DNA of 45,153 nt from a virus. Below the pieces are notes generated by a model that had not been told where the DNA came from, searched no databases, and saw only the letters and a program-made list of their open reading frames with translations. Positions 1 to 45,153 of this stretch are shown piece after piece (the stretch's first letter is position 1; each line of letters begins with the position of its first letter). The position numbers and the translations under genes are program-made. The DNA is taken from positions 1 through 45,153 of the IMG/VR virus record IMGVR_UViG_3300037042_002796; one strand, 5' to 3'.

Positions 1-252
1 GGCATATCGTCTGGGAATTCGCCTATTGTTCCATCAGGTAATTGTACTCTCATTCTAACCTTCCTGTAGCTGGGTTGAATTTACGGATAGTTGGTTGAAG
101 GGAAACATCTAGTCCTTGTCCTAATTTCTTTTTATATAGGTCAGACTCCGCCTTGTATTTTTCTTTGATTTGTTCTAGAGCGCCTTTAGCTTCACTTGGA
201 GACATCTCGCCATTCAAGACAGATTTGCGAATCATGTCGATTTCTCCCTGCC
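1..252. repeat. Left copy of terminal redundancy
   Basis: These 252 bases recur at 44902-45153 with a single difference (T at 125, G at 45026). The repeat lies inside protein-coding sequence, so the contig ends are an arbitrary opening of a circular or circularly permuted molecule of about 44,901 bp. A true packaged direct terminal repeat is possible but less natural, because both pilot-protein genes would be cut by it. Confidence 0.95.
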
Positions 253-1369
253 CAGCGGCTGCCCCTGTAATCTCATGTTTGTAAGCATTAAACATTTGCT
301 CTAAATTGTTCATATACTTAGTTCTTTTTTCTAAGAACTGTCCTCTTTGTTCTTTATCCATACCAGTAATTGTGTTGGCTAAAAGGTCGGTTGCTGCACC
401 TACAACTGGTATGTCACTTGTTTTCTCAGCCTCTTTAGATAACTTAGCACCGGCTTGATTTTTATATGTAAAGAATGCTGGGTCGTAGTCTTTTTCTAAT
501 TGGTCAAACTGAGTTGAATTCTTTTCATTAGTAATAAGATTTTTTTGATTCTCTGTTTGAGTAGGAGTTGTTAAACCTTGCATCTTAATTACAGTACCGT
601 CTGGAGCGACAATTTCCATACCACCATTACCTTTCTCTTTTGGATGCTGGAGGTCATACATTGACTTGTATTCAGATACTTTGTCTAATTGCATAATTTT
701 AAAGTCTAATGCGTTCTTAAAACTAGATATAGGCATGCTACCCATCTGTTTGGCTTGTTCCGCTGTGATGTATTTGTTTCTAGCTGCTTCATCAAGAATA
801 GACAACTGCATCGCTCTAGCATCCGCCGGGGATTTCACTTGGTCCATAGCCAGTCTAGCTGAAGTAGCGAACGCGCCCATCATACCAATCTCTTCTGCTT
901 TTTTATCCTTGAGTTGAGCCATTTCTAATTTGAGCCCTTCCTGAGCATTTTCCTGGGTAGCTTTCCATTTTTTATATTCTTGTTCAACTACAGCTAAGTC
1001 AATCTTTTGGCTATTCAAAGAATATTCTTGGCCCATTTGCTCAGCAGCCATAGCGTTCTCCGCTAGGCGTTGGCTTTTGAGCAGTGCTAGTTTGTTTCTG
1101 TCCATGTCTAAGCTTTGTTGGAATTGACTATTTTGTTGGTCTAGCCTTGCTCGCTCTAAACCATTTTGTCTAAGCATAGCTTCGTCTGATGAACGGATTC
1201 TAGCCATATTCATTCTTTCTTGTGCTGCTCGATTGGCTGCACTATCTTGTTGACTCATTATAGATTGAATTGCCTGTAAACCTAGTGCTCCCACTTGAGG
1301 GAGTTGGGGAGTCCCTACCGCACCTAATGCGAATCCCCTGAAATCTACTGGATTAATTTGAATGGACAT
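50..1369 (-). CDS. Pilot / DNA-injection protein (439 aa)
   Basis: This is probably an internal virion protein ejected with the DNA, in the role of P22 gp7/gp16/gp20. The protein is rich in Ala, Gln, Lys and Glu. Residues about 40-175 look like a long helical coiled coil, and there is no signal peptide. It sits between the 409-residue SPGYQF-type protein and the 660-residue pilot protein, with a 1-bp gap upstream. Its C-terminus lies in the terminal redundancy. The right-hand copy differs by one residue (Lys to Asn in an LYKK stretch). The function is inferred from composition and position; I see no diagnostic motif. Confidence 0.6.
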   Translation of the reverse strand: MSIQINPVDFRGFALGAVGTPQLPQVGALGLQAIQSIMSQQDSAANRAAQERMNMARIRSSDEAMLRQNGLERARLDQQNSQFQQSLDMDRNKLALLKSQRLAENAMAAEQMGQEYSLNSQKIDLAVVEQEYKKWKATQENAQEGLKLEMAQLKDKKAEEIGMMGAFATSARLAMDQVKSPADARAMQLSILDEAARNKYITAEQAKQMGSMPISSFKNALDFKIMQLDKVSEYKSMYDLQHPKEKGNGGMEIVAPDGTVIKMQGLTTPTQTENQKNLITNEKNSTQFDQLEKDYDPAFFTYKNQAGAKLSKEAEKTSDIPVVGAATDLLANTITGMDKEQRGQFLEKRTKYMNNLEQMFNAYKHEITGAAAGQGEIDMIRKSVLNGEMSPSEAKGALEQIKEKYKAESDLYKKKLGQGLDVSLQPTIRKFNPATGRLE

Positions 1370-1370
1370 G

Positions 1371-2600
1371 TTATCTTCCTCCTCGTGCTAAAGCAGCTAG
1401 CATCATTTGAGTTTGTAAGTTACTTGCAAGTATTTGTGCCTGCATGTTACCCGCTTGACTAACGTTTTGGGCCTGTGCTCCACCTGCTCCGACTATCCCT
1501 CCAAATAAACTGTTACCTAGGTTGGCTAGCAAGGAGGCAATATTGTTTCCTGATTGAGCGTAATTGTTACCAACTCCTTGTCCCAGTGCGAACGCTTGGT
1601 CTGAGCCGGTAGGACCTCCTGCAAGGCCTTGCAGTCTGTTCTGATATTGGTTGTACATTGCCTGTTGATTAGCCTGCCAGTTGTTGTATTCCTGATTAGC
1701 CATACCTTGTGCTCTATCCGTCATTGCTCTTAAGCCTGCTCCTGAGTCTAATAGGCCTCTAGATGCACCTTGGCGTTGGACTTGTTTTAATGCTTCGTCA
1801 ACTGCAAATTGATACCCAGGACTTTCTTGGAACCGGTCTACTGCTCCTTGTCCTTCGGTAAGTTGGTACCCAGCAGTATTAAAATAATTATTTAGTGCGT
1901 TGCCTGCACTGCTCTTCATCATAGATAGTGGATTGCCCCCAGATACTTGAGTTCCGGGAATACCTCCTCTAGGGGAGTTTGGACCATTTCCACCTGGGTT
2001 GTACCCGCCTGGGATAGTGATAGGGATATTAGGGAATTGATTTATTCCTCCTGGAGAACTGTAACCGTTTTGATTGCTTCCCCCATCATACATGCCCCCT
2101 AAGTTGCTTCCTGAACCCCCTCCAACTTGACCAGAACCGTACCCTCCTGAACCTCCTCCAGGGCCGCCTAGACCACTTTCTGAGTCACTCCCTCCCGAAG
2201 AACCTCCGGTAACGTAACCTTCAAGGGCGTTTGTTTTATCTCGTAACTCGTCAGGAGAAAGCCAAGCTTCGTCCTTACCTATTACCGTTAAAGGAGCATT
2301 ATATTTATTCTTGATAGAATTCAGGAAAGCATCTGTCATAAAGAAGTCTTTGCCTGTAGCTATCGAAGCTAGTTTGTTTCTCTCTAAGTCAGTTAATCCC
2401 GAGTAGTTAGCCGCATTGAATGTTCCTCCAGTATTAGTTGTACCAAAAGAATTCATTCCTGGAGGAGTGGGACCACTGCCTATAATGTGTGAAGGGGTAT
2501 TAGTGACCCCGACTTGTCCGCCTACTTGCCCACCTATTTGTCCGGGAGACATTGGTCTAAGTAACATCCCCCCGGTAGGTTGATTATTAACTCTTTGCAT
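1371..2600 (-). CDS. Gly-rich DNA-transfer protein, SPGYQF family (409 aa)
   Basis: The N-terminal half (about residues 1-215) is a low-complexity Gly/Ser/Asn/Pro-rich region. The C-terminal half carries the pattern SPGYQFAVDEALKQ followed by ASRGLLDSG, a helical stretch with QEYNNW, and LQGLAGG. This pattern is common in phage DNA-transfer and tail-needle-associated proteins encoded between the tail hub and the injection genes. Residues after 330 alternate Ala/Gly/Gln-rich helices that could be membrane-active. The start overlaps the stop of the upstream repeat protein by one base. Family membership is recognised; the exact role is inferred. Confidence 0.65.
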   Translation of the reverse strand: MQRVNNQPTGGMLLRPMSPGQIGGQVGGQVGVTNTPSHIIGSGPTPPGMNSFGTTNTGGTFNAANYSGLTDLERNKLASIATGKDFFMTDAFLNSIKNKYNAPLTVIGKDEAWLSPDELRDKTNALEGYVTGGSSGGSDSESGLGGPGGGSGGYGSGQVGGGSGSNLGGMYDGGSNQNGYSSPGGINQFPNIPITIPGGYNPGGNGPNSPRGGIPGTQVSGGNPLSMMKSSAGNALNNYFNTAGYQLTEGQGAVDRFQESPGYQFAVDEALKQVQRQGASRGLLDSGAGLRAMTDRAQGMANQEYNNWQANQQAMYNQYQNRLQGLAGGPTGSDQAFALGQGVGNNYAQSGNNIASLLANLGNSLFGGIVGAGGAQAQNVSQAGNMQAQILASNLQTQMMLAALARGGR

Positions 2601-3337
2601 TACATCACTCTCGGTTGGTTAGGGAATTGTGGACGACCTATCCCCATATTAGGACCTTGTAGTAATCCGCCATTTGGATATTGTGGGCGACCTATTCCCA
2701 TCATCGGGTAATCAGGAACGTTGTCAATTTGCTCGATGCCTGAGTATTGAGGTTGTCCAATTCCCATCATTGGCTGGTTAGGAATTTGTGGGCGACCTAT
2801 TCCCATGTTAGGTTGGTTTGGAATTTGAGGCTGTCCGATTCCCATCATAGGAGGACTAGGAATTTGAGGCTGTCCAATTCCCATGGTCGGTTGATTAGGT
2901 ATTTGTGGGCGTCCTATCCCCATGGTTGGTTGATTAGGAATTTGAGGCTGTCCGATTCCCATCATTGGTTGGTTAGGAATTTGAGGTTGCCCAATTCCCA
3001 TCATAGGGGGACTAGGGATTTGAGGCTGTCCGATTCCCATATTAGGTTGGTTAGGGATTTGAGGTTGTCCAATTCCCATGTTCGGATATTGCGGCTGTCC
3101 AATTCCCATCATTGGGTAATCGGGTACGTTATCAATTGATTCATGGTATTGGGGCTGTCCAATTCCCATGTTCGGATTTTGTCCCATGTATTGAGGCTGT
3201 CCAATTCCCATGTTCCCCATGTATTGAGGTTGTCCCATTCCATAACTTGGTTGACCCATATATTGGGGAAGCTTCCACGACATTCTTCTTGCCCAAGGGC
3301 CTTGTAGTAGCCCACTAAACGGTTGTTGATTAAACAT
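2600..3337 (-). CDS. 12-residue tandem-repeat virion-associated protein (245 aa)
   Basis: Almost the whole protein is built of degenerate repeats of MGIGQPQIPNQP, or shorter MGIGQPQY versions, from about residue 25 to 240. It is Pro, Gln and Gly rich with almost no charge, and has no predicted transmembrane segment. I do not recognise a family. Repeats of this kind form extended polyproline-like or amyloid-like rods. The position between two injection-type genes suggests a virion component, perhaps an internal or needle-like protein. The start codon touches the stop of the upstream 145-residue gene. Confidence 0.6.
   Translation of the reverse strand: MFNQQPFSGLLQGPWARRMSWKLPQYMGQPSYGMGQPQYMGNMGIGQPQYMGQNPNMGIGQPQYHESIDNVPDYPMMGIGQPQYPNMGIGQPQIPNQPNMGIGQPQIPSPPMMGIGQPQIPNQPMMGIGQPQIPNQPTMGIGRPQIPNQPTMGIGQPQIPSPPMMGIGQPQIPNQPNMGIGRPQIPNQPMMGIGQPQYSGIEQIDNVPDYPMMGIGRPQYPNGGLLQGPNMGIGRPQFPNQPRVM
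2750..3250 (-). repeat. 36-bp coding tandem repeats
   Basis: About a dozen copies of a roughly 36-bp unit encode MGIGQPQ-IPNQP variants on the minus strand. Copies differ mostly at synonymous positions and at the IPNQP/IPSPP block, so repeat number probably changes by slippage or recombination. The copies are contiguous and in frame with no spacers, so this is not a CRISPR array. Confidence 0.85.
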
Positions 3338-3774
3338 TAATATCCTCTTTGTTGGGGAATCTGACCTAACAGACCTTGGTTAAATGAATTGGCTATTGCC
3401 GCTTGTCCAGGAAGATTGGCATCTCCTCGAGCTTGGTTTTCTAATGCTGAAGCTAGTTGGAAACTTCCCGCGCTAGGTCTAGCTAGTCCTAGAGAGTCTT
3501 GGTAAGCGTCTAGCGCCTGATATGTTGCTAATCGCTGTGGTGCATTTAAGGCCTGAGACATGTCAAAACCTTGTGCCATTGCTTTGTTAGATTGTCCTAG
3601 GTACGCCTTTGACGCATCTATTGCCGACTTATTATACTTTTGAGCTTGAGCAATACCCTGATTTAGTGCACTATTTAAATAATTGTTGGCAGTGTTTGCC
3701 CAATCTGCAGCATTGAAATTAACTAGGTACTTACTAATATCTATTCCCTGCTGTCCATTACTACCGGCTATCAT
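3337..3774 (-). CDS. Small Ala/Gln-rich structural protein (145 aa)
   Basis: This is a hypothetical protein rich in Ala, Asn and Gln, probably mostly helical, with segments such as NNYLNSALNQGIAQAQKY. The composition resembles the neighbouring injection proteins, and it ends with a Gln/Arg/Gly tail. It overlaps the upstream GNAT gene by 4 bp and abuts the repeat-protein gene, so translation is likely coupled. A virion or injection role is inferred from context only. Confidence 0.55.
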   Translation of the reverse strand: MIAGSNGQQGIDISKYLVNFNAADWANTANNYLNSALNQGIAQAQKYNKSAIDASKAYLGQSNKAMAQGFDMSQALNAPQRLATYQALDAYQDSLGLARPSAGSFQLASALENQARGDANLPGQAAIANSFNQGLLGQIPQQRGY

Positions 3775-4214
3775 TGTTGTCCCCCTGATAATATGTATTG
3801 ATCCATTAATTCCCCTTCTTTCTTTATAGATTTTGGCAGTATTCCGATAAGGCTAAACCCCATTCTTTCTGCATACCTCTTAGCTGGTTCGTAGGGAGTC
3901 ATCACTAAGAAGTTAACATCTTTAATTCTCTTTTTCATATACTCTACTACTTGTATCCCCCACTGCTCAGAACCTTTCCCCCTGTATTCCTGTTTAATAA
4001 CTATGTGTGGAATCCAAGTGGTTAGATTTAAGTTCTCTAGTTTTATCAGTCCTGCAGTTTTACTACCTTGTTTTAAAATAAACCAGAGAGCATTTTCTAA
4101 ATCTGGCTTGAAATCTTCGTAGCTTGGGCAGCCATCAAAAATGACTAGCTCGTAGTAATCTTTTAAGCAGCTCTTAATCTCTTGCGCACATGTAGTGTTA
4201 AGAATGGATTTCAT
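3771..4214 (-). CDS. GNAT-like acetyltransferase (147 aa)
   Basis: The pattern fits the Gcn5-related N-acetyltransferase fold. There is an acceptor beta strand followed by the acetyl-CoA loop in QEYRGKGSEQWG (about residues 77-88) and the late motif AKRYAERMGFSLIG. Such proteins transfer acetyl from acetyl-CoA to amines. In P22-like phages a GNAT-fold protein can also act in head completion (the gp14-type proteins, as I recall), so the fold may be structural or catalytic here. It lies within the late operon with 4-bp overlaps on both sides. Confidence 0.65.
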   Translation of the reverse strand: MKSILNTTCAQEIKSCLKDYYELVIFDGCPSYEDFKPDLENALWFILKQGSKTAGLIKLENLNLTTWIPHIVIKQEYRGKGSEQWGIQVVEYMKKRIKDVNFLVMTPYEPAKRYAERMGFSLIGILPKSIKKEGELMDQYILSGGQQ

Positions 4215-4552
4215 CTAAATAGGTCCCTCACGGTGTTCTCTATCCAAGCTTGCTCTTCAGCGTATTGTAACTCTAGTCTAGCTTGGTCTGCTTTTTCTTG
4301 GTCTAGCTGTTCGTTTATATCCCAAGCTTCTGTCTCTATATTGAACCATTTCCTACTTTCAATCTTCTCTTTTGTCCATATTAAATTTACTTCGTTAGCA
4401 ATATCTTCAAAGTCACGACCATTAGACTCTACGAAATTGATTAATTGACCCCAATCCCCAGGAGCAAAAGCGCATCTATGTTTAACCCCATCTTTATCTA
4501 TATATACCGAAAAACATCCTTGCGCATTTATACTATCTATACCGTATAACAT
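4211..4552 (-). CDS. Hypothetical late protein (113 aa)
   Basis: The N-terminal half is probably beta-rich, and the C-terminal half is an acidic helix with heptad-like spacing (residues about 75-110). I recognise no motif. It overlaps the end of the 791-residue fibre gene by 16 bp and the start of the GNAT gene by 4 bp. A small gene directly after a fibre gene is often a fibre chaperone or attachment subunit, but that is only positional inference. Confidence 0.55.
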   Translation of the reverse strand: MLYGIDSINAQGCFSVYIDKDGVKHRCAFAPGDWGQLINFVESNGRDFEDIANEVNLIWTKEKIESRKWFNIETEAWDINEQLDQEKADQARLELQYAEEQAWIENTVRDLFR

Positions 4553-6912
4553 AACTGCATCCTTATCGTGTGTTGAACGCCTGTAGGGAACTGCGTAGTA
4601 CTAAACCCAGTTGCACCTGCTCCGCTACCTATACCGAAAGATAAAAATGTTGTGCCTCCGGATGATATCCGGAATATTGGTGCCGTTCTAGATGCGGGGT
4701 AATTAAAATTGGTGTCGTTAGACATTGCCCCTATAACAGTTGCAGACGCAGTAAATGGAGCTCCTGTTATTTGAATGGCGCCACTTGCTGTGGTGTATGT
4801 GGGGGTGAACGTTAATGCTATCACAGCATTGACAAATGCGCCGATTCTAACATAAGTGCCTGATTGGTTCACGTAACTTACACTAAGGTCCCCAGGGGTC
4901 GCGAATGTCACAACGGGAGTGAATGTACCCTCGTCATAATAGTTTAGTGCGTCCTGGCCGAAATTAATACTAGTGGCGGTAGCCACACCGAGTACTGGGG
5001 TAACTAATGTTGGGCTAGTCGCGTGTACGTTAGCCCCGGTGCCTGTCTCATCCGTCAATAAAGAAGCTAAATTAGCACTCGAAGAGGTGGTCATGAATGT
5101 ACGCATTGCAGAAGATAAATCGGCTAGTGCCGCAGTTCCAGAGCCTGTAAAATATGGTAGTTTATCCGCCGCACTGGTTAACCCTGCAATTGCTGCTAAC
5201 TCTGCATCGTACGCCTGTACGTTTGTTCCTATCGCTAACCCTAATGTAGTCCTAGCTGTAGCTGCATCAGCATCGTCTAACACACTGCGAGCAAAGCTAG
5301 TACATGTAATTTCTTCTACGTCTCCACTGCCTGCAGTACTCCGCCCTAGCAATCTATCTGTAGCGCTTACATTCTGCATTTTAGCGTATGTAACGGCGTC
5401 ATTATCAATCGTCCATACTGTACCGCTTGAAGAGACGGTAATGTCTCCTTTGTCTCCATCCGTCACCCCTCCACCCGATAAATCAGCAATTGATTGTGCA
5501 GTGACATATTTAAATGCATCTGCAGCGCTGGTATCCTTAATAAGAACTTTATCATCGGTGGCTACTGTTACGCTTGCTGGAGTAGTTAGTGTTGTAGCGT
5601 TAGACCCGGCAGATGCTGTTACATCCCCTGTCAATGCTGCTCTACTAAGTAATGGAGTTGCGTCTGTATACACAAGGGTAGAATCTACCATTGCTCCAAC
5701 TGCGTCCTGGGCTAATTCTGTTAACGATGTTCCTAGCAGTATTTGTTGTTTCCAATTTGTACTGTCATAGGCTAAATATAATTGAACTTCCCCTGCACCA
5801 ATTGTTGTTGGGGAGTTTACTCCTAAACCTACACTGTCTCCACTTGCGGGGAATACTTGGAGGGTGTTGACTCCGTTATTTATAATCCAAATATTTTTAC
5901 CTGCAGAAGCAGTCATCAAAGTAACGGTGTCGTTAGTGTTAGCTACAGTGCTTACTTCATTTATCTCTGCGGTTAAGGCCCCTTGTCCTTGCGTCTGTGT
6001 AGTACTGGCAGTGATGCCGGTTATAACTTTTCTATGTAGATATGTATCGATATTAACGTCCGTCAGGTGAGTAAATGCTCTACCTGAGGTTGCAATTTTG
6101 TAAACTTGGTTGACGTTTAATCCGTTTGTCGTAGCAAAAATAAAGTTGTTACTATCAAAATTAGCTAGTCCCATGGACCAAGCTACTGCACCGTCAGTGC
6201 CATAAGATACTGCGGCATTGGCTAATGCGCTCGCGCTGTTCTCGTCACTCATTACGCGTATTTCCGCGGATGACCTCAAGCCTGCGAATTCTGCCGAAAA
6301 TGCCGAGCTCCCTGCTCCGGATTGAGTAAATGAAAACTGGTCTAGGCCTCCCGCAGGTACTGTGAATACTAATGGATTAGATGATGAGTCAGATGCCACT
6401 GTACTACCGTTGAAGTTGATGTTATCAACTGTTAGGTCCCCGACTATATCTACACTGCCTGCACCGTCTGTAGTGAACCCAGAATCCCCTCCAAACTCTC
6501 CATTACTGTTGTATTGGATTTGAGTGTTGCTCCCCCCAGGGCTTGCTACAGAAAGCGCTGCTACGTCTCTTAAACTTGTCTTTCTGATTCTGGATAGGTC
6601 GGATGCGTCCGCTATTAAAATTTCGTCTTCTAAGGCTGCTTGAGCGTTAATCTGTCCAGTAATGTCAACCGCTACGTCATTAGCGTTAACTACTATCCCT
6701 TCGCCCTCTCCTACGTTAACTGTGCTTACTGCCCCAGTGCCTTCAATACCTGCTCCAGCTATAACGGTGTTATCTGCTCCTGTACCGCTATCTAAATCCC
6801 CAACGCTGGAAATAAAGGCGCGTAAGAATTCATACCAAACAGGATGAATGACTCCTTGTTCATTAGTGAGCGGTAAACCTACGGAGGGTATCTTTTTTAC
6901 AGTGTTGACCAA
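4537..6912 (-). CDS. Tail fibre / receptor-binding protein (791 aa)
   Basis: The N-terminus (LTNEQGVIHPVWYEFLRAF, residues about 14-32) is a segment I associate with phage fibre proteins of this group. It is followed by hundreds of residues of Ser/Thr/Ala/Gly/Val-rich repeats typical of trimeric beta fibres. A stretch near residues 395-475 is nearly duplicated in the 352-residue fibre-like gene at 9443-10501. The C-terminal 100 residues (FTPVVTFATPG onward) look like a compact receptor-binding domain. No chaperone or peptidase domain is visible at the end. It is probably the main host-range determinant. Confidence 0.75.
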   Translation of the reverse strand: MVNTVKKIPSVGLPLTNEQGVIHPVWYEFLRAFISSVGDLDSGTGADNTVIAGAGIEGTGAVSTVNVGEGEGIVVNANDVAVDITGQINAQAALEDEILIADASDLSRIRKTSLRDVAALSVASPGGSNTQIQYNSNGEFGGDSGFTTDGAGSVDIVGDLTVDNINFNGSTVASDSSSNPLVFTVPAGGLDQFSFTQSGAGSSAFSAEFAGLRSSAEIRVMSDENSASALANAAVSYGTDGAVAWSMGLANFDSNNFIFATTNGLNVNQVYKIATSGRAFTHLTDVNIDTYLHRKVITGITASTTQTQGQGALTAEINEVSTVANTNDTVTLMTASAGKNIWIINNGVNTLQVFPASGDSVGLGVNSPTTIGAGEVQLYLAYDSTNWKQQILLGTSLTELAQDAVGAMVDSTLVYTDATPLLSRAALTGDVTASAGSNATTLTTPASVTVATDDKVLIKDTSAADAFKYVTAQSIADLSGGGVTDGDKGDITVSSSGTVWTIDNDAVTYAKMQNVSATDRLLGRSTAGSGDVEEITCTSFARSVLDDADAATARTTLGLAIGTNVQAYDAELAAIAGLTSAADKLPYFTGSGTAALADLSSAMRTFMTTSSSANLASLLTDETGTGANVHATSPTLVTPVLGVATATSINFGQDALNYYDEGTFTPVVTFATPGDLSVSYVNQSGTYVRIGAFVNAVIALTFTPTYTTASGAIQITGAPFTASATVIGAMSNDTNFNYPASRTAPIFRISSGGTTFLSFGIGSGAGATGFSTTQFPTGVQHTIRMQLCYTV
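5480..5713 (-). repeat. Fibre module, copy 1
   Basis: This segment encodes AQDAVG, LVYTD, TPLLSRAALTGDVTASAG and TVATDDKVLIKDTS. It has a close counterpart at about 9968-10190. The proteins are nearly identical while the DNA has diverged at many third positions, so the exchange is not very recent. Confidence 0.8.
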
Positions 6913-6924
6913 TTTATTCTATTC

Positions 6925-8388
6925 CTACCAGCTACCGGCTTGAGCCCTAACGCTGGATTGCATAATTATTATGTCCACTGGGTCTGAAACTTTAAACTCG
7001 ATTACCCAGTTTCTACTAGTGCCTAATTTAGATTTTTGGACTTTGAAATCGTATTCCCCTAACGGGCCTAACTTTAGAAACTCTTCTGTTTCAAATGTGT
7101 TGCCGCCGTTCAAGGAGTATCTTAACATCATAATTGGGTCGCTGCCCTGTCCGGTAGTCTTTCCGAATCCTGAATTGACATCTATCTCTAGGTCGTAGAC
7201 AGATATGTTTTTTAGTTCTTGATTAAGGATTGGAGATATTCTGCGGCATTCCCTTACCAGCCCATCGTCGGTGGTTACTGAAGGGTCTTCTTTGAATATC
7301 TTACCAGAGTACCAGTCTCCTAAAAGGTTCATGCCTTTAAACTGAGCTGAGCATTTTCCTCTGTAAACACTTTGTTTCTTACTTCCGTCTACGTCTAAGG
7401 CTGGTTTTTGAGACTGTCTCTCATGCCATAACCCTGTTGACATGTCGTAAACTAGAGTAGTATTTAATGAGGGAAAGTGAAGGTTATAAAATATGTGTCC
7501 ATCCTTGGAGATAAATACATAACCCTCAGCATCCTCATTTGTCTGTTCGTTAATCTTGCTGCATATTGCGGGAGTAGATATGGGGTTGAGAGCATAATTA
7601 GTGCCCATCATATAAATTTCTGAGCCTCCATTTGTACTCCTACCTAGGAAGAATACTCCTCCGTGCCAAGAGGCTATACTGTCTCTTGCGGTTAATCCAT
7701 AATAAATTGATGTTCTGGCTTGACGAATAAATGGGGTTTCTCCATCATTTATGTAAACCTCAATAGTGTCTGAACCAAAGCAATATATCTCTTCTCTAAA
7801 TGTTGCTACTGCTTTCACTTTGTCAGACTTAAAGGAAGGAGTAAAGAAATTAAGTCCATCCCAGGTTAGTCCTTCTCCCAATTCAGAGAATGTGACTCTA
7901 CCATTATTGTCTGATATAATAAAGTACCCATCCGCGTAAGCTAATGTTCCGCCTCCTGGGTAATCTGTGTCAGTAATTCTTGTTAATACGTTTGTTCCTA
8001 AATCAAATATGTACCCTGCTTGAGGGTCTTGAATCATCAGTTCACTGTTATTGTTAATTTCCATGTACACTTTAGATTTAGTACCGGAAGTAATTCCTGC
8101 TAGTGACCCTCTTGAGGTCATTGTGCCGTCATAAAACACTTCGTATAAAGTAGTATCTACTACTGCGAAACATCTTTCTTCTGTTAATGTTCTAGCAGTA
8201 AATATCCCTCTCACACAGCTTCCAGTGGCTTCTGCATGTTCTGTTAAGCCTGGTCTCGGGACTAAAGCTATTTTGGTTTTATCCCTCTCCTCGTCTTTAG
8301 ATACTTTAGGATACCAATTAATTGTACGCTGAGAATTCCAGTCTTTAAATTTCTGTTCGTATGTTCCACCCAGTAAATCAATTATCAT
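6925..8388 (-). CDS. Tail hub / packaged-DNA stabilization protein, P22 gp10-like (487 aa)
   Basis: In P22, gp10 plugs the portal after DNA packaging and connects to the needle and tailspikes. Here the N-terminus has the family pattern GGTYEQKFKDWNSQRTINWYP, then RPGL, then a series of beta-propeller-like strands with repeated aromatic/Gly turns (LGRSTNGGSEIYMMG). The C-terminus is a beta-rich region ending in a Trp. The length is close to that of P22 gp10 (about 470 aa). It follows the adaptor gene at 8484-9443 after a 95-bp gap. Confidence 0.8.
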   Translation of the reverse strand: MIIDLLGGTYEQKFKDWNSQRTINWYPKVSKDEERDKTKIALVPRPGLTEHAEATGSCVRGIFTARTLTEERCFAVVDTTLYEVFYDGTMTSRGSLAGITSGTKSKVYMEINNNSELMIQDPQAGYIFDLGTNVLTRITDTDYPGGGTLAYADGYFIISDNNGRVTFSELGEGLTWDGLNFFTPSFKSDKVKAVATFREEIYCFGSDTIEVYINDGETPFIRQARTSIYYGLTARDSIASWHGGVFFLGRSTNGGSEIYMMGTNYALNPISTPAICSKINEQTNEDAEGYVFISKDGHIFYNLHFPSLNTTLVYDMSTGLWHERQSQKPALDVDGSKKQSVYRGKCSAQFKGMNLLGDWYSGKIFKEDPSVTTDDGLVRECRRISPILNQELKNISVYDLEIDVNSGFGKTTGQGSDPIMMLRYSLNGGNTFETEEFLKLGPLGEYDFKVQKSKLGTSRNWVIEFKVSDPVDIIIMQSSVRAQAGSW

Positions 8389-8483
8389 ATGTAATATTTC
8401 CGGCCTGTTTTTTATTACACTAATGTCGTATTTTTGTAATGTAACTTGTTAATTCTTAAAAGCTTTTTGGCTACTTATTGTTT

Positions 8484-9443
8484 TTAGTGGTAGTGGGAAT
8501 TGTCGTAACCACTAGGTAATAAAAATAACGGGTCTTCGTCTGAATCGAAGTCCCTGGCTATTGTTTTGTATTCGTCTGCTTTCGCTTGGATAATAGGTAG
8601 TTCTTGGAATTTACCGTATGCTACCATTAGCTCCGCAGCTAGCCCATAAATTAAGGGAAGCGTCCATTCTGTGGGAAAATCTACACTATCTGTTCCGCTA
8701 TCTACGTCCTCTATTGCTTCTTGGTAAGTAAATTCTAATAAGACGTTCACGTCTGCTGGGCGTGGGAAGACATACAGCTTTCCTGCTCCTAATAGCTTGT
8801 CGTAATAGAAGTTACATGGTGCCCCATCAGTAGTTTTAAGAGGTATGTTAAAATACTCTGCGTAACCTATTTGTCCTACATGGGTGGATATCTTTTGTTC
8901 ATCTAATTGGACTCTTCTCATATCTAAGATACGTAAAGGTCTATCGCCGATTTTATTTGTGTAAGTTATTACCGTGTTGCCTGCGGCGGCTGCACCGGTT
9001 AATGCTGCTGTTATCGTAACCTGAGTAGTACTATCTACGCTTACGATTGTGGTCCATTGTCTGGTGCCATCATCTAGTTCTATGCCGATGTTATCGGCTG
9101 CTGTCATACCAGTAGTACTAGTAAGAGATAAGACAGTTTGTCCACTTGCTTCTGCTGTTGAAATCGTTGTATCGACAAATGTATTAGCACAGTGGTCTCC
9201 ACTGGCAGAGATTGAGTATTGCTCATCTTGGTAGGCCGTAAATAGAGTAGCCTGCCTGCGGTTCCATAATTGAATCCCTTCCGCTTGCCACAGTTTAATC
9301 ATGCTCTGAAAGATATCTACCGCGAATGCGTGGTCGTCCCCTCTAGAGGCCTGGTTTAAATTGACTATGTTTGCCATGTGCATAGCGCGTTTTATAATTG
9401 TATCGCGGTCTAAGGCAAAGTTAAAACTATTACTGGTAGACAT
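8484..9443 (-). CDS. Head-tail adaptor, gp4-like (319 aa)
   Basis: The N-terminal helical part (MANIVNLNQASRGDDHAF; LWQAEGIQLW) and the C-terminal part (FPTEWTLPLIYGLAAELMVAYG) match phage adaptor proteins that form the ring below the portal. Between them, residues about 80-155 carry a beta-sandwich-like insertion rich in Thr/Ser (SGQTVLSLTSTTGM, IGIELDDGTRQWTTI) that P22 gp4 lacks. The insertion could decorate the neck. The gene overlaps the 352-residue gene by one base. Confidence 0.7.
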   Translation of the reverse strand: MSTSNSFNFALDRDTIIKRAMHMANIVNLNQASRGDDHAFAVDIFQSMIKLWQAEGIQLWNRRQATLFTAYQDEQYSISASGDHCANTFVDTTISTAEASGQTVLSLTSTTGMTAADNIGIELDDGTRQWTTIVSVDSTTQVTITAALTGAAAAGNTVITYTNKIGDRPLRILDMRRVQLDEQKISTHVGQIGYAEYFNIPLKTTDGAPCNFYYDKLLGAGKLYVFPRPADVNVLLEFTYQEAIEDVDSGTDSVDFPTEWTLPLIYGLAAELMVAYGKFQELPIIQAKADEYKTIARDFDSDEDPLFLLPSGYDNSHYH

Positions 9444-10501
9444 TACGTTTTGCTCACTCCATACATATAAATAGAACCGCTGGTAATATTACCTGTTACA
9501 AATCGGAATCTTACTCCTGTAACAGCCGCTGCTGACACTCTTCGAGCCGCAAGATATTGAAACACAAGTGCTCCTGAGGCATTGATGACACTAAAGTTAC
9601 CTGTGAAGTTTGTGTGACCGGTGCCTGATGGGTTATACAGGGTCATTTCACCACTTAGTGCCTCTCCTGTTGCATTGCCTACTCCGGTACCCAAATTAAT
9701 AGAATCGTCTGCGTTGTCTCCGACTTGAACGTCTGCGGCGCTCGAGTTTAATCCGCCGAAAACCCATTCATAGTCACTTGCGCCTGTATCCCAGTTAGTA
9801 TTATCGGCAGACGTTAAAACCTCTAGGCGCGTATTATCTGTGGCAGGTATTATATCGTTTAATATAAAAATTACTTTGCTATAGTCTCCTATTGCAGTAA
9901 AATCTAGTTTGGCGCTGGTGCTTGCGGTTTGAGAAGATATGAATCGTACTGCTCCTAGATTTCCTATGCTTTGAGCCGTTACGTATCTGTATGCATCACT
10001 GTTGGAAGTGTCTTTAATTAGAACCTTGTCGTCGGTTGCGACTGTTGCGCTGGCCGGAGTGGCTAATGTGGTAGCGTTACTTCCTGCACTGGCTGTCACA
10101 TCTCCTGTCAAAGCTGCTCTTGATAATAAGGGAGTACTATCGGTATATACTAGTGTAGTATCTACCATGCCGCCTACGGCGTCTTGTGCTTGCTCATCGG
10201 AGTATGCCGCTAAATCTGCAACGCTCTGTGCTGTGACGTATTTTAATGCGTCGCTATCACTGGTATCTTTTATGAGGACTTTATCATTTGTTGCCACAGT
10301 GACGTTGGACGGGGTATCTATTCTCCAGGTATCCCCAGAAGAGGAAACTGTGATGTCTCCTTTGTCCCCGTCAGTAATCGACAGTGTTCCTACTGTTAGT
10401 CTACCTGTAGTTCCATTGACTTTTTCCCCTAAAACTGTGTCGCCTGCTTCTAATGTTCCTACACTGGCTAATTGATTATATTTAACTGGGTCTACGGCCA
10501 T
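9443..10501 (-). CDS. Fibre-like structural protein sharing a module with the main fibre (352 aa)
   Basis: Residues about 35-175 consist of fibre-type repeats (DGDKGDITVSSSG, TVATDDKVLIKDTS twice, RAALTGDVTASAG) that also occur in the 791-residue fibre. The C-terminal 170 residues form a separate beta-rich domain with segments such as FLQYLAARRV-like and FRFVTGNITSGSIYMYG, reminiscent of carbohydrate-binding or fibre-tip domains. Placement directly upstream of the adaptor suggests a neck-attached appendage. I cannot say whether both fibres sit on the same virion site. Confidence 0.65.
   Translation of the reverse strand: MAVDPVKYNQLASVGTLEAGDTVLGEKVNGTTGRLTVGTLSITDGDKGDITVSSSGDTWRIDTPSNVTVATNDKVLIKDTSDSDALKYVTAQSVADLAAYSDEQAQDAVGGMVDTTLVYTDSTPLLSRAALTGDVTASAGSNATTLATPASATVATDDKVLIKDTSNSDAYRYVTAQSIGNLGAVRFISSQTASTSAKLDFTAIGDYSKVIFILNDIIPATDNTRLEVLTSADNTNWDTGASDYEWVFGGLNSSAADVQVGDNADDSINLGTGVGNATGEALSGEMTLYNPSGTGHTNFTGNFSVINASGALVFQYLAARRVSAAAVTGVRFRFVTGNITSGSIYMYGVSKT
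9968..10190 (-). repeat. Fibre module, copy 2
   Basis: This is the counterpart of the module at 5480-5713. Within the same protein a third, shorter partial unit (TVATNDKVLIKDTS) occurs near residue 68, so the module is itself an internal repeat. Confidence 0.75.
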
Positions 10502-10512
10502 GCTTTTTCCTT

Positions 10513-10881
10513 TTAAGAGACGGATATATAGACGTCTTCGTCTTGGCTCAATGTAATTATCTGTTCGTCGCTTTGAGACGTACTGATATATAGATAACTG
10601 CTTATTTGTTCTACTGTCTGAGCTTCTAGGTCATATATCGGAGCTGAATTTTCAACGTTTGTGTGATTTATTCTGGTCCACGGAATATTTTTTTCAACTG
10701 TTACTTTGTATGGGATTAAACCTGGGTCGACCTTATCTGCGTCTTTTGGACAAACAATTAAGCCTCCGCGTCCCGTATAAGTCGAGAGCTTAGAGGCTTC
10801 TGAAGCGTAACATTTCTGTCCACATATGTCACAAAATACTACCCAGTCTCCTATCCTTCCTGGGCTAAATCTATCTGCCAT
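10513..10881 (-). CDS. CxxC zinc-binding phage structural-region protein (122 aa)
   Basis: Starting at the ATG at 10881, the protein begins MADRFSPGRIGDWVVFCDICG and has Cys pairs CDIC and a later VCPKD, like the short phage family with the pattern CDICG...VCP.D next to tail genes. The frame is open further upstream (to 11007), but that stretch lies in the structured RNA-A region and has an unlike composition, so I prefer 10881. No strong Shine-Dalgarno precedes it. The C-terminal half is acidic and specific to this phage. Function unknown. Confidence 0.6.
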   Translation of the reverse strand: MADRFSPGRIGDWVVFCDICGQKCYASEASKLSTYTGRGGLIVCPKDADKVDPGLIPYKVTVEKNIPWTRINHTNVENSAPIYDLEAQTVEQISSYLYISTSQSDEQIITLSQDEDVYISVS

Positions 10882-10954
10882 GTTAGATGTCCATATGAGG
10901 TGGAGGGGAAGCAGTACACATTTTCTAGAGAGTTTTAGCGTAGTTCCCCTATAA

Positions 10955-11256
10955 GAATTGCTCCCTAGGAGGGAGCTCAGGACTAGTTTTAGGAGTGATT
11001 TAGTCACACTCTAGACAATTCCTATTGTCTTTCCCCTGTGTCGTTCGAGGAACCCCGGAGCATTTCTTATCGCCGTGCTCACTGGCGCGTTAGTTACCTA
11101 ACAGTTTTGCTACACCACGTAGCTAGTTTCATCTGAGGCGCGCTTTCCTCTCCTCCGGACTTAGATGATTAGCCCGCCGGTATTGATTTGTGCTTAACTA
11201 GATGGAACCTAGTCATAGGCATACCCGGAGTTCACTGGACGTTTCAGACCAGTTAT
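10955..11256 (-). ncRNA. Candidate structured RNA-A (about 300 nt)
   Basis: A GC-rich non-coding stretch is preceded by a dedicated promoter (11263-11291). On the minus strand it can form many hairpins: 11249-11253 with 11234-11238; 11209-11213 with 11197-11201; 11119-11123 with 11109-11113; 11098-11102 with 11089-11093, closed by a GUAA GNRA tetraloop; 11076-11080 with 11058-11062; and 11024-11030 with 11013-11019. Longer-range stems are 11225-11230 with 11153-11158 and 11139-11143 with 11085-11089. A 6-bp hairpin at 10960-10976 followed by AATTCTTAT may be the 3' end. I do not recognise the family, and the structure is read by eye. The ends are estimates. Confidence 0.65.
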
Positions 11257-11262
11257 ACCTTT

Positions 11263-11291
11263 ATCATAGACTACTTATTATATTTTGTCAA
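11263..11291 (-). promoter_or_regulatory. Sigma70 promoter for RNA-A
   Basis: Reading the minus strand, the -35 is TTGACA (11291-11286), the spacer is 17 bp, and the -10 is TATGAT (11268-11263). The expected start is near 11256. No credible protein start follows for about 370 bases, so the promoter appears to serve an RNA as well as boosting downstream tail genes. Confidence 0.8.
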
Positions 11292-11311
11292 GTCTTAACT
11301 CAGGTATTTTT

Positions 11312-11701
11312 TCAATTCTGGCATATTTTAATTATGACGCTAACTTCGTCTCCTGAGTCTAGAGCGGTCGTAGTCAATAATAAGTCCCCTGTAGCTCCAG
11401 TTCCGTTAGGGTTGCCTATTCCCCCGAACGATTCAAAGCACCAATATCCTCCGTTAGCGGGATTTAACACTATTGCTGGTGAGTCAGTGTTTTGGTCCCA
11501 TTCTAATCGCACGTTGCAGTCTGAACCTGATACCCACACTTCTGTTAAACGACCTTTGGTCGTGTCTGCGATAAATGCAGAATTGTCATAAACCAATAGG
11601 TCTGATTCTTCTGTCCCGTCTGATACTATATGAATATGACGTACAATTGTCTTATCCCTGCTACTTCCTAATATTGTTCTTTGTGTTACAGTGTTTGCCA
11701 C
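11312..11701 (-). CDS. Hypothetical late structural protein (129 aa)
   Basis: This small protein is probably all-beta, with Gly/Asn/Thr-rich turns (NPANGGYWCFESFGGIGNPN) and strands such as EVSVIIKICQN at the end. It looks like a virion decoration or appendage subunit. It lies between the frameshifted small gene and RNA-A in the late operon. I recognise no family. The start ATG at 11701 is followed by a normal soluble N-terminus. Confidence 0.6.
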   Translation of the reverse strand: MANTVTQRTILGSSRDKTIVRHIHIVSDGTEESDLLVYDNSAFIADTTKGRLTEVWVSGSDCNVRLEWDQNTDSPAIVLNPANGGYWCFESFGGIGNPNGTGATGDLLLTTTALDSGDEVSVIIKICQN

Positions 11702-11712
11702 GCTGTGTTCTC

Positions 11713-11860
11713 CTAAATGTAATATCCTAAAATTGTAGCGAAAACATCGTCGTCGCTTGTCTTTCCTACTACAAATCTCCCTTCGCTTACCTCAATGTTG
11801 ATTCCTGTAATCACTGTTTGACTACTTTGTGCTATTTGGGTTAAAAGACCTGAGTTTCAT
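11713..11860 (-). pseudogene. Small late gene with an apparent 1-base frameshift
   Basis: A strong ribosome site (GAGGAAGTAA) precedes ATG at 11860, but that frame stops after 12 codons. If one base of the four-T run (minus strand, 11846-11843) is removed, the frame continues for 48 residues, MKLRSLTQIAQSSQTVITG... ending ATILGYYI, to a stop at 11715-11713. The downstream part reads like real protein (GINIEVSEGRFVVGK). This may be a sequencing or assembly indel, a natural mutation, or a programmed +1 shift. The family is unknown. Confidence 0.55.
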
Positions 11861-11901
11861 TTACTTCCTCAAAATATGGGCCTCCTAAGAGGCCTTCAAT
11901 A

Positions 11902-12843
11902 CTATGCGTCTGTAGATGCGGTAGTGTTAATTAACATGGCTTTTTCGCCAGCTAAGTTACAAACATAAATTGGGTCAAACAGGTGGAAAGTTGCTCCTGT
12001 TACAGACTCTGTGATGTTTGCTGCGTTGTCCGTTAACATGAAGTTAAGGTTTGGACCTATCTTGCCGGTTGTACCTGTGATGGTATCCTTAATCGCGATG
12101 TCAGCGGCGTTCTTTGTCCATATGTATCCTTCACTGATGTCTACGTCTACAGCGGCTGTAGTTCGGATGTCAATGCCTGCTACTGCAAAGTTGCCTACAA
12201 TCTTGAAATTTTTAATTATTGGATTGTCCATTCCTACTAATGCGATAGCACTATTAGCTCCTGCCGCGGCTGCTCCATTGTGAAAATAATTCTCAATACA
12301 CAGTCTGTCTGCGTTAGCGTCTGCTAAGATAACATCGGTTGCTTGTCCAGTTACGTCTCGGTATTCACAATTCAATATAGTGCAGTCAGCTGCATTGATA
12401 TCGATTGGAGCTACTAACGCATCTACTCCGCCTGTAAACAACATGTTAACTAGTGATACGTTAGCTGCGTCTACGTCCATATCCGCAGTTGTCGCAGTAG
12501 TGAAATTGACTCGGGCTCTTAGTGAACCTTGTCCTAACCCTATGACCGCTACTCCTGCTACATCTAAATCTAATCCTGCGGCTGCCGTAACTGTTTCTAC
12601 GTGGCCGGGCATTACGAAGATTATGTCGCCTCTAGATGCAGTACATCTACCTACTGCGTAGTCGATTGAAGCGAACGGGCGTTTGTATGTACCGTCGTTT
12701 CCGTTAGAACCTGCGACTCCGCCTTTGGCTAGCACACTAGAGTTATTCACAAAGAATACTTCTCCAGGGTGTGCAACTTGTAAAGGCATCCCTCTAATTA
12801 CTATTCCCTCGGCAAAGCCGTTTGGATAGCTTGATTTTCCCAT
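11902..12843 (-). CDS. Parallel beta-helix virion protein (313 aa)
   Basis: After about 45 N-terminal residues (GEVFFVNNSS), the sequence has the pattern GTYKRPFASIDYAVGRC...GDIIFVMPGHVE, which is typical of pectin-lyase-like right-handed beta-helix proteins. Ladder-like repeats follow (VSLVNMLFTGG, CTILNCEYRDV, RLCIENYFHNG, PIIKNFKIVGN). No catalytic polysaccharide-lyase signature is evident. It follows the capsid gene after a stable hairpin, so it may be a capsid decoration or a neck appendage rather than a tailspike. The start has an AGGAG-type ribosome site (TTAGGAGATAAAA). Confidence 0.65.
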   Translation of the reverse strand: MGKSSYPNGFAEGIVIRGMPLQVAHPGEVFFVNNSSVLAKGGVAGSNGNDGTYKRPFASIDYAVGRCTASRGDIIFVMPGHVETVTAAAGLDLDVAGVAVIGLGQGSLRARVNFTTATTADMDVDAANVSLVNMLFTGGVDALVAPIDINAADCTILNCEYRDVTGQATDVILADANADRLCIENYFHNGAAAAGANSAIALVGMDNPIIKNFKIVGNFAVAGIDIRTTAAVDVDISEGYIWTKNAADIAIKDTITGTTGKIGPNLNFMLTDNAANITESVTGATFHLFDPIYVCNLAGEKAMLINTTASTDA

Positions 12844-12859
12844 TTTTATCTCCTAATTA

Positions 12860-12900
12860 ACCCCTGTGGGGTGAACTACCTAGATTAACCAGGTAGTTCA
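12860..12900. promoter_or_regulatory. Stable hairpins after the capsid gene
   Basis: A 10-bp perfect stem with a 9-base loop (12872-12881 with 12891-12900) is followed on the minus strand by a small ACCCC/GGGGT hairpin (12860-12872). There is no U-run on the minus strand, so this is more likely a partial terminator, attenuator or mRNA-processing/stability element that sets capsid expression high. The arm sequence AACTACCT also occurs near the late promoters at 21.3 kb. Confidence 0.6.
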
Positions 12901-12914
12901 AATTTAATTGTTTG

Positions 12915-13835
12915 TTACGCTCCGAATGAACCGGCAATACCTCTCCAGTCATTGAACAACATACGATACCGTTCGTAAATACTAACGATTAAATCGAAAG
13001 TATAGGGGTCGGTATGTTCTTGTCGTTGTAGACCTTTGCGGTTAACTTCTACGAGAGAGTCTTCAGCATCAGTAGTAACGAACCAGCTGTCTGAATCAGA
13101 CAAGTGTTTCCATACTACGTAATCTTTAACTACTCCGCTTTTGTTAATTGCGTTCAAGTCGTTATCTGCGGTGCCTGTTCTAAGCTTAGAATCCAATACT
13201 CGGCAAGCTTCGAATTGCAGTTGAGAAGGGACTACGAGGTAGTTTGCGTTGTACATTGATTTCAAACCGTCTGGATTTAAGAACCCATCGATAAGAATAA
13301 TCATTTGTTCCAAAGCATCTTCGGAAAAGTCTGCGTCAGTAGCTGCACGGTTTGCACTGGTTCCACCTGCTTGTAACGGATGGTCAGTAGCGATAAGCAC
13401 TTTGCCGTCTGGACCTGTTTCACCTGAAGTGATTGCGTTGTTAAAGATTTCTGCACGTTTAACTTCTTTGGTATAAACCAAGGATTTAGCAATTTCTTTA
13501 GAGATACGAGGCAATACTTCTTCGATTACGTTATCGTCGATAGATTCCATAGTCATACGAGCAGCTTTCACAAATGTGTGAATTGCCCATCGAGTATTGG
13601 ACTCTTGGTCGAGAGAATCGTAGGAGATGGCAGAACCTTCACCTTTACGTGATGCTTCGCCCATTCCGGCCAGAGTGATGGCTTCATAGAAACCTTTCTC
13701 ATTGCTGGATTTCTTGGTGAACAATTTATCACCAACCATGCCGTATATCTTGTTTAAATGCGTTACTTGGTCATCTACGCCATACTGAAGGGCACGAGGT
13801 ATACTACCAGTTGTAAATCTTCCTGAATTAGCCAT
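12915..13835 (-). CDS. Major capsid protein (306 aa)
   Basis: It follows the scaffold and decoration genes and resembles HK97-fold capsid proteins of the Mu gpT-like type. Features are an N-terminal arm, an E-loop-like region (KKSSNEKGFYEAITLAGMGEAS), a spine-helix region (ISKEIAKSLVYTKEVKRAEIFNNA), the segment LIATDHPLQAGG, and a C-terminal domain ending YERYRMLFNDWRGIAG. Its length is on the short side for the fold. It overlaps the upstream decoration gene by one base. It is the most abundant virion protein expected, consistent with the RNA hairpin directly behind it. Confidence 0.85.
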   Translation of the reverse strand: MANSGRFTTGSIPRALQYGVDDQVTHLNKIYGMVGDKLFTKKSSNEKGFYEAITLAGMGEASRKGEGSAISYDSLDQESNTRWAIHTFVKAARMTMESIDDNVIEEVLPRISKEIAKSLVYTKEVKRAEIFNNAITSGETGPDGKVLIATDHPLQAGGTSANRAATDADFSEDALEQMIILIDGFLNPDGLKSMYNANYLVVPSQLQFEACRVLDSKLRTGTADNDLNAINKSGVVKDYVVWKHLSDSDSWFVTTDAEDSLVEVNRKGLQRQEHTDPYTFDLIVSIYERYRMLFNDWRGIAGSFGA

Positions 13836-14440
13836 TATTCTGCTACTCCTGCTACGCCTGCGTCATTGAACGCTTGGTTTTGGTTAATACATACTAGGAC
13901 GTCTTGGTTTGCTACGCCTACTTCGTTGCTAGGCTTGTCCACAAATCCAATGATTCTTAGCTGTAACCCTGCTGTAGCTGCTGCGGTACTGGAATCTACT
14001 TCCATAGCAGATAGGCCTGTGATAGTGCTTCCAGAGCCCACTACGAGGTCCGCGTTGGTTCCAATTGAGGCTACAGTCAACGTTTCTGTGTCGTCGTCTG
14101 CTTGCATGCGGTATACATCTAGAGGATGTGCTGGTTTAACCATACAGTACATTGCAGTTGAAGCTGGACGGTGTCTTCTGCCCAAGTCCATACCGGATGC
14201 TACTGTGTGTTGTTGGAATCCCATTATGACACCGAAAATCGGGTCTGTAGCTGCTGCTTGAATTACTGCAGGAGCGTATGGGCCTCCGTTAATTTTAACT
14301 GAATCTAAATCCGCTAGTTTAACTGCATCGCCTACGAAAGTAGCTGTAGCGTTACCACTAGGGATGACACATAAAATACAGTTTGATTGACTGTTATCTT
14401 CATGTAATGCGAGCCCGTAAGCTGCGTCTACGTTTGCCAT
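13835..14440 (-). CDS. Probable head decoration protein (201 aa)
   Basis: Placed between scaffold and capsid, the protein is beta-rich with many Ala/Val/Thr (NATATFVGDAVKL, PIFGVIMGFQQH, SIGTNADLVVGSGST). This type of gene is found just before the capsid gene in phages with Mu-like capsids and is thought to be a head decoration or stabilizing protein. A good start with a ribosome site (AAAAGGACATAAACA) precedes the ATG at 14440. The assignment rests on position and composition. Confidence 0.6.
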   Translation of the reverse strand: MANVDAAYGLALHEDNSQSNCILCVIPSGNATATFVGDAVKLADLDSVKINGGPYAPAVIQAAATDPIFGVIMGFQQHTVASGMDLGRRHRPASTAMYCMVKPAHPLDVYRMQADDDTETLTVASIGTNADLVVGSGSTITGLSAMEVDSSTAAATAGLQLRIIGFVDKPSNEVGVANQDVLVCINQNQAFNDAGVAGVAE

Positions 14441-14457
14441 TGTTTATGTCCTTTTGT

Positions 14458-14901
14458 TTAATCGAATGAAACTTCTGAACCACGTGTAATAATTTCATTT
14501 CCCTTTCTAGTGATAGTCTCACCATTTTTTCGTGAATTTTGCATGCTCAGATTTTCTCTGGCTTGCTTTTTCTTCAACTGGTTTTCATCAAATTGGGTTT
14601 TCAGAATCCTCATAAGAATCTGCTTGTGCCCACAACTAGTCGTGGAAATACAAAAATCAGGTCTGAGCTTGCTCTCTTTCGAGTTGGCTGTAAACACTCT
14701 GTCGTCCTTCAGTACACCTGTTGTTTCAATAGGTTCCCATCCGGCATCTATATAGCGTTCAATTCGCTTGGCACCCTCTGTTTTGTAGTCCATTATTACA
14801 TTTTTGTAATGATATGCTGGGTCTTGATCTACCCATTGTAAAATATCATTTACGTCTAATTCAGGTCGAAATTGTTTTCTGAATTTATCTTTAGTACTCA
14901 T
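14458..14901 (-). CDS. Hypothetical protein in head operon (147 aa)
   Basis: A basic protein with Trp-containing segments (DILQWVDQDPAYHYKN, YIDAGWEPIET), an FCISTTSCGH stretch, and a Lys/Gln/Asn-rich C-terminal tail from about residue 115. No motif is recognised. Similar small genes lie between scaffold and capsid in many podoviruses without known role. It overlaps the scaffold gene by one base. Confidence 0.5.
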   Translation of the reverse strand: MSTKDKFRKQFRPELDVNDILQWVDQDPAYHYKNVIMDYKTEGAKRIERYIDAGWEPIETTGVLKDDRVFTANSKESKLRPDFCISTTSCGHKQILMRILKTQFDENQLKKKQARENLSMQNSRKNGETITRKGNEIITRGSEVSFD

Positions 14902-15791
14902 TATAGTTCCCCATCTCGTTTTAATCGATTAATAAATTCTGCTTCAGTTATATTTGGATTGATTCTTTTGTACACGTTATAGGTATCTCTGTGTTCCTGA
15001 GATAAACTCTTAAACGCCTTGCTTGTGCTACTTTTGTTGACTGCTGACTTATTAACTGATGATTGACTTGGGGATAAACTAGGAGGTATCTGTCCTCGCT
15101 TAGTTCCAAGTACTCTATCTGGGTACTCATACCCTAATCTTTTTTCTATCATGACTGCTACGTCATCGAGGGAATTTACTCTAACTCTTCCCGCATTTAT
15201 ATCTGCTCTGATTTCATTGTCTATTTCAACTGCTCGTTCAACGAGGTCTAAATTTCGGTCGTTGTACCAATGTTGATTTCGTGCTATAAAGTTCTCTAGT
15301 GCTGCTTGTTGACTTTGTTGTGCGTAAGCTGCTTGGTTGGATTGCTCCATATGCTCGAGTCTTGCTAACTCTCTAGTATAGTGAGCTACCCCTTCCATAT
15401 CCATATCATCTTTTGATGACACCAATCGACTGCGTATGTCTTCCTTGGCTTTTTCGTATTCCCTTTGAGCTGTTCGTTGCTGGTATTCTACTAATGCTTG
15501 GATTTCTCTATCGCGTTGGTCTACCTTCTTCTTCATCGCGTAAAGTTGTTCTAAAATCTTCCCAGTTTTGTCGAAGGATTCGGGCGACTTCCATTGTTTA
15601 GGGTCACGGCCCTGGGCAATCCATTCCTCTTTAGAAATGTGGCCGTATTTTTTCGCTCGTTCGACTACCTCTGCATCACCAGACTCTTCTTCTAACTCTT
15701 CCGGTTCCTCGTTGGATACTTCTTCTATTGCCTCTTCGGCAGTAATGAGGTCTTCTCTACTGTCTTCCTCGAAAACATGTTCCTCTTCCAT
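14901..15791 (-). CDS. Scaffolding protein (296 aa)
   Basis: The first 50 residues are extremely acidic (EEAIEEVSNEEPEELEEE). Residues 55-85 include KEEWIAQGRDPKQW, a motif frequent in phage scaffold proteins. The middle is a long charged coiled coil (about 80-165). The C-terminus is a Ser-rich linker plus a basic helical domain that would bind the coat. This is the classic layout of an internal scaffold, and it sits between portal and capsid. It likely assembles the procapsid and exits before packaging. Confidence 0.75.
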   Translation of the reverse strand: MEEEHVFEEDSREDLITAEEAIEEVSNEEPEELEEESGDAEVVERAKKYGHISKEEWIAQGRDPKQWKSPESFDKTGKILEQLYAMKKKVDQRDREIQALVEYQQRTAQREYEKAKEDIRSRLVSSKDDMDMEGVAHYTRELARLEHMEQSNQAAYAQQSQQAALENFIARNQHWYNDRNLDLVERAVEIDNEIRADINAGRVRVNSLDDVAVMIEKRLGYEYPDRVLGTKRGQIPPSLSPSQSSVNKSAVNKSSTSKAFKSLSQEHRDTYNVYKRINPNITEAEFINRLKRDGEL

Positions 15792-16141
15792 TATTTGCTC
15801 CTTACTATTAAGTCAACACTATCATCTTTTATTTTAAAGTACTCGCCATCTTGGTCTAATTTAGACGGCTTATATGCTGTAAAATAAACGAAATCCCCTA
15901 CTTTAGGTGGGTCTATTTCTACTCCGTATCTCTCTTGATATTTAGCTCCAAAAGCGTCTCTGGCCATGCTTACTATTTTTGCTCTGCTAGATGCTCCTGC
16001 AAAAGTCTTTTCTTGCATTTCTGTAAGAATTAACTTACTATCTTTCGATAGTCCTAAATCCTCTTTGACCATGTCTGAATCAATTTTCACCACTAGGGTT
16101 CCATTGATTGGTTCACAGCTTAGAATCTCAAACTCTTTCAT
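15791..16141 (-). CDS. Small beta-barrel protein, possibly GroES-like (116 aa)
   Basis: The first strand (EPINGTLVVKID), a central VSMARDAFG region, and KVGDFVYFTAYKPSKLDQDGEYFKIKDDSVDLIV recall the chaperonin-10 fold, where a GDxVxF and a late EYxIxxxxDIL pattern are typical. If true, it could partner host GroEL for capsid folding. Similarity is weak and a simple head-completion protein is the alternative. It overlaps the scaffold gene by one base. Confidence 0.4.
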   Translation of the reverse strand: MKEFEILSCEPINGTLVVKIDSDMVKEDLGLSKDSKLILTEMQEKTFAGASSRAKIVSMARDAFGAKYQERYGVEIDPPKVGDFVYFTAYKPSKLDQDGEYFKIKDDSVDLIVRSK

Positions 16142-16376
16142 ATTCTTCCTCGTCTTTGGTTAACTCTTTAATATCTTTTATCATTTGAATGGCTCTTTCG
16201 AACCCTTCTACTGCCCCAACTTTATGGGCGTAATCTACTGCTATCTTATCCGCTGAGTCATGTAGTAACAAACTTCCGTTTATCACCGACCCTTTTATAT
16301 CATTTAGTTCTTCATTGAGAAGTTTCAGCGCGTGCCTCGTTTCTCTGCTGCCTAGCCATAAGCTCCAATCGTTCAC
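16128..16376 (-). CDS. Hypothetical small helical protein (82 aa)
   Basis: The start is a GTG at 16376 preceded by an AGAGGTAGAAC ribosome site lying inside the end of the portal gene (65-bp overlap). The protein starts MNDWSLWLGSRETR and is otherwise helical, with an acidic C-terminus. Similar small genes directly after phage portals are known but not characterised. Translation is probably coupled to the portal. Confidence 0.5.
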   Translation of the reverse strand: MNDWSLWLGSRETRHALKLLNEELNDIKGSVINGSLLLHDSADKIAVDYAHKVGAVEGFERAIQMIKDIKELTKDEEEYERV

Positions 16377-18297
16377 GTTCTACCTCTATTTTGTCTTCGG
16401 CCACATTGGCCATTCTTTCTTTAACGTTTGCTTCTTGTTGGTCCTTGTGCGACTTTGCTATCATCATTTTTTGCCGTTCATCAGATTCGTTTGCTCTTAT
16501 TTGTGCCTCCATCTCCTTAAGTTTAGTTTTCATCATTTCTATTTCGATAGAAATCTCTTCTCTTTCCCCTTTTTGGGCTTCTAGTTGAAGCTTGGCCATG
16601 TTAACCTCCTGCTTCATTCTAAGTTCTTCCATTTTGGGGTCAGGTTGTGGGGGTTGTGGTTGAGCGATTAGCTCTTCCGGTCTTTCGATTTGTAAATCTC
16701 CAAATATACGCATTGCCATCGCTTGAGGGTTTAATACGTTCATCAATGGAGTTTGCATTAATTGCTGTAACGCTTGTAACTTGATAAACCTGTGAGCTTC
16801 ACTACTTTGAGTAGGGTCCGCTACTGGGATAATGTCTAACTCTTCTTCGTTGAAAATGTCTTGGCTTATCTGTATGTTTGTGTCGCTATATCTGATGAAT
16901 CTTTCTTGTGTGGAAAACTTCCCATACATATGAAACATCATCTTGAATTCTTTCTTAAGCGAACTATACAGCTTCTGGACCATCGGTTTGAACGCTCTTG
17001 TTCCTTGCTCGATAATAGCTAGCATTGTAGTTGCCGGAACGTTCTGGCCTTCAGAATCACCCATAAGGGCTTGTGTAACGAATCCTGTCTCTTTACCTGC
17101 CTCTATTAGCAGTCCCAAAAGGGAGAAGAGCACTTGTGAGGGTTCTTTAAAGGGAAGAGGCATTATCTGGTCTTGAATACGGACAGATGGAGGAATCTCT
17201 AACTGGACGAACTTCCCAAGTTCTAAATTAACGTCTCTCTTCTTAGTCTTAAACGCTTTAGTAATGAAGCCGCCTTGTTGGTTGGCTAAAGTTCCGCTAT
17301 CTATTAATTGGCGTAAAACACTAGATATTGCTTTGTTCTGATGGAAAAGTAAATGGTTAAGTCCCATTGAATGGTATTTACCTGCTGGATCATCTATGCA
17401 GTGGTAATCAATTACGTATGGTCGAGGCACAATCTTCTTGACTTTGCCTTTTGAGTTTACGTGGACGTCTTCTGATTCGTATCCAGCGTATATTCCTAAT
17501 ACTGTTCCGGAATCCTTGTGAAAACATACTATGTACGGTTCTTCATATCCGTCATCGTCTAAATCTATATAACAAAACTGTTCTAGAATTTCATATACTG
17601 GGTTTACGTCCCCTGGGTCGTTTTCGTCGCTGATATCTATGTTGAGTTTATCTAAGTCGACATCTAAAAACCTATCTGCTCTGACGTATTCAACTATTTG
17701 GTTTTTAGTCATATAATTTCTAACTGTAATCCGGCGAGCCTTTTCTATACAGCTAGTGTTGGTGTTAATTATTACGTCTTCTGGGCTAATTACTTCGCTT
17801 AATACTTTGTCTCTGTTTCCGTCAAAACTTAGTTTACGATACGCGGTTCCCCAAGCACAAAGCATTTGAATTAGTTTGTGGGACTCTAATAACCAAGAGT
17901 CTGAATCTACTAATAGGTCATATGAAAAGAAATCACTGACCATTCTAGCTTTCTGTGTCTTAATTCCCTGCGGGTCTGGGCCTAATACAGCACATTCCAC
18001 TACTTTATTGTTTCTTACTAAGTGGGGTACTAGCCTAGATGAAAGTTGCAGTGTTGCTGATGCTAATAAGGGGTATACTACTTTAGAGTGACCGTAATTT
18101 TTTGTTTGTTCCCCACTGACGTCTGCTTTAATCATCTTAAGAGCTTCTTTATTCATGTCAATCCATGATTGGCAAGACTCTTCGTCTACATTAAACCCCG
18201 CAGTAACGTCCTCTGCTATTTGTTTAAGTATGTCTTCGTCTAACTCTTCCGCAATATTTGGAGAGTCTACGAATTTTAAAAGTTGTTCAATGCTCAT
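16312..18297 (-). CDS. Portal protein, P22-like (661 aa)
   Basis: It forms the dodecameric DNA channel at the capsid vertex. The size (661 aa; P22 gp1 is 725) and motifs fit: GHSKVVYPLLASATLQLSSRL in the wing, a stem region near SPEDVIINTNT, and LMGDSEGQNVPATTMLAIIEQG, a well conserved P22-type portal segment. The last 140 residues are a charged Gln/Glu/Lys coiled coil (PQPPQPDPKMEELRMKQEV onward), which corresponds to a barrel extension. It overlaps the large terminase by one base. Confidence 0.85.
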   Translation of the reverse strand: MSIEQLLKFVDSPNIAEELDEDILKQIAEDVTAGFNVDEESCQSWIDMNKEALKMIKADVSGEQTKNYGHSKVVYPLLASATLQLSSRLVPHLVRNNKVVECAVLGPDPQGIKTQKARMVSDFFSYDLLVDSDSWLLESHKLIQMLCAWGTAYRKLSFDGNRDKVLSEVISPEDVIINTNTSCIEKARRITVRNYMTKNQIVEYVRADRFLDVDLDKLNIDISDENDPGDVNPVYEILEQFCYIDLDDDGYEEPYIVCFHKDSGTVLGIYAGYESEDVHVNSKGKVKKIVPRPYVIDYHCIDDPAGKYHSMGLNHLLFHQNKAISSVLRQLIDSGTLANQQGGFITKAFKTKKRDVNLELGKFVQLEIPPSVRIQDQIMPLPFKEPSQVLFSLLGLLIEAGKETGFVTQALMGDSEGQNVPATTMLAIIEQGTRAFKPMVQKLYSSLKKEFKMMFHMYGKFSTQERFIRYSDTNIQISQDIFNEEELDIIPVADPTQSSEAHRFIKLQALQQLMQTPLMNVLNPQAMAMRIFGDLQIERPEELIAQPQPPQPDPKMEELRMKQEVNMAKLQLEAQKGEREEISIEIEMMKTKLKEMEAQIRANESDERQKMMIAKSHKDQQEANVKERMANVAEDKIEVERERLELMARQQRNEARAETSQ

Positions 18298-19775
18298 TAG
18301 TATCCCGTTAAAAAGTCTACGTCTCTTTTTTCTTGATATTTGTCATATACATCTTGTTCTGTCAAATCGTATTCTGATGCGCTAATCATTTCAAATATGC
18401 TCAACAAGTATCTTAGCGTATCTAGTAAGTGGTCGTCCTGGTTCCTAGCTACCTTGTTAGGGTCTTTGGAATCATATCGGTATATTCTAAACTCGTCTAG
18501 GAACATATGTAGGTTAGAGAATATTTTTAGCATCCCCGAAGTCAAGTCGTTATAGACTTGTCCGATACCTGCTATAATACCGTTATGTCCTGGGTGTAAA
18601 TCCAAACCTAGACTTCGGTAATAATCAATCCGCATCCTACCGTCATCTCTTCTGCCCCCACCTGACGGGTCGGCTGCTCCGGACATCCATTCCCCACGTT
18701 GCTTGATAGCGAATACGTGTTCTGAATCTTGTACTTTCCCTTTCTTATACTCAGCGTACAAATACTTAACTTGTGTTACTGGGTCTTGGGCCATCCACAA
18801 TGCTGCTGTATTATTCCATCCAAAGTCTAACCCGTAGGCCCTAGGGAAATATTCTGGAATCTCGAACGGCTTACAAGTAATGTCTTCTTCTGATATTGGG
18901 TATACTCGACCTGAGCCTAATGCTGGGATACCTTTAGTACGAGCATCGATTTCATTAGCGGACATTTCCGCCTTCATTGTTCTCTTATCTTCTTCTGTCA
19001 AATGAGGGGCATCATCCCAAGATACCGGAATCGCAAAGCGATCTGGGTGCTCGGGATGTGTACCATCTGGAGGAAATCTGCCGTTTGGTAAATATCTTAA
19101 TGCTACGTCCGTAAGACCTTTTAATGGGGTAAATGCTAGTAACGCAATACCAGGGTCTTTAACGCCTTTAACTCCTCTTAAACGAGATATACACTCTGAG
19201 TATATTTCGCCTGGCGGTTCCTCGTCAAAGATGATATAATCTAAAGTTTCCGCTTGGAATTTCTCTCGACCCATATCAAAAGTTTTAACGGTTAACGAAC
19301 TTACTCCGCCACTTTTATGCTTAACTAGTATTTGACCTATCGCACCTGGTACCCCTGGCATCGATTTGGTATCTACTATTAATTCTTTCCTTATAAGCCC
19401 CGTTCCTGTTTCTTCCCCGACTTTACCCAGCAGAGCTTCCTGCATGGAACCTCTCCAGAGTGCGCCAGATTCACAGATTACCCAACCTTTAGGAGCTTTC
19501 TTAAACCTATGTCCTTCCCACCAATCAGGATATTCTCCTGTCATGTGGTAAGTATCTTCTGTACTAACGGTAAAAGATTTACCTGAGCCGTTACCTCCTC
19601 CTAGCATTCTGAACCTATGATTAGCTCCGGCTTTAAAGAAAGCTAAATGCTTATGGTATAGGCGTCGAGCAAAGGGTCCCTCTAGTGGGAACACTGAATC
19701 TATTAGATTGTATTTCTTGTGTTCTGTAAATGCTTGTATTGCTCGGGCAATATTAAGCAGTTGAGGTCTATTCAC
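18297..19775 (-). CDS. terL: Terminase large subunit (492 aa)
   Basis: This is the packaging motor ATPase and nuclease. Walker A is GGGNGSGKS (residues 59-67). Walker B is YIIFDEE (about 180-186), with the catalytic Glu following Asp. A coupling motif lies in LLAFTPLKG (212-220). The RNase-H-like nuclease opens with YGLDFGWNN (Asp 317), and other acidic residues occur near AADPSGGG and in the last third. The sequence is complete and overlaps the small terminase by 8 bp and the portal by 1 bp. A P22-like headful mode is likely from context but cannot be proved here. Confidence 0.92.
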   Translation of the reverse strand: MNRPQLLNIARAIQAFTEHKKYNLIDSVFPLEGPFARRLYHKHLAFFKAGANHRFRMLGGGNGSGKSFTVSTEDTYHMTGEYPDWWEGHRFKKAPKGWVICESGALWRGSMQEALLGKVGEETGTGLIRKELIVDTKSMPGVPGAIGQILVKHKSGGVSSLTVKTFDMGREKFQAETLDYIIFDEEPPGEIYSECISRLRGVKGVKDPGIALLAFTPLKGLTDVALRYLPNGRFPPDGTHPEHPDRFAIPVSWDDAPHLTEEDKRTMKAEMSANEIDARTKGIPALGSGRVYPISEEDITCKPFEIPEYFPRAYGLDFGWNNTAALWMAQDPVTQVKYLYAEYKKGKVQDSEHVFAIKQRGEWMSGAADPSGGGRRDDGRMRIDYYRSLGLDLHPGHNGIIAGIGQVYNDLTSGMLKIFSNLHMFLDEFRIYRYDSKDPNKVARNQDDHLLDTLRYLLSIFEMISASEYDLTEQDVYDKYQEKRDVDFLTGY

Positions 19776-20214
19776 TAACTATCTCGCCTTCGATGATGTG
19801 TTGAAGTTCGGGATTTTGTTCTAGCTGTGACCTAATGAATGCTAACAACTCTTCGTTTGATTGGTCATTGAGTACGTTCATTTGGTCTATATTAATCTGG
19901 GTGTTGTTTGTAATCCCTGGGGCAGTCTTATCCGTCCAACCATTACGATATTTACCTAAGTCCCTCCAGAATTGATAGTCGATATCCATCGTCTTCATCA
20001 TTCCTTGGACTCCAAGGTCTTCGTGGTGCGCATCAAATACTACTTTACCCTTGTCACAAGCTTCCGCGAATTCTGGGTGTTCTTTCTTCCATCTGTAGAA
20101 CGTCGAGCGAGCTGTACCTAAAAGAGCTATCGCTTTAGTTTCCGACGATCCTCCTGCCATTATCTTGTAGACTTCTGCACAATACTCTGGTTTGTATTCT
20201 GATTGAGCTGCCAA
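19768..20214 (-). CDS. terS: Terminase small subunit (148 aa)
   Basis: The N-terminal helix-turn-helix (YKIMAGGSSETKAIALLG, TARSTFYRWKKEHPEF) is typical of phage TerS proteins that bind the pac site. A central oligomerization helix and an acidic C-terminal tail (IIEGEIVSE) for contact with TerL follow. It lies directly before terL with an 8-bp overlap, and 1 bp separates it from the upstream coiled-coil gene. Confidence 0.85.
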   Translation of the reverse strand: MAAQSEYKPEYCAEVYKIMAGGSSETKAIALLGTARSTFYRWKKEHPEFAEACDKGKVVFDAHHEDLGVQGMMKTMDIDYQFWRDLGKYRNGWTDKTAPGITNNTQINIDQMNVLNDQSNEELLAFIRSQLEQNPELQHIIEGEIVSE

Positions 20215-20215
20215 T

Positions 20216-20476
20216 TTATAGTCTCTCTAGTATCTTATCCAATCCGATACGGATGTATCCTATGTCTTCTTTGATTGCTTTAATCTCGATAGCTGTTTCC
20301 GCTTGAGTGCGGTCCAGCCTGTGGACTTCGCGTTCCAATCTTTCTAGACGGTTGTTTAACCTGTCTTCTTCTTGCTTTCGATTGGATTCCGATTTTTGAT
20401 GTTGGTACATAAAGTAACTGGCTATAGCGCCAAATACCCAAATTATGTATTCCTTTACAGCTACTAAAAATTCCAT
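20216..20476 (-). CDS. Membrane-anchored coiled-coil protein, possible spanin-like lysis factor (86 aa)
   Basis: The start chosen is ATG at 20476, which overlaps the stop of the upstream gene by 13 bp. An N-terminal transmembrane segment (VKEYIIWVFGAIASYFMY, residues about 7-24) is followed by a charged coiled coil (25-85) with regular Leu/Ile spacing. This single-TM-plus-coil form and the position beside the holin suit an inner-membrane spanin or a holin regulator. No outer-membrane lipoprotein partner was found. Confidence 0.55.
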   Translation of the reverse strand: MEFLVAVKEYIIWVFGAIASYFMYQHQKSESNRKQEEDRLNNRLERLEREVHRLDRTQAETAIEIKAIKEDIGYIRIGLDKILERL

Positions 20477-20643
20477 TTCCAGGGTATTCCCCAAACGCTT
20501 AGTTCCGGCGTAATGTCTTCTAATTTTTTAACCTCGATACGTTGCTGTTTAACATCGTATCCCCATTTTATAAATAAATCTTCCGCTAGAGCCCAATCTC
20601 GTACTATTACTTCTTTGTCCCCTTGGAAGATTACTTTATCCAT
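20464..20643 (-). CDS. Small hypothetical lysis-region protein (59 aa)
   Basis: The start ATG at 20643 overlaps the holin stop (8 bp). The protein begins MDKVIFQGDKEVIVRDWALA and ends VWGIPWKWNF. It appears soluble and mixed alpha/beta, with no transmembrane segment. No family recognised. It is translated between holin and coiled-coil genes, so expression should follow theirs. Confidence 0.55.
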   Translation of the reverse strand: MDKVIFQGDKEVIVRDWALAEDLFIKWGYDVKQQRIEVKKLEDITPELSVWGIPWKWNF

Positions 20644-21193
20644 TCGCCTTATCCGCTGCATTTCTAATAGCCTCCCATTGTTCCTGGGTCATACCTTGCT
20701 TAAACAAAGTTCTTCTTAGTTCTGCTGCTAACACGTCTTCATTAATTGGATTTTCTGCTTTGGCTTTATCTACTTTACCTTGTTGGTAAGTAGCCATTGT
20801 TCTTTCGCCAATGTATCCACCTAGACCTACGTTTAGTAATACCCAGGCTTCTGCTGGAATAGCGTTTGGTTCTATTTGGGTGCCTAAGAAATAAAGAACA
20901 GAATTCAAGACTGGGACTATAATCCAGTTGAACCCTATCATTACTGTACACATAGTCATAAGCTTAGCTCTCCAATCGGAAAACCAAGTACCTTGATTCA
21001 TTTCAGTATTGATGATTTCTTTCTTAGCTTCGTTCTCTATTGCGTCAGCTTTGTTTTGTTCTATCTGAGCCTTAAGAACTGCTTCTTGAATTTTTGCTTC
21101 TGCTTCCGCTGCCTCTTTAGGGTCTGGGAATACTTTATTGATAATCGGTTGTAACAAGGGACCGATTAGCCCTAGAAGTGCAGAAAAACCCAT
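20636..21193 (-). CDS. Holin, 3TM type (185 aa)
   Basis: The architecture fits the phage 3TM holin family. An N-terminal hydrophobic helix (GFSALLGLIGPLLQPII, residues 2-18) is followed by a charged helical stretch (24-65), the conserved WFSDWRAKLM segment (about 70-79), two transmembrane helices (TVMIGFNWIIVPVLNSVLYFL and AWVLLNVGLGGYIG) and a basic C-terminal tail. It would permeabilize the inner membrane for endolysin release. It is the first gene of the late operon, about 135 bp downstream of the nearer late promoter. Confidence 0.75.
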   Translation of the reverse strand: MGFSALLGLIGPLLQPIINKVFPDPKEAAEAEAKIQEAVLKAQIEQNKADAIENEAKKEIINTEMNQGTWFSDWRAKLMTMCTVMIGFNWIIVPVLNSVLYFLGTQIEPNAIPAEAWVLLNVGLGGYIGERTMATYQQGKVDKAKAENPINEDVLAAELRRTLFKQGMTQEQWEAIRNAADKANG

Positions 21194-21202
21194 TGTCTAT
21201 TC

Positions 21203-21245
21203 CTTTACTAACTGGTGGCTACTAGGGGCTAGAATCTAAATCAGC
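21203..21245 (-). repeat. 43-bp dispersed leader repeat, copy 1
   Basis: Read on the minus strand, this is the late mRNA leader just before the holin. It matches 37 of 43 positions of a plus-strand copy at 23143-23185 in the early transcript. Here the repeat also forms a hairpin (21225-21230 with 21243-21248, 12-base loop). Both copies are in the sense of their transcripts. Confidence 0.75.
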
Positions 21246-21299
21246 CCCTTTAACCATTGATTTTAATCAGTTTTTTCTGATTTGAGTTCCAACCCCTAC

Positions 21300-21328
21300 G
21301 TGAGACTAGGTAGTTAATCTAATCTCAC
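21300..21328 (-). promoter_or_regulatory. Late-leader hairpin and operator-like repeat
   Basis: A 10-bp stem with one mismatch (21300-21309 with 21319-21328) lies at the expected start of the proximal late transcript. ACTAGGTAGTT occurs here (21305-21315) and again in the spacer of that promoter (21347-21357). Two direct copies, at spacer and start, are what a repressor or activator site would look like. Confidence 0.5.
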
Positions 21329-21334
21329 CCTTGG

Positions 21335-21363
21335 AGTGTAGACCATACTAGGTAGTTTGTCAA
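21335..21363 (-). promoter_or_regulatory. Late promoter, proximal
   Basis: Minus strand: TTGACA (21363-21358), 17-bp spacer, TACACT (21340-21335). An A/T-rich tract upstream of the -35 resembles an UP element. It drives the leftward late operon starting with the holin. Confidence 0.7.
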
Positions 21364-21405
21364 GTACTTATTAGAAATATTTTTTTCGCTTGACCCCTAC
21401 TATCT

Positions 21406-21434
21406 AGTATACCACCCTTTCCCTATTCTGTCAA
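21406..21434 (-). promoter_or_regulatory. Late promoter, distal
   Basis: Minus strand: TTGACA (21434-21429), 17-bp spacer, TATACT (21411-21406), near consensus. The preceding AAGTAC and A/T tract are shared with the proximal promoter. It lies at the 3' end of the HNH gene. Confidence 0.8.
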
Positions 21435-21943
21435 GTACTTTTCAATAAATATTTTCTTTCTTCTCGACTTTTATTGACATGGTCGTATTCACTTAAGTAT
21501 TGAAGGTTTTTTAAGCAGTGATACCCTCCTAGACTAGCGCACAATATGTGGTCTACCTGATAATTGTCTGGGCGATTAACGTAAAATTCTATCAGACTCT
21601 CTTTAGAGCAACACTGGCATTTTTTGTACTTAGATGCAGATTTAAGATTTTGCCTCCTGGCGTTTATTCTTTTTCGCCTATCCTTACTTGCCCAGTAGTA
21701 TTCTTTAGATTTTGCTCTCCTAACATCTCTATTATCGTCTCTATAGGCTTTCCTGGCTTCCTTGTTTTTTTCTTCATACTTTGCAGTGCGTTCTAGTATT
21801 TTTTCTTTGTTGTTCTCATAGTAAGTCTTTTGCTTAGATTTAAAACATTCTTTACAGTAATTAAACAGCCCATCTTTATTGTCAGCTTTTTTATGGAATT
21901 CATATAGCTCCTTGGATATTCTACATATTTTACAAACTTTCAT
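21431..21943 (-). CDS. HNH homing-type endonuclease 1 (170 aa)
   Basis: An N-terminal zinc finger (CKICRISKELYEF ... YCKEC) is followed by a Lys/Glu/Arg-rich helical linker and a C-terminal HNH domain with CQCC, then VDHILCASLGGYHCLKNLQYL. The layout equals that of the second HNH gene at 28157-28567, so the two are paralogs. It has its own promoter (21964-21992) and ribosome site (AAGGGGAACGAA), and its 3' end runs into the distal late promoter. It probably nicks DNA of competing phages or its own insertion site. Free-standing; no intron is evident here. Confidence 0.8.
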   Translation of the reverse strand: MKVCKICRISKELYEFHKKADNKDGLFNYCKECFKSKQKTYYENNKEKILERTAKYEEKNKEARKAYRDDNRDVRRAKSKEYYWASKDRRKRINARRQNLKSASKYKKCQCCSKESLIEFYVNRPDNYQVDHILCASLGGYHCLKNLQYLSEYDHVNKSREERKYLLKST

Positions 21944-21963
21944 TTCGTTCCCCTTAAATACAA

Positions 21964-21992
21964 AGTATAGTCTATAACCGGTCAGGGGTCAA
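21964..21992 (-). promoter_or_regulatory. Promoter of HNH gene 1
   Basis: Minus strand: TTGACC (21992-21987), 17-bp spacer, TATACT (21969-21964). Transcription would begin about 15 bases before the AAGGGG ribosome site and start codon. Confidence 0.75.
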
Positions 21993-22396
21993 GCCTTCGT
22001 TACGATTTAGTTTTCTTTTGAATAACACATTTAAGGGTCCCCTACGCCGCCCCGACCGAACATCACCCTATTGCCCCTCCCCCCTCCCAAGCAAAACCAG
22101 GCTGAAACGCAGCCAATCAACTGAGACAACACAGTCATTGGGCAGACTCACTGACCAGTGACTTAGCTAAGTCATTGATTGTATTAACTTGTTAACTGCT
22201 AAGTCTGATTATTAATATAACCAGACCTAACGCATTAGTATTGGTGGGACAATGGTACCGTATGGCTGGGGAGGAGAACACGCGACAGAAGGGTTGAGGC
22301 CATCATATATAGTAGATACAGGGGCAGTATCCTAGTACGATACACGTACGTAAACTATTGATTAATAGTTAGTATAAAAATATTTATTAGTTTCAC
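21993..22396. other. Non-coding control region, candidate origin/operator
   Basis: About 400 bases without a credible gene lie between the divergent transcription units. They hold a C-rich tract (22060-22090) and a cluster of palindromes: TCACTGACCAGTGA at 22148-22161 and a perfect 14-mer GACTTAGCTAAGTC at 22160-22173, flanked by two AGTCATTG direct repeats (22133-22140, 22170-22177). An inverted repeat AACTATT-4-AATAGTT follows at 22353-22370. A replication origin or a regulator-binding region is plausible. There is no direct proof. Confidence 0.5.
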
Positions 22397-22424
22397 TTGA
22401 CATTAAATATATTAGTGCCATACT
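22397..22424 (+). promoter_or_regulatory. Early promoter
   Basis: TTGACA (22397-22402) and CATACT (22419-22424) are 16 bp apart, with an A/T-rich tract (AAAATATTTATTAG) just upstream. It lies about 45 bp before the first early gene. The -10 is imperfect and a shifted 18-bp reading (TACTAA) is possible. Confidence 0.65.
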
Positions 22425-22468
22425 AATAGTAACAGTACAGTAATTGTACAGTAACTAAGGGGAATGAC

Positions 22469-22609
22469 ATGAGGATATACACGATAGAGGAAATCAGAAA
22501 CATGTATGTCGAAGGCAATGGTTACTCTAGCTTTTATGAGTATCTGAAGGGAGAGTATGTACCTTGCTTTGATGAAGAGTTAAACTTTTTGGGGTATTGT
22601 CATGACTAA
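22469..22609 (+). CDS. Small early protein (46 aa)
   Basis: First gene of the early operon. An AAGGGGAATGAC ribosome site precedes ATG at 22469. The protein, MRIYTIEEIRNMYVEGNGYS..., is acidic and ends in a CHD. No family is recognised. Position suggests an immediate-early host-modulating protein. The stop overlaps the next start by 8 bp. Confidence 0.6.
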   Translation: MRIYTIEEIRNMYVEGNGYSSFYEYLKGEYVPCFDEELNFLGYCHD

Positions 22610-22763
22610 GTATATATTTTGGGCAGATAGTATAGACGGTCTGCGAGTGGATATAGAAGTACTGGCTATAAACTATACAGCAGCTAGACAGAAGGTGTTG
22701 AAGTGTATAGCGTTACGTTCAGAATTTAAACACCCAGTTAGGGGGAGAAAGCCATCATGGTAG
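22602..22763 (+). CDS. Small early protein (53 aa)
   Basis: Starts MTKYIFWADSIDGLRVDIEV and ends in a basic tail (HPVRGRKPSW). Mixed alpha/beta, soluble. Overlaps its neighbours by 8 and 7 bp, which argues for a real, translation-coupled gene. Unknown function. Confidence 0.6.
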   Translation: MTKYIFWADSIDGLRVDIEVLAINYTAARQKVLKCIALRSEFKHPVRGRKPSW

Positions 22764-22894
22764 AAGAAATACTAGAGCTAAGAAGTAAGGGGCTCACGAT
22801 ATCAGAGATTTCACACAAGACTGGATATAGTATTACAAGAGTGTGTGAAGTGATTAGGGCGCAGAACGATAAAGACATAGCGGAGGACAATTAA
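22757..22894 (+). CDS. Small helix-turn-helix protein (45 aa)
   Basis: The segment LRSKGLTISEISHKTGYSITRVCEVIR (about residues 8-34) fits a helix-turn-helix like those of resolvase and sigma-4 domains. With so little else in the protein it would act as a small DNA-binding regulator, a candidate for early-to-late control. It overlaps the previous gene by 7 bp; the next starts one base after its stop. Confidence 0.6.
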   Translation: MVEEILELRSKGLTISEISHKTGYSITRVCEVIRAQNDKDIAEDN

Positions 22895-22895
22895 G

Positions 22896-23033
22896 ATGTA
22901 CACATTAAGACAAATACTCAAGCTGATGTTAGAGGATGGGTATACAATAGTTCAAGTATCTGAAGATATGTATAGAATAAATGGTAAGATATATTCAGAG
23001 GCTTACATTAGAAACAATTATTGGAGTATATGA
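22896..23033 (+). CDS. Small early protein (45 aa)
   Basis: MYTLRQILKLMLEDGYTIVQV... has a helix followed by beta strands, and ends NNYWSI. The pattern could fit a tiny winged or beta-hairpin protein, but no family is recognised. It begins directly after the helix-turn-helix gene; GGAGG lies 8 bases upstream of its start. Confidence 0.55.
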   Translation: MYTLRQILKLMLEDGYTIVQVSEDMYRINGKIYSEAYIRNNYWSI

Positions 23034-23034
23034 G

Positions 23035-23115
23035 ATGCAAATATTAGGTGGAATATTGGTTATGTGCGCAACGGTGGCGTTTCTATACTTGTACTTTAAT
23101 GCGATGATAGTATGA
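23035..23115 (+). CDS. Single-pass membrane microprotein (26 aa)
   Basis: MQILGGILVMCATVAFLYLYFNAMIV is nearly all hydrophobic; one transmembrane helix. The start lies one base after the preceding stop. Short phage membrane peptides of this sort can act on host membrane processes. Reality rests on tight packing and start placement only. Confidence 0.4.
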   Translation: MQILGGILVMCATVAFLYLYFNAMIV

Positions 23116-23142
23116 AGATATTTTAGAGGGCTCAGATAAAGA

Positions 23143-23185
23143 GCTGATTTAGATTCTAACCCCTAATGGGCACTAGTTTGTAAAG
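23143..23185 (+). repeat. 43-bp dispersed leader repeat, copy 2
   Basis: Counterpart of the sequence before the holin (21203-21245, opposite strand), 37 of 43 identical. It lies in a 147-bp gap between two early genes, just upstream of a weak promoter candidate. The hairpin of copy 1 is not preserved here. Confidence 0.75.
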
Positions 23186-23200
23186 ATTGTGTAAAGATAC

Positions 23201-23229
23201 TGTACAAATAATGAACGATGTACCATACT
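23201..23229 (+). promoter_or_regulatory. Weak early promoter candidate
   Basis: TGTACA (23201-23206), 17 bp, CATACT (23224-23229). The stretch CCATACTAATA is repeated from the first early promoter (22418-22428), which supports it as a functional -10 region. Confidence 0.4.
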
Positions 23230-23262
23230 AATAATAAGAGAACAAATAACGGAGCGACGAAT

Positions 23263-23412
23263 ATGAGAGCGAAATCGTGGGAGCAAGAGGGATTATGGTA
23301 TTGGCATATAATTGATGAGGACGGAGATGAGGTAGCTTGTGCAACAAAAGGGAACGAATCAAGAGAAGATTGCAGAGAAGAAATGTACGCGGCGTTAAGT
23401 GATTGGGAGTAA
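23263..23412 (+). CDS. Small early protein (49 aa)
   Basis: I place the start at ATG 23263, preceded by GGAGCGACGAAT, rather than the in-frame ATG at 23218, which lies on the promoter-like sequence. The protein (WEQEGLWYWHIIDEDGDEVACATKG) is acidic and aromatic, with a strand-turn-strand followed by a helix, similar to small phage proteins of unknown role. Confidence 0.55.
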   Translation: MRAKSWEQEGLWYWHIIDEDGDEVACATKGNESREDCREEMYAALSDWE

Positions 23413-23416
23413 CATC

Positions 23417-23569
23417 ATGAAGTACTACAAAACGTGGCAAGAGGCATTCTTAGAATTTATTTCGCTGTATGGGCATAACTACAAAGACAGTTACAACTTA
23501 GCAGCAGAGTTTGAACAACATTTACAGAAGAATAACAAAAACGTATACTACTTGAGGATATCAAAATGA
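23417..23569 (+). CDS. Small early protein (50 aa)
   Basis: MKYYKTWQEAFLEFISLYGHNY... has a helical body and a basic tail ending LRISK. It starts 4 bp after the previous stop; the last codons overlap the next start by 4 bp. No family recognised. Confidence 0.55.
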   Translation: MKYYKTWQEAFLEFISLYGHNYKDSYNLAAEFEQHLQKNNKNVYYLRISK

Positions 23570-23742
23570 AAGACGACCTAAAATGGTGGGACCAATTTTA
23601 TACTGAATTAGAAGCAGGGTTAACGAGGTATAATCGTCCTAAAGATTGGAAAGAGAGAGCAGCTAATGCTGGTACTAGACATATAAAACCAGTGCGGAAC
23701 CAAAAAGAAGGGCTGACAAGAAACGGAGAGCATCATGAATAA
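23566..23742 (+). CDS. Small early protein (58 aa)
   Basis: MKDDLKWWDQFYTELEAGLTRYN... is Trp-rich at the start and strongly basic at the C-terminus. Unknown function. It overlaps the ClpX-like gene start by 8 bp, so coupled translation is likely. Confidence 0.55.
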   Translation: MKDDLKWWDQFYTELEAGLTRYNRPKDWKERAANAGTRHIKPVRNQKEGLTRNGEHHE

Positions 23743-24589
23743 TGTATACGGTCATGACAAAGCAAAGAAGGTATTAGAAGTGCTTTTTAGACGTTCACAG
23801 GAACGTTATTACAAGAAGTGTGTGTTAGGTAGTACAGATTTTCCAGAGAGACTGAACTGCTTGTTAATAGGTTCTAGTGGTACAGGTAAAACGCATCTAA
23901 TGAAGACTTTTACTGAACAGCATGATGTACCATTATTGTGTCTTGATGCCACTGAATTGATGCCAACAGGCAATGATACAGGTGTTAACAAGAAGCAATT
24001 AAGAAAAATGATTCTCGACAAAGCTAATGAATTGGTTACAAGTAGGAAGTATTTTAGTACGGAAGGCGTGCTGAACCAAATGTTTATATTTGTAGACGAA
24101 TTTGATAAACTTGGGAATAGTTTTGATTCGACTGGGAATTGGAATAAGCATGTGCAGTCAAGTTTTTTGACTTTAGTTGAAGACAAATACGAATTTAGTG
24201 GGATATCTTGGGTGTTTGCAGGAGCGTTTTCTTCAGCTAGAGAGAACAAAGTTGTTAAAAAGAGTATTGGTTTCTTCTCAGATAACAATGTGGAGGCAGT
24301 CACTAACCAATTAACTGAGAAAGATATACTGAAATCGGGCATCATACCCGAAATGCTGGGAAGAATACCTCTTATTGTACAGTTGGATGAGTTTAGCTTG
24401 ACAGATTATGTAAACATAGTCGAAAATCTAATCGAAGATAAATATGCTGCGTTGACAGATGTCAACACTACAGAAATTGCAGAAACGGCTATGAATAGTG
24501 GGCAAGGAGTACGCAGTGTTATCAGACAGCTTGAAATGTTGTTAATAGAACACGAAAGTAACACACCATGGGTAATGCCGAGGGGATAG
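23735..24589 (+). CDS. ClpX-like AAA+ ATPase (284 aa)
   Basis: The core fits the ClpX/HslU clade of AAA+ unfoldases. VYGHDKAKKVLEVLFRR at the start parallels the ClpX box VIGQEQAKKVL. Walker A is GSSGTGKT (46-53) and Walker B FIFVDEFDK (117-125). SGIIPEMLGRIPLIVQLDEF (201-220) is the ClpX arginine-finger segment, and GVRSVIRQLEML is sensor 2. It lacks the ClpX zinc-binding N-domain and is shorter than host ClpX (about 424 aa). An IGF-type ClpP-contact loop is not evident: KKSIGFF at 175-181 is a possible counterpart. It could unfold substrates for a protease, remodel replication proteins or load a helicase. Confidence 0.75.
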   Translation: MNNVYGHDKAKKVLEVLFRRSQERYYKKCVLGSTDFPERLNCLLIGSSGTGKTHLMKTFTEQHDVPLLCLDATELMPTGNDTGVNKKQLRKMILDKANELVTSRKYFSTEGVLNQMFIFVDEFDKLGNSFDSTGNWNKHVQSSFLTLVEDKYEFSGISWVFAGAFSSARENKVVKKSIGFFSDNNVEAVTNQLTEKDILKSGIIPEMLGRIPLIVQLDEFSLTDYVNIVENLIEDKYAALTDVNTTEIAETAMNSGQGVRSVIRQLEMLLIEHESNTPWVMPRG

Positions 24590-24591
24590 AT

Positions 24592-24783
24592 ATGTTTAGA
24601 GGAGTATTGAATATGATAGGTAGGAGCATAGACTTTTCAGCAGCGCTGGAGAAGGCAGAACGAGATATATATGTTAAAGCGTATAAGATTCATAAACAGA
24701 ATCAAACAGCAACTGCTAAGGCGTTGGGAGTGGCTAGAGGGACATTCCTAACTAAGATGAAGAAATGGGGGGAATTGAAATGA
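24592..24783 (+). CDS. Fis-like DNA-binding protein (63 aa)
   Basis: The C-terminal half, YKIHKQNQTATAKALGVARGTFLTKMKKWG, matches the Fis/NtrC-type helix-turn-helix (NQTxAAxxLGxxRxTLxxKL). I choose the ATG at 24592, with GAGGGGATAG before it; an in-frame ATG at 24568 overlaps the ATPase gene. It is likely a nucleoid-type or transcription regulator acting on early or late promoters. Confidence 0.7.
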   Translation: MFRGVLNMIGRSIDFSAALEKAERDIYVKAYKIHKQNQTATAKALGVARGTFLTKMKKWGELK

Positions 24784-24983
24784 AGGACTGGATTAAAAAA
24801 CATATGGACATAGATACGTTAGTAGATTCTCACTATTATTTATATGAATTAGGAGATAAATGTACAGCATGTTTCTTAGAGGATTCTCATAAAAAGGAGG
24901 AAGTCAGGACAAAAGCAATTGAAATATTTACGAGAACAAATAAGGTTTACCTAGAACTAGATAATAAGAAGGTGAAAATATGA
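24780..24983 (+). CDS. Hypothetical early protein (67 aa)
   Basis: The start ATG at 24780 overlaps the preceding stop (ATGA), with GGGGGG a few bases upstream. The protein, MKDWIKKHMDIDTLVDSHYY..., is mixed alpha/beta with two Cys (KCTACF). No motif recognised. The next gene overlaps by 4 bp. Confidence 0.55.
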   Translation: MKDWIKKHMDIDTLVDSHYYLYELGDKCTACFLEDSHKKEEVRTKAIEIFTRTNKVYLELDNKKVKI

Positions 24984-25351
24984 TGGATGAAGACTTGACT
25001 TCGAGAGGCACATTCGATGGTTGGCACGGAGACGAGTACGATATAGAGTATACTGAGGATGAGCTGTATGACATGGAGTGTCAAGAGGCAGACTTACTTA
25101 ATGATGATATACGAGTGAGTTATACGAGTGAGCTACAATTTAGGGGTGTTGACATGAGTAATATAGCGGTGTTAGAGCAGATAGTGGAGCTGATAGAAGC
25201 GTACTTAAATGAAGTGAAAGACAAGTATGTTAGGTGTGCGTTTCAAGCAACTTTGATTAAGTACAGAAAAGAACTGGAAGATGCGTATCACAAGAACGCA
25301 CTAGATGTGGTTGAGCACAAGATAGCCCACTTAGTTAAGAAATTAAAGTAG
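24980..25351 (+). CDS. Acidic early protein (123 aa)
   Basis: The N-terminal 50 residues are very acidic and aromatic (HGDEYDIEYTEDELYDMECQ), and the rest is a pair of helices (about 60-120) that may be a coiled coil. Acidic early phage proteins often mimic DNA or bind host enzymes. That is an inference and no family is recognised. Confidence 0.55.
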   Translation: MMDEDLTSRGTFDGWHGDEYDIEYTEDELYDMECQEADLLNDDIRVSYTSELQFRGVDMSNIAVLEQIVELIEAYLNEVKDKYVRCAFQATLIKYRKELEDAYHKNALDVVEHKIAHLVKKLK

Positions 25352-25363
25352 GAGAGTATTCAA

Positions 25364-25543
25364 ATGAAATTTATAGGAATTATGTTGATGTTTTTCCCTC
25401 TGCTGTTTGTCGGAACGATACTCGTGGAGGGAGGTATAATTTGGCTGGGGATGTTTATTCTTTACATAATAGCAACACTCTGTACGCTAGTAGCCCCTAT
25501 CGTGGGGGTACTATTGTACAGAATGGCAGATCATTTGAAATGA
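25364..25543 (+). CDS. Two-TM membrane protein (59 aa)
   Basis: MKFIGIMLMFFPLLFVGTIL is one membrane helix, and a longer one or two follow (WLGMFILYIIATLCTLVAPI, VGVLLY). GTAGGAGAGT precedes the start. It is the last plus-strand gene before the convergent minus-strand lysis island, and its end overlaps the ClpP-like gene end by 13 bp. It could be an antiholin or superinfection-exclusion protein, by analogy only. Confidence 0.5.
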   Translation: MKFIGIMLMFFPLLFVGTILVEGGIIWLGMFILYIIATLCTLVAPIVGVLLYRMADHLK

Positions 25544-26061
25544 CGGGCGTTACGCTCGGGGAGGGAGGGGTCATCGTGGTGAATGTACAGGTCCTCTCCT
25601 TTGAACATACGGTTTATCTCAGATTGAGATAAGAAGGGTTTACATAAACGATTGAATCTATTACGAAATACTTTTCTGTAGTTATTTATATACAGTTCAG
25701 TTTCACCCCCCTTGCCTTTCGACCCACCAGAATAATCATGAAACATGATGAACGAATCAGGCTCTATTGTGAGCTTGTCTCCACATACTGCGAGTATCGC
25801 ACCCATGCTGTAAGACGGATACTCAACTACCATGTGTACGGGGCAGGGTAATGCCATTAGTTGGTCAACAAGAAAGAATCCCACGGAGCAGTCGCCTCCT
25901 GGGCAATTAAGATGTACTACTACAGAATCGTTCTCAGTTACTTTCCCAAGTTCTTTGACTAAATCGTCATAGTCTTCAAAGCACTCGATAGCACCTCTGA
26001 TGAATATGTCGATGTCTTTGCTCACATGGGGGGATGTTCTGATTAGACATGCTTCACTCAT
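25531..26061 (-). CDS. ClpP-like serine protease (176 aa)
   Basis: The fold pattern is ClpP/crotonase. VVVHLNCPGGDCSVGFFLVDQL (48-69) corresponds to the oxyanion Gly loop. YSMGAILAVCGD (84-95) holds the nucleophile Ser85. SFIMFHDYSGG (103-113) holds the general base His108, and MFKGEDLYI gives Asp157 at the ClpP triad position. All three catalytic residues are present. The N-terminal loops for Clp ATPase docking look short. It lies 3' of the endolysin under the same promoter. It may process virion proteins (prohead protease), act in lysis, or pair with the phage or host ClpX. Confidence 0.8.
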   Translation of the reverse strand: MSEACLIRTSPHVSKDIDIFIRGAIECFEDYDDLVKELGKVTENDSVVVHLNCPGGDCSVGFFLVDQLMALPCPVHMVVEYPSYSMGAILAVCGDKLTIEPDSFIMFHDYSGGSKGKGGETELYINNYRKVFRNRFNRLCKPFLSQSEINRMFKGEDLYIHHDDPSLPERNARHFK

Positions 26062-26837
26062 GCTTTACCTCCAGTTAACAGACTTTTTATACCTTCCCAG
26101 ATAGCTCCGGCTGAGAAAGACACAGGTTTCTTTTCTACGTCTACGGAAACTCCAGAAATATGAGTTAAACTTATTTGTATAATTAATTCGAATTTTTTAG
26201 CTTCTGCAGCGATTCTATTGCCGTTCAATGCTACGTCAGCATTAACCACTCTGCGTGCATTTTTGTAGTCTACCCCGGACGCATTAATATAGTTACTTAA
26301 ACCAACCCCGGTGAATAGCCCTTCTGTGCACCCTTTATATAGAATTTTAGCTCCTAGAGTTAAGTCAAGAGCTAGGTCCGGGTTGTTAACTAAATCGACA
26401 TTGAATAGTTTACTGAACTTTTCGTAATTCACTTTACCGGTGAACTGAGCGCCAATACCTCGTCCACGATAACGATACCCGTCACCTGAAGAGGCATTAC
26501 CGTTACCTAGCCGGTTAGCATAAACCGAATTGCCCAGTTTTTCTGGATTTCTCACATATGCTTGGGCAGTTGCTTTTGAAAAACGAGATGGCCAGACTTG
26601 CACAATCCGCAATGCTGATGTATAATTCATATTCTCAGTGATGGGTTTCATTTCTGGGCCACATTCATGACGCACTGTAGCGAGCATGTAAGCTTTCTTC
26701 TCTGTGTCTCGCTCTAAAGAAGAGTTTTGATTAAATACGTCAATGATGGCTTCTAGAGTGGTCACAGTGGATTCTTTAAGTGACCCGAATTGTTTTCTAT
26801 ATGCAGCATAAAATTTAGGTTTATCTATGTAGAACAT
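26058..26837 (-). CDS. Endolysin, GH19 chitinase-like (259 aa)
   Basis: The catalytic domain has the GH19 pattern. RHECGPEMKPITENMNYTS (residues 57-75) contains the catalytic Glu58 and a second Glu68. YRYRGRGIGAQFTGKVNYEKF is the conserved substrate-cleft segment. There is no signal peptide or SAR helix, so release needs the holin. The last 50 residues are a small extension of unknown role. It has its own promoter (26892-26920). It cleaves the peptidoglycan glycan chain in Gram-negative hosts. Confidence 0.85.
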   Translation of the reverse strand: MFYIDKPKFYAAYRKQFGSLKESTVTTLEAIIDVFNQNSSLERDTEKKAYMLATVRHECGPEMKPITENMNYTSALRIVQVWPSRFSKATAQAYVRNPEKLGNSVYANRLGNGNASSGDGYRYRGRGIGAQFTGKVNYEKFSKLFNVDLVNNPDLALDLTLGAKILYKGCTEGLFTGVGLSNYINASGVDYKNARRVVNADVALNGNRIAAEAKKFELIIQISLTHISGVSVDVEKKPVSFSAGAIWEGIKSLLTGGKA

Positions 26838-26891
26838 GTGTTTACCCTCTGTATACTTATGAGTAGTAGTTATAGGAGACCCCTACTGATC

Positions 26892-26920
26892 AGTATATCA
26901 TAATTTTTAAATACTGTCAA
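26892..26920 (-). promoter_or_regulatory. Promoter of the lysis island
   Basis: Minus strand: TTGACA (26920-26915), 17 bp, TATACT (26897-26892). The following GATCAGTAGGGG stretch resembles the start region of the distal late promoter (TAGATAGTAGGGG), so both may be co-regulated. Confidence 0.8.
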
Positions 26921-26969
26921 GGGGGAATTATACAAAATTATTTATTACTAGTATAAATAGTAACATTAC

Positions 26970-26998
26970 TTGACAAAAAGGAGTGGGTCGATTAAACT
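26970..26998 (+). promoter_or_regulatory. Promoter of the replication genes
   Basis: TTGACA (26970-26975), 17 bp, TAAACT (26993-26998). It is back to back with the lysis promoter and would drive the 47-residue gene, SSB, RNA-B and polymerase. Confidence 0.65.
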
Positions 26999-27046
26999 AA
27001 CAGTGAGACATAATATTAGAATTAACTTAAACAGGACGTAGCAGAG

Positions 27047-27190
27047 ATGTTATCTTTAAATGAACTGATACAACTAGCTGAAGAATTCGGTCTTCCATGT
27101 ATCGAGCGAGATGGTTACGTTTATGTAATTGGGTTAGATCAAATATTAGAATTTCATTTAATAAACTTGGAGGATACACTAAATGACTAA
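27047..27190 (+). CDS. Small protein before SSB (47 aa)
   Basis: MLSLNELIQLAEEFGLPCIE... is acidic, with a helix then beta strands, and ends in LEDTLND. It overlaps the SSB start by 8 bp; the ribosome site for SSB (GGAGGATA) lies in its last codons. No family recognised. Confidence 0.55.
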   Translation: MLSLNELIQLAEEFGLPCIERDGYVYVIGLDQILEFHLINLEDTLND

Positions 27191-27680
27191 CTTATTAACA
27201 TCACCAGCAGGCGAAATTCAATTTTTAGCAGTTAGCAGACCAGTTACTAATTCTAAAGGAACAGAGGTTTATACAATTCGCTTAGCGTTAGATTCTGAAA
27301 AAGATGCTGAATTCATATCTCAAATCGCAGCAATCAACTCTAACAAGCCGGTGACAGAAAAGACATACCGAGGAAATAATAAAGAAATCAAGGAAATGTT
27401 ATCAAGAGGTAAAACTTTAATTTCTGCTGAGACTAAGTTCGAAGTACCTGTCTATGACAAAGAAGGACAAAAAATGGAAGAGGCCCCTATGTTCTTTGCA
27501 GATTCAAAAGGAACAGCGCAAATGGTAGTTCAACCATACACCAAGAGCGCCAAAGGCGGAACTATTAACTTGGTAGCTGTTATTCTACATAGTATCGAGT
27601 CCGAAAACTCTACTGGAACCGATAGAGAATCTCGATTGGCTCAATTACGTTCGGCTGTTGAAGCTGCAACTAAGGGCTAA
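27183..27680 (+). CDS. ssb: Single-stranded DNA-binding protein (165 aa)
   Basis: The protein is beta-rich in its first 130 residues with the pattern of an OB-fold SSB of the phage type (VSRPVTNSKGTEVYTIRLAL; AQMVVQPYTKS; INLVAVILHSI). A Glu/Ser-rich helical tail follows. It would coat ssDNA during replication and recombination by the exonuclease and polymerase encoded just downstream. The C-terminal acidic tip typical of bacterial SSB is missing (it ends in AATKG). The call rests on pattern and position. Confidence 0.6.
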   Translation: MTNLLTSPAGEIQFLAVSRPVTNSKGTEVYTIRLALDSEKDAEFISQIAAINSNKPVTEKTYRGNNKEIKEMLSRGKTLISAETKFEVPVYDKEGQKMEEAPMFFADSKGTAQMVVQPYTKSAKGGTINLVAVILHSIESENSTGTDRESRLAQLRSAVEAATKG

Positions 27681-27896
27681 AAAGAACCCCGACCGACTCA
27701 TAGGGGGCTCGACGGTTACAAGTATCTACTCCCTCGTACGGGAGAGCTGGAGTAGCTAGCCAGACGAACAAGAAGAGGCTATACGGAGATACTACTGATT
27801 TAAATATCGAGAACAGAGTCCGCTGTACTAGCGTAATAGGTACTAATTAGTAGAGATTATACCGAGTGGGTGGGATGCCCACATGAATTAAAGAAT

Positions 27897-27963
27897 TCTT
27901 CTGGGGAATCCCGGGGGGATGCTGCAACAGTCTTCTGGGGAATCCTGGTGGAAACTGCAGCAG
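27897..27963 (+). repeat. Tandem 33/34-nt repeat inside RNA-B
   Basis: Two units (27897-27930 and 27931-27963) share TCTTCTGGGGAATCC and end in CAACAG or CAGCAG; a truncated third unit (TCGTCTGG) follows. TGCTGCA in unit 1 (27920-27926) is complementary to TGCAGCA in unit 2 (27956-27962), so the repeats may pair with each other. Confidence 0.75.
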
Positions 27964-28121
27964 TCGTCTGGCCCACGTTACGGGCCACCGAATTTAAAGA
28001 CATCCCGCCAGGGTATGCAGGAAGGACGCGGAGAAGGCACGAAAGTGCATGAAGTACTGTACCCGACAAGGATGCTACCTAAATGGGACCAGTGAAAGCC
28101 GAACTAGACGATGGCTTGACG

Positions 28122-28146
28122 GAGGGGAGAGACCCTCATTTTTATT
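28122..28146 (+). terminator. Terminator-like hairpin ending RNA-B
   Basis: Stem GAGGG/CCCTC (28122-28126 with 28133-28137), 6-base loop, followed by ATTTTTATT. It lies 11 bases before the start codon of the HNH gene and next to its GGAG ribosome site. Read-through must occur if the polymerase gene has no other promoter. Confidence 0.55.
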
Positions 28147-28156
28147 GGAGAAACAT

Positions 28157-28567
28157 ATGATTGCTTGTAGTAAATGTAAAGTACTGAAGGGTATCTCTTC
28201 TTATAGCTTTAGAAATAAATCTACAGGTGTTAGACATGTTCAATGCAAAGATTGCATAAGAGTAAATACACAAAAACATTATGTTAACAACAAAGAAGAG
28301 TATAAATCAAAAGTTAAAAATTGGGTAGAAAACAATAAAGAACAGAGAAGAAGGAATGCACACAATAGTTATGCCTTAAATAAAGGTTACCCACCATGTA
28401 CATGTTGTCTTAAAGAAGAACTAGATAATTTCATGGCAAATAGGCCAGAAGGTTGTCATATAGACCACATAAAAACTGTTAAACAAGGAGGTAAACATTG
28501 TTTAACTAACTTGCAGTATTTGTCTATATCAGAACATTGTAGAAAATCTAGATACGAGAGGAATTAA
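28157..28567 (+). CDS. HNH homing-type endonuclease 2 (136 aa)
   Basis: A zinc finger (CSKCKVLKGISSYSF...CKDC) comes first, followed by a Lys/Asn-rich helical linker and an HNH domain (CTCC; IDHIKTVKQGGKHCLTNLQYL). It is paralogous to the gene at 21431-21943. The frame is open upstream into RNA-B, but TTGGAGAAACAT before the ATG at 28157 and the domain start argue for this position. It lies between RNA-B and the polymerase gene, a common place for homing endonuclease insertion, and only one base separates its stop from the polymerase ATG. Confidence 0.8.
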   Translation: MIACSKCKVLKGISSYSFRNKSTGVRHVQCKDCIRVNTQKHYVNNKEEYKSKVKNWVENNKEQRRRNAHNSYALNKGYPPCTCCLKEELDNFMANRPEGCHIDHIKTVKQGGKHCLTNLQYLSISEHCRKSRYERN

Positions 28568-28568
28568 T

Positions 28569-30527
28569 ATGATTGCAATCGATTTTGAAAGCCATCTAAT
28601 AGGTAACAATTCGATTTTCCCCAAACCTGTTTGTTTATCCTGGTATGACGGAAAGGAAACTGGCCTTTTAGATAGAGAAGAAGCTAGGAAATATTTACAT
28701 GAAATCTTAATAAAAAAAGAAATGATTGTTGCACACAATGCAGTGTTTGAGTGTGGAGTAATTGTTACCCAATACCCTGAATTAACAGATTTAGTATTTG
28801 ATGCCCTCGACGAGGGACTTTTTTATTGTACCAAAATAAATGAATCTTTAAACAATATCCAAAGGGAAAAAAAGGTACATGACCTAACACTTGCAGGACT
28901 AGTTAAACATTACTTTCAAGAAGATATCAGCGAAACTAAAACTGACCCGGATGCATGGCGCTTAAGATACTCAGAACTTGATGGAGTACCAATCAAGGAA
29001 TGGCCAGAGTTAGCAGTTAATTACGCTATTGACGACTCTATTTGGGCATATAAAGTGCAGCAGAATCAAGAACCGATCAAGCAATATTTGGCTTTGAAAT
29101 CAGCAGTTTATCTTAATTTGATGGGTGCGCAAGGGTTTAGAATCAAGAAAGAACGGGTTCAGAAATTAGAAGAGGAAATCTGGGGGTTCCTTACCCCTCA
29201 ATATGAATTCTTAGTTAAAGAGGGGTTTTGTGACTATATTGTTAATCAAAAACAACCTAGAAAACAAACTAAGAAACTTAAAGAATACGTAGAAGGATTA
29301 GGGATAGTACTTCAGTATACTGACAAAGGCAATACCTCAATGGCAGGCGAATCAATCGACGCTTACTTAGTTCAAATAGATGACCCCGTGTTAAGAGCTT
29401 TTTCAACGGTAGCTAAGTATGAAAAAATATTAACTGCGTATTTATCTCGTTTAAGAGGTGCGGAAAAGATTTACTCACAATACTCTACAGATAAAAATAG
29501 TGGAAGGACGTCGAGTAATGGGTCTAAACTCTTTGATTCAGTAAACATTCAACAAATGCCAAGGAAGGTAGAGAACGTAACGTACGATGTACGGAATTGT
29601 TTTATGCCAAGACCTGGATTTAAGATATTCTCAATCGACTACGGTGCTTTAGAATTAAGAGCAGTTGCACACCAATTGTATTCTTTGCTAGGGTATTCTA
29701 ATTTGAGAAACCTATTAAATCAGGGGGATAGACCGACCGACCCTCACTCTATTTTAGCTGCCAGAATGAAGAAGATAGAGTACTATGAAGACTTTAAGAA
29801 AGACTATAAAGAGGATAGAGACAAAGCAAAAGAAGTAAGCCTAGGGCTGCCTGGGGGTATGGGATACGATACCATTCGGGGTTCAATGTGGAGTAAGGGG
29901 GTTAAAACGTACTATCAAGTACTAGAAAAATCGTACAGTAAGAGGGAATTACAGTACTATCTATACAACCTAGGCTCTAGTGACTTAAGAATTAAGCGTT
30001 TAAGTAAAAATGAATACGCTTTAGTACAGGATGAAATCGTTAACATTAAACGTTTCGTATTCGAACTTTATCCAGAATTAGAGCAGTTTCTTAAAGAAGA
30101 ACATAAACGTTTTCTGAATGGTAAGAATAGATGGATTAAAAACGAATTTGACGAATGGGAAGAAGAACCGTTGTACAGATACCAAGTAGGGGATTTCGTC
30201 AGAGACAATTGTACATACACGGCAATCTGTAACGGCTACTTAATGCAGTCTCCTAGTGCACAAGGCGCTCAAATGGCCATGAACAAAATGATTAGAACGT
30301 ATTGGAACCACTCAGATGTTATACCACAAGCATTCATTCATGATGAGGTGGTAGGAGAAGTAAGAGAAGATTGTTATGACCAATTAGATGGTGTAGCTAA
30401 CATTATGATGGAAGAAATGCAGAAACAATTACCTAGCGTTAGAATAGCAGTTGAGGCGTCTGTGTCAGATTATTGGCAGAAAGCAGACGGATTTTATAAC
30501 AAAACTTTATGGTTGGACCCAAAATGA
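28569..30527 (+). CDS. DNA polymerase, family A with 3'-5' exonuclease (652 aa)
   Basis: The exonuclease starts at residue 3 with AIDFES (ExoI Asp5, Glu7). ExoII is VAHNAVFE and ExoIII is likely YAIDDSIWAYK. Polymerase motif A is SIDYGALELRA (about 354-364), where the usual DYSQxELR has become DYGALELR. Motif B is KAKEVSLGLPGGMGYD (about 418-433). Motif C is FIHDEVVGE (about 588). It is smaller than host Pol I because the 5'-nuclease is absent. It should be the phage replicase. The start has a GAGAGGAATTAAT ribosome site. Confidence 0.92.
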   Translation: MIAIDFESHLIGNNSIFPKPVCLSWYDGKETGLLDREEARKYLHEILIKKEMIVAHNAVFECGVIVTQYPELTDLVFDALDEGLFYCTKINESLNNIQREKKVHDLTLAGLVKHYFQEDISETKTDPDAWRLRYSELDGVPIKEWPELAVNYAIDDSIWAYKVQQNQEPIKQYLALKSAVYLNLMGAQGFRIKKERVQKLEEEIWGFLTPQYEFLVKEGFCDYIVNQKQPRKQTKKLKEYVEGLGIVLQYTDKGNTSMAGESIDAYLVQIDDPVLRAFSTVAKYEKILTAYLSRLRGAEKIYSQYSTDKNSGRTSSNGSKLFDSVNIQQMPRKVENVTYDVRNCFMPRPGFKIFSIDYGALELRAVAHQLYSLLGYSNLRNLLNQGDRPTDPHSILAARMKKIEYYEDFKKDYKEDRDKAKEVSLGLPGGMGYDTIRGSMWSKGVKTYYQVLEKSYSKRELQYYLYNLGSSDLRIKRLSKNEYALVQDEIVNIKRFVFELYPELEQFLKEEHKRFLNGKNRWIKNEFDEWEEEPLYRYQVGDFVRDNCTYTAICNGYLMQSPSAQGAQMAMNKMIRTYWNHSDVIPQAFIHDEVVGEVREDCYDQLDGVANIMMEEMQKQLPSVRIAVEASVSDYWQKADGFYNKTLWLDPK

Positions 30528-30859
30528 GCCTAGACTTAAGTATTGCCCCTAATTCATGTAAACATTGTGGGAAGGGGGATGACGCATTAAAGTTTAATTA
30601 TACTTATAATGTGTCCCAAATGTGGTACGAAGTATACCCAGAAGATGAGGGTATGGTTCAAATAGATGGTATGACAGGTAGAGAAGCTGCTCCTAAAATC
30701 CAACAAGCTATCTGGGAAATGGAATCTAAAAAGAAATTCATGAAGAAGTTAGAACCAGATAATGGTTGGGGAAGCTATGAAGGGTTCTTACAGTTTCTTA
30801 ACAAAGTTCTGGAAGCATGTAAAGAATGTCCAGGTGGCGTATGGAGGAGTTTTAGGTGA
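30524..30859 (+). CDS. Conserved phage hypothetical protein (111 aa)
   Basis: The start ATG at 30524 overlaps the polymerase stop (ATGA). MSLDLSIAPNSC...KLEPDNGWGSYEGFLQFLNKVLEAC matches a phage family I know from replication regions (SLDL at the start, NGWGxYExFxxFxxxxLxAC near the end). No function is known to me. This version has a CKHCG pair near the start where family members usually do not have cysteines, so it may bind zinc. Confidence 0.65.
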   Translation: MSLDLSIAPNSCKHCGKGDDALKFNYTYNVSQMWYEVYPEDEGMVQIDGMTGREAAPKIQQAIWEMESKKKFMKKLEPDNGWGSYEGFLQFLNKVLEACKECPGGVWRSFR

Positions 30860-31503
30860 AACACATACTAAAAACAGAATCAGACTGGTTAGCTATAAGG
30901 AAGAATTACATAACAGCTAGTGAAGCGGCAGTACTTGTGGGTGCTGACCCTTATTCCAGCCCAAAGGCTATTAAGGAGCCAGCAGCATTCACAGGCAACG
31001 CTTTTACATTGGTAGGCCAGCTATTAGAACCAGTAGTAGCCAACCTAACTAACATTGTTCTTGGGACTAAATTTGAAATTTATGAAACATCAGACGGTAC
31101 AAAAGAGTTCTATACGAACGGCCATTTTGGAGCAACTCCGGACGCACACCAAGATAGAAAAATTCTATTAGAATGTAAAACTACCCGACCGAAAACATTC
31201 ATTAAATACGGGGCGGTTCCACCAAGTAAATATATGATTCAGAATATTGTTCAACAAATGTGTGTAGACGATTTAGAAGCAGATTATGGGTACATATCTG
31301 TTATGAGTACAGACTTAACCCAACACACTTCAGAGATTAAATGGCCAATTTCGGTGTTCAAAATCTGGAAAGATGATTCTTTGTGTTCTATACTACAAGA
31401 GGAGGCGGAAAGGTTTAAAACGAAACCAACATTTCGAGTGAACTCTAAAGTCAAACAGAAGGTTAAGCTGTTGCTTGCCATGGGATGTGAGAGGATTATA
31501 TGA
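30856..31503 (+). CDS. YqaJ-type recombination exonuclease (215 aa)
   Basis: The pattern is that of lambda-exonuclease-like PD-(D/E)XK nucleases. DWLAIRKNYITASEAAVLVGADPY is at the N-terminus, GQLLEPVVANL gives a conserved Glu, and FGATPDAHQDRKILLECKTT gives the catalytic Asp-Glu-Lys set (about residues 94-112). A late VQQMC helix (about 133) fits too. It would process dsDNA ends to ssDNA for annealing with SSB-type protein. It overlaps its neighbours by 4 bp on both sides. Confidence 0.8.
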   Translation: MKHILKTESDWLAIRKNYITASEAAVLVGADPYSSPKAIKEPAAFTGNAFTLVGQLLEPVVANLTNIVLGTKFEIYETSDGTKEFYTNGHFGATPDAHQDRKILLECKTTRPKTFIKYGAVPPSKYMIQNIVQQMCVDDLEADYGYISVMSTDLTQHTSEIKWPISVFKIWKDDSLCSILQEEAERFKTKPTFRVNSKVKQKVKLLLAMGCERII

Positions 31504-32033
31504 GAAAAATGTTAATAGGAGCATTAGTGGGAAGTGTACTATTATTTGGATCAATAGGAGTTTACTATCAATATTTTACACAAGAAGCACAAGACAGAAA
31601 GATAAAGGAAATATATAATAAATTAATAGTAAATACAGGCCAGTCTCAAGATGCATTAAAGTTAGTAATTTCCGAAGAGTTGATAGACAATGCGTATAAT
31701 GACGGCAAAAAGATAGTCATATATAGAGGGCTAATAAATAATGCTGAATCTTGGGACGAGGTAGCTTTAGTATTAGGGCATGAGATAGCTCACGGGATGC
31801 TAGGACATCTGAGTAATTGGCCAGAAACTTCAACGGCAAGTGAGATATCCGTATTAGAAGCTAACGCGGATAAAATGGGAGCAGTATATATGATGAAAGC
31901 AGGATACGATGTGTGCAAAGGTAGAAACATATACAAAAGATGGAAAGAAGAATCAGGAAATGCATTAGGACAAGACCACCCGGAAAATAGCTATAGGTAT
32001 GATGAACTTAATATTAACTGTGGAGAAAAATAA
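31500..32033 (+). CDS. Membrane-anchored M48-like metallopeptidase (177 aa)
   Basis: An N-terminal membrane anchor (MLIGALVGSVLLFGSIGVYY, residues 4-23) precedes a catalytic domain with HEIAH (His94, Glu95, His98) and the downstream zinc ligand Glu120 in EANADKMG. The short length matches the minimal M48 (Ste24/HtpX/BepA-type) fold. BepA-like proteases act in the periplasm on envelope proteins. Orientation by the anchor suggests a periplasmic catalytic domain here. It overlaps the exonuclease stop by 4 bp. A membrane protease among replication genes is unusual. Confidence 0.8.
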   Translation: MRKMLIGALVGSVLLFGSIGVYYQYFTQEAQDRKIKEIYNKLIVNTGQSQDALKLVISEELIDNAYNDGKKIVIYRGLINNAESWDEVALVLGHEIAHGMLGHLSNWPETSTASEISVLEANADKMGAVYMMKAGYDVCKGRNIYKRWKEESGNALGQDHPENSYRYDELNINCGEK

Positions 32034-32263
32034 TGGAAAGTCAAGAAAGTAAAATCAGAAAAGGGCAAGCATTTAATCTTGCAGTTAACGACTCAATAGC
32101 TAAGGGGGAGAGCGGTAACCCTAAGTATATCTATCAGCAATTCATTTATTATTATAACTTAGCAGACATTGTTCAAGGCAGCGACTTAGACATGATTAGT
32201 AGCGTACTAAATAACCCCAACTTTGATAACGCGATAAAAGCGTTAAAGGATAGTGTAAAATGA
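32033..32263 (+). CDS. Conserved small phage protein (76 aa)
   Basis: The segment RKGQAFNLAVNDSIAKGES...YIYQQFIYYYNLADIVQ is typical of a small phage family found near replication genes; the role is not known. It is mostly helical, with a C-terminal helix (NPNFDNAIKALKDSVK). It begins on the last base of the peptidase stop codon and overlaps the next gene by 4 bp. Confidence 0.6.
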   Translation: MESQESKIRKGQAFNLAVNDSIAKGESGNPKYIYQQFIYYYNLADIVQGSDLDMISSVLNNPNFDNAIKALKDSVK

Positions 32264-32610
32264 ATAAATGTCACTGCCCAATAAAGGGTAAACTAACTTG
32301 CAGGGACCAAATATTACAGGCACTAACAGAAGTAATAGACGACACTATGCAGGTGTTCGATTTTGGTGCTAAGAAGCACCCAGATGAGGGGGATACTCCA
32401 AATTTTTTATTACTTGATGGAAACAAATGCCAATTAGAAGTTAGGGGTAAGAGTATCCTAGGACATGCTGCAAAGTGCTATATGGATGTGGGGGCTAAAG
32501 ATGACGAGTCAGATTTACCACATTTGTTGCATTTAATCTCATCAGCAGCTATACTATATATAAGACATAAACGAGGCATTAAACATCCGGAGGACAAAAA
32601 TGAACTATGA
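32260..32610 (+). CDS. DUF5664-like dATP/dGTP diphosphohydrolase-type protein (116 aa)
   Basis: FGAKKHP near residues 31-37 and LGHAAKCYMDVGAKDDESDLPHLLHLISSAAIL (about 67-99) match the phage all-alpha family DUF5664, some members of which hydrolyse purine dNTPs. Metal ligands would be the Asp/Glu residues of DDESDLPHL. Together with the MazG-like protein next to it, it suggests control of the purine dNTP pool. It overlaps the neighbours by 4 and 11 bp. Confidence 0.6.
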   Translation: MNKCHCPIKGKLTCRDQILQALTEVIDDTMQVFDFGAKKHPDEGDTPNFLLLDGNKCQLEVRGKSILGHAAKCYMDVGAKDDESDLPHLLHLISSAAILYIRHKRGIKHPEDKNEL

Positions 32611-32866
32611 GTTAGAAGTAGAAGGACTGTTGAAGAATAAAGAAGACATTCACTTAGTTGCCGGACTAGCTGCAGAAGTGGGAGAAGTATGCTCAATTTT
32701 TCAGAAAGCTAGCTACAAGTCTCAACCACTAGATATTGAGCAACTAAGAGAGGAATTGGGAGACGTTTATTTTTACACGACTGCGTTAGCAAATAAATAT
32801 GGATTCTCTATGTCTGGCTTATTAGAATCTAATATAAAAAAGCTACACAGACGACATGGTAACTGA
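32600..32866 (+). CDS. MazG-like nucleotide pyrophosphohydrolase (88 aa)
   Basis: The motif GLAAEVGEVCSIFQKA (about 22-37) supplies the ExxE pair and LREELGDVYFYTTALA (about 49-64) the ExxD pair, the four metal ligands of the MazG fold. It would cleave NTPs to NMP and pyrophosphate, for instance unusual nucleotides or (p)ppGpp-related signals as proposed for other phage MazG proteins. It overlaps the preceding gene by 11 bp and the next by 11 bp. Confidence 0.75.
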   Translation: MNYELEVEGLLKNKEDIHLVAGLAAEVGEVCSIFQKASYKSQPLDIEQLREELGDVYFYTTALANKYGFSMSGLLESNIKKLHRRHGN

Positions 32867-33206
32867 CCAAGACGTCAATATTATTATGAACCTATCCTGC
32901 GGGGAAAAGCCAGAAAAAAGAATCCGAGAGTTTTTAAATGAGTTACTGATAAACAAAAGAGACAAAGAGTTAAGGATAGAGTTTTTTAATAAGACGTACA
33001 AAGCTTTCTTCTCTACATATTTTTCTAAATTTGCAGGGAGGTATAAAGAAGAGTGTATACAAGAAGCATACATACATTCTTTAGGAATGCTAGTAAATAA
33101 CTGTTCACTAGAAGCAGCTTTACAAGAAGGAATAAAGGCTGCAAATAAAATACATAGGTCTTTAAGGGGATATGATGAAATTACAACTGGCGGAATACAA
33201 TATTGA
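32856..33206 (+). CDS. Hypothetical protein (116 aa)
   Basis: This protein is probably all-helical and charged, with aromatic clusters (AFFSTYFSKFAGRYKEE) and no clear motif. It overlaps the PrkA-like gene by 35 bp, so expression is linked to that module. Family unknown. Confidence 0.5.
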   Translation: MVTDQDVNIIMNLSCGEKPEKRIREFLNELLINKRDKELRIEFFNKTYKAFFSTYFSKFAGRYKEECIQEAYIHSLGMLVNNCSLEAALQEGIKAANKIHRSLRGYDEITTGGIQY

Positions 33207-35079
33207 AAAGATGTCACTTGAAGAGTATCTAAAGTTAGCAAAAAAGGATTCTTCAGTGTACGATTCACCTGCCACCCGGATGTTAAAAGCAATTGGGGAA
33301 CCGGAGAAGATAGACACTTCTAAAAACCCCAAGCTTAGTAGAATATTTGGTAATCGAACTATCAGAAGATATAAAGAGTTCGAAGATTTTTATGGACTAG
33401 AAGACGTAGTAGCTAGGATAGTTTCATTCTTCCAACATGCTGCACAGAATCTAGAAGAGTCTAGGCAAATTCTCTATCTGCTCGGCCCAGTGGGTTCTGC
33501 AAAGAGTTCGCTTGTGGAGAGACTAAAGTCTCTTATGGAGAAGGCACCTATTTATATACTAGCAGACCATGAGGGCAATCCAAGCCCCATTAATGAGTCT
33601 CCTTTAAGCGTGTGTGGAGCGGACGTACTAAAAAGTGCAGGCCTGAACATTAATAAGAGCAACATAGTAATTCCTAGCCCGTGGGCGACTAAGAGATTGA
33701 AGGAGTACAAAGGTGATTTGTCACGATTTACAGTCATTAAAAGAATGCCTAGTCAGCTTGAACAAGTCGCAATCTCAAAAACTGAGCCAGGAGATGAGAA
33801 CAATCAGGATATCTCCGCACTTGTTGGGAAAGTTGACATTAGAAAGCTTGAACACTATAGCCAGAGTGACCCAGATGCATACAGTTATTGCGGGGGGCTG
33901 TGTCTATCTAATCAGGGAATGTTAGAGTTCGTTGAGATGTTTAAAGCTCCTATCAAGATGTTGCATCCGTTGTTGACAGCAACTCAAGAGAAGAACTACA
34001 AAGGCACTGAAGCTATATCAGCTATTCCGTTCCAAGGCGTAATCGTAGCACACAGCAATGAATCAGAATGGGATACTTTCAAGAACAATCGTAACAATGA
34101 AGCGTTTTTGGACAGGGTGTACATTGTAGAAGTACCATATTGCTTACAAGTAGATGAAGAGAAAAAGATTTATCAGAAGCTACTTAGTAGTAGTACGTTA
34201 AAAGATGCTCCTACAGCTCCATATACTCTTGAATTGTTAGCTCAGTTCAGTGTTCTAACTCGATTAGAAGAGCCAGAGAACTCAAGCGTTGTAACTAAGA
34301 TGAGAGTATATAACGGGGAGAACGTTAAAGAAAAAGACTCAAAAGCGAAAAGCTTCCAAGAATACAAAGACGGAGCTAGTGCCGATGAGGGGTTCAGCGG
34401 AGTATCCACTCGACTCGCATATAAAGTGCTTGCTGAGGTGTATAACTTCGATCACGACGAAATAGCAGCCGACCCAGTACATTTGTTATACGTACTAGAA
34501 AAGACTGTACTAAATAGTAGATTGCCACAGGAAACACAGACAGAGTACTTAGATTACATTAAAGAGTATTTGGCACCGTTTTACGCTCAGAAGGTAGGCC
34601 AAGACATTCAAACAGCATATCTTGACAGCTATGATGAATATGGACAATCTCTATTTGACAGATATATTGTATTCGCGGACCATTGGGTACAAGATAATGA
34701 CTATAGAGACGTTGACACAGGACAAATGTTCAATAGAGAGCTGTTGAACAAAGAGCTAGAGAAACTAGAAAAACCAGCAGAAATAGCTAACCCAAAGGAT
34801 TTTCGACACGAGGTGGTTAATTTTGCTCTTAGATATCAAGCTAGAAATGACGGCAAGAATCCAGCATGGACAGCGTATGAGAAACTAAGACGAGTTATTC
34901 AAGCTACTATGTTTTCTAAAACTCAAGACTTGCTTCCAGTAATCAGCTTTACAGGCAAGGGGAACAAAGAAGATGCCAGTAAGCATGAGGCGTTCGTTGC
35001 TAGGATGATAGAGTTAGGCTATACTGAAAGACAGGTGCGTCGTATAGTAGAATGGCACATGAGAGTTGTCAACTCGTAG
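33172..35079 (+). CDS. prkA: PrkA/YeaG-family AAA+ serine protein kinase (635 aa)
   Basis: This is a full-length homolog of bacterial PrkA/YeaG (about 640 aa). RIFGNRTIRRYKEFEDFYG leads into Walker A GPVGSAKSS (residues 105-113). The highly conserved KTEPGDENNQDISALVGKVD and EFVMFKAP-like/EFVEMFKAPIKMLHPLLTAT segments follow, then FLDRVYIVEVPYCL and the C-terminal kinase-like domain ending VRRIVEWHMRV. From memory, these segments are nearly the same as in E. coli YeaG. In bacteria it acts with YeaH and YcgB in nitrogen-starvation and stationary-phase response. It opens the trio with DUF444 and SpoVR. Confidence 0.92.
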   Translation: MMKLQLAEYNIEKMSLEEYLKLAKKDSSVYDSPATRMLKAIGEPEKIDTSKNPKLSRIFGNRTIRRYKEFEDFYGLEDVVARIVSFFQHAAQNLEESRQILYLLGPVGSAKSSLVERLKSLMEKAPIYILADHEGNPSPINESPLSVCGADVLKSAGLNINKSNIVIPSPWATKRLKEYKGDLSRFTVIKRMPSQLEQVAISKTEPGDENNQDISALVGKVDIRKLEHYSQSDPDAYSYCGGLCLSNQGMLEFVEMFKAPIKMLHPLLTATQEKNYKGTEAISAIPFQGVIVAHSNESEWDTFKNNRNNEAFLDRVYIVEVPYCLQVDEEKKIYQKLLSSSTLKDAPTAPYTLELLAQFSVLTRLEEPENSSVVTKMRVYNGENVKEKDSKAKSFQEYKDGASADEGFSGVSTRLAYKVLAEVYNFDHDEIAADPVHLLYVLEKTVLNSRLPQETQTEYLDYIKEYLAPFYAQKVGQDIQTAYLDSYDEYGQSLFDRYIVFADHWVQDNDYRDVDTGQMFNRELLNKELEKLEKPAEIANPKDFRHEVVNFALRYQARNDGKNPAWTAYEKLRRVIQATMFSKTQDLLPVISFTGKGNKEDASKHEAFVARMIELGYTERQVRRIVEWHMRVVNS

Positions 35080-35088
35080 GAGAATACC

Positions 35089-35271
35089 ATGCCAATTTAT
35101 GAGTACGTTTGTACAAATTGTGGACACAACCTGGAGGCGATTCAGAAATTTTCTGATGAGCCTCTGGTTAAATGCCCTGAGTGTAAAAAGAAATCTTTAG
35201 AAAAGCAGATGAGTACTGGAGGAATGTTCATTCTCAAGGGAGACGGGTTCTATAAAAGGGGTATAGAATGA
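35089..35271 (+). CDS. FmdB-type zinc ribbon protein (60 aa)
   Basis: MPIYEYVCTNCGHNLEAIQKF followed by VKCPECKKKSLEKQ gives two CxxC pairs (C8/C11 and C29/C32) of the FmdB regulatory zinc-ribbon family, then GGMFILKGDGFYKRG. It lies between the PrkA and DUF444 genes with a 4-bp overlap downstream. A GTAGGAGAATACC ribosome site precedes it. It may be a transcriptional or protein-protein adaptor of the module. Confidence 0.8.
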   Translation: MPIYEYVCTNCGHNLEAIQKFSDEPLVKCPECKKKSLEKQMSTGGMFILKGDGFYKRGIE

Positions 35272-36497
35272 CAATTACAGATAAGCGCAAAGCAGGGAAG
35301 AATAAATCAGTGGGGAACCGTCAAAAGTTCCTCAAGCGATATAAAGGACATATAAAGCGGTCAGTAGAAAAAATATCCTCTGATAAGGGTATAACTGATG
35401 TGCTTAAGGACCGGAAAGTTACTGTAGATAAAGACTCTATCCATGAACCTAATTTTAATTTTGACTTATCAACAGGTGAGCGCGACCTAGTATTCCCAGG
35501 TAACAAGAACAAATCCATCGGGGATAAAATTTATCGCCCAGAGGAAGGAGAAGGACAGGGAACAGAGGGAAGCGAAGAGGGGGAAGGCACAGATGACTTT
35601 ACATTCACTCTAACTAAGGAAGAGTTTTTAGACTTATACTTTAACGACATGTGTCTACCTGATTTTATTAAAGAGTCGCTGAAAGGTTCCACAAAGACTA
35701 AGTGGAAGAGAACCGGCTACTCTAAAGATGGTATACCTCCTAGACTTGATTTAGTTAAAACTCTTAAGCAAGGAATGGCCAGAAGAATAGCTACTAAAAA
35801 AGATTGTGAGCTCTGCAAAGGGAATGTACCAGAAGGAGGTTCATGTTGGGAATGTAGTGGGACAGGAATTAAACAACAACGCTACTTAGATGATATTGAC
35901 CTTAGATATAAACATTTTACTAAACAGCCTTTCCCTATTAGGCAAGCTACAATGATATGTCTAATGGACGTATCTGGGTCCATGGAAGAGTTTGAAAAAA
36001 CGTTGGCTAAAAAGTTCTTCTTGCTATTGTACTTATTTTTACACAAAGTATACAAAACAGTAGATGTCATCTTTGTTAGTCACACAGAGGCAGCGAAAGA
36101 AGTAACCGAACAGGAGTTTTTCCATGGACAGGAGACTGGAGGGACTATCGTTAGTTCTGGCTTGGAGTTGGTTAATAACATTATTGACAAAAGAATCGAC
36201 TTAGCTACTACTAATGTGTATATCTCTCAAGCTTCTGACGGAGACAACTGGGGCGGGGACGAAGAACTGAGTGCTACACTATTAGAGCAGTTGCTAGGTA
36301 AAGTCCAATACTTCGCGTACATACAAACAGAAGACCGACGAAGAAGGGACATGAAAATTAAGTATGAAGTTAAAGACTTGATGCATTTGTATCAAACCAT
36401 AGCTAGTTCACATAAGAACTTACAAGCTAGGCATGTGACGCAGGAATCCGATGTATATCCTGTGTTGAGAAGTTTATTTGAGGAGGATAAAAAATGA
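35268..36497 (+). CDS. yeaH: DUF444 / YeaH-family von Willebrand A protein (409 aa)
   Basis: The N-terminus (DKRKAGKNKSVGNRQKFLKRY) and an acidic Gly/Glu linker (residues 91-110) are as in YeaH. The vWA domain has the metal site MDVSGSMEEF (Asp234, Ser236, Ser238) and TGGTIVSSGLELV with ASDGDNWG. Instead of the helical insert I recall in YeaH, it has CELCKGNVPEGGSCWECSGTG, with Cys at 180, 183, 193 and 196, a DnaJ-like zinc knuckle. In bacteria DUF444 proteins partner PrkA. It follows the zinc-ribbon gene with a 4-bp overlap. Confidence 0.9.
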   Translation: MTITDKRKAGKNKSVGNRQKFLKRYKGHIKRSVEKISSDKGITDVLKDRKVTVDKDSIHEPNFNFDLSTGERDLVFPGNKNKSIGDKIYRPEEGEGQGTEGSEEGEGTDDFTFTLTKEEFLDLYFNDMCLPDFIKESLKGSTKTKWKRTGYSKDGIPPRLDLVKTLKQGMARRIATKKDCELCKGNVPEGGSCWECSGTGIKQQRYLDDIDLRYKHFTKQPFPIRQATMICLMDVSGSMEEFEKTLAKKFFLLLYLFLHKVYKTVDVIFVSHTEAAKEVTEQEFFHGQETGGTIVSSGLELVNNIIDKRIDLATTNVYISQASDGDNWGGDEELSATLLEQLLGKVQYFAYIQTEDRRRRDMKIKYEVKDLMHLYQTIASSHKNLQARHVTQESDVYPVLRSLFEEDKK

Positions 36498-36550
36498 TAA
36501 TTGGAATGTGGTTAACTTGGGTATCTATCTTAATGATGGCGTTTATGTAG
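36494..36550 (+). CDS. Putative 18-residue membrane peptide
   Basis: MIIGMWLTWVSILMMAFM starts on the DUF444 stop (ATGA) with GGAGG at the expected distance. Wholly hydrophobic. Real expression is uncertain. Confidence 0.3.
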   Translation: MIIGMWLTWVSILMMAFM

Positions 36551-36560
36551 GAGAAGTAAA

Positions 36561-36764
36561 ATGAGAACTGAACCGAATTTGAAAGACTGGGCAGAGGCAC
36601 TAATTTACGGGATTACTGGGGATGAAATATATAATTCAAAGTTGGTTAGTTGGGTAGAAGCCGAACTTAATGATATAGCGGATAAGTTCTATCAAATGGG
36701 TTTTGAGGATGGAGATACCACAGGCTGGTGGAAAGGCCAAGAAAAACTTAGTTACCCGCTATAG
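36561..36764 (+). CDS. Hypothetical protein (67 aa)
   Basis: MRTEPNLKDWAEALIYGITG... is acidic and helical with several Trp; no motif. GTAGGAGAAGTAAA precedes the start. It lies between the two halves of the PrkA/SpoVR block and may be a passenger. Confidence 0.55.
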   Translation: MRTEPNLKDWAEALIYGITGDEIYNSKLVSWVEAELNDIADKFYQMGFEDGDTTGWWKGQEKLSYPL

Positions 36765-36803
36765 GGTGTAAAAACAAGTTTAACCGCTGAAGGGGGTAAT
36801 ATC

Positions 36804-36977
36804 ATGAAGGTTTATAAATGCTTAGGCGGAAACACCATTTTCTACTCTAGTGTTCCTAAAGGTAGGATATTAGCAGAAATAGAAGTCGATGAAGAACTGT
36901 TAAGCGATGACTTGGAAGCTTCAGTATTGGCACAAGAGCGTAAGGACGATTTAGAAGCAATAGGAGTCTATCTATGA
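36804..36977 (+). CDS. Hypothetical protein (57 aa)
   Basis: MKVYKCLGGNTIFYSSVPKG... is a small beta-then-helix protein with an acidic C-terminal half. AAGGGGGTAATATC is the ribosome site. Its stop overlaps the next start by 4 bp. Unknown role. Confidence 0.55.
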   Translation: MKVYKCLGGNTIFYSSVPKGRILAEIEVDEELLSDDLEASVLAQERKDDLEAIGVYL

Positions 36978-37168
36978 ATAAGCAGATGGAGATATCCGGA
37001 GCTAAAAGGTTGGAACTAGTTAGTATTGATTGGGAAACTAATTGTGTAGATGATTTGACAAGGTATATGTTGAATTGTGAGTATAGGACAAATAACTATG
37101 CAGATATTCTACATAGAGTTCTAATAAATTTAGATACAAGAAGAAGACACTTGGAGACCTTTAAATGA
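36974..37168 (+). CDS. Hypothetical protein (64 aa)
   Basis: MNKQMEISGAKRLELVSIDW... has a strand followed by helices and ends HLETFK. It overlaps SpoVR by 4 bp, so its translation is coupled to that gene. No family recognised. Confidence 0.55.
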   Translation: MNKQMEISGAKRLELVSIDWETNCVDDLTRYMLNCEYRTNNYADILHRVLINLDTRRRHLETFK

Positions 37169-38634
37169 AAAAGCCTCTGTATAACGGCAGTGAATGGTCC
37201 ATGGAGTTGATTGAGACTTTATGGAAACACATTGAGGATATCGGGAGGAATACATTCGGGTTTGACCCATATGAAGCTCAGATTGAGATTATATCTAGTG
37301 AACAAATGTTGGATGCCTACTCTTCTGTAGCCATGCCGATACTTTATAATCACTGGTCATTTGGTAAAACATTTATACAGAATGAGAGACAATACCAGAA
37401 AGGCATGCAGGGACTCGCCTACGAGGTTGTAATCAACACCAACCCATGTATAGCCTATTTAATGGAAAACAATACAGCGACTCTCCAGGCCCTTGTATTG
37501 GCGCATGCCAGCGTAGGTCACAGCCACTTTTTTAAGAACAACTATTTATTCAAGGGGTGGACTGATGCAGACACTATTATTGATTATTTAAAGTTTGCTA
37601 AAAACTACATCAAATCCTGTGAGGAAAAGTATGGTGAATACGAAGTGGAGTACTTGCTAGATGCTTGCCATGCCTTACAGAATCATGGGGTGGACAAATA
37701 TAGAAAGTCTCCAAAACTATCTTCTGAGTTAGCACATAAGCGTAAGAAGGATTGGAACAACTATTTTGAGACCACTTTTAACGACTTGTGGAGAACCCTA
37801 CCGAAAAAAGATACGGAATCCGATTGTCTCGCAGAGAATACTATAAGAGAAGAGAACCTCTTATATTTTATCGAAAAGCACTCTCCAATATTAGAAGAAT
37901 GGCAACGAGAGATTGTTAGGATAGTTAGAAAGATTTCTCAGTATTTCTACCCACAAAGACAAACTCAATTGATGAATGAGGGGTTTGCCACGTTCACTCA
38001 TCATTTGATTATGACTGAGATGCACGACCAGGGACTATTAGACGATGGGGCGTATTTAGAGTTTCTTCAAAGCCACTCTAATGTTATAACCCAGCTAGAT
38101 TGGGAACACAAATATTACAGTGGAATTAACGTATACGCTCTAGGGTTTGCTATGTTTCAAGACATTAAACGTATATGTCAGAACCCCGACGAAGAAGACT
38201 TGAAGTGGTTTCCGGAAATATCAAATACAAATTGGTTGGAAACTATCAAGGACATAGCAGCTAATTACAGGGATGAGAGCTTTGTGTTACAGTTCTTAAG
38301 CCCCAAAATAGCGAGACAGTTTAAATTGTTTTCTGTCCATGTTCAACAAGGAGCGGACTACGTACAAGTTAATGCTACTCATGATGACGATTCTTTCTTG
38401 AGAGTCAGAAAAACATTAGCAGAACAGTATGACTTAAGTAGGGCTATTCCCCACATCGAAGTCGTTGATGTAGACTGGAAAGGGGATAGAACGTTATATT
38501 TAGAACACATAACAAAGAACAAACAAAGGCTTAATCACAGGGACGCTAGAGATACCCTTTCTTTTATACATGAGCTATGGGGATTCCCTTGTGACATTCA
38601 GTATATGGACTTAGAAGGTAACCCATTAGATTAG
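37165..38634 (+). CDS. spoVR: SpoVR / YcgB-family protein (489 aa)
   Basis: A near full-length SpoVR protein (YcgB is 510 aa). Conserved blocks are SSEQMLDAYSSVAMPILYNHWSFGK, GLAYEVVINTNPCIAYLMENN, AHASVGHSHFFKNNYLF, ENLLYFIEKHSPILEEWQRE, IVRKISQYFYPQRQTQLMNEGFATFTHH and GINVYALGFAMFQDIKRICQNP. The role is tied to sporulation cortex in Bacillus and to stress survival with YeaG/YeaH in enterobacteria; no enzyme activity is settled. It completes the PrkA-DUF444-SpoVR trio in the same order and strand as in bacteria. Confidence 0.92.
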   Translation: MKKPLYNGSEWSMELIETLWKHIEDIGRNTFGFDPYEAQIEIISSEQMLDAYSSVAMPILYNHWSFGKTFIQNERQYQKGMQGLAYEVVINTNPCIAYLMENNTATLQALVLAHASVGHSHFFKNNYLFKGWTDADTIIDYLKFAKNYIKSCEEKYGEYEVEYLLDACHALQNHGVDKYRKSPKLSSELAHKRKKDWNNYFETTFNDLWRTLPKKDTESDCLAENTIREENLLYFIEKHSPILEEWQREIVRIVRKISQYFYPQRQTQLMNEGFATFTHHLIMTEMHDQGLLDDGAYLEFLQSHSNVITQLDWEHKYYSGINVYALGFAMFQDIKRICQNPDEEDLKWFPEISNTNWLETIKDIAANYRDESFVLQFLSPKIARQFKLFSVHVQQGADYVQVNATHDDDSFLRVRKTLAEQYDLSRAIPHIEVVDVDWKGDRTLYLEHITKNKQRLNHRDARDTLSFIHELWGFPCDIQYMDLEGNPLD

Positions 38635-38643
38635 AGGTGTGAT

Positions 38644-38793
38644 ATGAAATTTAAAGATGAGGACGAAGCTTACGAAGCATACTTAGAGTACGTTCAGTCT
38701 GAAATGCCTTTTGATATAAACGACTGGGAACGAGACTGGTCGGAGGGTTTCTTTGATTGGCTAGACAACAATAACGTGGAGTTCGAAGAATGA
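38644..38793 (+). CDS. Small acidic protein (49 aa)
   Basis: MKFKDEDEAYEAYLEYVQSE... is extremely acidic and aromatic and ends NNNVEFEE. It overlaps the nuclease-like gene by 4 bp. A DNA-mimic-like composition is noted, but the function is unknown. Confidence 0.55.
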   Translation: MKFKDEDEAYEAYLEYVQSEMPFDINDWERDWSEGFFDWLDNNNVEFEE

Positions 38794-39260
38794 CAATAGC
38801 TAAGGAAAGGAGCTGCTCAATTGCTTCTGCTAAGAATAAAGGGCGAGAGGGACAAAAAGAAGTAGCTAGAATGCTCCTTAAAGCCTTCTCCGAGCTCGCT
38901 GAGGACGACATAAGAAGTACTCCTATGGGTAGCCAGGGAGAAGACCTTTTATTGTCGCCACAAGCTAGGGAGCTAATCCCTTGGAACATAGAAGTTAAGA
39001 GAGGGAAAGCGTTTAATCTAGTCAGAGCAATTAAGCAAGCAGAAGTTAGAGCTAAGAAACTACCTTGTAACAATCTTGACTGTGTTAAAGGTAAGGACCA
39101 TGAGAACTTTGGACAGACATGTCGTGTATGTAAAGGGACTGAATTTTTCTCATACCAGCCAGTAGCTATCGGCCGTTACGATAGAGACAAGAACTGGTAT
39201 GCTACAATAAAACTAGAATATTTGTTAGAACTGATTGGAGGCAATTATGATTACTGCTGA
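38790..39260 (+). CDS. Probable PD-(D/E)XK endonuclease (156 aa)
   Basis: KNKGREGQKEVARMLLKAF followed by DDIRSTPMGSQGEDLLLSPQARELIPWNIEVKRGKAF has the Glu (GREGQ), Asp (GED) and ExK (EVK) arrangement of small phage resolvase-like or VRR-type nucleases. A CxxC-like zinc patch (CNNLDC ... CRVCKG) is inserted in the C-terminal half. It may resolve branched replication DNA before packaging. The next gene starts 14 bp before its end. Confidence 0.6.
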   Translation: MTIAKERSCSIASAKNKGREGQKEVARMLLKAFSELAEDDIRSTPMGSQGEDLLLSPQARELIPWNIEVKRGKAFNLVRAIKQAEVRAKKLPCNNLDCVKGKDHENFGQTCRVCKGTEFFSYQPVAIGRYDRDKNWYATIKLEYLLELIGGNYDYC

Positions 39261-39381
39261 GATGAAAAACATGATGTTACGTGAACAGGCCGCTAAGGAC
39301 GTAGCAATTATTAAGAAAGAGATAGAAGCTCTGAAATTAGAATTGGCCCAGATTAAGGAGATGCTACGTGGACAACCATGA
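39247..39381 (+). CDS. Small coiled-coil protein (44 aa)
   Basis: MITAEMKNMMLREQAAKDVAII... is one continuous helix with heptad spacing (about residues 10-40). It overlaps the preceding and following genes by 14 bp each. Possibly an oligomeric adaptor; function unknown. Confidence 0.5.
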   Translation: MITAEMKNMMLREQAAKDVAIIKKEIEALKLELAQIKEMLRGQP

Positions 39382-39778
39382 TCCATATCATTTATGGGGG
39401 GACGAAGACTTTGATTGGGAAGCATTAGACGATGCTTGTCATTATTTGGAGAACAAGTGCAGAAGGTGGGGAAGGGTTGGGGTATGGACTAAGGAGAAGT
39501 TCGGCACGTTGAGAGTGTCGACCACCTGTGCATTTGCCTCTGAACATGATTTTATACATTCTCTTGTCTACCCAGGATACCATTACGTTCATTCTCCTAA
39601 ATGGTTCAGAGTATATGTAGACTGGCCTATCGGGAAAGCTCTTGGGAGATTAGGAGTTATCAAACTAATTAACAAATATCAGTTGTGGGTACTCAAGCAT
39701 TTCTGGTTAAAGGCTGCTAAGAAATGGCCACATATATCTGGCGAAATTATGTTTGAGTATGATTATTATTTCTCGTAA
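39368..39778 (+). CDS. Hypothetical protein (136 aa)
   Basis: The start is GTG at 39368 (GTGGACAACCATGAT) with AAGGAG upstream in the overlapping gene. The protein is aromatic, with an acidic N-terminus, KEKFGTLRVSTTCAF in the middle (a segment I associate with a widespread phage protein family of unknown function) and a Trp/Lys-rich helix near residue 110. Function unknown. Confidence 0.55.
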   Translation: MDNHDPYHLWGDEDFDWEALDDACHYLENKCRRWGRVGVWTKEKFGTLRVSTTCAFASEHDFIHSLVYPGYHYVHSPKWFRVYVDWPIGKALGRLGVIKLINKYQLWVLKHFWLKAAKKWPHISGEIMFEYDYYFS

Positions 39779-39784
39779 GGGGAC

Positions 39785-40552
39785 ATGTTAATGCGACACT
39801 TACTTATACCGGACGTGCAAGCTAAAGAGGGAGTACCCCTAGAACATTTAAATTGGATAGGTCAATTTATAGTTAGGAAAAAACCTAATGTCATTATCCA
39901 AATCGGTGACTTTGCGGATATGCCTAGCTTGTCTTCTTACGACAAGGGAACAAAAGAGTTTGAAGGGAAGAGGTACAAAAAGGATATCGCTGCTACTAAG
40001 TTAGCTATGGATACTCTATTGGGCCCTATTAGACAGTATAATGCTAGAATGAAGGAAACGAGGCATGCTCAATATAGACCTAGGTTGGTATTGACGCTGG
40101 GTAATCACGAGCAGCGAATTGAGCGAGCAGTTAATCAACAACCAGAGTTGGATGGGTTGATTAGCTACGACGATTTGCCGTATGAAGATTGGGAAGTGCA
40201 CGATTTCTTAAAACCTATCATTATAGACGGGATACTGTACTGTCACTATCTTAGTAACCCGATGTCAGGCAAGCCCTTCGCAGGTAGCGCATTAAACCAA
40301 CTAGCTAAAGCTCAACATAGCTTTTGTGTTGGACATAAGCAGACTCTAGATGTGGCCACTTACTTTTCACCTGCGGGGAAACAAACATGGGGAATAGTAG
40401 CGGGGGCATGTTACTTACATGATGAGGGGTACAAAGGATATCAAGGTAACCATCATTGGAGAGGAGTGATTATGCTCAATGACGTTAAAGAAGGAAACTT
40501 TGACCTTGGGGTTATCTCCCTAGAGTACTTAAAAAAGAGGTACGGAAAATGA
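39785..40552 (+). CDS. Calcineurin-like phosphoesterase (255 aa)
   Basis: It shows the metallophosphoesterase pattern. LIPDVQ is the first metal motif (Gln in place of the usual His), IIQIGDFADMP is the GDxxD motif, LGNHEQRI is the GNHE motif, YCHYLSN is a fifth His, and FCVGHKQT is the final GHxH variant (GHKQ). The two His-to-Gln changes reduce certainty about the metal set. Such enzymes are frequent in phages and may act on nucleotides or nucleic acid ends. An alternative start is ATG 39791. Confidence 0.75.
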   Translation: MLMRHLLIPDVQAKEGVPLEHLNWIGQFIVRKKPNVIIQIGDFADMPSLSSYDKGTKEFEGKRYKKDIAATKLAMDTLLGPIRQYNARMKETRHAQYRPRLVLTLGNHEQRIERAVNQQPELDGLISYDDLPYEDWEVHDFLKPIIIDGILYCHYLSNPMSGKPFAGSALNQLAKAQHSFCVGHKQTLDVATYFSPAGKQTWGIVAGACYLHDEGYKGYQGNHHWRGVIMLNDVKEGNFDLGVISLEYLKKRYGK

Positions 40553-41397
40553 AACTAATCAAGAAACTGGGGCTTATGCCCCCTAACGTCTTAACCCCAC
40601 ACAAATTGGCAAGCTACTTTGACTTCGCAGAGTGTAGCTCAATACATGTGGGCATTCAAGCTGTAGGCGGAGGAGAAGGTTGGTTAGGATATACTGCTGT
40701 AGGTACTGGGGAGTCCCCTATAGCTGTAGTAGGTAAAGGCATCACATTTGACTCAGGAGGTATCAGCGCTAAACCTTGTGGGGGGATGTGGAAAATGAAA
40801 TGCGATATGTTGGGGGCAGCTACTGCGTTAGCTCTTAAACATACTATCAACCGTAGAGTTGACCTGTATGGATGTATTGCTGAGAATACCCCTAGAACTA
40901 ATGGTATGCGCCCTAGTGACGTTCTTACATATTCAGATGGGACTAAAGTAGAGGTGGTTGATACAGACGCAGAGGGAAGGTTGGTATTGGCGGACGGTAT
41001 ATTAGAAGCGAAAAAACATAGTCCTGAATTGATAATCACGATAGCTACATTGACTGGAGCTGCTTTAGCAGTTGAGCCAGCTACTGTGTTGTTCGCGAAC
41101 AGCGAACAGTTAGCTAAGGACTTCGAACAATCCGCTGTGGAGTGTGGGGAGAAAGTAGTTCGGTTTCCTATCTACCAAGAACACAGAGATAATATAAAAG
41201 GTAAGAAGGGGGTTGCTGATATAAAGAATCTTGGAAGTATGCGAGCAGGTACTTGTACCGCTGCAGCTTTTCTAGAACATTTCGTTGGGAATACCCCTTG
41301 GATACATTTAGACATAGCTGGGAGTGCTACAGATAAGGAAGGCAACCCAACCGGAGCAATGTTAGCTACTTTGACGCATTTTATTAACAATCGGTAA
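40549..41397 (+). CDS. M17 leucyl aminopeptidase, catalytic domain only (282 aa)
   Basis: It matches the PepA catalytic domain. VVGKGITFDSGGISAKP (Lys63, Asp68, Lys75), MKCDMLGAA (Asp86) and VDTDAEGRLVLADG (Asp140, Glu142, Arg144) provide all zinc ligands and catalytic residues, followed by ATLTGAA and a C-terminal IAGSATDKEG. The N-terminal domain of PepA (about 170 residues, the DNA-binding and hexamer-supporting part) is missing. It is the last plus-strand gene before the terminator and overlaps the phosphoesterase by 4 bp. It could recycle amino acids from degraded host protein. Confidence 0.88.
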   Translation: MKLIKKLGLMPPNVLTPHKLASYFDFAECSSIHVGIQAVGGGEGWLGYTAVGTGESPIAVVGKGITFDSGGISAKPCGGMWKMKCDMLGAATALALKHTINRRVDLYGCIAENTPRTNGMRPSDVLTYSDGTKVEVVDTDAEGRLVLADGILEAKKHSPELIITIATLTGAALAVEPATVLFANSEQLAKDFEQSAVECGEKVVRFPIYQEHRDNIKGKKGVADIKNLGSMRAGTCTAAAFLEHFVGNTPWIHLDIAGSATDKEGNPTGAMLATLTHFINNR

Positions 41398-41464
41398 AAA
41401 ACGACCTTGACAGTTGCACCAGGTCAAACGATTAAGTACTGGGTAATATCTCAGTGACCATAAA

Positions 41465-41512
41465 ACAACAAAACCCCGTGGTGAGCTTCTAATTAGCTTA
41501 TACGGGGTTTTT
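41465..41512. terminator. Bidirectional terminator between the two operons
   Basis: Stem AAACCCCGT (41471-41479) with ACGGGGTTT (41502-41510) and an inner AGCT/AGCT pair (41484-41487 with 41495-41498). A T-run follows on the plus strand (GGGGTTTTTCATTTTTA) and on the minus strand (GGGGTTTTGTTGTTTTA). The plus-strand early operon and the wrapped late operon meet here. Confidence 0.85.
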
Positions 41513-41517
41513 CATTT

Positions 41518-42972
41518 TTAGACTGATAATTCTAACAACATCAGCATAGCCGGGCCTCTGGTGCTCCCTTGTATAGCTGCGGTGACGTTAGTCGCGGTTC
41601 CTGAGGAGAATTGTAGCTGGTATGTAGTAGCGTTAGTGCTAGGGGCCGTCTCATATCCCATAATCATGGTCCCACCGTAAAAAGGAGCGACAACGGAACT
41701 AGCCGCAATTAATGACCCGCCCGCTCTTGCTTGGCCGACTGTAGTTGAATTTGTCGTATTTCTAATTCGAAGGTCCATAAAAATATCTGAGGGACTGCCT
41801 GCTGCTCTGCTGGCACTGGTTGGAGCAAATGCTATGGCCACGATTCTATTCGAAGCACTGGTCGGAGTAATCGTACCCGATAAACTTGACGCTTGCATGC
41901 TAGCGGACGTAGTAGTGTCGTCATTGGATGAAGTAGCTAGTACGTATTGGACTACAGTAGGGCTTGCGAAACTTAGTGTACCGGACGCATTAGTCCTCAT
42001 GTACTGGTTAGCGGTCCCGTCAGCTGAAGGAAGGGTCCAGACTAAACTAGAGGCAATAGAAGCAGCTGCTTGAAACCCTACGTAGTTAGAGCCGTTGTCG
42101 GTGTCTTCGTACAAGCGGACTTGTCCTTGTTGCGAAGAGGTGGCTTCTTGTAATACTTCGTTACCGCCTAATTCCAGTCCGCCATTAATAACATTGATAT
42201 TACCAGTACCCTTAGGTACTAACTCAATATCTATGTTTGTATCGCCTCCAGTGGCCCTTAATTCTGGTCCGTTACCGGTTGCTGCGTTTGCTACTGTGAA
42301 CTCATTAACTGCGGATGCTGTGGAAACTAATATAATAGATTCATTCCCGTTAGCGTCCACTAATGTAGTTGGGTTACCGATATTTAAGAATGCGTGCCAG
42401 TTCGACCCATCACATATAAGATTATCACTATCGTATTGAGCACTCAGTGCGGATGTAGTACTGCCATCAATTGTCTCTGAAAGGTTGCCATCTACCGTTA
42501 CCACGTTTGCTGAGCTGTCTGTTTTCTTAATAACTACTCTAAATCCATTCCCAGCAGTAGCGGCAGCTAATAGAGTAATAGTGACTGCTCCCCCGGATGC
42601 ATCTACAAGTATCAATTTATCCCTGTCGGATTCGGTAACAGTGTAGTTTGATGTTTTAGTTGTAGTTGACCAAAGCTGTTCTGTAGATACTCCGTTGTCA
42701 ATAGTCCACACTGAACTAGTGGGAGGGTCCCCAGCAGAAGATGCTGCTAACACAAACTTAGTAGATTGGTCGATGTAGACGTCCTGGTCTAATCTTCCTG
42801 ACGAGTTCAACGTCATCGGGTTTGAGTTAGAAGTACCCTTAGTCGAATCAGTGTAAGTATCCACTTTTGTGGTTGTTCCAGAGGAGTACTGGAATAACTT
42901 GTACCCGCTTGCTAAAGATGTTCCATCAAAGAACGATATCCCCTTATGGAAGAACCGAACCGCTTTTGCCAT
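41518..42972 (-). CDS. Tail fibre-like protein (484 aa)
   Basis: The N-terminal part (GISFFDGTSLASGYKLFQYSSGTTTKVDTYTDSTKGTSNSNP, shown here in parts: DTYTDS, NPMTLNSSGRL) is a common attachment domain in phage fibres and pilot-linked spikes. Ser/Thr-rich repeats (ELRATGGDTNIDIELVPKGTG) and a beta-rich C-terminus follow. There is no catalytic motif. It is the last gene of the late operon, directly after the pilot protein (1-bp overlap) and before the terminator. Probably the second receptor-binding fibre. Confidence 0.7.
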   Translation of the reverse strand: MAKAVRFFHKGISFFDGTSLASGYKLFQYSSGTTTKVDTYTDSTKGTSNSNPMTLNSSGRLDQDVYIDQSTKFVLAASSAGDPPTSSVWTIDNGVSTEQLWSTTTKTSNYTVTESDRDKLILVDASGGAVTITLLAAATAGNGFRVVIKKTDSSANVVTVDGNLSETIDGSTTSALSAQYDSDNLICDGSNWHAFLNIGNPTTLVDANGNESIILVSTASAVNEFTVANAATGNGPELRATGGDTNIDIELVPKGTGNINVINGGLELGGNEVLQEATSSQQGQVRLYEDTDNGSNYVGFQAAASIASSLVWTLPSADGTANQYMRTNASGTLSFASPTVVQYVLATSSNDDTTTSASMQASSLSGTITPTSASNRIVAIAFAPTSASRAAGSPSDIFMDLRIRNTTNSTTVGQARAGGSLIAASSVVAPFYGGTMIMGYETAPSTNATTYQLQFSSGTATNVTAAIQGSTRGPAMLMLLELSV

Positions 42973-44954
42973 TATTCATCCCCTTTTTCAGACAGTGAGC
43001 CGTCTTCATTATAAAGAAAGCCTGCTCTAGTAAATATATCTTGCACCTTATTGGTGATATGTTGATATGCAGAATCAGAGAGCTTTCTCGTAGTAGCCCC
43101 CAATAATCGTTTTAAAACTGGATGGTTGCCAGCTAGTACCATGGCTGCATACGGAGCAATGGCCTGAGCGTTTTCCATATTTAATTCTCCAGAGGCACCT
43201 AACCCTGCTATTGTTCCTGCTCCAACCAAAGGGGCCATGAACTTGCCAGCACCGGCCATTCGTTTAGCTTCATTAATGGCTGATAAGTGCTTAGCTAGTC
43301 CTTCTATATGTTTGTACTCATCCCCTAGTAATGACTTGGTTGCCGATGCGCTGCGAGTAGCTTCTGCAGCATTGTCCGGCATTGACACTTTCTTAAGAAA
43401 TGTATTTAGGTTCACTCCGTTCCCTGGTTGACTTGCTTCTCCGAGCGCTTGGGATATCTTGGCAGCTTTAACTGCTAGTTGTCCCTTAGTAGACATAATG
43501 CCCATCGCCTTGGATTTGTCGAATGAGATACCGTCCTTTAAAATACCCTCTATAATTTTATTAGATTGAACTTGGTCGGATATAGCGTCTTTGATTAACG
43601 GGATAGAATCTTCTAATTCAAACTGGTTCTTAGAAAACGCTTGTGCTGCTTTAAACGCCTTCAATTGCTCTGTGGATAAGTTGCCAGAAGCTTTGTCTAG
43701 TATGTTTCTGCGAATGCTGGACAACCTATTCCCTATCGAGGCTCCTGTTCCTGCTCCCAGATTGTATGCATCGGAGGCTGCGTCTCCTAAGATACTGCCT
43801 AAGTTCTTTATGTTTTCAAAGGTAATCTTACCGCCTGGCAATGCTTCATCTAAAAGTGCCGACGTTTGTCCGTATGTGGGTAATTTCACTCGACTGATGA
43901 TTTTTTTAGCTTCTTCTATTTCGGGCAGGATATCATCTAAGTTGTCCACTGCAGCGTTTTTGAATCCCCCCTGTTCCCACAAAATGTCCCCTTTAGCCTT
44001 TAATTTCTTCAGGCCCATTTGAAGGTTCTTACTTGCGTAACCAACTAAATCGGAAGTGGACATTGCTTCGTCAGTACCAGATATTTTCTTAATAACTGTA
44101 CCGATGGAACCCCCTATATTTTGCAACTGCTCTGCTCGACGACCTAGAGGAGTTAATGTAGAGAAGGAGTCTAAAACTAGGTTCTTTAATGTCTTACCCA
44201 AACCTTTTTCACCTACGTCACGAGGAAGAACGTCTATGCCTTCATCAACTGCCTTGTTATAAACTCTTGATTTATCTAAGTATCTTCCCAGTGCTTGGCC
44301 TGCCATCGGGGCAGCATAGGATAGAGGACTAGACATGCCTTCTCCAAAGCTCTCAGCAGCTTTGCCATAGTCGAATTCGTCCCCTTGGTATCTGAGCGCT
44401 TCAGTTCCTGATAACACTCCTGCGCCCCCTACTCCCGACATACCATATCTAGCTAATGTTTTAAGTCCTGCGGGAGCCTTGGAAGCTAACGCGTTTGCAC
44501 CTTTAGAAAGTAACCCTAATGCTCCGCCTGCTGGTGCTGTGGCGAGTAGTTCTCCTCCTAATTCCCCTATTTGTGGAGCCCAACTGTCATACGTTTTAAT
44601 GTTCTTTTGTTGTTCACTTTCAATATCTGCGTCTATTTTCTTCAGATTGTTCTGGTATTTATTACCCATAGGCAGCATAGACATCATACCTAAAGTAAAA
44701 TGAGTCACTCCTCTGTGTACCCCAGTGTTAATCATATCTAAGGTGTCTAAAAAGCCGGGCTTCTTTAAAGACCCTTCCACCATACCCCCCGCATACTGCC
44801 AAGGTTCTAGCCCTTCCGCAGATTGAGGGACATCCTGGTGTGGAGAAGCCTCTGCTTGGGTAGGGAATTGTTGCTGGAGAACTGATTCGATTTGCTCTTG
44901 GGGCATATCGTCTGGGAATTCGCCTATTGTTCCATCAGGTAATTGTACTCTCAT
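42972..44954 (-). CDS. Large pilot / internal virion protein (660 aa)
   Basis: The N-terminus VQLPDGTIGEFPDDMPQEQIESVL is a segment I know from phage DNA-injection proteins. Residues about 130-220 are Gly/Ala-rich (GELLATAPAGGALGLLS; GVGGAGVLSG), likely membrane-inserting. A long Lys/Glu/Ala helical part follows (about 300-560), then another hydrophobic Gly/Ala segment (GAGTIAGLGASG). Similar multi-domain proteins form the trans-envelope channel in podoviruses. The gene begins just inside the right copy of the terminal redundancy. Confidence 0.7.
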   Translation of the reverse strand: MRVQLPDGTIGEFPDDMPQEQIESVLQQQFPTQAEASPHQDVPQSAEGLEPWQYAGGMVEGSLKKPGFLDTLDMINTGVHRGVTHFTLGMMSMLPMGNKYQNNLKKIDADIESEQQKNIKTYDSWAPQIGELGGELLATAPAGGALGLLSKGANALASKAPAGLKTLARYGMSGVGGAGVLSGTEALRYQGDEFDYGKAAESFGEGMSSPLSYAAPMAGQALGRYLDKSRVYNKAVDEGIDVLPRDVGEKGLGKTLKNLVLDSFSTLTPLGRRAEQLQNIGGSIGTVIKKISGTDEAMSTSDLVGYASKNLQMGLKKLKAKGDILWEQGGFKNAAVDNLDDILPEIEEAKKIISRVKLPTYGQTSALLDEALPGGKITFENIKNLGSILGDAASDAYNLGAGTGASIGNRLSSIRRNILDKASGNLSTEQLKAFKAAQAFSKNQFELEDSIPLIKDAISDQVQSNKIIEGILKDGISFDKSKAMGIMSTKGQLAVKAAKISQALGEASQPGNGVNLNTFLKKVSMPDNAAEATRSASATKSLLGDEYKHIEGLAKHLSAINEAKRMAGAGKFMAPLVGAGTIAGLGASGELNMENAQAIAPYAAMVLAGNHPVLKRLLGATTRKLSDSAYQHITNKVQDIFTRAGFLYNEDGSLSEKGDE

Positions 44955-45153
44955 TCTAACCTTCCTGTAGCTGGGTTGAATTTACGGATAGTTGGTTGAA
45001 GGGAAACATCTAGTCCTTGTCCTAAGTTCTTTTTATATAGGTCAGACTCCGCCTTGTATTTTTCTTTGATTTGTTCTAGAGCGCCTTTAGCTTCACTTGG
45101 AGACATCTCGCCATTCAAGACAGATTTGCGAATCATGTCGATTTCTCCCTGCC
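44902..45153. repeat. Right copy of terminal redundancy
   Basis: Repeats 1-252 with one mismatch. It contains the start of the 660-residue pilot gene and the last 61 codons of the 439-residue pilot gene. The latter's partial copy (44951-45136 region) should not be annotated as a separate gene. Confidence 0.95.

Follow-up and report, generated by a model that had tools for sequence, protein, structure and literature searches.

Judged from their sequences, three linked genes of a phage make up an intact copy of the bacterial PrkA–YeaH–SpoVR stress module that has long resided in phages. The phage is known from IMG/VR virus record IMGVR_UViG_3300037042_002796, and the window, the whole stretch of DNA that was analysed, is 45,153 nt long. 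The trio spans positions 33172-38634, about 10% of the 45 kb genome, and its exact open reading frames, all on the + strand, encode PrkA (33172-35079, 635 aa), DUF444 (35268-36497, 409 aa) and SpoVR (37165-38634, 489 aa); linkage, strand and order are those expected of an operon. The original prediction had described three full-length genes with their conserved blocks, and this description held. All three score above the curated NCBIfam equivalog cut-offs (PrkA, 1028 vs 576 bits; DUF444, 448.7 vs 396 bits; SpoVR, 724.7 vs 679 bits), and the motif residues checked (AAA+, MIDAS and candidate SpoVR metal sites) are all intact, barring gaps.

The first gene encodes a homologue of PrkA/YeaG, an AAA+ ATPase with a PrkA C-terminal domain; the AAA_PrkA match (1.8e-155) covers 358 of 358 positions and the C-terminal domain matches at 1.1e-58 (Pfam). 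The Walker A motif GPVGSAKSS (residues 105-113; 33484-33510, + strand) contains K111 and S112, which are invariant across the aligned viral and bacterial copies, with K111 gapped in one row, and these two AAA+ residues, together with E255 and R315, are conserved in viral PrkA copies. The weak matches of the PrkA profile are Lon and RavA, and the PDB contains a PrkA-family protein on its own (9xip). In E. coli, the YeaG Walker A mutant K116A fails to complement a yeaG deletion (PMC4664914). In the earlier description of PrkA as an AAA+ serine kinase, the kinase label is doubtful. B. anthracis PrkA was without kinase activity (PMC13001217), yet E. coli YeaG lost its function with the K426A change (PMC4664914). 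The counterpart of this proposed kinase lysine, K418, is kept in the window clade; in the five phage PrkAs that diverge most, the residue is D. PrkA also has the highest mean identity of any protein of the genome in the phage clade (81.2%, vs 77.2 for the major-capsid candidate and 74.7 for TerL). Its pN of 0.08-0.13, with synonymous sites saturated and little protein change, reflects purifying selection; pN and pS are given because saturation left dN/dS ratios mostly not computable.

The DUF444/YeaH homologue is a vWA domain protein (Pfam 1.3e-126). Its MIDAS motif DVSGSM (residues 234-239; 35967-35984, + strand) belongs to a set of residues, D234, S236, S238, T293 and D324, that is invariant in 273/273 aligned relatives, and an AlphaFold model of the protein matches vWA/MIDAS folds, Rea1-MIDAS among them. 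Clade members have a DUF444 of 376-409 aa compared to about 425 in bacterial YeaH, since a helical linker has either been lost or given way to a CxxC pair. Of the viral DUF444 proteins scanned, those of the window, L002 and L003 alone have the replacement, two CxxC pairs (CELC...CWEC) at residues 180-196 (35805-35855, + strand); in the remaining clade members the linker is missing.

SpoVR, the YcgB homologue, carries a SpoVR_C domain (Pfam 1.6e-151). In its HAxxGH motif (H114-H119; 37504-37521, + strand), which holds candidate metal ligands, H114, G118 and H119 are invariant in every ungapped viral, bacterial and Thermus-phage row. The site corresponds to H127 of YcgB, a residue mutated in iron-selected E. 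coli (PMC10044975). A candidate third ligand, the invariant E272, lies in an NEG motif (residues 271-273; 37975-37983, + strand). Inteins break this same motif in two unrelated phages, L007 and LR756504, suggesting that it is likely an active site; neither its characterisation nor any paper linking SpoVR with inteins was found in the literature searched. A gluzincin metallopeptidase was considered and rejected: the protein has HAxxGH and NEG in place of HExxH with a downstream E, and no match among PDB folds. A sequence search of the PDB returned nothing for SpoVR and its model has a pLDDT of about 70, so the fold gives no function and a catalytic role is a guess.

That the trio is carried by a phage, as first proposed, is supported by the record itself, a virus record whose genes include terminase, portal, head-closure, holin and lysin. 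The G+C of the trio, 0.38-0.40, is the same as that of the adjoining phage genes. Like the trio, PolA and a RecE-like exonuclease are encoded on the + strand; the structural genes lie on the opposite strand. A scan for promoters and terminators found promoter-like sites at chance level, so the suggestion of early expression comes from the operon layout only; RNA elements gave no Rfam match. Upstream lies a MazG-like nucleotide pyrophosphohydrolase gene (32600-32866, +; Pfam MazG 3.9e-10), which was not found in the relatives G001, G003, G005 and G006, and downstream a metallophosphoesterase gene (39785-40552, +; phrog_221 1.6e-60), conserved in the clade at 69-75% identity in the same four relatives. 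This is followed by an M17 aminopeptidase catalytic domain (40549-41397, +; Pfam 1.9e-74). All three are context, not core. Between DUF444 and SpoVR are two ORFs with no family, one of 67 aa (36561-36764, +), an insertion limited to close relatives, and one of 64 aa (36974-37168, +) that overlaps the SpoVR start; in L007, L009, L011, L015 and L016, DUF444 directly adjoins SpoVR. The zinc-ribbon gene placed inside the block by the original prediction is there (35089-35271, +; an FmdB-type protein of 60 aa; Zn_ribbon_8 3.1e-18; TIGR02605). It is an accessory, and was rejected as a core component since its presence and position vary among relatives: only the window, L002 and L003/G001 have it between PrkA and DUF444, in G005, G006 and G010 it is downstream of SpoVR or far off, and no copy was found in G003.

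Host DNA misjoined to phage sequence, or a passenger acquired recently, can give a misleading look, as in the Enterobacter phage LAU1 record, which begins with yeaG-yeaH at one end. For the window, this reading has next to no chance of being right and is already refuted by independent contigs. The same junctions between trio and phage recur in contigs from other samples (L002, 98-100% identical, and L003-L014), and an assembly joint is ruled out because these share the same gene neighbours. The trio also forms a distinct phage clade in trees, its base composition matches the phage, and ribosomal S9 is absent from the 48 carrier contigs examined.

Co-occurrence in other phages, the check proposed at the outset, is strict. 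Among the retrieved IMG/VR viral loci with enough flank, the order PrkA-DUF444-SpoVR is found in 61/62 PrkA-anchored and 64/64 SpoVR-anchored loci, rather than the homologues being scattered as unrelated singletons. The same strand and order as in the bacterial operon had been claimed as well, and within the fetched flanks 73 of 80 bacterial loci have this order. The synteny holds throughout the window's clade of roughly 44-47 kb phages, of which the trio is a core. Terminase relatives below about 45% identity had PrkA in 2/34 records searched, both from the window's own clade; G010, a deeper structural relative reached via its PrkA, carries the trio, and so do jumbo-sized IMG/VR contigs with strong terminase matches. 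The trio is a fixed unit in many unrelated phages, so it probably matters when stressed cells are infected.

The original prediction also proposed capture from a proteobacterial host, and in any recent sense this was rejected on the trees and the phage-like composition. PrkA and SpoVR of the window clade each form their own branch, with 100/100 support, outside all bacterial groups sampled; the PrkA of clade A falls outside the Pseudomonadota sampled, with support of 100/100; and bacterial PrkAs are at most about 65% identical to that of the window (about 60-65%). For a single origin of all phage copies, the AU test gave p values of 0.239 (PrkA) and 0.36 (SpoVR). The ancestry in phages is deep.

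Compared to known systems, E. coli yeaG-yeaH with ycgB and the R. etli prkA operon have the same three orthologous families and the same active-site residues as the window phage, and R. etli also has its gene order. They differ in that the window PrkA falls in a separate phage clade, small ORFs are inserted between DUF444 and SpoVR, and the DUF444 linker is altered. Thermus phages TMA, phiLo, MN1 and Lalka8 have all three genes together with conserved motif residues, but their PrkA is only about 26% identical, the order is DUF444-SpoVR-PrkA, and the residue aligned with K418 is D in all. Uncultured phages of >590 kb (LR745206, LR756502, LR756504 and LR756511) also have all three genes; their genomes are about ten times larger and their PrkAs form separate clades, and in LR756502 SpoVR is far from PrkA and DUF444. 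Ralstonia jumbo phage RsoM2USA has annotated PrkA (ORF30) and SpoVR (ORF28) genes, in a text that does not mention DUF444 or treat the genes as a module (PMC8504454). In viromes of oxygen-minimum zones, spoVR is reported to outnumber all other viral genes of the sporulation type, and manipulation of host state was suggested; there it is a single-gene annotation read as inducing sporulation, and PrkA is not mentioned (PMC8940887). The earlier statement that the trio had no established role in phages needs qualifying: precedents exist, and both the trio and individual copies in phages are already on record, but no paper treating the trio as a phage module, widespread or otherwise, was found in the literature searched.

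Bacteria rely on the trio to get through starvation, and what it does there offers a possible function; the original prediction that the phage may reset host physiology with it stays an inference. YeaGH is a metabolic brake under nitrogen starvation (PMC10954441), and R. etli prkA, first in a three-gene operon of the same make-up, is the gene most induced by (p)ppGpp (PMC3188799). With a probability of about 0.5, the phage makes its own active trio from the operon of replication genes, imposing a quiescent, stress-hardened host state in a slow infection. PrkA would be an ATP-driven AAA+ ring and DUF444 its vWA/MIDAS adaptor, gripping targets, in a layout like that of the MoxR-vWA, RavA-ViaA and Rea1-MIDAS machines; SpoVR would be a third partner, probably a metal-dependent effector. 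Expressed with the replication genes, the trio would escape host control by RpoS, NtrC and (p)ppGpp, and the starved or slow-growing cell would thereby enter or stay in a state that still supports phage replication. Against this explanation, a lytic phage would not obviously gain from a metabolic brake, and E. coli without yeaG returns to growth sooner (PMC10954441). Such an effect would benefit a phage whose copy was a decoy or dominant-negative, blocking the host PrkA system and lifting the brake, and sequence divergence could permit mixed, poisoned complexes. Such a decoy is improbable, however, as in all three proteins the active-site residues tested are unaltered across viral copies, and 61/62 loci keep every gene of the trio, not just the oligomerising one.

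Direct use by the phage of a protein-remodelling or proteolysis machine, for host-protein turnover, amino-acid salvage or assembly quality control, would need no dormancy lever: PrkA would unfold, DUF444 select, and SpoVR or nearby peptidases process. M17, M48 and ClpP-like peptidase genes are present in the window phage, M17 comes shortly after SpoVR in G003 and G006, FtsH is near the trio in L015, and B. subtilis PrkA was earlier called an ATP-dependent protease, in work cited in PMC13001217. This reading is rather unlikely. Carefully purified B. anthracis PrkA was without protease activity (PMC13001217), carriers do not share the same peptidase neighbours, and SpoVR has neither HExxH nor a fold match to a peptidase. 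The position of the genes, set apart from the structural block, might instead point to superinfection exclusion or an inter-phage defence system, and some conflict systems have a similar combination of AAA+ and vWA. This is very improbable: none of the three proteins matches a PADLOC model of an anti-phage defence system, the genes pass the equivalog cut-offs of bacterial stress families, and PrkA is the slowest-evolving phage protein, unlike typical defence genes.

Many bacteria share the trio as a stress module with no known biochemical function. That phages conserve it so strictly, with PrkA more constant than the capsid, suggests that this machine operates as a unit on its own, and those phages whose hosts are in culture (Thermus, Ralstonia) give an outside handle on the joint role of the three proteins. 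More tentatively, and with less than even confidence, the trio may be a widespread, independently evolving phage machine, an AAA+/vWA/metal-site complex that many phages, including jumbo phages, need for slow-growing cells and that belongs to phage lineages of its own rather than being a recent loan from hosts. The trio also gives ideas on how starved cells may be infected by phages a concrete genetic footing.

The trio is complete and lies on the + strand, with PrkA (YeaG, 33172-35079), DUF444 (YeaH, 35268-36497) and SpoVR (YcgB, 37165-38634) exactly where the original prediction placed them. Each match spans essentially the full length and exceeds the NCBI curated equivalog cut-off, and the zinc-ribbon gene noted inside the block, of the FmdB type, is present between PrkA and DUF444. 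The surrounding contig (45,153 bases) is viral, with terminase, portal, head-closure, holin and lysin genes. The base composition of the trio is that of the neighboring genes; PolA and a RecE-like exonuclease share its + strand, and the structural genes are on the opposite strand. A MazG-like pyrophosphohydrolase lies 5' of the trio (32600-32866), and none was detected in the four relatives that were compared; the MazG of E. coli has a link to (p)ppGpp, which induces the trio in R. etli. The phage also encodes a ClpP-like protease adjoining the lysin gene (25531-26061), a protein that combines an M48 peptidase domain with a hydrophobic segment at its N terminus (31500-32033) and the catalytic domain of an M17 leucine aminopeptidase that lacks its usual N-terminal domain (40549-41397), the gene for which is close behind SpoVR in two relatives.

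A host contaminant at an assembly joint is ruled out as the source of the block. L002, a contig of another sample, has PrkA and DUF444 98-100% identical to those of the window and the same upstream neighbors, and about 10 more contigs (PrkA identity 69-83%) retain this neighborhood, with small conserved genes, PolA and a YqaJ exonuclease on the upstream side and a metallophosphoesterase downstream. An artefact was rejected on the same neighborhood recurring in independent samples. The contig ends vary, and one contig of 44,161 bases begins just upstream of DUF444 and stops inside PrkA, which is what whole genomes of about 44-47 kb, each opened at a different position, would give. Small ORFs separate DUF444 from SpoVR in the window's nearest relatives and not in others.

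The three genes also occur together in other phages. Profile scans of IMG/VR gave 264 PrkA and 168 SpoVR relatives, and among the best 80 of each, the order PrkA-DUF444-SpoVR was seen in 61/62 PrkA-anchored and 64/64 SpoVR-anchored loci with enough flank, counts that include near-copies of one virus and rest on IMG/VR virus calls, which are predictions. Among the 48 long carrier contigs, a terminase match was present in 23 and was strong in 17; several of these 23 contigs measure 100-415 kb. Ribosomal protein S9 was found in none of the 48. Annotated carriers include Thermus phages and phages of >590 kb. In the records searched, PrkA was absent from the window's terminase relatives at ≤44% identity; G010, retrieved via its PrkA, has the trio, and its structural proteins share 35-43% identity with those of the window. 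A putative viral contig of 58,065 bases (L015), with no match to the phrog_2 terminase, carries the trio and a nearby FtsH-like protease (M41 plus AAA). The deposited record of Enterobacter phage LAU1 (MN688132.1, 1-3308) opens with yeaG-yeaH adjoining tail genes, which looks like a prophage's host flank left in the record.

Of all the phage's proteins, PrkA is the best conserved in a comparison with four near-complete relatives, with a mean of 81.2% versus 77.2% for the putative major capsid protein, 74.7% for terminase, 70.9% for SpoVR and 64.0% for DUF444. Synonymous sites are saturated and non-synonymous change per site is 0.08-0.13 in PrkA and up to about 0.2 in DUF444 and SpoVR, so the trio is under strong purifying selection. 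When about 150 viral and >120 bacterial PrkA sequences are aligned, the viral copies conserve K111/S112 of Walker A, E255 and R315. YeaG K426, a lysine put forward as catalytic for the kinase, corresponds to K418 in the window but to aspartate in the five phage PrkAs that diverge most, an alignment-dependent reading that suggests AAA+ activity, not kinase activity, as the shared core. The five MIDAS residues of DUF444 (D234, S236, S238, T293, D324) are invariant throughout, and its model is a vWA/MIDAS domain of the kind that partners AAA+ rings. In the window's clade DUF444 has 376-409 aa, fewer than the roughly 425 of its bacterial and other phage counterparts, because a helical linker is missing; two CxxC pairs take its place in the window, L002 and L003 (another trio locus).

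SpoVR inteins split the NEG motif (271-273) in two unrelated phages, with insertion sites two residues apart. One is a mini-intein in LR756504, a 636 kb phage (SpoVR at 15471-17378 of its locus L181, site NEG^C, TIGR01445 above cut-off); the other, in L007, a relative of the window phage (SpoVR at 12999-15413, site NEGWA^C), is an insert of about 290 aa that resembles an intein and was called from its own motifs (a starting Cys, a TPDHR block and an ending GN-Cys) rather than from a profile match. Inteins favor the active sites of conserved proteins. H114, G118, H119 and E272 are invariant even in Thermus phages, gapped rows aside. The second His of HAxxGH corresponds to YcgB H127, for which selection of an E. 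coli population in excess iron gave a change to Tyr (PMC10044975). Taken together, these observations make HAxxGH and E272 a candidate metal site. As the motif is not HExxH and the SpoVR model matched no solved fold, the protein is assigned to no enzyme class.

The suggested capture from a host can be upheld only as a remote event. In a carefully built tree of 43 PrkA proteins, the window's clade is a single branch (100/100 support) outside all sampled bacterial groups, SpoVR agrees on this clade, and bacterial PrkAs reach at most 64-65% identity, which argues against a recent event; given the limited sampling of bacteria, a closer donor may lie outside it. Several virus-only clades hold most viral copies in a 112-row PrkA tree, and three copies placed among bacteria (L261, L287, L294) may be recent captures or contamination. 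Neither one nor several origins was preferred (AU p 0.239 for PrkA, 0.36 for SpoVR). The gene set has resided in phages for a long time.

The three families, their operon in bacteria and isolated occurrences in phages were already known. The open-licence literature searched contained no description of all three genes together as a module conserved in phages and no report of inteins in SpoVR, which is not proof of absence. In nitrogen-starved E. coli, YeaG and YeaH jointly act as a metabolic brake, and the lag grows longer when YeaG is in excess (PMC10954441); YeaG AAA+ mutants fail to complement (PMC4664914). The R. etli trio is one operon, the first gene of which is the most (p)ppGpp-induced (PMC3188799), and PrkA of B. 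anthracis, an AAA+ protein with undetectable kinase or protease activity, is required for sporulation and for surviving stress (PMC13001217). From the brake, the operon, the B. anthracis protein and the DUF444 model, we favor an active AAA+/vWA/SpoVR complex supplied by the phage itself, through which an infected host would be kept hardened and at low activity; the main rival is a direct role of the trio in protein remodelling.
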